Part shown: one piece after another, positions 1 to 64,000 of the stretch | How positions within the stretch are numbered: the stretch's first letter is position 1 | Layout of the letters: the number at the start of each line of letters is the position of its first letter | Source: Aquilaria yunnanensis | Lineage: Eukaryota > Streptophyta > Magnoliopsida > Malvales > Thymelaeaceae | NCBI GenBank assembly: GCA_039654915.1 | Contig: CM077595.1 | Coordinates: forward strand, 89,879,501 to 89,943,500 | DNA: 64,000 nucleotides | Direction of reading: 5' to 3' | Made by a program: the position numbers and the translations under genes | The notes under the pieces: generated by a model | The model's input: the letters and a program-made list of their open reading frames with translations, nothing else | The model's database searches: none | Told to the model about the DNA's origin: nothing

Positions 1-1000
1 GGAATTTCATTAAAGTATTCTTACACATTCATGAAGTTATATAAAAGTGCAAAATTCTTCTCATTTGATGAAAGATGAGTAGTTATTTGTTTTCTACACC
101 AAACAAATGATTGAGATTGGGGATCTCCAGTACATTAAGGTATGAATTCTAAACTCTGGAGGTAAATGGTGAATTTGTGATTCTTGGTGAAGATATAAAT
201 TCTAAACTTGAAAGCAAATGGTGACTTTGTGATTCTTCATACATTAGTGTACAAATTTTAAACCATGAAAGAAAATGTTAACTTGATGATTTATGTGCAT
301 TTAGTACAACTTCTAAACTTTGAAGGCAAATAATGACTTAATGATTTCATGTACATCAAGTAGAAATTATGAATTTTAAAGTCAAATGGTGAATTTTTTT
401 TATACATCACCGTAAAGAAAAATGATAAGCTGAAAGCAAATGATGACTCATTGAACGACAAACAATAGAGATAATGAAGAAAATGACAGCAGTTGGGAGG
501 GCAATGATACCCTTCAAGACGTATGACTTAGCAATGGCAATGTCTTTGGTGGATAGGGGAAATGGTGGAAACAAAAAACATATACGATGTCTACCAATCA
601 TATTAATTTCAACTCTTGCAACATCATATATAAACACGAAGCACATATGCCAAAAATCAGGATTGCCATTACCTGCAAAACATTTGATGACAAAATGGTG
701 ACTGTATTATCTCTTTAAAAAATTTTGTTGCTTCACCAAGTTTCTTCCTATACGATACCATATTTGTGATAGATGGCACAAAGGCCATGAGAAAATTATG
801 TCAAAAAAGTTATAGACAAAAATTAATATGATAGCTATATAATTTGTTAGAACCAATAGAAGTAGGCTTAGGTTTTGGCCAAGTAAAGCATGCTAGGTTT
901 AGGTTTCGACCAAGTAAAGCATGCTATTAATAAAGTGTGTACTAGTACAGTACATTACCTGGACCAATATCATGCATCCACAAAAATTTACATTCTCTTT
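1..1000. other. AT-rich intergenic sequence with degenerate tandem repeats
   Basis: I see no gene here. From about 125 to 400 a motif of roughly 65 bp recurs four or five times in decayed form, each copy holding a variant of 'caaatggtgacttngtgatt' followed by a version of 'tacattaagtacaaattcta'. At about 868-925 a phrase containing 'ccaagtaaagcatgcta' occurs twice in direct orientation. Both look like old minisatellite-type duplications. The short ORFs here lie opposite each other and show no family motif. Confidence 0.5.
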
Positions 1001-4000
1001 CACTTGCTTATTTACCAAACAAAAATGGATGTCAGCTAACACCCCAAGCATTGAAATTTTAAAATTTGAAGGAAATAGTGACTTAAGTAGGTGTTAGTGT
1101 CATTACAAGACAATCCTACTCTTTTTTTTTTTTTGCAAAATCACATGCGACTAGCACATTCTATGTTGGCACCCTCTTCCGTCCAAAGTAATAGTTTTAC
1201 AGCTACTGGTTACCTCCAGTTGCTGAAACGTGTGTCCTATCAAGTAAACTTATAGCATCATAAAACTGGGGGCATTTAAACAACACATACTTGGAAGGCC
1301 TAAAAAATGAGGGACCAATTGGTCTCAGCACAGCCTTCGGCCATATTACAAATAACATCCAGTACGCCTTTATACCAAATGTTTATAGTTGATACCGAAT
1401 GTTCATACCATTGACCAAGTTGTGTGTCACCATATCTACATAGGCTAATAAAAATGGCCAATGCCTCATGAGTTGACATGTCCTATAAACCAACTAATCC
1501 ATATATTTCTACCAATGCCTTGCACAATGCCCAAAAGCAAGGCACTATCATTCTATATTCATCATAAAAATCATCTGGCCTAGTCATTAAAACCCCAAAA
1601 AAGTTGTTTCGTTGTTCATATAGATTTGTTAGTAGGCATCTATTCTACTCGATAATTGTTAGTCCTATTTGCCAACATTTTGTAGATCACAGCTTCAGCT
1701 ACTTCCCCATCCTCCACAAATGCATTGGAACCTAGTTTCCTTCTCAAATATTGAAAAATGTTTGAGAACGACATTACTGTATTTATATTAACTAGATTAG
1801 AAAATATAAACATTTTTCATGCAATATCATGGGGGTATGAATGCATGTATAACTAATTCTTGTCATGGAACTACATGCATGTGGATGCAGGATCAATTAA
1901 ATACGAAATATCTTACCATCAATATGAAATGCACTTCAAAATCAACCTGGTTATTTGTTCACATGACCTAAATGTAACTAACCCATAACATTAGGAGGAT
2001 CACTAAAGGTAACTAACCCATACCCCACAATATTAAATGTAATAACTCATAGCCTAAATCAGCTGAGCACATTCAATGAGAATGTGCAAACCTAAATTAC
2101 AATAGCCCCTTAACAAAAAGACATAAAGTTACAGCAATTAAATTGCTAAAAAAAATTACAGCACCTTGATACAAGCTACTCTTTATTAGACATGAATTGA
2201 GACACTTTATCCTTCTTTGTGCAAGCTTCTGACATAGCCATTACAACCTCAACTCAAGTGAATGAAACCCTCACAAGAACATCTTGAAGGCTCACTCATT
2301 CTCCAAGAAGTAAATAATTTAATAAATGCTAAACCCTAACCCCAATCTTAATTATAAACCCTTAATGACTTAAACACCTTAACCTAAACATATGGATGCA
2401 ATCCTATTAAACAGAGACTCAAATCACCCAATAAATCTAAGAACAAACATACCTGATTGTAACTAATACAAATCACATAAAAAAATGATCTAAAATGGAA
2501 GAACATATTGGCCCAAAAAGAAACAATAAGCAACAGAGAACAAATTGTCCCAAAAAAAATAATGAGCAATGAATATACTCACCAGGCATTTGGCTTGTAA
2601 AAATAGTCTAGTTCTTTGAAAGAAAGAATCACAGTTAAGAATATTGTTCCTGTAACTTACGGTTTGATTGATAAAAATTGGTAACCTTTTCCATCTAGAA
2701 GCATGTGGTTGAGAATAAGGGAAAACACAATGAAATAACACGAGAAATATGAATTTAGTATCGATGATAACAATGATGCATGGTGTATGGCATGGCTAGT
2801 GAACCGATGACAATATAACCGGCCCCACTGGTAGCAGACAATCAATAAGCAGTAAGGGCAGTTGGGGCAGTAGAATGATAAGGGCCATAGAGGCATAAAG
2901 ATGCCACTGAATAAAGGCATATGAGAATAACATTTGTAGAGTTAGAAGGTATGTTGATGCTTTTACAATGACCCAAGAAGACTCAACAAACAAACACTTG
3001 GGAACTTGATGCATGTCATAGTTAACAGCGGACACAAACAAAGTGGCTAAGGACTTCGAGACTCTCACATCACAAAGTTGTGCAACCTCTAGGTACACCT
3101 ATCATCATATAATATAACAATTGAACTAGAAAGAAAAAATAAGGAAACTAAATCACTTTCAGTAATTCCTATATTTATAAGTGGCAACATACCATGATTT
3201 TTACATTAGTACAACATCCCAACCAGTTCTAGGCCTACAAAATAACTATTATTGATGCCATAATGGTATTTCAATTGACAAATGTGTGATGCTGTTTAAA
3301 TGGACTTAACTACCAACCATGCATTCCAATGATGAAACTTGTTCACTATGATCATAAAATTTTAATTCACACAGCATACAAACATGGTCTTCATATATAC
3401 CATATAATCAAATTTCACCAAAAAATGACAAAAGCCATGTAAGCAAGCAGCACACCGGAATGTGCCACTTCCACCACAAATCTGTGGCAACAACTTTCAC
3501 AGTGGCAGGATTTCACCTTCAACCAGATGTAGGGCCCATCGCCAACAACAAGGGTATGCGGTTTTACCACAATTGTGTGCGTGTGTAGTCAGTTGTCTCC
3601 CCCATGTGATAGGCAACAAACCTTCAACCAACATGGGGCAACTTGTCACCATCAATTTCACCCATGTTTTTCACTTCCAATGTAAACGATATAAAATTAC
3701 TAGTTACATGTTCTACCCAATAAGTAAGGCGCATGTTGCTAGGGACTGCTGCCTAATCCCAATTAGGTTCAATGAATGGGATCGCTTGATTATTCATTGT
3801 ACATAGTTGTCTTGTATGAACATGGATAAGCATATTGAGAAGGACAAACCAACAAGGTAATGCACAAGCAAATCTAAGAAACCAAGTTAAAGCACAAATA
3901 ATTCCAACTAACCATGGAATTAAAGGTACCTCGTCGTAAATGGGCGATGATGTACTGCTGGTGGCCATTTGAGACTAGACGACGCTCAATTTTAGCTGCT

Positions 4001-4130
4001 AGATCGTGCATGCTTTCAATGGGTGAACCGATCTCAGACAACTCCAGCCCTAAGTTACCCCAGCTTACATACCTATTCCAGGAATGAGAACTGGGAGTCA
4101 ATTGGTGTTAACAATGGGAAGAGCGGTTAA
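1000..4130 (-). other. Decayed coding-like traces, family not recognised
   Basis: Minus-strand translation gives protein-like stretches interrupted by stops and frameshifts. One lies at about 1,680-1,800 (FVEDGEVAEAVIYKMLANR), one at 1,530-1,600 (RPDDFYDEYRMIVPCFWALC), one at 2,940-3,098 (VAQLCDVRVSKSLATLFVSA) and one at 3,920-4,090 (SPIESMHDLAAKIERRLVSN). Codon-like composition and minus-strand consistency suggest remnants of one or more old genes or of a transposon coding region. I cannot name the family, and no continuous reading frame or intron pattern survives. Confidence 0.25.
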
Positions 4131-4263
4131 ACTTATTGATGTTCTACAGTACCTCTAAAAAGGCTATAGTGACTGAAAAGGTCACATATAGCATAGTTAT
4201 GAAGGATCCATATGTGGACAGATGGAATGGGTCGAGAACTAGAATAAAAGGGTTTATAAATAC

Positions 4264-5318
4264 TAAGGTTGTTAAAATCGCGATGTTAATTGTAGGATCG
4301 TATGATCCTACGATCTTAACATATAAAATTTTTTCAAAATGTTGTAGGATCGAAGGCATGGTAGGATCATGACAAGATCATGACTAGGATCGTAGGATAG
4401 AAGGATCGTACCGATCATACTCGGGTATTGATTTTTATTTGGGTAAATTATATGGATGATCCTTAATATTTAATTATCATCCTGTTTTCATCTCTAATAT
4501 ATTAAATAATTTGTTTTGATCCTAAACCTATTAAAAATGTTCTATTTTGGTTTTAAATCTATTAAAAACATTTCATTTTAATCCCCAATTGGACGAAATT
4601 TGTTAACTCAAGATAATTATCTGATAGCAAATTTTAAAACATAATTTAAATTATTCTGTAACTGTCTTACAGTAAATTTAATATGTATAATAATTTTTTT
4701 TATAGTTAATGAATATTCAAATTACTAATTTTTCCTTTTTATAAGTTAAACTTATATCATTCAGGAAGAAGAAACTACTTAATCAAATTATTTATTGACT
4801 ATAAAAAAATTATTATACATTTTAAATTTACTATAAGTTAATTATTGAATATTTAAATTAGAAGTTTTAAAGCTTATGTTATACAATTATTTTGAGATAA
4901 TGGATTTCATCTTTTGAGAACCAAAGCAAAACAAATTTAATAGGTTTAGGATCAAAGCAAAACATTCAATATGTTAAAGAAGAATTATGGACATTGTACT
5001 CTCTCTTATTTGTCAATGATGTGTTTGTTTATAAATTTCTTTCAAACTTGTGTTGATTATTTTGCTAATTATATTAATGTATACTCTATTAAAGCTTGAA
5101 TTTTACTTTTATTGTATCAATAATTTTTTCATATCATTATTATAACACTTAAATTTTACTTGAGCTTTTAATATAATTGGTATTTTACATGAACTATATT
5201 ATTTAGTCAATAAATTTTGAGCTTTTGGTAAAATCTTATGATCTATAATCTAATCTTATGAACCTGATCTTATATGGTAAAAAATTATCCTAGGTAGGAT
5301 CTCAATGTTGACAATATG
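4264..5318. mobile_element. Non-autonomous TIR DNA transposon, copy 1 (AAGGTTGTTAAAATCG family)
   Basis: It begins with 'aaggttgttaaaatcgcgat' and ends in a decayed inverse of that sequence. Near both ends it is full of GATC-containing words ('gtaggatcgtatgatcctac'). The interior is non-coding. It is a diverged relative of the element at 23,561-24,497, with the same order of blocks: GATC-rich end, then 'ttggacgaaatttgttaact', then an AT-rich body, then a GATC-rich end. The terminal repeats are clearer in the second copy. Superfamily is not settled; hAT or MULE-derived are both possible. Confidence 0.6.
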
Positions 5319-5329
5319 TTAACACTTCT

Positions 5330-6030
5330 GGATTAGTTCCATCTGAACATTGTTTAAAAAAAATCCATCCAAAAAGTGATAACTTTCACGCCAAGTTATA
5401 GAAAGAGGTAAATTTCAAAAAAAAGTCCCTAGCTTGATTAAATATCTAACATTCATCCTTATTTTTCTCATTGTTTCTTTTTCTCCATGAACATAAGAAT
5501 GTTTAAAATTCTTTTTCAAGTAGCCACCTATAAAATTTTTAAAATTTTCCCATGAATCATGGTAATACACTAGATGTGTGAATAGAAAACTTTCTGAAAT
5601 TTTGATCCAAAAAACACTTTTTTGATAAAAATGAAAAATCATGGAGAAAACAATATATATTTAAGAGAATGAAACTGGTAGTAAAATGCAACAATTTAAT
5701 GTTTCTTTGCATATAACTTAAACTTTTAAATTTAAACTAGAAATTTACAATGGATATACTACTACTTAATTGATATTTAAAATTTCTTTAGTATTAGTAG
5801 ATGCTACTAGAAGATTTATCTGTGATCAGGCAAAATTCACTTTGTCAATAGTGTCTTGAAATATTCAATTAGTGCCAATTTACAAAAAGGTTGACATGTA
5901 CGTAGATGGAAGGTAAAAACAAACAAAACCCTTTAATAGCTTGATATGTGTGTGTGTGTGTGTGTGAAAGATTGATGCCCATTTTAGCATTTCAACCTAG
6001 GTGGAAGATATGGGTGTACAACAAATCAAT
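5330..6030. other. Intergenic, with a (TG)n microsatellite at about 5,947-5,966
   Basis: AT-rich sequence with no coding signal that I trust. The only distinct structure is an uninterrupted TG dinucleotide run of about ten units. Confidence 0.5.
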
Positions 6031-6034
6031 TTCA

Positions 6035-7610
6035 GGGTAAAATTTATTTGTCATCCCTAAACTTTTTGTGTTGTTCTAAATGAGTCCTTAATCTTGTTTT
6101 TGTCTATGTAAAGGCCCCAATATACAAGATTTTATCTCAATTGTGGTCTTTCCGTTACTTTCATGGTTAACTTTTGATGAAATTTTTGTGACAAATGTCA
6201 ACGCTAGTCTTTTTCATTTTCTTGCTCCCACTTAATGCACTCACGACCCAGTCCATCATGCAGATGCACCACCATCATCATTTTTCCTTTCAGATCTAAC
6301 CACCTTCATATTGCCATGACTAATATTCTCCAATACACCCACATCTGCGCCACATCGAAGATCTTTCACTGCACAACCTCCCTGTTCTTTGCCAACCTTT
6401 TCACATTCTTCCACCTTACTAGCATCGGCACTTTCCCGATCACTTCCTAAAGCTTCAAGAAAGTCAGATCGACCGCACAATTTTACCCACCCACCCAACA
6501 GACCCGTCATCACCTCTTTCTATTGCACCAACTAGACCAACAATGACCACCACTAAAGGCTTATTTTGCTTCCTTTCTCTTTCACCCTCACTCTCAAATC
6601 ATCTACTCCAATGACCGAGTCGCCAAGTTAACCATCTTCAGCAGCAAGACTCTGAAAAGTCTTATCTTAGCTGATAATTTGTTCAAAGAAAGTGTTTCAA
6701 ATCTTAGAGGCATGGCTTGGCTTCAAAAGCTGAATCTAGGTCACAACAATCTCAAACTAGGGTTTCCCTCACTACCTAAGAATCTGACCACTTTGATACT
6801 GAAAAACAACTCCTTTGTATTTTGAATCCCTTTTGGAACCAATGGCTTTTGCCAGCTTCATCAATTAGACATTTCATCCAACATGTTCTTAGGACTTGTT
6901 CCTTCATTCCTGTTATCTCTACCTTCCATTTAGTTTCTAAATTTGGAGGCAACCAATTAACTTGGACACTTCCAACAAACATATGTTGCACTCAAAATCT
7001 CACCTTTCGTTGATATTTCACAAAACCTCTTTGTGAAGCTTCCTCTTTGTGTTAGTTCAAGTTTGTCCAATCAAATTGTTATCAATTCATAGAACTACCT
7101 CGTAGGCGATGACTATAAAGAGGGTCACTTAGACTAGTAATGACAACAAAGAAGCTTAAGCAATGACGACAACTATATAAGTGATTTGGACTTGAAATTA
7201 GGGGTACGATTAAAGGGGGAAATGAAATTCATCCTCGTGACATGGCGGCCGACAAGGGAAAAATGGGTCAATTTGATGAAGGAGAGGATGAAAGAGGAGA
7301 AGATGATTTCTAGGTAGGAGCGAATGAGCTTCTAAGTAAGTTGGAGGTAGAATGATAGCGCGGTAAAGTTGGTGCGGAGCCAAAGAGAGATGATAGGGCC
7401 ATTTTCTTTCTAGGAAGTTAGTATGGAATAAAAAAAGAAAAAAATGTTAAATTTATAGGTTTGAAGGTGCTTTGAGTGGAGGAAAAAAATATAGGGATCA
7501 AAGTTGGCATTTTCACTAAGATTCTATCATATTTAATTTGTGAAATTGATGTAAGGACAATAATTGAGACACCAGGCAGCAGATTGAAACTTTAGGAGAA
7601 TAAAATGAAG
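6035..7610. mobile_element. Candidate Pack-MULE-like element carrying an LRR receptor-kinase fragment
   Basis: The outer parts at about 6,035-6,210 and 7,450-7,610 look like weak inverted repeats. The left holds 'tcatccctaaactttttgtg' and 'gagtcctt'; the reverse complement of the right holds 'ttctcctaaagtttcaatc' and 'attgtcctt'. Between them is less AT-rich sequence including an LRR coding fragment (separate entry). That is the layout of a Mutator-like element that picked up a gene piece. The terminal repeats are degenerate and I found no target-site duplication, so this is tentative. Confidence 0.3.
6641..7120 (+). pseudogene. Fragment of a leucine-rich-repeat receptor-like kinase (ectodomain), broken
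   Basis: Plus-strand translation gives consecutive leucine-rich repeats: LKSLILADNLF, LQKLNLGHNNL, LTTLILKNNSF, LHQLDISSNMF and then LPTNICCTQNLTF. The pattern and wording resemble the ectodomain of the plant LRR kinases that include At3g03770/At5g14210 (recognition from memory). An in-frame stop follows LILKNNSFVF at about 6,824, and the frame changes again near 6,930, so the piece cannot encode a continuous protein. No start, transmembrane segment or kinase domain is present nearby. It is probably captured or decayed DNA. Confidence 0.6.
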
Positions 7611-9190
7611 ACTATATCCGTTAGGACAATGTGAAAAAGTTAAGAACAACAAATAAATTTTTCCTATTGTTTTGATCCAAACCAATCGACTTCGAGGGTT
7701 TGTTCGGGTTAACAAAGCAAAGAAATAGAAAAAAGTTTATGGATGTCGACCGACTATTCCTTGTAATATTATTGAAAATACAATAGCCATCATTCATTTT
7801 TTGCATCCATCAACTAATAGCTACAACTAGAGACATATTTTTCACAGGACATCTATAATAATATTATGCTCATATATAAACTTTTTTACCATCCACTTGT
7901 TGTTTATGAGGGAATAAAAATGTTAATTTTACAAAGTTTTGTTCTTGTGGGGAAAAAAATTCTTCAACCATTTACCACATGTTGTGGAATAACAAACGTG
8001 ATCAAATAAGTACATAAATTTGACATAGCTCGACTCTTAAATAGCTTACATTCATAGATAAAAGAAAACCATATAGACAAAATATATAGATTATAACAGA
8101 GACATACCCTTAGTACTCACACTAGCTTATGGATCTCCACACTACTGATAACTACATAATCTTGTCATTGTACAATTACAATATATGAGAATCACAAAAG
8201 ACTTATCGTCATAGCCCTTTCCGGCCTCCAGACCTTTCCTCCCTCTTGAAATTTTCACATCTTAGCTCTTCACAACAATTAATTTTTCTCTCATTAAACT
8301 TGTTATGTGCTAGCTAAGAGCTAACATACGGTAAATTTATATGCTTGTTTGATCACATTTATAATTTTATTGTGTGTGATAAATGATTAAAGAATTTTTT
8401 TTCCCAACAAGTAGTGTCAAAGCTGATTGTTCGATTGAGAATGGCACTGGTATGCTGGAGTTTGATACTCATTTGACGACATAAAGTGTTGAGTGAAGAG
8501 TGTGTGCTCGTAGTTAGGTATGCTCCTAATGCGTTGAGGTTTCCGCTCAAGGGGAAGTGTCATGACTATGTGTAGTTGAGTCACTTGCAAAGGAGAGATT
8601 GTTGCGGATGTGCATGGTGACTTTGTTCCACGTGATTGAAAGTTGTCTACTCAAAGACGTGGAACTAAAGGGGGTAAGTAGGGGCCCAGGCCCTTACTAA
8701 AATTGTAAAATACATATAATTTTCTTTAAAATTTAAAGGTAAACGTATTTTTGCCCCTCTGAAATTGGTCAAATTCTCTTGTAAGACCATTATTGTATGT
8801 GGTATCTTGCTTGAGTGGATCTCTTCACCTCAAATCTGCCAACAATTCTATTAGGTATCAATTATGGTATTCACAGTTTCTTAACTCAACATGTTAGCTC
8901 GATTTCATGCCAAAATCGAGCTGATCCAATTTAAGTGCATGTTTCGGCGTGGCACAACACATATCCAACATATAGCATAAAATGTGCCGAGAAGCGCAAA
9001 ACCACGGTCAGTGACAACATTTTTATGTCTACAAATATTGGTTTAGTTGTTGCAAAGAAGTTTATACCTCCGCCAAGAAGTGAGGAACAGAATCATACCA
9101 CTGGTGATTAAAAAGTTTGAACCACAAGCTATGCTTAAACAAGTAGGTTCATTTCACCTCTTGACACTTCCCTGGGATGCCATTTAGAGT
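7611..9190. other. Intergenic, no gene seen
   Basis: AT-rich sequence without a convincing reading frame. The ORFs of 60-63 codons here have no recognisable motif. Confidence 0.5.
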
Positions 9191-9930
9191 GGATAACACA
9201 TCTACTAACAATCATATATTTTACGCAGTACAAATGTCTTTACATTTTGTAATTTTTTCACATGAAATATCATGGTATATGGTGGTATTTCACAAATGGC
9301 TTGCTTTTTATGACATTTTGTTAGAATACTAAGGTATACCACAAAATACTGCATCATATGTACTGTAGTATCCTATTTTTTGTGCTACATGTGTGAACTA
9401 ATTTTTTTTTTATCATTTTACATCAAAATATGATACAGAAATATGTAAAATAATAAAATATAATTAATACTCATTTTGACATAATTATTAATTTTATTTT
9501 TCTTACAAATAAAATTTAATTTATAAATGATGTGAACATAATTTAAATTTAAAAATTATTGCAATTTTTGCACAATATAATCCCAATTTTCTAGAATGGT
9601 CCTATAAAAAACATGTAATTCTTTGGTTTGGTAAAAGACATGTAATTCTACATAACATAATATTTATTTTGTTCTATATATTCTATTTTTTGTATTTTTT
9701 TAATAAAAATATTATCTTATATATATTTTTTATTTATATTTGGATAATTATGAGAAAAAATAGAATACATATAAAAAGGTGCAAAACTTATTTAATGTAT
9801 TTCATCTTACAATAATATTCCAACAATTTTTTCACAAAAAAGGTAATGATATACTGCATGGAATACTATGCTCTATATCTAGAATTTACGGGGCATAGTA
9901 TATCTAGCAGTAGCGATATTTAATATATTG
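9190..9930. mobile_element. AT-rich repeat of the 'GGTATACCACAAAATAC' family, decayed copy
   Basis: This stretch shares words with 32,610-33,262: 'ggtataccacaaaatac', 'tatgtactg(c/t)(g/a)gtat' and an AT-rich core. It seems to be an older copy of the same non-coding element. Ends are unclear. Confidence 0.45.
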
Positions 9931-9938
9931 TTCCTAAG

Positions 9939-10176
9939 TACTCCCTCCGTCCCAAAACTTTTTCTTCATTTGTTTTCAGTAATTAATTTAGGATTTTTTA
10001 TTTTTAACATTTTAATATATAAATGAAAAATTTTTATATACAAATAATAAATCAAGACATGTAGTTTCTAAATATATATTTTTTAAATTTTTTCTAACAA
10101 ACAATAATATGAAAAATATCAAGTTAAAAAACAACAAAAAATCAAATGGAGTAAAAAATTTTGGATGGAGGGAATA
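9939..10176. mobile_element. Stowaway-like MITE
   Basis: The left end reads TACTCCCTCCGTCCCAAAAC and the right end reads 'ttttggatggagggaata', its near-perfect inverse. The element is 238 bp including the flanking TA, which is the expected Tc1/mariner target duplication. CTCCCTCCGTCCC is the classic Stowaway terminus. It has no coding capacity. Confidence 0.8.
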
Positions 10177-10565
10177 GCTCTTAATTCTTTTGCAGAATTT
10201 TAAATATTCTAGAAAATAAAAAAAACTACATGAGATCAGGAAATTGAAAAACTTAGTTAACTTGTGGATCTCAATCTTGAAAACCATAGCTATTACTTCA
10301 CAGATTAAACTTTCAGGAAATTGAGTAAAATCTTCTTCCACAGCGACACCAGTAGCATTTTCACTTAATTCATTTTTAACAAAAAATAAATTCATTGACA
10401 TCAATAAATCATAAGTACTATATAACGGTTTTAATGCAAGTTCCCAGCATTCTTAGAGAATTGTCTGTGCAGATATAATAGTTAATATTTCTAAAATTTT
10501 GACTTGGAGGTTGGAACATACACGTATGTTATTAGCAACTGTCCAAAAGAGGCAATACAACAACA

Positions 10566-10640
10566 TATTGGTCTAATGGTGGGATATTAGACTTTTTATA
10601 TTCTCAACTAGGATTTGAGCCCAGCCTTTCATCTTTTCCT
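10566..10640 (+). repeat. tRNA-like SINE remnant
   Basis: An A-box-like 'tggtctaatggt' is followed after about 40 bp by a B-box-like 'aggatttgagccc', which is the internal RNA polymerase III promoter layout of tRNA-derived SINEs. The region between does not fold as a normal tRNA, so I do not call it a tRNA gene. Confidence 0.35.
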
Positions 10641-10704
10641 TGTAACTCCTAAATATTATCTTATAATACTTATGGGTACCAAAGTAAAAAGAACAAATTG
10701 AAAA

Positions 10705-12110
10705 GGAAAAATCACCGAAACTTTTATATGATTTAGTCAAACCTACACTTTTATCTTTATTATTTGGAATAACAACACTCACTCCCCTCTAATGTTAGCT
10801 TAGTCATCCGCTGTCACCATATAAAAGAGAAAATGCTTATTTTGCAATCTTGACATTCTTCAATAAAAACTTTGCCCCAACTTTTATATCTAAGCAAAAA
10901 TAAAACTGAAATAAGAACAAGAATTAGAACAGAATATCCAAGAAACATGAAATCAAAACAAATGAGGGAAGTTTGAACAAAAGTGAATCAAAATGTGAGA
11001 TTGCACAAATTCTCTTCACTTATTCTTCCCCACTCTTTGTTGCCCAAATCAAGTTCCCTCAAATCCAAGATCGATCAACAAAAAATTTCTAAAATTCAGA
11101 AATTGCGACTGTAAAAACAAATAGACATTGATAACAGATCTAAAGGATCCAAAAATGGTGGAGATTCCGAAACCCCACACACTGTCGCTGGAAAGCAGGT
11201 AGCAGCAAGCAACAGAGCCACTGCCGTTGTCGTTGCAACCGGGCAAATCATTTGTCTCACAGTCCACGTTACATGGGGAAGAATCTTTGCAATCATATAG
11301 ACCGATGTCGGCTGATATTCCAAAGTAGCTGTTCCCACAAAGCTGAAGACGTTCAAGTTTTGATACTTGCAACAGATGGAAGAGCTAGGGAAGTCAACCA
11401 GTACCCCATCCGTGAAGATTTTGACAACTTTCTAGCATTCGAAGCTCTTCGTCCAAGCCTCAGGACCAGCTGAAGGAGACCCCAGCCACCACTTCCACCG
11501 TTTCTGCCTCTCATCCCGAATTCTACTCTTACGCTGCCGCCCTTCCTTTTCCCGGCTCGGTGCCCAACCACCCTTTGTCTGCTCACTCTTCCGTCTCCCA
11601 TAGCTCCACCTTTATCCGAGTCTTGTGCCCCGTCTTCGTTCTTTTCTCTTCTGTTCAGGTTTCTCAGAAATCACAGAAATCTCCTTCCTTCCCTCTTTCT
11701 TGACGCATATCGGATATGTCAGTGCTGTGTTCTCTTCTGTTCATGTTTCTCGGATCTTGATAAGGATATTTGGTTCACTTTTGTTTTTGTTTTTGTTTTG
11801 ATTTCCTTTCTTGGATTTTGATTTCATGCTTCTCTGTTTTGTTTTGATTTCATGTTTCTCGGATCTTCGATTCAAATTCTTGTTTTGATTTCATTTTTGT
11901 TAATGGGTTTTGCTTTTGTTCAAACACAGAAGTTGGGGGCCATAATTTTTATGGTAGAATGGTAGCGGGTAAACTAAGCATTTTTATCTTTTCAGTGATG
12001 TGAGTGAATCATAATGTTAATGTTGGAGGGGGATAAATGAATTCATTTCAAATAATTGGGATAAAAATGTATGTTTGACAAAATCTTAGCGTGGGTTTTG
12101 GTAATTTTCG
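10705..12110. mobile_element. Long-TIR element with captured gene-like interior (Pack-MULE candidate)
   Basis: About 300 bp at the left (10,705-11,010) matches the reverse complement of the right end (11,770-12,110) block by block. Left 'aaaaatcaccgaaac' pairs with right 'gaaaattaccaaaac', 'agtcaaacctacacttttat' with 'tgtcaaacatacatttttat', and 'ccaagaaacatgaaatcaaa' with 'ccgagaaacatgaaatcaaa'. The interior at 11,040-11,640 is distinctly GC-richer and gene-like. Long degenerate TIRs around captured coding DNA are typical of Pack-MULEs. A 9-bp target duplication is not clear. Confidence 0.55.
11090..11440 (-). pseudogene. Captured receptor-kinase ectodomain fragment (WAK/LRK10L-like), frameshifted
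   Basis: On the minus strand, adjacent frames give VLVDFPSSSICCKYQNLNVF, then LCGNSYFGISADIGLYDCKD, then NDLPGCNDNGSGSVACCYLL. The cysteine-rich pattern resembles the extracellular segment of plant wall-associated/LRK10-like receptor kinases (family recalled from memory, low certainty). The pieces are in different frames, so at least one frameshift is present. There is no signal peptide, membrane segment or kinase domain. It lies between the inverted repeats of the surrounding element, consistent with transduplication. Confidence 0.35.
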
Positions 12111-12189
12111 TTGTTGGAAAAACATGACAACACAACAATAGGCCACATAAATGTGAGCTTTCACGAAGAAGTCCACAACTAATGCCTAC

Positions 12190-15100
12190 ATTTATTAGTC
12201 TTTCATTTTGAATCATTTTTCATACCTTTGCTCAAGATGTCCCATCCTCCCTCGACCCACTATCTTTATCATGGAATCCTTTCCACATGTATTTTCATCA
12301 GGACTAGGCGATGCCACGCCAAGGCATTGAAAATTAAGGCCTTGAATATAAGCAAAAAGATTGTGCAGGCTGCACCCATCTCCAATGCAGGCTTCACCAA
12401 AATAAGTCGGGAATCAGGTTGCTACAATATCATCTGCTTCATCCGTATTTTATTGATCTTGAAAATTGCTATAACGGCTCAAACCATAATGGAGTGGGGT
12501 CTCCTTGTAAGTTGGCTTTCACAGGAGAAGCATGACCAAAACCTTCAATTGATCCTAGTGCAGGTAAAAGTTCAAAATGTCCTACGTCATAAACGAGTAA
12601 AATTGGTACAAAAACTCAATACCCATATCACAAATCACTTCTGGACTCGCCCTCATAGCTATCAAACTTATCATCTTGTTCCAACTTGTGGAGTTGCATC
12701 CTTAACCACATAAAGCTGAGAGTTGTAAGAGTAACTGCCCAGCTCCTCTTCTACAATTCTTAGATAATCTTTTTGAAATCTGAAGGCAAGTGTGTTGATA
12801 CAAATTCATCTCTACTTGCGATGCAAGTTAATTGAATCGAAATATGAACATTGACCGATTGATCTTCATTGTTACGGATGAAAACTGAAAATTGAAGGCA
12901 ACTGTATAGTTGTTCTATCAACCCATCTGTTTGAACTTCAACTTGCAGAGAACACATTTCTTCCCCTTCTACATAAGAATTGTAACATAATCACACACCA
13001 TGTTAGTACACAAACTTAGGTTTGTCAAAAGTATAAAAATGACACTTCGGAAGAGCAATTTAGACTTCCATGTTCCTCATCAATTCCAGCAACTCCATCA
13101 AAAGGCTTTACAGGATGTTCTAATAGTCTAGAAGAGGCAAAAAATATTCACAGCTCTCTCTCTTGAATTATGAAGAAATTCATCAACCTGAACCCTCTAA
13201 CAGCATGTAAAAATCATGTTTGCCCACAGAAACTAAGACTACAAGGTTCACATGAGCAGTATTCACAATCATGCACAAATAAACAAGTACGAACAAATCT
13301 AACAAAAAATTCACGTATTAAATAGAGTCGATTTGCAACAAATAAGACCATAAATCAATTGGAAATTCTTATAATTCTATGTTTCCGTTTGTATGCTAAG
13401 TTTTCATAGAAATTATTAATTTGCCTATTCTCACCAAATCAAATAACACAAATTTGGTGCCATTTCAAATGAATACTAAAACTTTTGTAGTAAAAAAAAA
13501 AAAAGAAGAAAAAAAGAAAATAATTAAGGTCCCCAAGCATGAAAGTGGTGTATACTTGCTTAAGCCATTCCAGTATGAGGAAATGGTGCATCGTTAATCA
13601 ATAAGGTTTCAATTCTTAGTCTAGTGGCTTTAGTATAAAAAACACCATTAGATACACGAACATAATTCACCAAAAATTAATATAATGCCCCAAAAAAGGG
13701 AAGATCCTGGAAATCCTATACCAGATTGATGGGTATAGTATCAAATGGCCTTTTTGGTAGTAAAAAACTGGTTCACTGAAATCATATAACAAAATGATCG
13801 ATTCTCATATAGGAAGATCTCGAAGTGTTATACTAGAATAGTCAATTTTCACACTAGATGGTTGCAGCTGAAAAATGAAAGCTTTGGGGACAATATAATC
13901 TCCATAAATCTTATATCAGAATAGTAGATCCTCATACTGAAATAAAAAAACTCTGTATGACGCATGAGCTTTTATGCTTAAATGTCTTGATTATAAAAAC
14001 AGAACTCACTACAGCAAATTCCATGTAGTTAGTCACGGTACCAAAAGCATAAATTTATTTATTTCAAACGAACTTCATGCTTTGGAGCGTGACTCCAAAC
14101 AGAACATATCTAGTTTGCAATGAAACGTTTTTTACTATAATTCAATTGGAATGTAATAATTCCTTTTTCTTTACAAAATACAATTGTTCAAATGGACCTA
14201 AGACTTGTTTAGTTAGAAACAGAAATGCTTGTGCTTTTTTTTTATTTTATTTTATATCTAGTTTGCAATGAAACGTTTTTTACTATAATTCAATTGGAAT
14301 ATAATAATTCCTTTTTCTTTAAAAAATACAATTGTTCAAATGGACCTAAGACTTTTTAAGTTAGAAACAGAAATGCTTGTGCTTTTGTTTTTAATTTTCC
14401 TCTCATTCTTGTCCTCATCCTCCAAAAGTAGACAAAAATAGCAAACAAATTCCATGCATTGAACTTGAGTAAAGCTCACCCAATGAGAAATTAAAATAAA
14501 GTCAACAAGGTAATTACCTTAGGTGAGGAAGAGATGCGCTGAAATAGTATTGATGAATAACCAAATGGATAATTCTCCTTAGAGAACTTCTAATTTAGAA
14601 AACCAAAGTCTTCTTTGCACCAATCGCCACAAATATTTGGTGGCTCTAGTTTTACCTTGTCAGCTGCTTTCAAAAACTTGAATTTGTGGTTCTACTAATG
14701 CTACTTTTTTTTTTCTTGTAAACCGGTGACCAAAAGAAGTGTCATATCTGATGATCAAAACAGCATAATGAAAACAATAGAATTAGCAGGATATTAATGA
14801 TTTTGTTGCATGTATGATTCAACTACAATTTGAACCATTTTATTTCAACCAAATAATAAACTAATCTAATCTAATTCTATGCTCTAAATCACTACTCTGA
14901 TAACCATGAGAAAGACCATCACCAAAAATTGGAACTAGAAATAATACTTAGACTTCCTTATTAAAAAGAAAATAATAATAACAACAACAACAACAACTTT
15001 TAACAATGTGAGTTAGAAACATGAATAAAAGGATACAGCAAACGAGAACATGAAATGTCCATGGTCGTGTCGGTGCTCATGGTCTTGGGAGAAATATAAT

Positions 15101-15920
15101 AACGGGAATAACAAACACAGACCAAGAAGTTAAAAACCTAAATTTTGTAAACTTCCAGAAGAACAGCACATATGAAGAGATAGATAAAGATTGCAGCGGT
15201 GAGCAAAAGAGAATTTAAACAAGTAAAGGTGAAGCAATTACTTGTCCAACAAAAAAGCAATTACTACCAAGAGTATTGCTGATATGGCTTGCTTGATCTA
15301 TGTTTACTTAACTAAGGTGAATCTCACCCAAAGAGATAAATCAAATAAATTAAAGGATTACCTTAAGGTCAAGAAGAGCTAGACTGAACTAGCATTGATT
15401 AATAAGCAGAGGGATCATTCTCCCAATGAACATCCGGATTAGAAAACCAAAGTCTTCTCCAAATCAATCGCCAATAAATCTTTAGTGGCTCTACCTTTCA
15501 CCTTTCAGACCTTGTCGGTTGCTTTTTAAAACTTCTATTGAGATTTTTCTTGTAAACCGGTGACCAAAAGAAGTACCACACCTACAAAGTGGGAAAACAA
15601 TAGAATCAGAAGATTATTAATGATTTTGTTCATGTATTATTTAACTACAATTTTAATAATTCTAGTTCATCCAAAATAATAGAATCAGGCAATTTTATGT
15701 TCTTAATCACTATTTTAACAACCATGAGAAAGACCATCCACCAAAAAATGACTAGAAATAAAGCTCATATCCACTTAATTAAAAAAAAAAAAGAAACTTT
15801 TAACAATGCGAGTTAGAAATGTGAAGAATAGAAACGGTATAGCAGAGAACAACATGCAATGCCCACGGTTGTAAAAAAATAATCGTACCTCCATTTCCGG
15901 GAGATCTGGACTCGATAGTA
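12190..15920 (-). pseudogene. Decayed NAC gene copy with duplicated exon 2
   Basis: Segments match the intact NAC gene at 18,277-21,283 in the same order and strand. About 12,220-12,640 matches its exon 4, and about 12,740-12,990 matches exon 3 plus the flanking intron ('cttctacataagaattgtaa'). About 14,516-14,757 and again 15,358-15,592 match exon 2; both keep 'cttgtaaaccggtgaccaaa'. A weak exon 1 trace lies at about 15,885-15,920. All copies contain stops and indels. The two exon 2 copies belong to an 840-bp direct duplication (about 14,470-15,090 and 15,310-15,870). Exon 5 is not seen. I read this as a tandem paralogue that decayed after partial duplication. Confidence 0.7.
14107..14390. 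repeat. Tandem duplication, 148-bp period
   Basis: The block starting 'tatctagtttgcaatgaaac' at 14,107 is repeated from 14,255 with very few differences, running through 'acagaaatgcttgtgctttt'. The high similarity suggests recent slippage or unequal exchange inside an intron of the NAC pseudogene. Confidence 0.85.
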
Positions 15921-15989
15921 AAAAAAAATATATGATTGAAATAAACAAGTGCATGGCGGATGAAACTAATGATGAGATTTTTCGAGTAC

Positions 15990-17239
15990 ACATCAAGGCC
16001 CTCCTAAGTTTGTTCCTAATTGAGGCTACTTGTACCATACTAGCAGTCCTCATTTCTAATTCTATCCAATAATGTATTTCTGTCATCCAGCAGAACAATC
16101 TCAGTTGGGCCATCTTTCCCTGCCCATCATTCAGTATGATAAAGAAGCGCTGGTGGATGGGTATCATATGGTATTTCCACCTCAACTTGAGTGACACGTT
16201 CTTATGTAATATTACTCCTATGGATCTTCTTTTTCTCCAACCTACCTTAATTCAATGATTAACTTCTTGTCAAGATCCTTTCCTTACAGATTATTGAGCT
16301 AAACACTGAAAAGGAAATGCTTCAAGCAAGATTTGGCCTTCATAGAAGCATATCACTATCTCTCCTTCTTTGACTTGAACTCCATTCGTTCTGTTTTAGA
16401 TTTACTTATACTAAATACCTCATATTCTAAAGCATTATTACCCAGGGGATTGTGATACTACTGCAAACTCTAGGTCTAGAAGTGATCCATCCGGCCACAA
16501 AAGACTGCTGAATCTTTTGCTTCTCTTTTACTAGATCCGTTTCTTCACCAAACTGGGAAAACACTCTCTTAAGATAAAATTGGATTGCAATGGTTGCTAT
16601 AAGAAAAATTGACAAATTGGATTCACACAATTTATGAAACTGCGGGATGTCGTAATCTGGAATTATCAGAGGCTATTATAGTTTAAAATAAAACTTATGA
16701 AATCCAAATTAAATCAGGAACAATTCCTGCACTGCTTGTGCCTACCCATCCACTCAGATTGGTTCACATTATTCAAAACCAAACATGACCATATTACGTG
16801 ATAATACCACCAAAACAAGGCATCGGATGACCATTCAGCCACGGGGCTCTAAAACCAAGCACATAATCACCAGAAAAACAGCCTAAAAATCCAATCGAAA
16901 TTACAGATATGTAGCTCCAAAATCAGAAAGAGGTCAAAATTCAAACCCAGAATTGTCATACCCAAACGGATTGAAAAACAAAACTAACAATTGGACCAAT
17001 CAGTCGAAATAATGACAGATGCACTTACCAGAAATTCGGGCTTTCATAGATTTGAAGCCAGGTCGAACAAGAAAATCACGGTCGAGAATGGTGATTTCGC
17101 ATCTCCCGAGTGGGTACTCTGGATGGTGTGACTCTGTCCATTCGGGAGCATGCGAAGGATCACACGTAGAAGATCGAAAAGGCTGAAAAAGGTGTGAATT
17201 CGTTGAAGTACAGTGCTGAACGAGGAGGGTGACTATCAT
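15990..17239 (-). CDS. Candidate three-exon gene of unknown function, 3' end uncertain
   Basis: Three minus-strand segments join in phase. Exon 1 is 17,239-17,029 (70 codons plus one base, donor GTAAGTG). Exon 2 is 16,596-16,442 (acceptor TTTCTTATAG, donor GTAATA). Exon 3 starts at 16,200. Exon 1 contains EYPLGRCEITILDRDFLVRP; exon 2 has a charged helix-like stretch EETDLVKEKQKIQQSF; exon 3 contains LFCWMTEIHYWIELEMRTAS. I recognise no family. After about 15,990 the frame runs into the NAC pseudogene and stops at 15,775, so the original C-terminus is probably lost. Phase agreement across two introns supports real coding history. It could be an intact small gene, a truncated one or a pseudogene. 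Confidence 0.4.
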
Positions 17240-17254
17240 ATGAATAGATTAGAG

Positions 17255-17465
17255 GGCCCACGCAACTTCTTCGCTAAGTTGTGGACTAAGTCAGGTGACT
17301 TGACTTCTTCGCTAAGGGGTGGACTAAGCCAGGTGACTTCTTAGCTAAGTTGTGGACTTTCTCAGGTGACTCGACTTCTTCACTAAGTGGTGGACTGGAC
17401 TAACCAGGTGACTTCTTCGCTAAGTTGTGGACTAACTCAGGTGGCTTCTTCGCTAAGCTATGACA
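17255..17465. repeat. Minisatellite, about 34-bp unit, roughly six copies
   Basis: The unit contains 'gacttcttcgctaagttgtg' followed by 'gactaactcaggt' and recurs with small changes. It sits directly upstream of the start of the candidate gene on the minus strand, so it would lie in that gene's promoter or 5' UTR. Confidence 0.85.
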
Positions 17466-18276
17466 GTGAAACAGAGTTGGGTGGATGTCACTTTCCAACC
17501 TTTGATCCTCAAAGCTTTTGTGAGTGGAACACTTTAGTCACGTTGGCATGTTGGAAGTATATATAAAGTCGGAGGACTAAATAGACATTTCGCCCTCATA
17601 AATATTTCTTCCCAAAAGGAGAAAAAAAAAAAAAGTCTGTAAATACATAACTCCAAATCTCTAAAATAATTTATCAAAAAACTATCTAAAATTATTTTAT
17701 AGAACTATTCTAAGTTTGGAACAAAGTTATTCTCAGAATACAGATGTGGCTCCATTTGATTGCATTTTCTCAAGAACCCGTTATTTTTAATTTTTATTTT
17801 TTCTTTAGAATTAACATCATGTACAATACCTAATAATATCTTTTAACGAAGTTACGAAATTTTTTCTTCCCCTGACCCTAAAAAGTAAACAATACTTTTA
17901 TTGAAAAACATTTTAAAATTATTTTTTGAACTTGTTAGAATTTATAATTTTAATTCAATATGTTAATTGAACAAATTATTACTATAATGGAGTATATAAA
18001 AACAACCACTTTAATTAGTACGTTTTAAAATTTCCCCAAAATACAAAATACAGCCCTGGTAGCGGTAGACACCGCACAGCTAACATCCCAATACAAGGTT
18101 TACAACGACACTGGCCGGCACACACAAAGATCAGTCAAGTTACCAGCCGCCAAAAAACACAGAAAATCACTGACGCTATAGACATAGTCGCATTACCATA
18201 CTGCTAGCAAACTAGCCAGATTCTGCTTTGCTATATAGCCCTGGCCTCGCCTCCTGGCGTCCATCAATTGCTCAGC
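17466..18276. other. Intergenic and probable 3' UTR of the NAC gene
   Basis: No reading frame of interest. The part next to the NAC stop codon (18,000-18,276) is less AT-rich and may contain its 3' untranslated region. No other structure is seen. Confidence 0.4.
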
Positions 18277-21200
18277 CTAAGCCTGCTGCCCGGCCTGGTC
18301 AGCAGGATCCTCAGAAAATTCACGGCGCAAACCAAAGTCATCAGATGGGAAGAGATCCTCAACTGATATCCACTCCCCTTCTATCTGCATTTCCTCATGT
18401 CCACCACCATTGTGAGGGGTGAGGTCCTCAAGTGTGAGAACATGTCTCTGATTGAATGACCGGAATGCCCATTTCAGATCCTGCTCGCATTCTTCATCAA
18501 TGGTTGATCCCACATTTGTTTCCCCTTGAAGTTCCACCTGGAAAAGAATCATAAATAAGAATGGACTGGTTTCGCCGATCTCTTCACTGAAATCATTTTA
18601 CTCTAAAAACGTAGCCCTACAAATCCAATACTAACATTAAAAACAAAACGTTCTATATTGAGAAACTTGCTTGCATTCTAGTTCATTATCAATGATGCAA
18701 ATGGTTCATACCTTTGCTCGAGATGACTCAGGTTCTCCATCACCAAACCCACTTCCTTCTTCACGCAATCTTTTTCTGAATGAACTTTGAGGGCTGGGTG
18801 GTACCACGTCGGGGCAGTTAAAGCTAAAGCCTTGGTCTTCAGCAACAATGTTCTGCTGGTCATTTGCATATCCAATGTAGGCTTCATTAGAATCAGCCAG
18901 ATATGATCTCCATCCATTTTCATCTGTTTCATCACTGCTGAAAGTATAGGAAAATGAAGCTTCCTCACAAGTTGGTGAAGCAACTCCAAGCATTAGTGGC
19001 TGCACTGGCAAAGCATGGCCAAAATTTTCAGCACAATCTTCAGCTGATACTGGTTCCGCTGAAAGTTCAACATCGTGCGCAGGGCCCTGAGTCATAAACA
19101 AGTAAACATACTAAAAACTCGATCATTATCGCCATAAAAAATAAATGATTAGAAAAAGTTATTGTTAAGGAACCTCACATCAGGAAGAGCATCCCCAGTT
19201 GTGGGACTTCCAAGATTAGAAGGCACATCATTCCTTGACTCATACTCCTGATTATGAAACTCATGATTTGCCTTTGGAGCTGAATCCGCAACCACAGAAA
19301 TCTGGCAGTCAGAAGGAAAATTGTGCACCTCTTCCTCTCCTTCGATGCTCAGACAATCATTTTTGCCATTAGAACTCAAGCAAATTGAGAGAGCCTCATC
19401 TCTGTTTGAATTGCAAGTTACAAAATTTAACGGCGAATGCTGAACTGATCGATCTTCTTCGCCATTACCATTCAAAACTGTTGGCTGACGTATAGTTGGC
19501 TCAACTTCTTTAGGACTGAAAATCTCAGCCTTCCCATTGTCTTTCAACTTCAACTTGCATAGAACATAATTTTTTTTCTCCTTCTACATGAATTTGGTAA
19601 TATAATCACGTACCATATCAGCAAACTTAAAGAATATGAAAAGTAAATATAAATTCACACCCCTGTCAATTAGCAACACCATTGTGATGCTTAACCGGAA
19701 TTGCCAATTATGTTACAGTTTGTATTTGACATTCTAGAACAAGTACAAAGTTATTTATTTATCTATTTATTTTGACAAGATATTGGCATGTAGATTTCAT
19801 GTCCCCCATAGAAACCAAGGCTCATGCAAGTCGTATTTAGAATCAACAACAAACAAGCGACAACAACCAAAAATAACAAAAAATCAATGGAGGAAGTGGA
19901 TACAGTTTCATAACATTTGTGGAATTCATTTTGATTCTATATTTGTACTTGTTCGAGTGCTCAAATTTTTACAGAAATTACTATAATTTCTTTTTGACAA
20001 AATAGGTGGTTGATTATTACAAAAAAAAAAACGGTTGATTGAAAAAAATATTAGTTACTACAAAATGTACCACGTTGTTACACATGGTTCCAGACAGGCA
20101 TATATTTTTTCCGACAGATAAATCATTTACAAACAGAACCGCCACAGATAGACCGAAGACTTCTTTTGGTTGGAAAAATACAAATTCATATGCAAAAAAA
20201 AAAAAAAAACGTTTTTTATTTCCTTCATTATGATTCTCAGCCATCAGATTCAGGTACGAATAACAAACAAAATTCACGTAATATAATTCAATCAAATTTC
20301 AACCAAGCAGATAAAGAAATCAAAACTAGCTTAGTCTGAAATTACCTCACGGCGAAGGGCAGGTTCGAGTTCGAGGAGATGGTACTCATGAATAACCCAA
20401 GGGCTAACTTTCCCCTGGCAACTCCCCCTGTAGAAGACCAAAGTCTTCTTCTCACCAATTACGCGTTTGGTGGTTTTGGCCTTCACTTTTCGGACCTTGC
20501 CAGTAGCTTTCCAATACCCATTTTTAGCGGTCCTACTTATACCATTTTTCTTGTAAACCGGTGACCAGAAGAAGTAACATATCTGATCATCATCCCAGCT
20601 ATTTGTCGTTAACTCTGCAAAAGAAAACTCACCAAAGCAGAGTGAGTAAGGAAGAAACAGAGTTAGGAAGAATAAGATCCTACTTATTGTTTAAATTTTA
20701 ATCATTTCCTACCGGAACAGAGTGGGGAGAGCATGCCATACCAATTGTATTCTATTGGGGTAATCGGCTCATCAAATGTAATGCAAGTTTATAAGAAAAA
20801 AAATCAAGGAATAATGAGAAAATTTTAAAGAACTAACAAGGCTCTGCTCCAGAGAATTCAGAACCTTCTCCTTCATTTTTAGAAAAAAAATCAGTTAAAA
20901 ATCCTTTTTATGTTAGGTTAGTGAAAAAATAATGTTTCCAGAACTGGAAAACTTCTTCTGTCAGATGAAAAACATCTTCTTTGATATTTTGAATTTGAAA
21001 AAAATGGGTTATCCAATTCCAACCTATGCTCTAAATTCACATGTTTTTTGAAGAATTGAAAATGAAAAATGAGAAGTTCTGCACATTTTCTACGGGCTCT
21101 ACTCTAATGTTCCTTACCGGGTAATTCCTGGGGCTCCATTTTCCCGAGTTCCTCGATCACAGCGATTTTCCGGCCTGGGGTTTCGACGCCCAAAAGCTTG

Positions 21201-21283
21201 TTCCTCAGCTGATTGATGAGCTCTTCGTCGGTCGGGTGGTATCTGAATCCCGGAGTTCGGCAGTTTGTACAGTTGCAACCCAT
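18277..21283 (-). CDS. NAC-domain transcription factor, five exons, 481 aa
   Basis: Plant-specific DNA-binding transcription factor, expected in the nucleus. Exons: 21,283-21,118; 20,614-20,346; 19,553-19,179; 19,086-18,712; 18,537-18,277. All junctions have GT-AG borders and join in phase to an uninterrupted 481 codons plus TAG. The N-terminus is MGCNCTNC, followed by the NAC domain (about residues 11-145): subdomain A PGFRYHPTDEELI, then WSPVYKKNG, NGYWKATGK, KKTLVFYRG and WVIHEYHL. The rest (about 145-481) is acidic and Ser/Asn-rich, typical of a NAC activation region, with a basic FRKRLREE near the end of exon 4. The C-x-C-x2-C before the NAC domain is unusual and is shared with the NAC gene at 39,226-39,754. 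The acceptor of exon 3 is weak; a site 6 bp further also keeps the frame. Subfamily and targets are not assigned. Confidence 0.9.
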
Positions 21284-21289
21284 TTCTTC

Positions 21290-21955
21290 TATGCCGGAAA
21301 ATTTGTGTGTCGCTGAACGAAAGCGGGAAGGGCTACGAAGAATGAAAAGAAGGGCAGTGTGGTTTCGCTACGGGCAAAGACTACGAGCCTCTGAAATAGA
21401 AACAAAAGGGCTGTCACGTCAAGTTACTGTTCACTCCTTCGGTATGAAGCAGGGGAAGTTTCTTTCCCGTTCTTTTTTTTAATTATTAAAAATGGCTGCT
21501 GCATTAAATTTGGAGGACTCCAGCTGCAATTTTACCTTTGTCAGAATGCTTTGGTCGGAGAAGAGTGCTTTACCTGCTCAAACCCGGACTTGGGGTTAAT
21601 AAAATTTATTTTTCCCGGTAAATTGAGCTTATAATAAACAAAGCAAGTACTAAGGCAAAAGGTCCGGCAAACCTCCACTGGAGGGTAAGTAGAACAAACC
21701 GAAATACAAAGTTATGTAATAAAGTTCCTAAGGCATCCAAAAGTATTTCATTTATACAAAAATAAGGTCATTTTTTATATATTAGCGTCCCTTCTTGTTC
21801 CGAATTAGCTATATTTATAGGTAGCGAATTTTACCATGCAAATGGATTAAAAATATTTTTATTTTTAGTAATTTTTTTAAGCCAAAGTGGAGGACTACTA
21901 GCCAAATCAGATGGACTGGCCATGGAGTTTGAGTGGCATGGATTAAGAAACCTGG
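21290..21955. other. 5' flank of the NAC gene, no gene seen
   Basis: This is the presumed promoter region of the minus-strand NAC gene. The ORF running antisense across exon 1 is a shadow. I see no clear TATA box or known operator that I would defend. Confidence 0.4.
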
Positions 21956-21959
21956 ATTT

Positions 21960-23535
21960 GAAAGACACCATCAAAATCTAAGGGTTGTGTCCAAGGAAAA
22001 CCTTTCGACCGTCAAGTTAGCTCCTTTATAGCAGTAAGAGGAAGCTTAAGAATTAGAGTTGTAGAAAATATTGCATACCTTTAAGAAGCTATGGGGGGGT
22101 TCCCTTTTATAGTACTTGCAGGAGATTGTGTAGGAAAATGAGTCTTATCTAGGCAGGATTACCTTTTCTAGTTGGAGTCTTCTTCCATTATAGATGAGAG
22201 TACAAGCTTGTCATGCTTTACAAATGGTAGTCTGCTGGAATCTGAACTGGGCTGGTTAGGCAACCTATGTTTATGGTCCTTGCTAGACTAATCAGTGGGC
22301 TTCATAGGCCTTGTAGAATATCAATATGTCCTCTTTCGTAAAAAATATGGGTTGAGGATCCCACATTTTGTTGGGTGCCTTTGGAGATGGAGTTGTCCTT
22401 GAAGGGACATCTGCTTATAGTTTGGTGTCATTTACGAGCATGTAGCGGTGCCTTCTAATTAGGAAAAGGTTGATTCCTTTTGAAAGGATGCCTTTAGTGA
22501 CCAAGCTAGGCTTTCTATTAGGGAGAAGAGTCATAGCGATGTGCTACGAAAGGTAAGAAAACCCTCTTTTGTAAAATGTTGATGACAACTATTACCCATT
22601 TAGAGGACATGTGTCAGACTCAAACGATCGACTGGGAGGAGAAATGTCGCCTAATTGATGGTTGTCAGAGACATGACCGGATAAACGATGCTTGTGGCTT
22701 TCTAGGGCCATGTGTCATTCTGTCACTAGTTTCCTCAAATATTCATGATGGTTGGTGATTTGCGAGAAAGAGAGGAGAAAGTGCCTCATATGCCCAATAA
22801 AAGGCTATGTTTTTTTCACCCTTCTCTTTTCACTGTCCTGCATTTCCTACTGAAACCTAGTTCATTGGCCTTTCTACTTTTGGCCACTCCCCGAAGTTTT
22901 TCGCGACTGTTAGCTTTACCACTTCCACCATTTTCTTAACAATGGGTAATTCTACACTTCATCTTTATGTTTTATGCTTCATGTATATATTCATTCTTGA
23001 TGATGCCTTATTGTGTCAAATGACGCCCTTCTCAGTGGCCTTCCCTTTATCTTTTCCTTTTTGTGTCAGATGATGCCTCATAAGTTAGTGCTGGGAAGGG
23101 TGGCCTCTATTACTAATTGTCCAATTGTCGCTATGGACACCCCCATTGGCAAAAAGCTTGCTCCCCCAACTTTATCGATATCATACAAGGCCTACAAAAG
23201 CCTACTAACTGGTCCAACAAGGCTCACAAACATAGGCTACCTAACCAGCCTGGTTCATAGCTCAACAGGCTACCATCTACAAAAACCCAGCAAGCTTGTA
23301 CTCTCACCTATAAGGGAAGTAGACTCCAACTAGGGAAGACAATGCTGCCTTAATAAGACTTTTATTCCTACATGATCTCCTACCAGTTGTATAAAATGGA
23401 ACCCCCATAGCTTCTCAGAGATACGCAATACTTTCTACAACCCTATTTCTTAAGCTTCCTTTTCCCTTTACAAAGGAGTTAACTTGGCCATCGAAAGGTT
23501 TCTCCCGAGGACACACCCTAGGGGTTCTAACAGTA
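21960..23535. mobile_element. Long inverted repeat element (arms about 370 bp)
   Basis: The left arm at about 21,970-22,340 matches the reverse complement of about 23,165-23,530. Shared words in order are 'gtgtcc', 'aaacctttcga', 'gaggaagcttaag', 'gttgtagaaa', 'agaagctatgggggg', 'gagagtacaagcttg' and 'ctggttagg'. The reverse complement of the right end begins TGTTAGAACCCCTAG, which looks like an LTR-type start. It may be two inverted solo or partial LTRs, or a foldback transposon. No transposase is visible between the arms. Confidence 0.6.
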
Positions 23536-23560
23536 TTTTTTTAGTACAGGTTTTTTAATC

Positions 23561-24497
23561 CAAGGTTGTTAAAATCGCAATCATGATTGTAAAATTGTAC
23601 GATCTTACGATCTTAACATAGAAAACCTTGTTAAAACGTTGTAGGATTGAATACGTTATAGGATCATGTCAAGATCACAACTAAGATCGGAGGATCGTAA
23701 GATCAAAAGATCCTACCGATCCTACCCAGATATTGATTTTTGTTAAGGGTAAATTGCATAAATGATCTCTAACATTTAATTTTCATTTTCTTCATCTTTA
23801 GTCTATTAAATATTCTGTATAGATCCTAAACCTATTAAAAACGTCCTATTTTGATTTTAAATCTATTAAAAAATTTTCATTTGGTCCCTAATTGGACGAA
23901 ATTTGTTAACTCAAGGTAATTGTCTAATAACAACTTTTTAAAGCATAATTTAAATTATTCGGTAACTATCTTATAGTAAATTTAATTTATATAATAATAT
24001 TTTTTATAGTTAATGAACATTTAAATTATCAGTTTTTTCTCTCTGTAAGTTGAACTTATTTCATTTAGGAAGAAAAAACTACTAATTTTAAATTATTTAC
24101 TTACTGCAAAAAAATCATTATACATTTTAAATTTATTGCAAGTCAATTACCGAATATTTAAATTATGGACATTGTACTCTTTTTTGTTTGTTAATGGTGT
24201 GTTTAATCATGAATTTCTTTTAGAATTGTGTTGATTATTTTATTAATTATGTTGATGTATACTCTATTAAAGTTTGAATTTTACTTGTATTGTATCAATA
24301 ATTATGTTGTACCATTGCTATGATACTTAAATTTTACTTGAGTTTATAATATAATTGATCTTTTACATAAATTATATTATTTAGATAATAATTTTTAAGC
24401 TTTTGGTAGGATCTTATGATCTACGATCTGATCTTACAATTCCGATATTGTACGGCAAAAAATGATCCTATATAGGATCTTGATCTTAACAACCTTG
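23561..24497. mobile_element. Non-autonomous TIR DNA transposon, copy 2 (CAAGGTTGTTAAAATCG family)
   Basis: It starts CAAGGTTGTTAAAATCGCAA and ends GATCTTAACAACCTTG, giving short but clear terminal inverted repeats. The GATC-rich subterminal regions and AT-rich core match the element at 4,264-5,318. Flanks read 'ttttaatc' and 'tactaatc', which would be an imperfect 8-bp target duplication as in hAT elements. There is no coding potential. Confidence 0.7.
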
Positions 24498-24779
24498 TAC
24501 TAATCCATCCATGCCACCCAAGCTCGAATGTCAATTCACCCGATTTGGTTGGTAGTACTCCATTTTGGCTATCTTTTTTCAAATGTAAATTTGAATGGTA
24601 CTTTCTTCGTCTCATTTTGATTGAAATATTTGAATTTTACATAGAAGTTAAGAAAGGGAAAAAGGTTTATATGTTGTTCCTACTTTTTTCCTACATTTTT
24701 TTTCATGTAAATGAAGACAGATGAAAGAAGTGAATGTTAAAATGATAGATTAAATAGCAATATGATAAAAAAATTCAGT

Positions 24780-25748
24780 AACTATAAAAATATTACAGAT
24801 ATTTGAGACCACCTAAAATAGAATCTATTAGAAATAATTTGAGAAAGAGATTAATAACTTCTTAAAATTTTGAGAAAATTTGGGAAATTAATTTAGAACT
24901 TCCTAAAAAGTGAATAAAGGTAAAGAAAGATGTTAACTTGTTAAGGGATAAGGTAGCGTGGAATCTTGCATGTTGTTTCACAGTTACTTATGCGGCTATC
25001 AAGCTTTTACATTTTTTACAATCAGCCCCTAAATTATTTTTATATTCATAGATACTAAAGTGCTAAGTCCTCATGGGACAATGGGAACAGTTTCGTTCAG
25101 CTTCTACAGCTTCTATATATATATTGGAACCCGTTTTATAGTCCTGCTGAAAAGATAGAAAAACGGATAAATTATATGAAACGCCAACTGTTTGTGTATG
25201 ATAATATTGGCTGTCCTTAAACTTCAAAATTAGGCATTTTCACCACTTTGAACCCATAAAAACAGAAGATGTCTTAAATTTTTTTCTTTTACGTTTTAGA
25301 TTTCTGAATTTTCATGAGTTATAGTCATGACTCGAGTTTGAGTTTAAATCCAAATACAATGCCTTAGTTAGGGGTATAAATAGGCTGGGTGGAGCCTAAG
25401 CCTACTATGCTCAAGCTTGATCTCTTAAGTTGTTGGTATTACCTGGGATCGAGCTCAAATTAGAGAAGGTTGAATAAATGTTAAGTAATATGTTGGAAAC
25501 AATTTGAGACAGAGATCAGTAACCTTTTATCATTTTGAGCAAAATGAAGAAATTAATTTAGAACTTCCTAATTAAAAGTTGAATAAAGCTCAAGTAAGAT
25601 GTTAAGGGACAAGGTAGCTTGTATATAGTTTCGCAATTACTTATTCAATTATCAAGCTTTTACATTTTTTACAATAAGCCCCCTAAATTATTTTATATAC
25701 ATATATACTAAAGCTTCAAGTGCTAGGAACAATTCCTTTCGGCTGTTA

Positions 25749-25802
<54 letters not shown>

Positions 25803-26045
25803 GGAACCATTTTTTTATAGTTTCGGGGTTTAGATGATAGCAAAAATAAAAAATGGATAAATTACATAATAGGTCATCTGTTTGTGTTTGATCATATTTG
25901 TTGGTGGTTGATCCTCAAACTTTAAAATCAAACATTTTTGCCACATTATCATAAAAAAAAACTCAAGACATCCTAAATTTTTTTATTTTTGCGTTTTAGG
26001 ATAGAACTTTCATGAGTTACAATCATGACCCAAGTTTGTATTTAA
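24780..26045. repeat. Direct duplication of about 0.5 kb, with a (TTA)n tract
   Basis: About 24,780-25,340 and 25,490-26,060 share the same order of phrases: 'atcaagcttttacatttttt', 'cccctaaattattttta', 'gtttgtgt(a/t)tgat(a/c)ata' and 'cattttcaccac'. The second copy holds a TTA microsatellite of about 49 bp at 25,753-25,801. No gene is seen. Confidence 0.65.
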
Positions 26046-26455
26046 ATCCCAAATTCATTGCTTTTGTCTTATGTCATATGTTTCTATTTACTGAATTCGT
26101 TACCAACAATTTTGAAACTCTTGAATGTTTTTAAAATCTTTGAATCGATCAATGATTTAGCTTGAATTCATAACTTTTTAAAAATATTTTTCTATAAATG
26201 TAAGTATGAAAAATTAGTATTTTTGTTTATCAACTTACAACGTAGTATGGGCCAATCACTAGTTTTCATTTATTTATCAAACTTTTCTCAATTATGCACG
26301 ATTAGCAACTAAGTACATAATTGAAAATCAACGAGCTCCAAACTAAAGCTACAAATACTTTTAGAATATTAGAATAATATTATTAAAGCTACAAATACTT
26401 TTATAAAAGTAACTTAACGAAGAAAATGTGGCAGGAAATAATTGAATTTTTAGGT

Positions 26456-29400
26456 TGTTGACACCCAATTTCGTCCGACCATAAAAAATTTTTTTAAAAG
26501 AAATTAAATAAAAGAAATTCAATAAAAAAAATTATTATTTTTATTATTATTATTATTACTAAAAATTTTAATTAGTTTAAAATACATTTTTGTTTTGTGA
26601 AGATTTGATTTAAAATGATATATGTGTGTATTTGAAAGAAAAAAAGAAAACTCCAAAAAAATGGCAAAATTTAAAAGTTTGAGGTAAAAATGACAAAATT
26701 AAGAAGTTTCGGGAAAAATTGACAAATTCTGAAAGTTCCAGGAGCATTTGGTAGTTTGTCACATGAATTTTTGGGTCGACCGACGTTTCTGGCCCAAATT
26801 GACAGAAAACGACAAAATTGTCAAAATCAGAAGCTTCAGGAACTTATCCAGAAGCTGAGAGACGTAAAGGACTGAAATTGTCATTTTACCAATTTAAAAG
26901 ATAAGTTTGAAATTTTTTATTAATTTGTCCATCAACATTTCAGCCAAACTTCCTCTATAAATAGGCCTTCAAATTTAGTGCTGAATACAGAAAAAAAATA
27001 GAAAAAAAACTTAGAACTCCGTTTTAAAAAAAGAGAAAATTACAGCCCTTAGCCCCAGCCCTCTTCCCTTCTTCCCCAGAAAGCCAAATTTTTTTTTTCA
27101 CTACTGTTCCCTCTCTCTGTCTCTCTCTCTCTCTCCGCCGTGCCCCTCGCCGCCCTACGTCGTTCGCCACGTTCGCCGCCGCCGTGCCCTCCCCTCGCCG
27201 CACCTGCCGCCGCCGCGCTCGCCCTCGCCGCCAGCCGCCCGCGCCGTTCCCCCGCCTCGCCTTCCTTTTCCCCTCGGGCCGCCCCTGCCCGCCGCAGCGC
27301 CGCCCTCGCCGCCGGCCGCCCGTGCCCCACGCCGTCGTCCCCTGCCCCTGGCCGCGCAGCCAGCTGCCCCTCCCCTTTCCCCCTCGCGCCGCGTCGTCGT
27401 TCTCGTTTCCCAGGAATTCAAAATTTTAATTCAAAAGGGTAAACCCCTGTTTCACCCATCATCTTTTCAATTTCTTTCTATTAAGTCACTAACCTTTTTA
27501 TTTTGTCTTTGCAGAAAATTAATTAATTAACTCTTTTATTTTTTTACTTGTTTATTTATTTGTTTATTATTGTTATTATTACTAACCTTTTTCTTTTTTT
27601 GTTGTTATTAACAACTAACAACTAACTTGCTAATTTTTACTAACCTTTATTATTATTGTTGTTAATAATTAATTAAATTGTCTAACTTTTATTATTGTTG
27701 TTAATTAATTAATTTAATTAACTTGGTTAATTAACAATTAATTAATTTGGCTAACTTTTATTATTGTTGTTAATTAATTAACTTGACTAAATTTTTATTA
27801 TTGTAATTAATTAATTAATTTAATTAACTTGGTTAATTAACAATTAATTAATTTGGCTAACTTTTATTATTGTTGTTAATTAATTAACTTCTAACTTTTT
27901 ATTATTGTTGTTAATTAATTAATTTAATTAATTTGGTTAATTAACAATTAATTAATTTGGCTAACTTTTATTATTGTTATTAATTAATTAACTTGGCTAA
28001 CTTTTTATTATTGTTGTTAATTAATTAACTTGACTAACTTTTTATTATTGTTGTTAACAATTAATTAAACTTGGCTAATTTTTATTATTGTTGTTAATTA
28101 ATTTAATCAACTTTGCTAACCTTTATTATTATTTATTTTTAAAGTGGATGGCCAAAAAGCCCCACTTTATTTTATTTAATTCACCTTTACCCTTTACTAA
28201 TAAATAAATAAATGAAAATTAAAAGAAGGTTATTTTGTAATTAATTATTAAGGCTAATAAAAAATCATTTTTAAAAGCCAATTATTTTTATTTTTTTATT
28301 ATTTCTTTAAAAATAACAAAGTTGACCTTTTATTCCTTTTTGTTAAAATTAATAAATAGAAATAATTAAATAATTCTAAAAAAAATATACAAATCAATTC
28401 TTTTTAAACATATCTTTAAAATTAAAAATTCAAGAAAAATCCAATAAAATTATAATTAAAATTAGTAATTAATTAAATAATTAAAATTTAACAAAAATTA
28501 AAAATCCATGACCAAATGATCCGCCAGGATCCATGGCTTGGAAATATTTTTAAATAAAGTATATAAATAATTAAATTAATTAATTAACAACAATAATAAA
28601 AAGTTAGACAAGTTAATTAAATTAATTAATTAACAACAATAATAAAAATTAGCAAAGTTAGTAAAGTTAGATGTTAATAACAATAAAAATAAAAGTTAGT
28701 AAGTTAGTTGAGGTAACAATAATAAGGTTAGTAGGTTAGTCATAATAATAATAATAATAAGGTTAGTCATAATAATAATAAGGTTAGTAAGTTAGTTATA
28801 ATAATAAATAATAATAAGGTTAGTCATAATAATAATAAGGTTAGTAAGTTAGTTATAATAATAACAATAAAAAGAAGGGTTAGTAATAATAACAATAATA
28901 AACAAATAAATAAACAAGTAAAAATTAAAAGGGTTAGGAATCAATTCTGCAAGAACAAAATAAAAAGTCAGTGACTAAAGTGAAAGAAATTGAAAAGATG
29001 ATAGGTGAAACAAGGGTTTACCCTTAGAAATCAATTTTGAATTTCTGGGAACGAAAGAAACAGACGCGCGCGCAGGGGGGGAAGGAGGGGCAGCTGGCGG
29101 CGGGGTGGCAGCGCGGCCAGGGGCAGGTGGGGCGGCGCGACGGCAGCGTGGGGGAGCGATGGGCGGCGGCGGGACGGCGTGGAGCGACGGGCAGCGAAGG
29201 AGAAGGAAGAAACAGAAAAAAAACGGAGGAAGAAGATGGTCTATACGTCAGAATAGAAACTTTTGGGATTTTCTGGGAAAAGGAAAGAGGGCCAGGGACT
29301 AAGTCTGTAATTTTTATTTTTTCTAAAACGGAGCTCTAAGCTTTCTGTCTATTTTTTTTCTGTGTTCAGCACAAAATTTGGGGGGCTATTTATAGATGAA

Positions 29401-29877
29401 GTTTGGCTAAACTGTTGATGGATAAATTAATAAAAAATTTCAAACTTATCTTTTAAATTGGTAAAATGACAATTTTAGTCCTTTACGTCTCTCAGCCTCT
29501 GGATAAGTTCCTGAAGCTTCTGATTTTGACAATTTTGTCGTTTTCTGTCAATTTGCGCCAGAAACGTCGGCAGGCCCAAAATTTTATGTGACAAACTACC
29601 AAATGCTCCTGGAACTTTCAGAATTTGTCAATTTTTCCTGAAACTTCTTAATGTTGTCATTTTTACCTCAAACTTTTAAATTTTGCCATTTTTTTGGAGT
29701 TTTCTTTTTTTCTTTCAAATACACACATATATCATTTTAAATCAAATCTTCACAAAAAAAAAATGTATTTTAAACTAATTAAAATTTTTAGTACTAATAA
29801 TAATAATAAAAATAATAATTTTTTTTATTTAATTTCTTTTAAAATTTTTTATGGTCGGACGGAATTGGGTGTCAACA
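26456..29877. mobile_element. Palindromic LTR derivative (two inverted Ogre/Tat-type LTR parts)
   Basis: It starts TGTTGACACCCAATTTCGTC and ends with its inverse 'ggaattgggtgtcaaca'. Each arm reads inward through the same modules: terminal sequence, a TATA box ('ctataaata' near 26,956; its inverse near 29,389), a GC-rich block (27,120-27,410 and 29,060-29,210), 'tcttttcaatttctttc', an AT-rich minisatellite of TTAATTAATTAA/GGCTAAC/TTATTATTGTTG words, and near 28,140 a hairpin containing 'ggccaaaaagcc'. The terminal sequence is the same as in the LTRs at 41,204 and 44,296-60,131. No matching 5-bp flanks were found, as expected if two LTR pieces were fused head to head. The GC-rich ORFs inside are compositional, not convincing genes. 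Confidence 0.75.
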
Positions 29878-30765
29878 TGTCCTCTTAACCTTTACTCGCA
29901 GAAACTTTACCCCCAATTTAAGAAAAATAAAAACATAAAAAAAAATAAAATCTATGAGATCAAAATAACAAGAACTCAAACATAAACCCTAAACTTAGTA
30001 AGATTCATCCTGAGATTTGCACCTTTGCCGTTGCTACTTCAATCAATAGCTTCGGTCAGTGAAACTAAACCCGGTCTTCATCAATAATTTTAGTGAAGGT
30101 AGATTGGTGTTTTCTTCTTTGTTCACCAACTAACCTTGAGAAGAGGACCTTGAAAGATCATAGGAGGGCATTGTTGCTAAAGATTGTTCAGAAACAAAAC
30201 AGATTCAAAACAGCACTCGGAATTGGAGGAGGTGATGGTGCAAAAAGTGATAAAGCCTGAGGATGAAGGGAAGGGTTGAGGATGAATCGGAGGAGGAGGC
30301 GGCCAACGATGGCAAATAGCAAGCTTGAAGCCAGAAATGGATAGGCACGAAGATGGGTCTAGTTCGTAGGCTTGTTGAGGATGGTTGTGCCACTTAGCCA
30401 AGAAGATGGCTCCCGCTGCACCCTTTTTCAAGCAACGTCCATCAGGTCGCGCACCTTCCACTCTGATCTCTGAACCTCATGCCACATCTTCAATTTGAGG
30501 AAGCCTCTGATGTGCATTTTTTGGGATTTGAATTTTGGTTTCAATTTGTTTATGGGTTTTGTTTTTGTTTAGATGTAAAAGTTAAGGATAAAGTTTCTAT
30601 CGATGAAGGTTGGAAGGGCAAAGTTAGTTAATTTTCCTTTTCTGTACTAATGGTGAATAATGAAGTTAACTTCCAATAGAGGCTATTGTAGGTTTTTGAA
30701 ACAGGAGGATACAAGTGTAGATTTTGTTATACCTCAAGTGGTTTTGGTAATTTTACCCATCACTT
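29878..30765. mobile_element. MULE-like element remnant with captured sequence
   Basis: The right end reads 'ggttttggtaattttaccc' (inverse GGGTAAAATTACCAAAACC), matching the terminal style of the element at 10,705-12,110. Near its left side 'aacctttactcgcagaaact' mirrors 'aaccttcatcgatagaaact' in the reverse complement at about 30,585-30,630. The outer left terminus is missing, perhaps removed by the neighbouring LTR derivative. The interior (30,020-30,480) is less AT-rich. Its minus-strand ORF (94 codons, proline-rich, containing RWPPPPPIHPQP) matches nothing I recognise. Confidence 0.45.
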
Positions 30766-30769
30766 TTTC

Positions 30770-31848
30770 TATTTAAAAGGTAATGTTGATAAAAGTGAAG
30801 ATTAAGAAAGGAACATGTATACGTCATACTAACTAAGCACACCTTAAAAAAAAACATTACAAAATATACTATGAAAGCCTATTCTACATTCTCACATTGT
30901 TCTCCCTAGCCCTAGGCCCACATTCTGGTGGCAAATGAGCGAAACCAGTTAGAATTTGCAGAAATTATTCTACGATCGACTCTTACACCCTCAAATCTTC
31001 CACCTAATTCCACTTTTGGTGGTAAAGAAGAGAAACTAGTTAGAATTTGAATTAAATAAGAAACCTTAGCGGGGGGAGAGAAAATTCATCTCAATAGCAT
31101 TTTCGTGAAGAGAATGTTATACATGCAACAAAGATATTACAACTCTTCATTGAATGATGTGGAATAATTATTTGAAGTGGAATATGCGTAAAATGCACTT
31201 AAATGTTTTTGAACTAGTTTATATGTACGGCATATATGGATTCAAACTATAGAGAAAATAAAAAAATATGAAAAATGAACTAGAAAATTGAATGCCTAGT
31301 ATGAGCCTAGGTTAACAATATATAGAAGAATAAGAAGTATATGATACCTGCATGTTGTGAGAATTCAATCGGTTGTAATATTTTGAGATAAATTCTAGAT
31401 ATATCATTAGGTCAATTTCAAAATATAAATATTTTTAGAACAGATAATTTGAAGTATAATTTTAAAGTAATAAATATATTTTTAAATTCTCATTTGAAGT
31501 ATAATTTTTTTTAATTTGAATCAACTCAGTTTAATTTTTATTTTTATTTTGCTTATATTTTTTAATCAAATAACACTGCTATGATCTTTGGTTTTTTTAA
31601 TAAAAATATGATCTAGTGACCACATTTCAGCTATTTTGTGAAGATTCTCACAATAACTTGATTCTATCTTATCAGCTTTAATGTCACCTAAATCACTGCC
31701 AGTACCGCTTAAGCCTCCTATATTGGAAGAAAAATGAAAGTGAATAGGCCAAATATGAAATTATAGCCTTCTATATATTAAGGCTTAGTATTATTTATAA
31801 AGTATTTAATTTTTCTGGATTTTTTTCTTACCTAACCTAAAAAATAAA

Positions 31849-31924
<76 letters not shown>

Positions 31925-32600
31925 GCATTTTAAAAGTAAATAATCTTCATGTACAAAATATAACTTTATTTTTTTAATCTCCACCAATTGCAATGTAAAA
32001 CTTGACCCTAATTAATTAGGATATAAAAGAAAACTTTTGTCCCAGTAACTTGAAGTGTCGAATTAAGTATCATGGATTTATTGAAAATTTCAATAAAAAA
32101 TCTCACTCTATTTATCTTGTAGTTATAGTTCAAATAAAATAGGTATATATTTGGTTGTGTTATTTTCCTTATGTATCTGAAATTTTCAATCAAATTAATA
32201 TTAGATAATTTTATATTCAAATTTTCATATCAAATATTAAATATATAATCATTTCAAAAACTAGATAATATCATAATATTTAATTCAAAATTTCTTTGTA
32301 AGTAAAAATTTGCTTCTTTGACCACTATGAGTCGCCATCATATTACATTAGAGGGTCAGTAGTATATGCGGTAAACTATTGAAAAAAATTTACAATTAAT
32401 TTACTAAAAAGAATATGCCACATGTCAGTTCCACAATCTCTCTTATTAAAGAGAAGTCAAAATTATACTTAGAAGTATCCTATTTTATATATGCATTTAG
32501 ATTTTTCTTTTATAATTACGTATCAAACAAAATTTTTTGTTAGCACTATTTTTTTCCCTAATAAGTTTTTTCCATTTCTTATGGATATCTATTTCAAAAG
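30770..32600. other. Intergenic, with a (TAA)n microsatellite at about 31,852-31,921
   Basis: AT-rich, with no convincing gene. The TAA tract is about 70 bp long and nearly perfect. Confidence 0.5.
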
Positions 32601-32609
32601 TTATTATCA

Positions 32610-33262
32610 TAGTGTTACATACTGTGGTATACCGTTTACCACGGGTACGCAGTACGCGGTACACATATTTTTACATTTTATCATTTTATTGCACGGTATT
32701 TTGCGGTATATCTCATACCGCTTATTTTTTATATACATTTTGTCAAAAAAATGTGCGGTATACCACAAAATACCACGTAGTATGTACTGCGGTATTTTAT
32801 TTTTCACGGCTATTTTTTTTCCAATTTACATAAAAAAAATATCATAAATATGTAAAAAAATTAAAATATAAATAATGCATATATCATAAAATAAACATTT
32901 TATTTTATTTTTTTATTACTTTTCTTAATTAATATAACAATTTAACGGATGGTAGCAGCTTAAAAGTCCCTATGATGTTAAATAATATCCCCCAATTGGA
33001 TATTTGGTATATACTACCCCAACTGAATATCTTCTAGCATATATATATATTATTTATATTTGACAAATTATGATGAGAAAAATTAAAATATATATAAAAT
33101 GTCTAAAAATAAATTATTAAACAAATTATGTCATCTTAAAATAATATTCTAACATTTATTTTTTTTATGAAAACAGTAACGGTATGCGGTGTGATATACT
33201 ATGTGATATACCCTAAAAATTCTGTATGTGGTATACCTAACTGCAACGGTATTTAACACCTT
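32610..33262. mobile_element. AT-rich TIR repeat of the 'GGTATACCACAAAATAC' family
   Basis: The left part reads 'gtgttacatactgtggtata' and the right end reads 'ggtatttaacaccttgg', which are approximate inverses. 'gcggtataccacaaaatacc' is shared with the older copy at 9,190-9,930. The short ORFs on both strands are by-products of the inverted structure. Confidence 0.5.
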
Positions 33263-33599
33263 GGTTATTATTATGAAAAATACGTTGGTAAATGGAAAAA
33301 AAATCAAAGTCGGCATTTTTTCAGAGAATAAAAGTAGCCAATTACTATTAAACCCTTGAAAAAAGGATCTACAAGGCTATTAGCTTACATTTTTTTTTTT
33401 TGGGGGTACAGAAAAAGCTAGCTATTACGTATACTGATATTGTTCATTTACAAATTAACGAACGATAACGTTTTTTGTTTATCTTACGTATACTGGACAT
33501 AAAAATACGTCACAAATAGTATCATTCTTTTGAGATCTATGGAATTTTTCTCTTCTGTTAAAAAAAAAAATTTATGTCTTTTTTTAGTACAAAAAATAA

Positions 33600-33869
33600 G
33601 GATAATTATGATTTGCCCCTTGAGGTTTAAGTAAAATTACATTTTGTCCTTTTTATTTAAAAAATATACATTTTACCTCTACATTTTTAATATAGTTTTG
33701 CATCAACTTCTGAAATTTTAATTTAGACTGTACGGTACTCATCTTTAAATAATTTCAATTTATATAATTTTTTTATAGGTAATTAATATTTAAAAAAATA
33801 CTATTTTCTATTTACAGATGGATAAAATGTAATTTTATCTAAACTCTAAAAGATAAATTATAATTAATC
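33600..33869. mobile_element. MITE with about 50-bp terminal inverted repeats
   Basis: The left end reads 'ggataattatgatttgcccc' with 'aaaattacattttgtcc'. The right end reads 'ggataaaatgtaattttatc' to 'ataaattataattaatcc', the inverse of the left. It is 270 bp and non-coding, and shares its ends with 61,816-62,247. Confidence 0.7.
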
Positions 33870-33896
33870 CTAAAAAATACTTAGCTAATATAAGTA

Positions 33897-34043
33897 TGAA
33901 ACGGAGAAGTAGTATTTTTTAAAAATCCTCAAAAGTGGTCAATGGAAGTTGCCAAGGAAAGGAGCATAGTATCAACGGAGAAATAATATTTTTTAAAAAA
34001 TCCTCAAAAGAGTTCAAAGGAAGTTGCCAAGTAAAAGAACATG
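33897..34043. repeat. Tandem duplication, about 75-bp unit, two copies
   Basis: Both copies contain 'acggagaa', 'tattttttaaaaa', 'tcctcaaaag' and 'ggaagttgccaag'. Confidence 0.75.
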
Positions 34044-34059
34044 GTGGTATGCATTAATT

Positions 34060-35186
34060 TCTCGAAAGTAAGGCTTGTGTCACTCTGACATGGTGTAGAG
34101 TAGAGCGCTGGCGTGTGATTCGTGTGAATTCCCTGGAAATGTCTGGTGGCCATAGTCATACACTTATTTAATTTATTTATTTTTACACTAAAAAATATCT
34201 TTATAAGTATAGTACTAGAATTTAAGAAATTATCTATTTAAATTTAAGAAGAAATCTCTCTGTTTCTTGAAATTTAAAAGGCATTAAGTCGGACTTTAAC
34301 AGTATGGTGGCGTACAATACACCAGTGGTTCAGTGGGATTCTATCCTAATTAATTAGATTTATGGTATCCAAACTCTTTAACTATTGCACTGCCAACATT
34401 TAAACTCCTTCTCTTTGTTAATTACGATAAAACGGTAATTAATTTTTGCAATAGTGAGTCACACGTATGCAAGCGAGAATCACAAATGTGTATTTTGTAG
34501 TACTTGGTTTGCTGATATTTGTTATTTGAAAGTTGTTGAATTATTTTGTCATATATACTTGTGGTTGTGAGAGTGTGAATACAAATGATGAGACCCTAGT
34601 CTCACCTACTTGATCACTTTCAAATAATTCAACCACTTTAAGCTCCACTTAATTACTCGCATGGTTACAATTTATATGAATCATTTCTTTTAATACATTT
34701 TCAAATATTTTTTTGTGACACAAGTATTTATTACACGGTAAATCAAATTTTTTAGATCAATAAAGGAGATTGAGTGACAATTTATTGCTTTTTAGAAAAA
34801 TTGTTCATCTTGAATATCTTAAAAATAGAAAATAACTCATACAATTTTTGGACGGAAAGAGCATAAGCTTAAATTAGTTAAATCAGCACCTAATTAATGG
34901 AACGCATATGTTCTCGTCAAAAGAAAAATTAAGACTTCACCTCATGGTTAAATTGAGATTTAAAGTTTAAACTCCTACTTTTAAATGTTGAAAAAATCTG
35001 TGTAGACCATAGAGTCTCTCAGATGACCTGTTTTTTATATCCCTATCATGGTGAAGTTTAACTAATTACTAGTATTTTTTTTTTTCCTTTTGGATAGGAA
35101 TAGAATATGGGCAGAAAATAAACGAAAAGACCATATATGTAACGATTAATATCTTATTTACGGGTAGTGGAAAAAAAAATCCTAAC
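34060..35186. other. Intergenic, no gene seen
   Basis: AT-rich with no supported feature. Confidence 0.5.
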
Positions 35187-35499
35187 AGCAACTTGGGGTA
35201 AATTACACCCGCTACCCCCAACCTTTAATTGTTGTCTCACTTCTAACCCTAATCTTCACTTTGTTCATTCCATATCCCTACCTCAATAAAATGTTTCATT
35301 TTGGCTCCCTTTTGGACGGAAATAGTTATCTCAGACGGAAAAAGCCACGTCAGTAGATTACTCATGGGAAAAATGCTTGTTTTAACCCTTATAAAAATCC
35401 CCTTTTGTAAAAAAAGCCTTAAAAATTTTAAATCTAACAAAAATTCAAGCAAACCTCTCTTATCTCTCATCCCTCTCCGGCGGCGCCATATTCGGCCTT

Positions 35500-35823
35500 T
35501 TCATCCAAGGGATTGAGGATAACATCAGCATAGGAGGGAGGCTCAATGCAAGAGTTGTTGTCAGAACCGTTAAGGTCTCGGTACGCAGACGGTGCGAGGA
35601 GTGGATGAGAATCGATGGGCGTAACGATGATTGGCGGCGAGAGCGGGTGATGTGAGGCGTCCGCAAATGACAAAATGGCATTCCGGTAATTGGAGTAGGA
35701 GCGGTTGCTTTGATTTCTATTGATGGTGCGATCGGAGGTCTCATCGAGCACGAGGCTCTCCAGTTCCTCACCGGAAGCGTAGAGGTGGGCTTCATCGAAG
35801 CCCTGTTTCTCGGAGCCCATCAT
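35500..35823 (-). pseudogene. Captured 5' coding fragment of a sorting nexin 2 (SNX2) gene
   Basis: The minus-strand frame starting at 35,823 begins MMGSEKQGFDEAHLYASGEE, continues with SNRSYSNYRNAI and HHPLSPPIIVTPIDSHPLLA, and ends with IEPPSYADVI. This is the N-terminal, pre-PX part of plant sorting nexin 2 as I recall it. Family proteins continue into PX and BAR-like domains of several hundred residues; here similarity stops near 35,500 and the frame ends at 35,467 in the element's inverted repeat. About 108 residues remain. The sequence just upstream of the ATG resembles captured 5' UTR. It lies wholly between the MULE terminal repeats, so it is a transduplicated fragment, not a functional nexin. 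It could still be transcribed. Confidence 0.75.
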
Positions 35824-35979
35824 CTTGAACCGAATCGAAATCAATCGAGAGACTAAGAGTTGAATAAAATCAAGAGGAAGCCGAATCGGAGGCAATGATG
35901 GAGGGGAAGAAGCGGGGATGGGTGAGTGGATGGGTGAGCGACGGGGGAAAGGGAAGCCAAATCAAGAGAAAGCCAAATT

Positions 35980-36065
35980 GCAGGCCGGAGATGGGAGGAC
36001 AGGGCAGAAAGGGAGGCCGGAGATGGGAGGATAGGGTGGAAAGGGAGGCCGGAGATGGCACCGCC
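35980..36065. repeat. GC-rich short tandem repeat inside the Pack-MULE
   Basis: 'ggccggagatgg' recurs three times at spacings of about 30-36 bp, with related 'gggaggac/gggaggat' words between. It appears to belong to the captured interior. Confidence 0.7.
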
Positions 36066-36359
36066 AGAGAGGGAGCAGAGGTAGGAAATGTTTACTTGAA
36101 TTTTTGTTAGATTTAAAAGTTTTAAGGCTTTTTTGACAAAAGGAATTTTTTCAAGGGTTAAAACAAGCATTTTCCCCATGAGTAATCTGCTGAGGTGGCT
36201 TTTTCCGTCTGGGAAAACTATTTCCGTCCAAAATGGGGCCAAAATAAAACGTTTTATTGAGGTTAGGGATATGGAATGAACAAGGTGAAAGTTAGGGTTA
36301 GAAGTGAGATATCAATTAAAGGTTGGAGGTAGCGGGTGCAATTTTCCCCAGTAACTTGT

Positions 36360-37740
36360 TTTGGTAACTATGTATGGTGATCTTCTTAACATTACAGTGT
36401 TAGATTTAACTTTTACGTTAACATCATTTTCATGTTTGGGTAATTCTACGACCCAGCAAACAAATCAGAAAACCTGTTTTTGATTTCCACAAATCAGCCT
36501 CTATCTACAATAACACAAAAATTGCTATCGGCCTAGATTGCCTTTATTTCAATATTCTTGTAAATTGTACTTAGTGAAGGAAACCGATAAAATTATAGAG
36601 GAGAAGTTACATTTTCATGAGTCTTTCTATCACACTTCCACTATTGATACCGTGCCAAATCAAGCTCAATCAGATTACAGGTGGCTGAATTTTGAACCCA
36701 AAATAATGAGCAATTCGCTATTCGGAAGAAGAAAATAAGGAGGAACAACCAGAGGAAGATGATTTATTGTTTTCTCCCCTTGAATCAATTTAGTTTGTTG
36801 CCATCTTGCCTGCCTCAAGCACAGCAGCTTGCTCCAAGAAATTGGTTTTTCGTTTCATACTTATGAAATATGCTTCTGCCCAAAGTAAAGAGTTTTTTTT
36901 TAACTGTGTTATTACAATAAAAAATGAATAAATAATATTGAAGTAAAATAAATCTGATGGTAGTGACAATGGAATGTGAGAATTAACATCGCCATATATA
37001 TTAAGATGCAAAGAAAATAAAAAAATATACTAAAATAAGAAACTTTGAATATTAACTCTATTTAGTGTTGCGTGATGCAGAGAGCCTTCGGTGCTTCCGC
37101 AATTGAAGAAGAAAAATAAATGCACTACGCGTCTTCTTTTTTTGTTTTTTTTTTTGGGGGGGGTACTCTGAAGCAATTATAGATAATGATACTAGAGAAT
37201 TATTGTAAAGATTGAGAAATAATATTGTCTATTTTTAAAAATTTAGAAGGCATTCAAGTCACAATCTGAACCAGCGCTTTGGAACAAAATGCAGTTGACT
37301 TAAAATCAGCTCATACCATCAGAAACCAAATGACGGTCAAAACTCAAAATTTCTTATAATATATTCTTGAATTCATTTAAGACGTGGGCAAAACTCATAT
37401 TGGAAAAGAGTAAGGTCCATGGGTTCTTTTTATAGGAACTATATTTTTATTTATTTTTGTTTCTAATTGGTCGGGTGCTATTTTACCCTGAAAAATTACA
37501 GAATTACCTCGCGGAGGTCCAAAACAATTCTACCACGGGCAAATTAATTAATTACATAGATCTGTACCAATATTTATTTAGTTCCGTACATTTAGTCATC
37601 AACTACAACTACAAAGTTGTGCAACCTCGTCGTCAGATATCATATATAGGTTTTACATTATCATTTCTTTAAAAAAGAAAAGGAGAAAAACAAACAAAGA
37701 TCAGTCCCGCTTATCTGAACATGCACCAACTTATACCAGT
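36360..37740. other. Intergenic, no gene seen
   Basis: AT-rich, with poly-T/poly-G runs near 37,137-37,162. The 66-73 codon ORFs here have no motif and no splice partners. Confidence 0.5.
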
Positions 37741-37754
37741 TTTGTTGGTTTTAG

Positions 37755-37970
37755 AAAAGAGAATGAGATGGCAAAGTGGCTAGTGTTTTGCATTGTAAGC
37801 CATGTGAGTTTTGGGTTTGATTCCTTGATAAAGCGCGTCTTTCATTTTCCTTTTTCCTTCCTTTTCTCTTTTCCCGTCTTCTTCTCGCAATTCTATTTCG
37901 TCTTACTCGTTTCCGCTTTGCCATCTTTTTTGGGCCTAAAAGACCTTTTGTCTTTTGAACCTTGATAACT
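37755..37970 (+). repeat. tRNA-derived SINE
   Basis: An A box TGGCAAAGTGGC at 37,769-37,780 and a B box GGGTTTGATTCC at 37,813-37,824 form a polymerase III internal promoter. They are followed by a pyrimidine-rich tract ('ttcctttttccttccttttc') typical of plant SINEs. The cloverleaf is not complete, so this is a SINE head and not a tRNA gene. The 3' boundary is a guess. Confidence 0.6.
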
Positions 37971-38237
37971 CACATTTTTTATCCTCTAAACTTTAACTCG
38001 GATTTCCTCGATTCCCAAATTTTAAAAATTTGTATCTTTTATCTTTCAGCCACTTAAATGGCTATTTAGATTATGTGAGAATTGAAATGAAAATAAAATG
38101 AAAGATGAAGGACTAACTAACAATTTCTTCCAACTCAAGCAATCCTTAAGCTACTTTTTAGGCAAGAAACATGCCTAAAGTATAATTTATAGTATGTTTC
38201 AAGAAAAATCCGGCTGAACCTTACCATTTATAAATTA

Positions 38238-38478
38238 TACTACCTTTGTCCCAAGTTTTTTGCACTATTTCAGTTTTTTTTAATTAAATTTGACTTAAAC
38301 TTATTTATACTAATATTTGCTCAATTTTTAAAAAAACTATATTTAAAAACTTTAAGTCTTATTGTTTCTAAATATAATTTTTTTTAAAAAAAATTAGCTA
38401 ATATTAATATAAATAAATTTAAGTTAAACTTTAATAAAAAAACTGAAATTGTACAAAGAACTTTGGATGGAGTGAATA
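38238..38478. mobile_element. Stowaway-like MITE
   Basis: It is bounded by TA. The left 'tactacctttgtcccaagtt' is the inverse of the right 'aactttggatggagtgaata'. 241 bp, non-coding. Confidence 0.7.
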
Positions 38479-39079
38479 ATAATTAGTCCAAAGCCAAAAC
38501 ATGGAAATTATTTGATGATAGAACCATGGAAGATGAGAACAGACCAGGAATCAGGCATTAGGCATCAAGGAGAACATATAGAAATTAAAAAACAACAAAC
38601 AACAATGCATTAAAGGAGAACATATATGAACTCACAAGGAATAAACAACAATGTATTAAAGAACAAAAAGTGTTTATAGAAGAATATATTTAATAGAAGA
38701 ACACATAAGAACTGATAAAAGAACACATGACACACAAATGTGCATTAGGTGAACGACAAGACTTACTCTAGTATATAAGTGTCTATGGATAGAACTTGAA
38801 AGCTTACATGCATGGAACGGGGACTTGGTTGATTGTGTTGGTAGCCAACTTTCAATCTTTTTTCATCAGTTTACATAGGACATAATTTGGTTCCTGCATA
38901 TTTATAATTAATTGACATTTTAATATATGAATTATTAATAATTTGAAATAGATAAATAAACATTCCACAATTTTCATAATAAAAATGCTAACATAGAAAA
39001 AGTTCTACATTACTAGAGCAGTCGCTATTATTACTAAATGATATAGCAAGTAGGGATCAGATGCATGCATAATTATGAG

Positions 39080-39150
39080 AATGACTCACTAAAATTGAAA
39101 CTGTCTGATAATTAATGACTCACTAAAATTGAAACTGTCTGATAATTATT
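39080..39150. repeat. Tandem duplication, about 34-bp unit, two copies
   Basis: 'actcactaaaattgaaactg' plus 'tctgataatta' occurs twice in a row, near-perfectly. Confidence 0.85.
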
Positions 39151-39225
39151 TTATCATATACATATCGTTTAGAAAAAGAAAATTTTCTTGGATCTTTCTG
39201 TACATTGTTAAGTAAAATTTCTTAC

Positions 39226-39754
39226 CACAAGATCTGGAGCAGTGTAATGATACTCGTGCATGATCCAATTTGCTTTAGTTCCAGGATGGCGACCATGATA
39301 CAAAACTAAAGTCGCCTTAGTACCAATCTCCTGTCCGGTTCGGCTACACTTCACCTTTCGATCTTGGCTTGTTTTTTTCCAGTACCCATTCTTTATTTTC
39401 CTATCCCTGAGAGTCTTGTTCATGTTTTTGTACTTTGGTTGGCAGAAGAAATACCACACGGGCTCATTTTCATGTACATGATTTTGCCCTAGGAAAAAAA
39501 CAACATAAAAAAAAATAAATATGAAAATTCATGCAAAGACTTTATACTTATAATCACAGGCATACAAGGAAAGGTATTCCCCTACATGTTAATTCTTGAG
39601 GACCCCATTGGCTAACGTCGGTGATTTCTACTATTGGATGGACTTGAAAATTATGGTTGAGAATTTTGTTCTTTAGAAAGTAAGAAACTAGTGTTTCATC
39701 GTCGGGATGGAATCCGAACCCCTCAGTGTTGCAATTAATGCAGCTGCAGCTCAT
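39226..39754 (-). CDS. Divergent NAC-domain gene, NAC part only (two exons seen)
   Basis: Exon 1 (39,754-39,586) starts MSCSCINC and continues with NTEGFGFHPDDETLVSYFL. Exon 2 (39,488-39,226) carries WYFFCQPKYKNM, NGYWKKTS, TLVLYHGRHPG and WIMHEYHY. Donor GTAGGG and acceptor CCTAG join in phase and create a Trp codon. The gene is a paralogue of the NAC at 18,277-21,283: same exon borders, same phase, same leading C-x-C-x2-C. A GTAAGA donor follows codon Val at 39,226. I find no further exon downstream; read-through would stop after five more residues. The usually conserved GYWKATG is GYWKKTS, so DNA binding may be altered. It may be a truncated NAC, an expressed NAC-only protein (possible dominant-negative) or a recent pseudogene. 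Confidence 0.65.
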
Positions 39755-39849
39755 TCTAAGATGCAGGATCTCGTTCTTAGGTGAAAATAAACTAGTTATA
39801 TAGATGACACAACTCAATCCGAATTAATTGAGATACAATATGATTACCG

Positions 39850-41190
39850 GATATTTGGAATCTCACCCCCTAAAAAAAATGTTGGATTACTGGTAGCTAG
39901 CAAAGAACTCTTCTGATGGGGAAGAGAGGACCTGCCCTGTCACCTTAAATAGGACCCTACTACTTGAAATTGAATTTGAAGAAGGTTTTGCTTTGTTATT
40001 ACGAAATTCGGCCACAAGAAGCTGTCTCAAAATCATATTTTTATTTAATTTTAGTTTAATGTTTGGTCTTAGCAGTCAAACTTCATCCTCAAGTAGCTAG
40101 TAGACCCCCATACTGGTTCTCTAATGGAAGTTTAGAAAATCGTATCAAATAACGTGTACTTGGCTACTATAATCTAATCGATGCAAAAGTTCGACATATG
40201 CCAAGGTTAGTCCCCTATTTTTCACAAAATGTGTCCTTTGCCACCTTGTATTCCAATCTCTTACCAAATAAGTATTGACATATAAGCATTAGCGGCTCCA
40301 CAATGGGGCCAATGGGAGCAACTGCCCTCATTGAACTCTTGAAAACTTTAGGTTATATATGTTCAAAATGGGTAAATATAAATTTTTAGTTATAATTTAC
40401 CCCCTCCAAAATTTTAAACTTATTGGAAGCATATGATACTTACACAAACATACACTAAATTTAAGTCCTTAACATATCATTTAGTCTTTCTATAATTATC
40501 TGATATATAGGAAATTGAGAACATCACATATAATTCGACTATAAATATTGTATTGCTCCCCATTGAATTCACTACTTTACATAAATTCATTTTCTTTGTG
40601 TCTTCTTATTACACCTATCTTTATAATAGTTTTTTAGTTTTTTTTAAGAGATTAATTGTATTATTTTTTATCTATTTTTATATACTATAATTTTATTTTT
40701 ATATGATAATGAATCTTTTAAATGTTACTTCATCAATTCACTTATATGTTTTCTTAACTCAAAATTGTATTATAAGATATAGTTATAAGAAAATCATATT
40801 GTAAGTCTACCGTATATCTCACTTTATCTCACCTAAGCTAATCCACTTAACTGTATAGAGAATAATCATCTTTTACATAATATATGTAAATCTTAATATA
40901 TTTGCTATTTTTTGTTAATTTTATAATTATTATTTAAAGAAGACATATTTCTCTGGTAGAACTCCAACCACTAAAATAATCTACATTGCCTTCATAATTA
41001 TCAGATTGCAAGTTATGTAATTAATTAGTTTTCTTTTTAGTTTATAAATATATAATTCTCTATTTCTTTTACTTCTTAAAATATAAAAAGAGTACCAATT
41101 AATTGCTTTTATCTCATATTGCAATATGTCAAAAGTTGATATATATCTTATAAAATATAATATTTTAGAACATATACCAAATGCAAAAAG
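39850..41190. other. Intergenic, no gene seen
   Basis: The first 300 bp would be the 5' flank of the minus-strand NAC gene. The rest is AT-rich. At about 40,290-40,320 'agcggctccacaatggggcc' resembles the end of a known type of plant repeat, but no partner end was identified. Confidence 0.4.
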
Positions 41191-41198
41191 ATCAATTC

Positions 41199-43804
41199 CA
41201 ACATGTTGACACCCAATTTCGTCCGGGTGTTTTAAAATTTTGAAAAAATTTTATTAAAAAAAAATTAATTTAAAGAAAAAAATATTACTATTATTATTAA
41301 AAAAATTTAATTAGTTTAAAATATATTTTTGTTTTGTGAAAATTTGATTTAAAATGATATATGTGTGAATATGTGTATGTTTGAAATAAAATAAAATTTC
41401 ATGAAAAAAATGACAAAAAATTAAAAGTTTGAGGTAAAAATGATAAAATTGAGAAGTTTCGGGAAAAATTGACAAATTCTAAAAGTTTCAGGAGCATTTG
41501 GTAGTTTGTCACATAAAATTTTGGGCCTGCCGACGTTTCTGGCGCAAATTGACAGAAAACGACAAAATTGTCAAAATCAGAAGCTTCAGGAACTTATCCA
41601 GAGGCTGAGAGACGTAAAGGACTAAAATTGTCATTTTACCAATTTAAAAGATAAGTTTGAAATTTTTTATTAATTTATCCATCAACATTTCAGCCAAACT
41701 TCCTCTATAAATAGCCCCCCAAATTTTGTGCTGAACACAGAGAAAAATAGAAAGAAAAGCTTAGAGCTCCGTTTTTAAAATAGAAAAAATTACAGCCTTA
41801 GTCCCTAGCTCTCCTTCCTTTCCTCATAAAATCTCAAAACTTTTCATTTTGACGATTAAGCCATCTTCTTCCCCCCCGTCGCGCGCCCTCTGTTTACATT
41901 TCTCAGAATTCAGAATTTAAAATCAAGGGTACAACTCTCATTTAATCCTTCATCTTTTCAATTTCTTTCACTTTGGTCACTAACTTTGTATTTTATTCTT
42001 GCAGAATTAATTACTAACCCTTTTAATTTTTACTTGTTTGTTTATTATTTTTTTATTACTAACCCCTTTTTTTATTGTTGTTATTAACTTACTAACAACT
42101 AACTTTTAATACTATTATTGTTACTAACCTTTTAATTTTTTCATTATTACTAACTTTTATAATTGTTGTTAACAATTAATTAACTTTTATTATTGTTGTT
42201 AATTAATTAATTTAATTAACTTGGCTAACTTTTATTATTGTTGTTAATTAATTAATTTAATTAACTTGGCTAGCTTTTTATTATTGTTGTTAATTAATTA
42301 ATTTAATTAATTTGGCTAACTTTTTATTTATTGTTGTTAATTAATTTAATTAATTTGGCTAACTTTTTATTTATTGTTGTTAATTAATTTAATTAATTTG
42401 GCTAACTTTTTATTATTGTTGTTAATTAATTAATTTAATTAACTTGGCTAACTTTTTACTGTTGTTAATTAATTAATTTAATTAACTTGGCTAACTTTTT
42501 ATTATTGTTGTTAATTAATTAATTTAATTAACTTGACTAACTTTTTATTATTGTTGTTTAACAATTAATTTAATTAACTTTGCTAACATTTATTATTATT
42601 GTTAAAGTGGATGGCCAAAAAGCCCCACTTTATTATTATTATTTTTTTTTTCTTTATATAATTTTTTTATTTAATTCACCTTTACCCTTTACTAATTATT
42701 AAATAAATGAAAATTAAAAGAAGATTATTTTGTAATTAATTATTAAGGCTAATAAAAATTATTTTTAAAAAAGCCAATTATTTTTATTTTTATATACATG
42801 TTTTTAATTCTTTAAAGATAACAAAAAGTTAAAATTAATTTTAATAGTTATTTTTATCCAGTAAAAATAATAAAAAAATAAAAATAAAACCTGTTTAAAA
42901 AAAATACATGAAAATTAAGACTTTATATTTTACTGATTTATTTAAAATATAACTTTTAAATCCACTAAAATAATAAATATTTTTCATTAAACAAGAAAAC
43001 AAAAAGAAAATTAAAACAAGATAAGAAAAAGATAAGAAAGACAAGAAAAAGAAAAGAAAAGAAAGATAAGAAAAAGATAAGAAAGATAAGAAAAAGAAAA
43101 GAAAGAAAAGAAAGAAAAGAAAGGAAAGATTAAATCAAAAAGAAAAGAAAAATATAAGAAAGAAAAGAGAGAAAAGAAAAGAAAGAAAATAAAAAATAAA
43201 ATTTTTTTATCTAAAAATTCTATAACAAAAAGAATTACGAATTAGTAATTAAACTAATAATTAATTCCATAAAAGTAATAATTATATAACTAACAATAAA
43301 TTAAATTTAATTTCCATATCCGGATGATCCGGCAGGATCTACGGTTTGGAAAATATCAAACTTTTTAAAATAAATAAATTAAATAAAAAGATAAAAAAAA
43401 TCCATATTTTTACAATATGGATAAAATTGTTTAAAATTTCACCAAATTCCGTGTCCAAATGACTCGGCAGAGTCCATGGTTCGGAATCAAAATCTTCCGT
43501 GTCCAAATGACTCGGCAGAGTCCATGGTTCGGAAGTATAAAATTTTATACAAATTAACTTAAAAATCCACATTTCGACTAATTCAGTTAAAATCTCTAAA
43601 TTAACTGAAAATTATTTAAAAGCAAAGTAAAACAAAATTAAAATCAACTAAGGTGCCAATTTTGGGCGCTATAACAATATTGTTTTAGCGTAACCGTACT
43701 CCCGATCCCCGAACTCTCGCAGACCAATTTTAAGGTGACCAATCGACCTAAGAAAAAAAACTGATTGGTGGCGACTCCAGAAAACCCGACGTTGCCACAC
43801 AACA
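41199..43804 (+). mobile_element. Solo LTR (Ogre/Tat-type) with target-site duplication
   Basis: The LTR spans 41,204-43,799 (2,596 bp), starting TGTTGACACCCAATTTCGTC and ending CCCGACGTTGCCACA. Identical 5-bp flanks CAACA lie at 41,199-41,203 and 43,800-43,804, so the element inserted intact and later lost its interior by LTR-LTR recombination. It contains a TATA box at 41,704-41,713, an AT-rich minisatellite (42,170-42,590), a hairpin near 42,605, a GAAAA-rich tract (43,020-43,195) and a duplicated module holding 'aaatgactcggcagagtcca'. It is the same family as the 15.8-kb element at 44,296 but in the opposite orientation. Confidence 0.9.
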
Positions 43805-44290
43805 ATATTGAAAAAAAAAACTAAAAAAGAACAAATGAGTATGTTGATTTTAAGTCAATGCATTTTCACGCAAAAAGAAATAGCTATGCTATCAAAAGAA
43901 AAAATATATAGTATTAATATATATAATTAGCGTGTTTATATGTCATTTAGATATGAGTTAAAGCAAAAAATAACCTCACTATCAATTATGCTAAAAATAT
44001 GAAAATTTTTAAATAAATGAAGCGCGACACTTGCCCCCCACATAATATAATTTCTAGAGCTGTCACTGCATATAAGTTGATACAATAATTACTTGTACAG
44101 ATGATAATATAATGCATGACACACATACTAGATCGAAATCAAATGCACTTACTTCATGTGTGCTTGTTGCGATTAAATATGAAAGTACTCAGAGTTTAAG
44201 ACAAGTTTATTCTAGTTATTTTTCGATTCATCATAACTTGGTAAAAACAAAAAGATTTCCAAAAACTAGTAAACTACAATCCCAATTTAG
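43805..44290. other. Spacer between the solo LTR and the large LTR element
   Basis: AT-rich, no gene. It runs up to the insertion site of the large element. Confidence 0.5.
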
Positions 44291-44295
44291 CCCGT
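44291..44295. repeat. Target-site duplication CCCGT, left copy
   Basis: CCCGT directly precedes the LTR TGTGGCAACG. Its partner is at 60,132-60,136. Confidence 0.9.
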
Positions 44296-46844
44296 TGTGG
44301 CAACGTCGGGTTTTCGGGAGTCGCCACCAATCAGTTTTCTTAGGTCGATTGGTCACCTTAAAATTGGTCTGCGAGAGTTCGGGGATCGGGAGTACGGTTA
44401 CGTTAAAACAACTTTGTTAAAACGCCCAAAAATTGGCACCTTAGTTGATTTTAATTTTGTTTTGCTTTGCTTTTAAATAATTCTCAGTTAATTTTCAAAA
44501 TTAGAAATTTTAACTGGATTAGTCGAAATGTGGATTTTTAAATTAATTAATTTGTATGAAATTTTATACTTCCGAACCATGGACTCTGCCGAGTCATTTG
44601 GACACGGAAGATTTTTGATTCCGAACCATGGACTCTGCCGAGTCATTTGGACACGGAATTTGGTGAACTTTTAAATAATTTAATCCATATTGTAAATATG
44701 GATTTTTATCTTTTTTTTATTTAATTTATTTAATTAAAAGGGTGATATTTTTTTTTAAACCGCAGATCCTGACGGATCATCCGGATATGTAAGTTGATTT
44801 AATTTATAGTTAATTATTTAATTCTTATTTTTATGGAATTAATTATTAGTTTAATTACTAATTCGTAATTCTTTTTGTTATAGAATTTTTAGATTCATTA
44901 ATAATCTAAAAATTTTTATTTTCTATATTTTTCTTTCTTTTCTTTCTTTTCCTTCTTATCTTTCTTATCTTATCTTATCTTTCTTATCTTTATTATCTTT
45001 TTCTTATCTTTCTTATCTTTTTCTTATCATGTTTTAATTTTCTTTTTGTTTTCTTGTTTAATGAAAAATATTTATTATTTTAGTGGATTTAAAAGTTATA
45101 TTTTAAATAAATCAGTAAAATATAAAGTCTTAATTTTCATGTATTTTTTTAAACAGGTTTTATTTTTATTTTTTTATTATTTTTACTGGATAAAAATAAC
45201 TATTAAAATTAATTTTAACTTTTTGCTATCTTTAAAGAATTAAAAACATGTATGTAAAAATAAAAATAATTGGCTTTTTTTAAAAATAATTTTTATTAGC
45301 CTTAATAATTAATTACAAAATAATCTTCTTTTAATTTTCATTTATTTATTAATTAGTAAAGGGTAAAGGTGAATTAAATAAAAAATTATATAAAGAAAAA
45401 AAATTAATAATAATAAAGTGGGGCTTTTTGGCCATCCACTTTAAAAATAATAATAAATGTTAGCAAAGTTAATTAAATTAATTGTTAAACAACAATAATA
45501 AAAAGTTAGTCAAGTTAATTAAATTAATTAATTAACCAAAATAATAAAAGTTAGCCAAGTTAATTAAAATAATTAATTAACAACAGTAAAAAGTTAGCCA
45601 AGTTAATTAAATTAATTAATTAACAACAATAATAAAAAGTTAGCCAAATTAATTAAATTAATTAACAACAATAAATAAAAAGTTAGCCAAATTAATTAAA
45701 TTAATTAACAACAATAAATAAAAAGTTAGCCAAATTAATTAAATTAATTAATTAACAACAATAATAAAAAGCTAGCCAAGTTAATTAAATTAATTAATTA
45801 ACAACAATAATAAAAGTTAGCCAAGTTAATTAAATTAATTAATTAACAACAATAATAAAAGTTAATTAATTGTTAACAACAATTATAAAAGTTAGTAATA
45901 ATGCAAAAATTAAAAGGTTAGTAACAATAATAGTATTAAAAGTTAGTTGTTAGTAAGTTAATAACAACAATAAAAAAAGGGGTTAGTAATAAACAAATAA
46001 TAAACAAACAAGTAAAAATTAAAAGGGTTAGTAATTAATTCTGCAAGAATAAAATACAAAGTTAGTGACCAAAGTGAAAGAAATTGAAAAGATGAAGGAT
46101 TAAATGAGAGTTGTACCCTTGATTTTAAATTCTGAATTCTGAGAAATGGAAACAGAGGGCGCGCGAGGGGGGGAGAAGATGGCTTAATCGTCAAAATGAA
46201 AAGTTTTGAGATTTTCTGAGGAAAGGAAGGAGAGCTAGGGACTAAGGCTGTAATTTTTTCTATTTTAAAAACGGAGCTCTAAGCTTTTCTTTCTATTTTT
46301 ATCTGTGTTCAGCACAAAATTTGGGGGGCTATTTATAGAGGAAGTTTAGCTGAACTGTTGATGGATAAATTAATAAAAAATTTCAAACTTATCTCTTAAA
46401 TTGGTAAAATGACAATTTTAGTCCTTTACGTCTCTCAGCCTCAGGATAAGTTCCTGAAGCTTCTGATTTTGACAATTTTGTCGTTTTCTGTCAATTTGAG
46501 CCAAAAACGTCGGCAGGCTCAAAATTTTATGTGATAAACTACCAAATGCTCCTGGAACTTTTAGAATTTGTCAATTTTTTCCGAAACTTCTCAATTTTGT
46601 CATTTTTACCTCAAACTTTTAATTTTTTGTCATTTTTTTCATGAAATTTTATTTTATTTCAAACATACACATATTCACACATATATCATTTTAAATCAAA
46701 TTTTCACAAAACAAAAATATATTTTAAACTAATTAAATTTTTTTTTAATAATAATAGTAATATATATTTTTTTTTAAATTAATTTTTTTTTAATAAAATT
46801 TTTTTCAAAATTTTAAAACACCCGGACGAAATTGGGTGTCAACA
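44296..46844 (-). repeat. 3' LTR of the large element
   Basis: 2,549 bp. In element sense it starts TGTTGACACCCAATTTCGTC at 46,844 and ends TTGCCACA at 44,296. A TATA box CTATAAATAG is at 46,338-46,329. An AT-rich minisatellite occupies about 45,455-45,900, and a hairpin with 'ggctttttggcc' lies at about 45,415-45,442. A pyrimidine tract ('ttcttatctttcttatcttt') lies at 44,930-45,045. The duplicated module 'ggactctgccgagtcatttg' is near 44,580 and 44,628. Short ORFs inside recur identically in the other LTR and are not genes. Confidence 0.93.
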
Positions 46845-46860
46845 GCTGCCCCCCTTTGCA
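46845..46860 (-). promoter_or_regulatory. Polypurine tract of the large element
   Basis: In element sense the sequence reads GCAAAGGGGGGCAGC and abuts the 3' LTR start TGTTGACACC. This is the expected position for plus-strand DNA priming during reverse transcription. Confidence 0.8.
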
Positions 46861-46946
46861 TGCTTCATGGGACATGATGTATGCAAAGTCGTTACCAAAT
46901 TTCGTCCGGCTTAGGTAGGCATTGAGAATGTTCTCGCCGCCCAAAC

Positions 46947-47204
46947 AGTAAGGTTTAAGGAAAGGTCCTTAAAACCTCTAACGATAGGAAAGCTCCTATT
47001 GTTGTAAGATGGACTGATTGATTGATTATTTGTTTGAGGCTAAGGAAAGGTCCTTAGAACCTCTAACGATAGGAAAGCTCCTATCGTTGTAAGATGGACT
47101 GATGGATTGATTGTTTGTTTTAGGTTAAGGAAATGTCCTTAGAACCTCTAACGATAGGAAAGCTCCTATCGTTGTAAGATGGACTGATTGATTGATTATT
47201 TGTT
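46947..47204. repeat. Three 84-bp repeats, each with a 10-bp perfect hairpin
   Basis: Each unit contains AACGATAGGA-AAGC-TCCTATCGTT, a perfect inverted repeat (one mismatch in the first copy), followed by 'gtaagatggactgattgatt'. They lie just inside the polypurine tract in the element's 3' region. Confidence 0.85.
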
Positions 47205-49190
47205 TTCGAGGCAAAGGTTCCATCCTTAAAACCTCGGATTGATTGATTGATCTCGAGGCAAAGGTTCCATCCTTAAAACCCCGGATTGATTGATTGATGT
47301 CGAGGCAAAGGTTCCATCCTTAAAACCTTGAATTGATTGATTGATGTCGAGGCAAAGGTTCCATCCTTAAAACCTCGGATTGATAATTGATCTCGAGGCA
47401 AAGGTTCCATCCTTAAAACCCCGGATTGATTGATTGATCTCGAGGCAAAGGTTCTATCCTTAAAACCTCGGATTGATTGATTGATCTCGAGGCAAAGGTT
47501 CCATCCTTAAAACCCCGGATTGATTGATTGATCTCGAGGCAAAGGTTCTATCCTTAAAACCTCGGATTGATTGATTGATCTCGAGGCAAAGGTTCCATCC
47601 TTAAAACCTCGAATTGATTGATTGATGTCGAGGCAAAGGTTCCATCCTTAAAACCTCGGATTGATAATTGATCTCGAGGCAAAGGTTCCATCCTTAAAAC
47701 CCCGGATTGATTGATTGATCTCGAGGCAAAGGTTCTATCCTTAAAACCTCGGATTGATTGATTGATCTCGAGGCAAAGGTTCCATCCTTAAAACCCCGGA
47801 TTGATTGATTGATCTCGAGGCAAAGGTTCCATCCTTAAAACCTCGAATTGATTGATTGATGTCGAGGTAAAGGTTCCATCCTTAAAGCCTCGAATTGATT
47901 GATTGTTTTCGAGGCAAAGGTTCCATCCTTAAAACCTTGATGATGAAAATTGATTATTTTCGAGGCAAAGGTTCCATCCTTAAAACCCCGATGATGAAAA
48001 TTGATTGTTTTCGAGGCAAAGGTTCCATCCTTAAAACCCCGATGATGAAAATTGATTATTTTTGAGGCAAAAGTTCCATCCTTAAAACCCCGATGTTGAA
48101 AATTGATTGTTTTCGAGGCAAAGGTTCCATCCTTAAAACCCCGATGATGAAAATTGATTATTTTCGAGGCAAAGGTTCCATCCTTAAAACCCCGATGATG
48201 AAAATTGATTATTTTCGAGGCAAGTGTTCCATCCTTAAAACCCCGATGATGAAAATTGATTATTTTCGAGGCAAAGGTTCCATCCTTAAAACCCCGATGA
48301 TGAAAATTGATTGTTTTCGAGGCAAAAGTTCCATCCTTAAAACCCCGATGATGAAAATTGATTATTTTTGAGGCAAAGGTTCCATCCTTAAAACCCCGAT
48401 GATGAAAATTGATTGTTTTCGAGGCAAAGGTTTCATTCTTAAAACCCCGATGATGAAAATTGATTATTTTCGAGGCAAGTGTTCCATCCTTAAAACCCCG
48501 ATGATGAAAATTGATTATTTTCGAGGCAAAGGTTCCATCCTTAAAACCCCGATGATGAAAATTGATTGTTTTCGAGGCAAAAGTTCCATCCTTAAAACCC
48601 CGATGATGAAAATTGATTATTTTTGAGGCAAAGGTTCCATCCTTAAAACCCCGATGATGAAAATTGATTGTTTTCGAGGCAAAGGTTTCATTCTTAAAAC
48701 CCCGATGAAAATTGATTGTTTTCGAGGCAAAGGTTCCATCCTTAAAACCCCGATGATGAAAATTGATTATTTTCGAGGCAAAGGTTCCATCCTTAAAACC
48801 CCGATGATGAAAATTGATTATTTTCGAGGCAAAAGTTCCATCCTTAAAACCCCGATGATGAAAATTGATTGTTTTCGAGGCAAAGGTTCCATCCTTAAAA
48901 CCCCGATGATGAAAATTGATTATTTTCGAGGCAAAGGTTCCATCTTTAAAACCCCGATGATGAAAATTGATTGTTTACGAGGCAAAGGTTCCATCCTTAA
49001 AACCTCGGATTGATTGATTGATGTCGAGGTAAAGGTTCCATCCTTAAAACCTCGATGATGAAAATTGATTATTTTCGAGGCAAAGGTTCCATCCTTAAAA
49101 CCCCGATGATGAAAATTGATTGTTTTCGAGGCAAAGGTTCCATCCTTAAAACCCCGATGATGAAAATTGATTTTGAGGCTAAGGAGCTTT
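47205..49190. repeat. Satellite-like array, 47-bp then 51-bp units, roughly 40 copies
   Basis: The common core is 'cgaggcaaaggttccatcct' followed by 'taaaacc(t/c)cg'. In the first part (to about 47,930) the spacer is GATTGATTGATT-type, giving about 47-bp units. In the second part it is 'atgatgaaaattgattattt', giving about 51-bp units. Because 51 is divisible by three, the second part leaves long frames on the plus strand with a 17-residue repeat. There is no CRISPR relationship: units are contiguous and spacers are not unique. Confidence 0.9.
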
Positions 49191-49718
49191 CCTTAGGACC
49201 TCGAGCGAAATTTATATGAAAGCAATTGAAATTGGAATAATTTTCTTCGAAAGTGTGAATTTTCATAATAGGCGAGCGCAAAGAATTAGGCTTCGATAAA
49301 ACGAGTGAATCTTGATGATGACAATAACACTGACAAATTATGTAAAGGGAACGGATGTTTGGAATCAATATTCAAGGTTCATCTAATATTTTCTTCAGTA
49401 AATATAGATTCCCTTGTGAGATATGTCATCCGAATAAGGTTAAAGCTTAACTACCCCAAAATGTTATGCCTAGTAGACCTAATAGGATGCGTCTCAAGAG
49501 TAATAAAAATTACTCTTTACTCAGCCATTCCATCCTAAAGGCATTGTCCTATGATTTTAATATCAGCATGGACGGAGCTATATTATAAAAAAAGAAATTC
49601 CCTGAAAAGAAAAACTGAAACGCGAAAGAAAATGCTGATAATAAAACTAAAGGACAAGAAAAACGGATCAGATCGCTTCTTTCTTCCACAATACTTCAAC
49701 AGGGTGAGTAGATGACCA
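49191..49718. other. Element interior between satellite and LOG-like gene
   Basis: No further gene seen. It includes the presumed 3' UTR of the minus-strand LOG-like gene. Confidence 0.4.
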
Positions 49719-50348
49719 TTATGGGAGTGAACTGGTCGGGAAAGACTGTCGTGTCCAGTCTATCTGAATCATTGCTGGATCTGGTTCAGGAACAAAAGCT
49801 TGTATTTTATCTAGCAATTCTTCAGCAGTTGTTGCGGATATTATGATTCGCCGTGCCACTCTTGATATGAAATTCTTCTGCATAGCATAATCCATAAAAG
49901 CTATCAGACCTGTAAAGAAATTGTTAACATTTAAAAGCCCAATGGGTTTCTTATGCAAATTAAGTTGGGCCATGGAAGCAATTTGAAAGACTTCTCCCAA
50001 TGTGCCAAAACCACCTGGTAGAGCGATAAAAGCATCAGCATTTAAAAGCATTTGTAACACACGCTCTTGCAAATTTTTAACCACTAATTCTTCTCCAATC
50101 GTGCCCCCAGAAATAAATTTCAGAGGTCCAGGGATAATGCCCAAAACTTGACTTCCTCCTAGAGATGCTGCTGATGCTACACCTCCCATTAATCCGACAC
50201 TACCTCCTCCATAAACTAAATGTATTTTTCGCTCAGCTAATACTCTACCCAAATGGTTGGCTGCTTTTAAATACTCTTCATCTTTTCCAGGAAAAGCCCC
50301 AGAAAATACACAAATACTTCGGGATTTACGAGTTGGGGTTTTCTCCAT
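49719..50348 (-). CDS. LOG-like cytokinin riboside 5'-monophosphate phosphoribohydrolase, intronless, carried by the LTR element
   Basis: LOG enzymes release active cytokinin bases from cytokinin nucleotides, usually in cytosol and nucleus. From Met at 50,348 the frame gives 209 residues, the usual LOG length. It contains SICVFSGAFPGK (11-22), HLVYGGGSVGLMGG (43-56), an Arg at 96 in QERVLQM, and the signature PGGFGTLGE (111-119), the LOG form of PGGxGTxxE. The C-terminal half includes QIASMAQLNLHKKPIGLLNV. Differences from canonical LOGs are FSG for FCG and RVLQM in place of the RKAEM-type motif; the key Arg and Glu are kept. Plant LOG genes commonly have several introns. This one has none, as expected for a retro-captured copy or an intronless LOG-like clade. 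An in-frame Met at 50,435 lies upstream of the TATA box, so 50,348 is preferred. It is intact and probably functional, though activity is untested. Confidence 0.88.
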   Translation of the reverse strand: MEKTPTRKSRSICVFSGAFPGKDEEYLKAANHLGRVLAERKIHLVYGGGSVGLMGGVASAASLGGSQVLGIIPGPLKFISGGTIGEELVVKNLQERVLQMLLNADAFIALPGGFGTLGEVFQIASMAQLNLHKKPIGLLNVNNFFTGLIAFMDYAMQKNFISRVARRIIISATTAEELLDKIQAFVPEPDPAMIQIDWTRQSFPTSSLP

Positions 50349-50375
50349 TCCTATCCTTACCCTTGTGAGAAAAGA

Positions 50376-50396
50376 GGATATATTTATAGAGATGAA
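50376..50396 (-). promoter_or_regulatory. TATA-type promoter motif of the LOG-like gene
   Basis: Element-strand CTTCATCTCTATAAATATA lies about 33 bp before the LOG start codon. It shares TTCATCNCTATAAAT with the promoters of two Cys4 genes. A start site about 30 bp downstream implies a very short leader. Confidence 0.6.
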
Positions 50397-50427
50397 GAGA
50401 TAAGGCAATAATTTTATTTTCAAGAAT

Positions 50428-50832
50428 GGATACATTATTGCCAGCTATTCACAGTAGTCACGAGTATGACTCTGGTCAGGTATGGGTACACTATCGTTAA
50501 AAGAGGAGGAAAATTTTCAAAATAGCTGCTAGCATGTACAGTAGTCACTACTGTAGCTTACGTCAGGAGTAGGTACGTGATTGTTGGAAGAGAAGGAAAA
50601 TTTTAAAAAGTGGCAGCTAGCATGTACAGTATCGTGACTATGGCTCATGTCAGGAGTGGATACATTATCGCTGAAAGGGGAGGAAGATTTCAAAAGTGAC
50701 AGCTAGCACGTACAGTAATCGTGACTTTGGTTCACGTCAGGAGTGGATACATTATTACCAAAAGGGGAGGAAAATTTCCAAAAGCTACAGCTAGCACGTA
50801 CAGTAATCGTGACTTTGATCCTCGTCTTTCAC
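50428..50832 (-). repeat. Upstream cassette repeated four to five times (about 88-bp unit)
   Basis: The unit contains 'cagctagcacgtacagtaat', 'cgtgact(t/a)tggttcacgtc', 'aggagtgga' and 'tacattatt' plus a GGGGAGGAAAATTT stretch. It lies between the LOG promoter and the third Cys4 gene. Single diverged copies occur upstream of the other genes, at about 51,515-51,600 and 52,300-52,395. It therefore looks like the ancestral spacer/promoter module of this gene array, locally amplified in front of LOG. Copies include CACGTC/ACGT cores of the kind bound by plant bZIP factors. Confidence 0.8.
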
Positions 50833-50865
50833 TGGCTTTGCGTCCAGTAATGGCTTCAATGCTTT

Positions 50866-51414
50866 CTATGAATCGGTGATTTGCATCCCATCCAGTTTTC
50901 TCACAAACTGGCAAACTGGGTCGTTTAAAGTCAGATTCCCAAGACTATAACGATCTCGTTCTTTTTGGAAAATTATCCATAATCCAACAACCTCAAATTG
51001 CACTATTCCGCAAGAATGCGCTTCAAGAACCTCTCGAATATCTTCCAGAGATTCCTTACGCAAGCCATTCTTGATGAATTTTATTCTATCATTACGATTT
51101 CTGGTGATCACTCCTGGAGAACGACATTTATTGCCGCAAATCCACCATCCACAATTATGACAAACGCCTAGCCTCTTTGCTCTTCTTTTTTTGGCATAAG
51201 CGCTTTTACCAAAGCCGGACATACGGGGAAAGAACGCTTCGGGAACTTCACCAGCTGAACGAACCTTAGCTTCAATTAGCCACCGCACATTATCAGGGAT
51301 GCCTTTGTGCATAAATACTCTGAATCGTTCACATCTAGCTTGATAAATCTTTTTAAGAACATTTATTGGGAAGGAAGGAAAATACTTTCGTAAGGCGGAA
51401 AAAGAAGACTCCAT
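50866..51414 (-). CDS. Cys4 basic protein, betaflexivirus NABP-like, copy 3 (182 aa)
   Basis: It is intronless and intact. I chose Met at 51,414 because MESSFSALRKYF then aligns with the other two copies; a Met five codons upstream is in frame. A helical N-terminal part (1-60, containing HKGIPDNVRWLIEAKVRS) is followed by a strongly basic GKSAYAKKRRAKRL (69-82), a Cys4 cluster CHNCGWWICGNKC (C85, C88, C93, C97), then ITRNRNDRIKFIKNGL and a conserved tail with DPVCQFVRKLDG. The G(K/R)S-x-(Y/F)AK(K/R)RRA core, the Cys cluster and the following I-x-x-N/H...(F)I/V-x-x-G block match the layout of carlavirus and vitivirus nucleic-acid-binding proteins, several of which suppress RNA silencing (from memory, not searched). 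Nucleic-acid binding and nuclear entry are inferred. Confidence 0.8.
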   Translation of the reverse strand: MESSFSALRKYFPSFPINVLKKIYQARCERFRVFMHKGIPDNVRWLIEAKVRSAGEVPEAFFPRMSGFGKSAYAKKRRAKRLGVCHNCGWWICGNKCRSPGVITRNRNDRIKFIKNGLRKESLEDIREVLEAHSCGIVQFEVVGLWIIFQKERDRYSLGNLTLNDPVCQFVRKLDGMQITDS

Positions 51415-51467
51415 TGATGAAGGAGGCAAAGAAAGAAATTAGTGATTGTAGGAAACGAAAATAACTA

Positions 51468-51488
51468 ACACATATTTATAGTGATGAA
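51468..51488 (-). promoter_or_regulatory. TATA-type promoter motif of Cys4 copy 3
   Basis: Element-strand CTTTCATCACTATAAATATG, about 59 bp before the start codon. It shares TTCATCNCTATAAAT with the LOG-like gene and Cys4 copy 2. Confidence 0.6.
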
Positions 51489-51630
51489 AGGGATAATGCG
51501 TTAATTACACTTACAGAAGCAAGTACATTATTGTCAAAAGAAAAGACAAATGACAGCTTATATGTACAGGAATCATGACCGTGGCTCTCATCTTCCACTG
51601 ATTTATGTCCAGTAATGGCTTCAATGCCTT

Positions 51631-52179
51631 CTATAAATCAGGTATTTGCTTCCCATCCAGTTTTCTTACAAACTGACAAACAGGGTCGTTTAAAGTCACA
51701 TTCCCAAGACTGTAACGATCTTGTTCTTTTTGGAAAGTCCACCATAAATCCATAATTTCCCATTGCACTATTTCACAAGAATGTGTTTCAAAAGTTAATA
51801 GGATATCATCCAAAGATTCCTTACGCAGGCCATTCTTGATGAATTTTCTTTTATCTTCATGATTTCTGGAGATGTATCCTAAAAAGCGACATTTAGTATT
51901 ACAATTCCATCGTCCACATTTATGACAGACACCTAGCCTCTTTGCTCTTCGCTTTTTAGCATAAGCGCTTTTACCAAAGCCGGGCATACGGGGAAAGAAC
52001 GCTTCTGGAACTTCACCAGCTGAACGAACCTTAGCTTCAATTAGCCACCGCACATTATCAGGAATGCCTTTGTGCATAAAAACTCTGATTCTTTCACATC
52101 TAGCAAGGTAGATCTTTTTAAGGACTTTTATTGGAAGAGAAGGAAAGTATTTTCGCAGGGTAGAAAGAGTAGAATCCAT
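51631..52179 (-). CDS. Cys4 basic protein, betaflexivirus NABP-like, copy 2 (182 aa)
   Basis: Intact, intronless, begins MDSTLSTLRKYFPSLPIKVL. The basic stretch GKSAYAKKRRAKRL is at 69-82 and the cluster CHKCGRWNCNTKC has cysteines 85, 88, 93 and 97 (C-x2-C-x4-C-x3-C). These are followed by ISRNHEDKRKFIKNGL and a C-terminal tail ending near DPVCQFVRKLDGKQI. It is highly similar to copies 1 and 3 over its full length, with most differences at 98-150. Copy starts are spaced 765 and 797 bp apart, so the array arose by tandem duplication of a gene-plus-promoter unit. Three uninterrupted frames with the same four cysteines suggest the protein has been kept functional. Similarity to betaflexivirus proteins covers only the middle (about 69-117); the flanking parts are not recognised. 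Confidence 0.82.
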   Translation of the reverse strand: MDSTLSTLRKYFPSLPIKVLKKIYLARCERIRVFMHKGIPDNVRWLIEAKVRSAGEVPEAFFPRMPGFGKSAYAKKRRAKRLGVCHKCGRWNCNTKCRFLGYISRNHEDKRKFIKNGLRKESLDDILLTFETHSCEIVQWEIMDLWWTFQKEQDRYSLGNVTLNDPVCQFVRKLDGKQIPDL

Positions 52180-52252
52180 TGATGAGAGAAGAATTTGAGA
52201 GATGATGGAAAGGAATTAGTTATTGAAGGAAACTTAGATAACCGACTGGAAG

Positions 52253-52273
52253 AACATGCATTTATAGCGATGA
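52253..52273 (-). promoter_or_regulatory. TATA-type promoter motif of Cys4 copy 2
   Basis: Element-strand ATTTCATCGCTATAAATGCA, about 80 bp before the start codon, the third instance of TTCATCNCTATAAAT. Confidence 0.6.
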
Positions 52274-52427
52274 AATGGATAACGTGTCGATTACACTTAG
52301 GAGAGCATGTACATCTGTCAAAAGAAAATGCAAACTTTTCCAAATATAACAAACTGTATGTACAGTAATTGTGACTGTGGCTCACATCTTCCACTGGTTT
52401 TACGTCCAGTAACGGCATTAACGGCTT

Positions 52428-52976
52428 CTATGAGTCGAGGATTTGCTTCCCATCCAGTTTTCTTACAAGCTGGCAAACAGGGTCATTTACAGTCAGATTT
52501 TCGAGACTGTAACGGTTTCGTTCTTCATGAAAAATGCTCCATAAACCAAGAAGTTCACGTTGCACAGATCCACAAGAATGCGTCTCAAGAGTCAATTGGA
52601 TATCATCCAACGAGTCCTTACTCAGGCCATTCTTAATGAATCGTATTTTATCTTCTCGATTATCAGAGATCATCCTTAAAGAACGACATTTAGTATTACA
52701 AGTCCACCGTCCACATTTATGGCAGACTTGTAACCTTTTCGCTCTTCGCTTTTTGGCATAAGAGCTTTTGCCTATACCAGGCATGTGAGACACAAATGCC
52801 TCTGGGATTTCACCTTCCAGACGAACCTTGGCTTCGATTAACCACCGCACATCTTCAGGGATTCCTTTGTGCATCAGAACTCTTAATCGTTCACAGCGAA
52901 CTTGGTAGATCTTTTTGAGAATGTTCATTGGGAGAGAAGGAAAATATTTTCGTAAGACAGAAAGAGTAAGATCCAT
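52428..52976 (-). CDS. Cys4 basic protein, betaflexivirus NABP-like, copy 1 (182 aa)
   Basis: First gene of the array in element sense. It is intact, intronless and begins MDLTLSVLRKYFPSLPMNIL. The basic stretch is GKSSYAKKRRAKRL (69-82) and the cluster CHKCGRWTCNTKC uses the same four Cys positions. It then reads MISDNREDKIRFIKNGL and ends VRKLDGKQILDS. It is the most divergent copy (for example EDVRWLIEAKVRLEGEI in the N-terminal part). Unlike the two downstream copies it has no TTCATCNCTATAAAT motif before its ATG; the region reads 'cccataataactg' instead, so it may depend on transcription from the LTR. A zinc-binding RNA- or DNA-binding role is inferred from the cysteine cluster and basic stretch. 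Antisense ORFs over this gene are shadows. Confidence 0.8.
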   Translation of the reverse strand: MDLTLSVLRKYFPSLPMNILKKIYQVRCERLRVLMHKGIPEDVRWLIEAKVRLEGEIPEAFVSHMPGIGKSSYAKKRRAKRLQVCHKCGRWTCNTKCRSLRMISDNREDKIRFIKNGLSKDSLDDIQLTLETHSCGSVQRELLGLWSIFHEERNRYSLENLTVNDPVCQLVRKLDGKQILDS

Positions 52977-53039
52977 TTTCTAGAGGGAAGTAAAAGAAAG
53001 AAAGGGTGAAGGAATCAGTTATTATGGGCAACTGAGAAA

Positions 53040-53640
53040 ACCGACTTGAGAGTCACGGAGTACCGTATCCGCCGTTTAACCGGAAAAGTGGATCCTACTT
53101 CATTTTGATAGATTTTTTTTTTATCCGTTGATCCAGTCCTCGATTATTGAATCCATTGTCCGCTTTTAACAAAGTTTCAACGACAATATTTCTTGATGTC
53201 TGCCTTATCTTTGACCACAACTATCTCTTATCTTGGATGCTGCTAAGCTGGCATCAATCCTGTCCTTCCAGGTGTAGCCTCGATTATTGAATCAATTGCC
53301 AAGCTTTTGACAATATTGTCTACTTTATCCTTTTTGATATCTGCCTTATCCTTGGCTATAGCTATCTCTTATTTTGGATACTACTAGCTGATGTCAATCC
53401 TGTCCTTCCAGGTGTAGTCTCGATTATTGAATCAATTGCCAGGCTTTTGACATATTGTCTACCTTATCCTTGAATTCCTGATGCGGGTTGGTCCCGCATA
53501 TTAGCTGTGTATCCAGTGATAGATTGGTAAGAGCTGATATTATTGAGATCTCAGCTTATACTGCTGTAACGGTGCGGTGGATGTGTTTCCCATTTGATTC
53601 CTATCGTGTAAAAATCATGCATGCATGATGTGAAATGCAT
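53040..53640. repeat. Element interior with direct repeats of about 125 bp
   Basis: 'caatcctgtccttccaggtg' plus 'tcgattattgaatcaattgc' recurs at about 53,258-53,310 and 53,396-53,450, and a partial copy lies near 53,135. 'tgtctgccttatctttga' and 'tatctgccttatccttgg' precede them. No gene is seen. Confidence 0.7.
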
Positions 53641-55500
53641 GAATGCAAAGCATGTGTAATTGATGGTTCTTTTTTTTTTTTATTTTTTTTTTATATTTAT
53701 TTTTTTATTTTTTATTTTTTTTGGATTGATCTAGTTCTTCATATCTTTGCTTTACTGGATCCTCTTTATAATTGCCTTCTTGGACTATCATTGAATCTCT
53801 TTATGCTTTCCAGCTTTTGTTCACTGCCTCAAAAGCCCAACTTTTTTCAAAATCCCCTTTCTTTGACTTGTTCTTGAATTTTGGCCTCAATTTCTTTAAA
53901 GTTGGCCCGCCTCATAATTTATATCTCTTTCGGGTACTCATCCATTGTCATGGATTTGATACCATCAAAGGCTTTACTTTCAATGTCTGCTTTGCCCATT
54001 TTCTTCTGGCCGTGCCGACACTTGTTTACCCACATGTTACAGTCCGAATGATTGCTCTTCCTTAGACTCAGGTTCTGATCCATAAGACTTGCCCCCTTGT
54101 CTATTGAGCTTCTTTCTTGGCAGTACTTTTCTTGCGCTTAGTAGAGACTACTTTGCCCCCTTGATTATGGTGTTTATGTGAAAAGAGATATCATCTCGCC
54201 TTTGATTTAACAGAAGGTTGAGGATTTCTAGACCTTTGTGATGGCACTTGATCGTAAATTTCTCTTACAAGAACCACATCTTATTAAAGAAAGACTCAAG
54301 CTATCTCCTTACTTTTAAGTCTACATACATTAATGAATAATGGTTTGGCCTTAAAGAAAAACTTTCATCAATTTTCAAAGCTTGACAAAGTAATTTACGG
54401 TCTTTGTTTTCAATTAAAATGTCCTGTCATTCTTCCCTTTCCAACTCGAAGACATAAACTGTGCAAGGCAATAAGGTAGAAACATGATTCACAATAATAG
54501 CCTTTTAATTGAATGAGGATGATATCGAGAGGTAAATGTTAGGTGTGAGGAAAGTTAAGTTTGAATGTTTTTTTTTTTTGTGGCAGTCTTTTAGCTGAAT
54601 GAGAATGATATTAAGAGGTAAATATTAGGTCTGAATAAAGTTAAGTTTGAGTGGTGTGAAAGAAGGGTCTTTTAATACTACTCGTGAGCAAATTTGATTA
54701 TGGTGAAAAACTCAATAGTGATGACCTCAAACTTGCCCCTCTTTCCAGAAAGTTAGACCTCATCTGTTGCCCCCCAACTATTGTGATCTTTATGCATGCT
54801 TGGTTTGAGGGTTGCTTTTGTGTTCTAAACCGCCTTTGCAGGTTTTCAGTCTAGAATCCATAGCTCACTTTTTTTTCTTTTTTCTTTTTTTTTTTTTCTA
54901 GTTTGAGCCCTTTTTCCTCTTTTTTTTTTTTGTTTTTTTGTTTTTTTGTGTGAGCTATGGTGATAACATACTTGATAACTCTCTTGAAGTGAGATGACTC
55001 AAGTGGCCTTGCTTGCTCGTGCTTGTTCTCAGTTCTTTTTGGTTTTGAATTTTCCCTTGTTGGCTTTTTGGTGGAAGGGATGAACTTTTTCCTTTTTTTT
55101 TTTGGAGTTTGTGTTATGGAGAACCGAGATCATAGCCTTCTTGAAGTAAGATGACTCAAGTGGCTTTATTTGCTTCTCAGTCTCTTTTTTTTTTTGGATT
55201 TTTTTTTTCTTGTTTGGATTTTCTCTTTAATGGCTTTTGATGGAAGGGAGGAACTTCTTTCCTTTGTTGGAATTTGTGTTGTGGAAAACTGAGAATTTTT
55301 TTTTTGTATTGAGCATTTGTGAGAATTGGGAGGCCACTGAAGTCATTTAATATGAGAGCTAACTTCTTTGGAAGTTAATCCCGGACTCCTTGCAAGGATG
55401 TTGATAACCACTGTGAATTCTTTTTTAGGGTTGAGGTGCAACATATGAAATCTTTCTTACTAGATTTGGCAGCACTTTTAAGATCATTACTATCAAATTT
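53641..55500. other. Low-complexity element interior (purine-rich on the element strand)
   Basis: Long T-rich runs on the plus strand occur at 53,668-53,722, 54,549-54,580, 54,870-54,950 and 55,180-55,215. Direct repeats at 54,510-54,660 share 'gaggtaaatgttaggt' and 'aagttaagtttga'. Minus-strand translation around 53,940-54,300 gives short protein-like pieces (KADIESKAFDGIKSMTMDEY; VREIYDQVPSQRSRNPQ) broken by stops. They may be relics of retroelement coding sequence, but I cannot assign them. Confidence 0.4.
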
Positions 55501-55880
55501 CCCTTAACTTTTTATTTTCACCCACGAGTAGTATCGTTTTCAAAGTAAAGTGTGATAGCAATAATGGATAGTATAATGGAAAGGAGTGAGAGATGGATAT
55601 AAAAATGGAATTTTGGTAAGAAGTGGTAGAATGTGTAGGTGTAATAATTGAATTTTTGGTAAAAATTGGTAGAATGTGTAGAAGTAATAATGGGATTAAA
55701 AAGTGGTAGAATGCACACGCAACATCTTTTTCTTAGAGAACAAAAAGAATTACCGGTTGTCGAAAAGTAAAGTGTGATGGCAATAATGGATAGTATAATG
55801 GCAAAGAGTGTAAAAATGGAAAGTAGTAGAATGCACGCATTACATCTTTTTGTTGTACCAGAAAAAGAATACCAGGTGTC
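55500..55880. repeat. Degenerate direct repeats in the element interior
   Basis: 'aagtgtgatagcaataatgg' plus 'atagtataatgg' occurs near 55,546 and, with 'ggcaataatgg', near 55,773. 'tggtagaatg' phrases recur between. The minus-strand ORF of 121 codons is built from these repeats and is not a credible gene. Confidence 0.55.
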
Positions 55881-55899
55881 CATCTAACAAAGACTACAC

Positions 55900-56430
55900 C
55901 CTAGATTCTGGACTAAATCTAGGAGATTTTTACTATTAAATTACTTTTGCAAGCTTTCAAAGATACAAGTTTATTCAAAGGATTCCCTGTCATTCAAAAG
56001 TGTGTGCGGACTGTTAGGTCAGATCTGACTTGGAGCCCTTCCAAAATTAATGTAATTCCAGCTGAAAATCTTCACTTTCAATTACCAATCACATCGGGCC
56101 TAGCAACTTGGACTCGACCAACTGTTGGACCTTGAGTTTCAGTACCACAGAATTTTCAATTACATTTGGGATTTTGGTCACATCAACTTGAAAGAGAAGG
56201 TCACTTGGCCTTTGCTACCGTTGATATGGATGATAGCAGAATGACTTCTTCAGTAAAGACTGTGATTAACTATCCTTCAAAAATGAACTTCATTTTTTGG
56301 TGTAATGAGGAGGGAATTGCTCCGACCATACTTTCTGTCTTGGACTCTATATCTATAAGATGTCCTTCGGTTTGTTCTGCCATTAATCTTGTTTGGAACC
56401 GAGTTGAATATCGGTGTTGAGGTCCAATTT
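55900..56430 (-). pseudogene. Relic of a Ty3/gypsy gag-pro region (protease part), decayed
   Basis: Minus-strand translation at about 56,240-56,420 gives TEGHLIDIESKTESMVGAIP, SSLHQKMKFIFEG and then, after a stop, LITVFTEEVIL. The 'PSSLHQK-KF---G-L--V-(A/G)EE' pattern is what I recall from the protease region of plant Ogre/Tat elements. It is broken by stops and frame changes, and no reverse transcriptase or integrase follows. It indicates that this gene-carrying element descends from a coding Ty3/gypsy element. Confidence 0.45.
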
Positions 56431-56464
56431 TACCCTTTTTAAAGTAAGATTCATTTTATTAACT

Positions 56465-56835
56465 TTACATGTACTTGATTGATGTAATGGATGCATGCAA
56501 TACAAAATGAGATTATGTTTTTATCTGACTTTGTATGCATGTGATTGATGTAATGGATGCATGCAATACAAAATGAGATTATGTTTTTATCTAACTTTGT
56601 ATGTACGTGATTAATGTAATGGATGTATGCAATACAAAATGAGATTATTTTTTTATCTGACTTTGTATGTACGTGATTAATGTAATGGATGTATGCAATA
56701 CAAAATGAGATTATGTTTTTATCTAACTTTGTATGTACGTGATTAATGTAATGGATGTATGCAATACAAAATGAGATTATGTTTTTATCAAATTTTGTAT
56801 GTACGTGATTAATGTAAGGGATGTATGCATTGAGT
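56465..56835. repeat. Tandem repeat, 66-bp unit, five to six copies
   Basis: The unit reads 'tgtaatggatgcatgcaata' then 'caaaatgagattatgttttt' then 'atctaactttgtatgtacgt' then 'gattaa'. Copies differ by a few bases. The array lies in the 5' leader half of the element. Confidence 0.9.
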
Positions 56836-56999
56836 GAGTTTGATTATCCACTATCGTGGGACTTCAAAACTTTTAGTTGTCATTATAAAAAACAAAAGTT
56901 ATTATAGTTTGATGCGTGGTTTTGATGCATGAAGAATAATTGCACAAAACAGAAGTATAACAAAAGAAAGATAAGTTTATTAATAACTTAAATAGCAAT

Positions 57000-57556
57000 T
57001 AACAACTCATGAAGTATTATGGAAAAATGAGTTAAAACCATAAATACGAAAATAAAAGTGTAGAGCAACAACACAGCATAACAAGGATATGCTTATGGCG
57101 TTGGTAAATGGGAGGAATACTATGGTCAGTTCTATGGTTAAGTGGGGAGTTCTATATGCATAAGGTGGCTTATCAAAAAGGCAAGGGATAGTTCCCGAAT
57201 CCCGTCACTAAATTATAGTGACGGCCCGATTCCTTACCCTCTAGGGTTTATGTAAGGAATGGATTAATTCGAGTCGTAGCTTTTCGTGGGCCCATGCAGA
57301 GACTAACCGTCTCAGAAGGCAATACACTACTTTGCTACTTTGAAACCGGTGAAGGCTTGGAGACCATGGCCTCACAAGGACAACAACACCAATTCCGCTT
57401 AGAAAGAATCGTGTTCGATTTAAGTAAGCTCGGGTATAGAGCTTCATATTGTGAATGCATAATGCATGTTTTCGCTAAGTAAATATAGCATATAAAAATC
57501 CACATAATAAGCAAAGTAAATTAAAACAAATCAACTTTAGGCTCGACTCACTAACA
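57000..57556 (-). other. Element 5' leader
   Basis: Region between primer-binding site and tandem repeats. It has no family-recognisable gene; the 68-codon minus frame at 57,447-57,241 lacks motifs. A strong hairpin lies within (separate entry). Confidence 0.4.
57198..57229. other. Perfect hairpin in the element leader
   Basis: CCGTCACTA at 57,202-57,210 and TAGTGACGG at 57,216-57,224 form a 9-bp stem with loop AATTA, and an outer GAATC/GATTC pair extends it. In a retroelement leader this could serve RNA dimerisation or packaging; that is inference from position only. Confidence 0.6.
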
Positions 57557-57579
57557 TCGAGTCCCCAGTGGAGTCGCCA
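57557..57579 (-). promoter_or_regulatory. Primer-binding site complementary to a tRNA 3' end
   Basis: Element-strand TGGCGACTCCACTGGGGACT starts three bases after the 5' LTR end (CA). TGG pairs with the CCA tail, and the following bases have the form of acceptor-stem plus T-arm complement. I recall this type of site, for tRNA-Arg, from Ogre/Tat elements; the exact tRNA should be confirmed. Confidence 0.8.
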
Positions 57580-57582
57580 AGC

Positions 57583-60131
57583 TGTGGCAACGTCGGGTTT
57601 TCGGGAGTCGCCACCAATCAGTTTTCTTAGGTCGATTGGTCACCTTAAAATTGGTCTGCGAGAGTTCGGGGATCGGGAGTACGGTTACGTTAAAACAACT
57701 TTGTTAAAACGCCCAAAAATTGGCACCTTAGTTGATTTTAATTTTGTTTTGCTTTGCTTTTAAATAATTCTCAGTTAATTTTCAAAATTAGAAATTTTAA
57801 CTGGATTAGTCGAAATGTGGATTTTTAAATTAATTAATTTGTATGAAATTTTATACTTCCGAACCATGGACTCTGCCGAGTCATTTGGACACGGAAGATT
57901 TTTGATTCCGAACCATGGACTCTGCCGAGTCATTTGGACACGGAATTTGGTGAACTTTTAAATAATTTAATCCATATTGTAAATATGGATTTTTATCTTT
58001 TTTTTATTTAATTTATTTAATTAAAAGGGTGATATTTTTTTTTAAACCGCAGATCCTGACGGATCATCCGGATATGTAAGTTGATTTAATTTATAGTTAA
58101 TTATTTAATTCTTATTTTTATGGAATTAATTATTAGTTTAATTACTAATTCGTAATTCTTTTTGTTATAGAATTTTTAGATTCATTAATAATCTAAAAAT
58201 TTTTATTTTCTATATTTTTCTTTCTTTTCTTTCTTTTCCTTCTTATCTTTCTTATCTTATCTTATCTTTCTTATCTTTATTATCTTTTTCTTATCTTTCT
58301 TATCTTTTTCTTATCATGTTTTAATTTTCTTTTTGTTTTCTTGTTTAATGAAAAATATTTATTATTTTAGTGGATTTAAAAGTTATATTTTAAATAAATC
58401 AGTAAAATATAAAGTCTTAATTTTCATGTATTTTTTTAAACAGGTTTTATTTTTATTTTTTTATTATTTTTACTGGATAAAAATAACTATTAAAATTAAT
58501 TTTAACTTTTTGCTATCTTTAAAGAATTAAAAACATGTATGTAAAAATAAAAATAATTGGCTTTTTTTAAAAATAATTTTTATTAGCCTTAATAATTAAT
58601 TACAAAATAATCTTCTTTTAATTTTCATTTATTTATTAATTAGTAAAGGGTAAAGGTGAATTAAATAAAAAATTATATAAAGAAAAAAAATTAATAATAA
58701 TAAAGTGGGGCTTTTTGGCCATCCACTTTAAAAATAATAATAAATGTTAGCAAAGTTAATTAAATTAATTGTTAAACAACAATAATAAAAAGTTAGTCAA
58801 GTTAATTAAATTAATTAATTAACCAAAATAATAAAAGTTAGCCAAGTTAATTAAAATAATTAATTAACAACAGTAAAAAGTTAGCCAAGTTAATTAAATT
58901 AATTAATTAACAACAATAATAAAAAGTTAGCCAAATTAATTAAATTAATTAACAACAATAAATAAAAAGTTAGCCAAATTAATTAAATTAATTAACAACA
59001 ATAAATAAAAAGTTAGCCAAATTAATTAAATTAATTAATTAACAACAATAATAAAAAGCTAGCCAAGTTAATTAAATTAATTAATTAACAACAATAATAA
59101 AAGTTAGCCAAGTTAATTAAATTAATTAATTAACAACAATAATAAAAGTTAATTAATTGTTAACAACAATTATAAAAGTTAGTAATAATGCAAAAATTAA
59201 AAGGTTAGTAACAATAATAGTATTAAAAGTTAGTTGTTAGTAAGTTAATAACAACAATAAAAAAAGGGGTTAGTAATAAACAAATAATAAACAAACAAGT
59301 AAAAATTAAAAGGGTTAGTAATTAATTCTGCAAGAATAAAATACAAAGTTAGTGACCAAAGTGAAAGAAATTGAAAAGATGAAGGATTAAATGAGAGTTG
59401 TACCCTTGATTTTAAATTCTGAATTCTGAGAAATGGAAACAGAGGGCGCGCGAGGGGGGGAGAAGATGGCTTAATCGTCAAAATGAAAAGTTTTGAGATT
59501 TTCTGAGGAAAGGAAGGAGAGCTAGGGACTAAGGCTGTAATTTTTTCTATTTTAAAAACGGAGCTCTAAGCTTTTCTTTCTATTTTTATCTGTGTTCAGC
59601 ACAAAATTTGGGGGGCTATTTATAGAGGAAGTTTAGCTGAACTGTTGATGGATAAATTAATAAAAAATTTCAAACTTATCTCTTAAATTGGTAAAATGAC
59701 AATTTTAGTCCTTTACGTCTCTCAGCCTCAGGATAAGTTCCTGAAGCTTCTGATTTTGACAATTTTGTCGTTTTCTGTCAATTTGAGCCAAAAACGTCGG
59801 CAGGCTCAAAATTTTATGTGATAAACTACCAAATGCTCCTGGAACTTTTAGAATTTGTCAATTTTTTCCGAAACTTCTCAATTTTGTCATTTTTACCTCA
59901 AACTTTTAATTTTTTGTCATTTTTTTCATGAAATTTTATTTTATTTCAAACATACACATATTCACACATATATCATTTTAAATCAAATTTTCACAAAACA
60001 AAAATATATTTTAAACTAATTAAATTTTTTTTTAATAATAATAGTAATATATATTTTTTTTTAAATTAATTTTTTTTTAATAAAATTTTTTTCAAAATTT
60101 TAAAACACCCGGACGAAATTGGGTGTCAACA
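57583..60131 (-). repeat. 5' LTR of the large element
   Basis: Sequence-identical partner of the LTR at 44,296-46,844 as far as I compared. The promoter TATA box in element sense is at 59,625-59,616, about 506 bp into the LTR, so genomic transcription of the element would begin near 59,590 and run toward lower coordinates through the carried genes. Confidence 0.93.
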
Positions 60132-60136
60132 CCCGT
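60132..60136. repeat. Target-site duplication CCCGT, right copy
   Basis: CCCGT directly follows the LTR end TGTCAACA and matches 44,291-44,295 perfectly. Confidence 0.9.
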
Positions 60137-61800
60137 AAATTTTGAAAAGTATGCCCACTTACCCCTAAACTCTAGAGCGTGCTGCTGCGATATAGTAGAT
60201 GATGCAAATTGCTAATCTTGTGAATCATTAATTGGTTATCTAGTGCGTAAAAAATGCATAGATTGGTTAGTGCTTCTGCATTTGTATCCTATTACTGAGT
60301 TAGGATTTCGAAAGATTGCAAGTAAATCTTAAGTTAGCATTTGAAGTTTCATAGATTTGCCCACTTTGACCACTCAATAAAAATTGGTTTCGAATCACAA
60401 CTCAATGTTATATTTCATATATATATGATGAAACCTTTTTGCCACTGACAATTTGGTCCCCTAAAATATGCTGTTAAATCTAACCACTATGAGTGATGAT
60501 GGGTGGCCTTGCGCAACCTCGGGTTGATAACAAAAACCTCGTTTGTTTCAAATAAGGTTATTAAAATTCTAATTTGAATATTAAAAATTTACAATTTTAC
60601 AATCCAAATTAGGAAAAAATAATCCAATTAAATTCTAAGATTATGATTATGATTCTGATCTAAATCTGCAACTACGGTTCACAAAAAACTAATAAAGATT
60701 CTAGTTGGAAACTTGGAATCTCAATTTTGACAATCTTGGTTTCAAATGCTAAATGTTACTATCTCTATCCTATATTGGATGAAATATTTTACTTTTTTGA
60801 CTTAGTTTGATTTCAATTTATTCATATTATTATTTATTTAAAACAATTAAAATATATATTTAGAAACTATAAGTCTTTGTTTATCATATATATATATTCT
60901 TTATTTAAATACCTAAAGGCTAAAAATAAGAAAAAATTATAAATTAATTATTGTGAATGTTTTAAAGAACTTAAGACAGAGGAAGTATTTTATATTTGGA
61001 TTGAATTGCAACTTAAAACTGTAGGATACTTAAATGTATTTCTTAAACCACATATCATTAATTAAATTGAAGATGTTAAAGCATACTAAATTCAAGGGTA
61101 GTTACTCTTCTCAGGACCTTAGACCTAGGAGCGAATATAGGTTCAGGTGGCCCGGTTTGAGAAAAATAGCAATATAGAGGTAGTAGTGTTTTTTTGACGT
61201 TCGAGAGTTGCTTATTGTAGGCTCATCCATATCTTAAAACATGTCTATCACTTGTGTCACGAAGAAAAACAGGAAAAAAAAAACATTAAAGTGAAGGAAA
61301 ATTACCTCTTTTAGGCTTTTAAAATTGTGCCTTAACTGAAAATTTTCTAAGAATGTGGCTCAAAGGTGTGACTTTTCCAAATATGAAGTCCTACAAATGA
61401 ACTACAAAATGAATAACAACAACAACCAACAATAACAATGGTCTACAGACGCCAGCCCTACTGGTTGGGTCTGGGGCATTCCAAGTCCAAGAGCTAGGTT
61501 GGAGTACCGTCAAGCATTAGGCTCAATTTCTGTCATTTATGGCTTGACATACTTCATATTTCAAGAAACATAAAACTTCCCCCCAAAGCTTTAGTAAGTA
61601 TCTTCTAATACCTTTTACTACATATGCTTTTGAATCTAAAAACAAAAAAACCGTAACAACAATTATGATAACAATAATAATTTTAAATTATAATAGCTCC
61701 TCAGCTACTTAAAAAAACTATGGCATATGAGTTTTACATTTGGAGAAGTACAATTTTTGGTCCATTGAATTTAGAAACTGGTCAGGTAAAGTACCCAATG
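60137..61800. other. Flanking intergenic sequence, no gene seen
   Basis: AT-rich. Apart from a Stowaway-like MITE (separate entry) nothing is supported. Confidence 0.5.
60757..60987. mobile_element. Stowaway-like MITE, degenerate
   Basis: TA-bounded. The left 'tactatctctatcctatatt' is roughly the inverse of the right 'aacttaagacagaggaagta'. 231 bp with the usual internal words 'gtctttgtttatca'. Confidence 0.6.
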
Positions 61801-61815
61801 GACTAATGGATTTTG

Positions 61816-62247
61816 GGTTAATTACAATTTATCCACTGAAGTTTAAATAAAATTACACTTTACCTCTTCAGTTTTAGAAATATCCACTTTATGCACTACT
61901 TTTTTAATACAAATTGGATAGCAACTTTTGATATTTTAATTTAAACATTATGGTATTAATTTTTTGATGATTTTAATCTATTTGGTATTTTTTTCACAGT
62001 TAATGAATATTTTAAATTATCAGTTTTATCCATAAATAGAAAAATAATATTTTTTAAATGTTAATTAATTGTAAAAAATACCATACAAATTAAAATTACT
62101 TAAATATGAGTACCATATGGTCTAAATTAAGATTTTACAAGTTCCTGTAGGACCGTTTTTAAAAGGCAGGGGCAAAGTGAATCTTTTTGAAAAGGGGGGA
62201 CAAAGTGTAATTTTATTTCAACCTTAGAGTGTAAATTGTAATTAGCC
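61816..62247. mobile_element. MITE with about 50-bp terminal inverted repeats
   Basis: The left reads 'ggttaattacaatttatcca' to 'aaaattacactttacc'. The right reads 'acaaagtgtaattttatttc' to 'gtaaattgtaattagcc', its inverse. It is the same family as 33,600-33,869. Non-coding. Confidence 0.75.
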
Positions 62248-62739
62248 ATAGTTTTTTTTTTTTTTTAAGTGTGAGAAACTAAATGGTCGGATGGGCACGT
62301 AAAAACGTTTGATGGGCTGATGCCTGACGGGCAAATTTTTAACGGTTTGATGGTTGTTTGTCATTCAAGCAAATAAACCATTCATGATGAATTAGACCAT
62401 TCGAATTGAATATTTTAACTATCATAATCTTTTTCCCGCAGCAAAAGAAGAAGGAAAAAAATAAAAAGTTTTAGTCTTACCTAAATTCTAAGTGAGAATT
62501 TTTCTCTAATGAAGTGGGCTACAATAAGGAAAATAAGTTTGTACTATAGAATGAGAAATCTTGCCTACTATAGAATTTACGCACTAGCTATGATCTCTCC
62601 CGTAATTATTTCTCACTTGTTAATTTTGTGTGTGATTTGGTAAAAGGTTTTACAAATAACTTATAATTAAAGTAAATAAATTTACATCAAAATGCAAGAT
62701 GAATATTGAACAAATTAATAGAACATTATCCTGCACCGC

Positions 62740-62840
62740 CAATTCATTTGACAAAAGTGCGGGGACATGAGCTCCTGCAACCCCTTTATCACAGGTTCAA
62801 GTATCCCCCCTCTCCTCTTTTCCAAAAAAGCCCTTAAACT
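62740..62840 (+). repeat. Possible tRNA-derived SINE remnant
   Basis: A B-box-like 'ggttcaagtatccc' follows a GC-richer segment and is followed by a pyrimidine tract ('cctctcctcttttcc'). No clear A box, so this is weak. Confidence 0.25.
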
Positions 62841-63684
62841 TATAAATAGAGATTCTGAGTAAAAAAAAAAAAAAATCATTATAAGTACAGTATAAATTTA
62901 TGCAGCAACAATAGAGGGTTTATGTACTATTATGACTGAAACAATCAAAAGCTTTATTTTTTCTTCACACAAAGTCGACTATACAAAACTACGAAGTTGA
63001 ATGAAGATATTTATATTATACGTGACAGCAAAAACAATATCAATAATATTTGCCCTATTTGACATTAGTGCCAACGGTTAGAATTAGAGGTTTGAAAAAA
63101 CTATTTAATAATAATTTTTAATTTTTAATTTCAATAATTTCATCTTTATTATCAAATAAATTATTTAAAATTCTAACAATAATTATAAAAGTTATTTTTA
63201 AACAGAGCCAATGTCATTATGGAAATGGGGGGAGACGGAGTTGGTTAAATCCGACCAACTGAGTTGACAGTGCCAAATAGTTAATAGCTTTATCGATTTG
63301 GATGGGGTTTACAAATAAAATTAATATGCCAATTAATTAGGGAGGGGAACTTAGGGAAGAATCAGCGTCATCATTGCAACCCACTGATAAATCACAACAT
63401 CAATCATATGAAGTGGGATACACAACCGAAATAATAAGGGAAAGTTACAAAAATTTCTCTGTGGTTTGGTCTAACTTACAATTTTTTCCCTCTATTTTGA
63501 TAAACCTACATTTTACCTCTTATTTTTTTACACTATGTGATAATAACTTTTGAAATTACATTTAAACTATACGATAATTATCTTCCAGTAATTTCAATCT
63601 CTCCAGTATTTTTTTATAGTTAATGGATATTTTAAATTATCACTTTTATCTTTCTGTAAATGTACTTTCCCAACTGTAATTATA
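62841..63684. other. Intergenic, partial MITE-like sequence
   Basis: From about 63,440 the text 'gggaaagttacaaaaattt' and 'tacattttacctctta' resembles one end of the MITE family at 33,600 and 61,816. The other end is not evident in the window. No gene. Confidence 0.35.
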
Positions 63685-63922
63685 TACTACCTCCGTCCCA
63701 AGTTCCTTGAAACAGTTGACTTTTGGCTCTAGTTTGATTTGAATTTATTTATATTATTTTTTGTTAGAAAAAAATTTAAAAAAATATGTTTAGAAACTAG
63801 AGGTCTTTATTTATCATTTATATAGAAATTTTTTTTATTTATATACTAAAAATTGAAAATAAAAAATCATAGATTAATTGCTAAAAAGTGAGTGTTTCAA
63901 AGAATATGGGACAGAGAGAGTA
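63685..63922. mobile_element. Stowaway-like MITE
   Basis: TA-bounded. The left TACTACCTCCGTCCCAAGTT is the near-inverse of the right 'atatgggacagagagagta'. 238 bp, the same length as the copy at 9,939. Confidence 0.75.
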
Positions 63923-64000
63923 TCAATATTTTTTAAAGATCAGTTTACTGTGAAAAAAATATCAAAAATATTGAAATTTTTAGAACATTATTATCGTATA

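Follow-up and report, generated by a model that had tools for sequence, protein, structure and literature searches.

Extra genes in plant Gypsy elements

Most elements of the Ogre/Tat/Athila (OTA) superclade contain extra open reading frames (ORFs) and large non-coding regions (PMC6317226). Two citrus species, Citrus sinensis and C. clementina, have Gypsy LTR elements that contain YgdH, a domain common to LONELY GUY (LOG), and with the filter off the same holds for Populus trichocarpa (PMC9289625, which cites an earlier report on such a domain, Steinbauerova et al. 2011). The element described here lies within a window of 64,000 nt, the whole stretch of DNA that was analysed, and has the same LOG-type domain inside a plant LTR element of apparent Gypsy type. 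The statement in the preliminary description that no described element has this content was therefore too strong. The Citrus and Populus consensuses were found through reverse transcriptase (RT), however, whereas the window element has no recognisable RT, and the section that describes them names no NABP-type domain (PMC9289625).

Ogre LTRs measure 1.9-6.5 kb, a range that the 2,549-bp LTRs here fit (PMC6431247). Ogre/Tat elements have a PBS antisense to tRNA-Arg (PMC9289625) and share extra ORFs with the window element, but the latter has no gag-pol or plant mobile domain recognised in it and carries another kind of accessory gene. Retand elements likewise have tandem arrays and accessory ORFs, which in them occupy the stretch from pol to the 3' LTR, and some families are without gag, protease, or RNase H and integrase domains; however, the Retand accessory ORFs are mostly antisense, with TRP28, whereas those here are sense and encode NABP and LOG, and Retand LTRs are 315-1,194 bp rather than 2,549 bp (PMC11963269). 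In large retrotransposon derivatives (LARDs), the DNA between the LTRs replaces coding sequence and the element moves in trans (PMC6431247). The interior here, in contrast, has open genes, with an NABP family under purifying selection. A fixed extra ORF in Phalaenopsis Gypsy elements encodes an AlkB-type RNA demethylase, a domain also found in flexiviruses, but this is a different domain and those elements keep gag and pol (PMC9289625).

Viral cysteine-rich proteins (CRPs) suppress silencing, and one of them, acting as a transcription factor, induces hyperplasia; a basic motif adjoining a zinc finger is a feature of these proteins (PMC12172455). The flexivirus CRPs, or nucleic-acid-binding proteins (NABPs), of carla-, allexi- and mandariviruses and the proteins discussed below match the same Pfam families above cut-off and share this motif arrangement, but the latter are retrotransposon-encoded, 182 aa long and present as three tandem copies. 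Among the papers listed, no report of Carla_C4/Viral_NABP-type genes in plant retrotransposons was found by title and abstract opening; two plant gene-family papers mention PF01623 once. The combination seen here, in which an element with no recognisable gag-pol has three maintained copies of NABP next to LOG, is apparently new.

Structure of the element

The features of the element and its flanks are as follows.

44291-44295: target-site duplication CCCGT, left
44296-46844, minus strand: 3' LTR, 2,549 bp, 100% identical to 57583-60131
46849-46857, minus strand: putative polypurine tract AAAGGGGGG, short, 4 bp from the LTR
46955-47206: 85-bp tandem repeat, 3 copies
47200-49172: 51-bp tandem repeat, about 40 copies, close to the 3' LTR
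49719-50435, minus strand: LOG-like ORF, 238 aa (likely start near 50348, 209 aa), diverged tail; PF03641 1.8e-30, PDB 2a33 9e-52, alignment
50475-50817: 87-bp tandem repeat, 3.9 copies, between LOG and NABP copy 1
50866-51414, minus strand: NABP/CRP-like copy 1, 182 aa; PF05515 2e-05, PF01623 1.8e-04, both above cut-off
51631-52179, minus strand: NABP/CRP-like copy 2, 182 aa; PF01623 3.7e-06, PF05515 3.8e-06
52428-52976, minus strand: NABP/CRP-like copy 3, 182 aa; PF05515 2.1e-08, PF01623 5.3e-06
52990-57561, minus strand: about 4.6 kb without recognised coding domains, at the place expected for gag-pol
56454-56829: 66-bp tandem repeat, 5.7 copies
57562-57579, minus strand: PBS-like TGGCGACTCCACTGGGGA, presumed tRNA-Arg type
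57583-60131, minus strand: 5' LTR, 2,549 bp, identical to 44296-46844
60132-60136: target-site duplication CCCGT, right

The LTRs are direct repeats in one orientation that start with TG and end with CA. They differ at 0 of 2,549 positions, indicating that the insertion is young. The flanking 5-bp duplication is perfect, and its probability by chance is about 0.0018 given the base composition here. Directly after the right LTR, on the minus strand, come GCT and the PBS-like sequence, placing TGG 3 bp past the LTR; this sequence is a candidate match that we take to be of the tRNA-Arg type, and the 64,000-nt window contains no tRNA for comparison. In the minus-strand reading, a short purine run ends 4 bp before the left LTR and is plausible as a polypurine tract. 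The positions of these two sites indicate a minus-strand orientation of the element, and the LOG-like and NABP-like ORFs, all four uninterrupted, lie on this transcription strand, as had been claimed. The identical LTRs, the duplication and the PBS-like site at the correct edge also bear out the earlier view of a single-insertion LTR element. The PBS and polypurine tract of the preliminary description are both present as candidate sites, the latter short and no better than plausible, the former with a presumed tRNA match.

Pieces of LTRs of the same family are found near the element, at 41204-43799 and 26449-29880. Such pieces would suit an arrangement in which ordinary plant LOG and NABP-like genes came by chance to lie between LTRs of separate insertions. 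This is highly improbable, however, given two identical LTRs in one orientation, a matching duplication, a PBS-like site where it should be, and four genes uninterrupted on the element strand.

The absence of gag-pol, also noted earlier, is confirmed within the sample scanned: the internal region has 45 stop-to-stop pieces of at least 60 aa, and in the 35 that were scanned Pfam detected neither a gag or pol domain, the mark of an autonomous Ty3/Gypsy element, nor a recognisable RT. Scores under the curated cut-off, such as that of the repeat piece 56454-56843, were disregarded as chance. A minus-strand open piece at 56273-56455, which presumably resembles the protease-RT linker of Tat-type pol, was rejected as a pol relic, having no Pfam match at E up to 10. 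A 121-aa ORF at 55518-55883 has no Pfam match, overlaps a 43-bp repeat, and is probably not a gene.

With no RT to compare, the lineage is read solely from the presumed PBS type, the LTR length and the repeats. The Ogre/Tat/Athila trait of large non-coding regions with extra ORFs is present. In 2011, Steinbauerova et al. reportedly described two Athila-like elements with resemblance to LOGL4, which would speak for Athila rather than Ogre and goes against the Ogre-type PBS. We consider this to be probably a young non-autonomous element of Ty3/Gypsy type that derives from a lineage with accessory genes; the Ogre/Tat/Athila superclade is its likeliest placement.

The NABP/CRP-like family

Each of the three tandem ORFs matches both Viral_NABP (PF05515) and Carla_C4 (PF01623) above the Pfam curated cut-offs, over about 85 residues. 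Values of omega are 0.29 for copies 1 and 2, 0.23 for copies 1 and 3, and 0.25 for copies 2 and 3, with upper 95% limits of 0.47, 0.36, and 0.38, respectively; the copies are under purifying selection. When copies were given 80 random changes in simulation, 2.75% stayed open; the actual differences between copies amount to 89-132 of 549 sites. The Pfam matches sustain the earlier claim of a virus-like gene family in three copies. In the tree, copy 1 groups with the relative P0007 and copy 3 with the relative P0001, both with starred support, indicating that NABP was duplicated before the divergence from other sequenced copies. Together, purifying selection and a duplication of this age point to an inherited gene set.

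All three window copies, and 97 of the 120 relatives compared (the best 120 of 222 matches), have a basic run and, after it, a C4 finger. Within a set of 66 aligned NABPs, 60 match Viral_NABP and 57 match Carla_C4 (E up to 0.001). By analogy with the viral proteins, the NABPs probably function in a similar way, suppressing silencing or serving as transcription factors. Searches with NABP of viral contigs and of genome contigs yielded no relatives. Few relatives among the best 120 of 222 matches are named, and all of these are plants (Populus, Xanthoceras, and Orobanche), consistent with the idea that NABP is an old plant or transposon zinc-finger family whose gene flexiviruses took from plants or retrotransposons. 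This origin is compatible with the preferred reading of the element, but we regard it as rather unlikely: the comparison covers the best 120 of 222 matches, without viral proteins, and with a Pfam match of about 85 residues even common descent is uncertain.

The LOG-like gene

The match to Lysine_decarbox (PF03641) and the retention of R125 and PGGxGTxxE in the alignment place the product of the minus-strand ORF in the LOG family; we take PGGxGTxxE and the preceding Arg to be the functional motifs of LOG. Residue 30 of the ORF (near 50348) is Met, and 150 of the 153 proteins in the alignment, counting that of the window, have Met at this position; the protein thus probably starts there and has 209 rather than 238 residues. 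Beyond this residue, the protein departs from the consensus of at least 90% at seven positions (47, 55, 147, 155, 160, 211, and 234). Conserved residues 47 and 155 are thus altered, and the Lys that follows the Arg in 2a33 is Val here. A C-terminal LxLxL tail, present in 127 of the 160 LOG relatives listed, has been lost. Because of the changed conserved sites and the missing tail, enzyme activity of the window copy is doubtful. The cytokinin-activating LOG gene of the preliminary description is therefore retained as a LOG-like gene, with its activating function in question. Viral contigs searched with a LOG relative contained no relatives.

NABP and LOG outside the window

Linkage elsewhere was assessed by comparing the sizes of contigs with NABP matches and contigs with LOG matches, the contigs themselves being unread, and setting the number of equal sizes against a null expectation. 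The rows used were 111 of 120 for NABP and 80 of 160 for LOG; those omitted were of chromosome size or belonged to long scaffolds, apart from one NABP row that lacked a size. Sizes common to both are 905, 1006, 1386, 2128, 4511, and 8723. With no size limit, these 6 compare with a null mean of 3.4 (P 0.12, not significant). Above 2 kb, three shared sizes compare with a null mean of 0.16 (P about 0.0005), a limit chosen after the tables were seen; with limits likewise post hoc, P is 0.022 above 1500, 0.0005 above 2000, and 0.0002 above 4000. There is thus a hint of NABP-LOG linkage elsewhere, among longer contigs only.

These results bear on whether the element was assembled by a one-off capture, in which a single gag-pol-less element recently acquired a LOG transcript from its host together with a virus gene that had become endogenous, a combination with no history or function. 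The young insertion (0 of 2,549 LTR differences), the relaxed look of the LOG copy, and the single LTR-bounded copy read in the 64-kb window are what such an event would give. Yet recent capture of NABP by the window element alone is unlikely, since the duplication predates the divergence from other sequenced copies. Given also the NABP omega of 0.23-0.29, the occurrence of a LOG domain in Gypsy consensuses published for Citrus and poplar (PMC9289625), and the equal-size contigs, though only the longer ones, one-off capture has little probability.

A model for the element

In the preferred reading, that of a non-autonomous derivative from a lineage with accessory genes, gag-pol would have been lost by deletion, and the accessory genes and tandem-repeat region kept; in the Ogre/Tat/Athila superclade, such parts are often placed downstream of pol and ahead of the 3' LTR. 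The LTR promoter would yield RNA that gag-pol proteins of a related autonomous element copy and insert. The NABPs, with a basic, NLS-like run and then a C4 zinc finger, would bind nucleic acid and might help the family to evade silencing, change host transcription, or both, like flexivirus CRPs. The LOG protein may originally have released active cytokinin, favouring dividing cells, so that new insertions became heritable; in the window copy this function is probably decaying. Of the cargo element that had been proposed, joining hormone activation to a putative nucleic-acid-binding or silencing-related protein, the LOG-like gene and the NABP family do occur together, but hormone activation is doubtful.

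A broader scheme, which we put forward only tentatively, envisages a eudicot-wide Gypsy lineage with a module for host manipulation in two parts. One would consist of NABPs of flexivirus type, acting in counter-defence or transcription; the other would be a LOG enzyme that releases cytokinin and whose conserved C-terminal LxLxL tail, EAR-like in form, could attract co-repressors. Derivatives that lack gag-pol would move the module as cargo, and the NABP gene would have been exchanged between RNA viruses and retrotransposons. The locus suggests that plant LTR elements may carry host-manipulation tools. If so, the protein class with which plant RNA viruses counter silencing is also carried by retrotransposons, together with a hormone-activating enzyme, and the role of the extra ORFs in plant Gypsy elements becomes directly testable.

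Among the matches listed, some eudicots have LOG relatives at numerous loci, in Reevesia on many numbered chromosomes. Since certain close LOG relatives carry plant-gene annotations (LOGL10, in both Populus trichocarpa and P. nigra), counts of the LOG gene family are possibly inflated by transposon copies.

Structure and age of the element

The window is AT-rich, with a GC content of 32%. The element within it is composed of the following features:

44296-46844 and 57583-60131: LTR pair, 2,549 bp each, direct and identical
44296-60131: complete element, with CCCGT on either flank as the target-site duplication
49719-50435 (-): LOG-like ORF
50866-51414 (-): NABP copy 1 (N1), 182 aa
51631-52179 (-): NABP copy 2 (N2), 182 aa
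52428-52976 (-): NABP copy 3 (N3), 182 aa

Because a PBS-like site adjoins the right LTR, the element is read on the minus strand. With 0 differences in 2,549 bp, and with substitution assumed to run at 1.3e-8 to 2.5e-9 per site per year, the LTR pair gives an upper 95% age bound of ~45,000 to 235,000 years; such identity would also result from gene conversion or assembly collapse. At a threshold of E up to 1e-10, no other part of the window matches the internal region. A solo LTR of the same family (41204-43799; inverted, 93% identical, with its own duplication, CAACA) lies ~0.5 kb from the element. Diverged pieces of same-family LTRs, in both orientations and with 77-88% identity to the LTR, are also present at 26449-29880, perhaps as a rearranged or nested remnant.

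Read 5' to 3', the interior opens with ~4.6 kb in which no domain was recognised, followed by NABP copies 3, 2, and 1 and then LOG. Two tandem arrays, one of 51-bp units (~40 copies) and a short one of 85-bp units, lie between LOG and the 3' LTR. Of the 45 internal stop-to-stop pieces that reach 60 aa, a Pfam scan covered 35, leaving aside a single repeat piece on the minus strand and nine pieces on the plus strand; among those scanned, only LOG and the NABPs exceed the curated cut-off. An open piece at 56273-56455 (-) is reminiscent of the protease-RT linker of Tat-type pol, a likeness to which Pfam gives no support.

The NABP family

Each of the three window copies matches both Viral_NABP and Carla_C4 above the Pfam cut-off. 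Of the 66 aligned NABPs (the window copies plus relatives), 60 and 57, respectively, match these families at E up to 0.001. In all three copies the basic run KKRRAKR is followed, three residues on, by a C-x2-C-x4-C-x3-C finger. The finger is present in 105 of the 120 relatives listed, and a like arrangement of basic run and finger in 97. The copies are under purifying selection, with Ka/Ks values (Nei-Gojobori) of 0.29 for N1-N2, 0.23 for N1-N3, and 0.25 for N2-N3.

In the NABP tree, N3 pairs with the relative P0001 (support 100/91) and N1 with P0007 (100/98), while N2 falls outside the latter pair. Both of these relatives are drawn from separate records and may represent another species or further copies within this one. 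Whichever the source, these pairings indicate that the NABP duplication predates divergence from P0001 and P0007. Where an NABP relative has a named source, it is Populus alba, P. x canadensis, Xanthoceras sorbifolium, or one of three Orobanche species; for NABP and LOG alike, the relatives are plant proteins wherever the source is named.

The LOG gene and its relatives

The LOG ORF matches Arabidopsis At2g37210 (PDB 2a33) at 9e-52. Plant LOG genes contain introns, and thus the uninterrupted ORF suggests passage through RNA. Relatives number 7,423 at E up to 0.001, of which the best 120 were listed; a search with one of these, P0141, adds 40, giving 160 (P0121-P0280). Among the sources named are Reevesia pubescens, Paulownia, Populus, Diplodiscus, Melia, and Pterospermum. 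Among the matches listed, those of R. pubescens occupy many loci on many chromosomes, and the Pterospermum cluster holds 327 member sequences, a cluster size that is not a copy number. In the Xanthoceras gene models P0122, P0124, P0125, and P0126, two LOG-like domains are joined, perhaps through annotation across adjacent copies.

An unplanned result concerns the C-terminus. LxLxL occurs within the last 14 residues of 127 of the 160 relatives, which were picked by similarity and share common descent, so that 127 is not a number of independent events. Elsewhere in these proteins it occurs in 11 of 30,874 14-residue stretches. A basic run lies ahead of the terminal LxLxL in 117 of the 160. LxLxL has the form of an EAR repression motif. 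The tail is absent from Thalictrum P0123, judged to be a host-type LOG, and from 32 others, some of which are shortened or joined gene models. The window LOG has lost the tail, and its best match, P0121, is also without it. Relative to the at-least-90% consensus, the window LOG differs at residues 47, 55, 147, 155, 160, 211, and 234; with the tail gone and conserved residues changed at these seven positions, its enzymatic activity is doubtful.

Possible NABP-LOG linkage in other plants

Six source-contig sizes (905, 1006, 1386, 2128, 4511, and 8723) are common to the NABP and LOG tables. Against a null in which lengths were jittered by up to 5%, all six together are not significant (null mean 3.4, P 0.12). 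Those three that exceed 2 kb, a limit chosen after the tables had been seen, are significant (null mean 0.16, P ~0.0005). Each of these three also has the same data source in both tables, namely ena for 8723 and for 2128 and jgi for 4511. These shared sizes suggest that NABP and LOG may occur together in other plants.

Relation to known elements

According to the accessible text of PMC9289625, the YgdH domain, which LONELY GUY also has, is found in consensus Gypsy elements from two species of Citrus and, when that study's filter is left off, from Populus trichocarpa; the same text cites Steinbauerova et al. 2011 as an earlier report. Thus, LOG inside a Gypsy element was already known. In the available part of PMC11963269 a comparable region is described for Retand, but its domains differ from those seen here. 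The accessible part of PMC7264820 mentions none of cytokinin, YgdH, or carlavirus. A Betaflexiviridae replicase-like insertion is reported from cucumber (PMC3136472, in whose accessible part the term 'nucleic acid binding' is absent). In the literature searched, whose coverage excludes most subscription journals, no paper was found that describes an NABP-type gene within a retrotransposon of plants.

A possible mechanism

To the established structure of the element, selection on its NABPs, and age order, a mechanism may be added. A related autonomous element would move this one in trans. By analogy, the NABPs would act in the manner of viral CRPs; these are suppressors of silencing, and one of them acts as a transcription factor that induces hyperplasia (PMC12172455, accessible text). 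LOG, for its part, would once have favoured dividing cells. NABP and LOG would then drive the host cell towards one shared state, dividing and less silenced.

Other features of the window

By eye, open pieces at 18709-20690 (-) resemble a NAC transcription factor gene, and an open piece at 35470-35961 (-) resembles the first part of a gene for plant sorting nexin 2.
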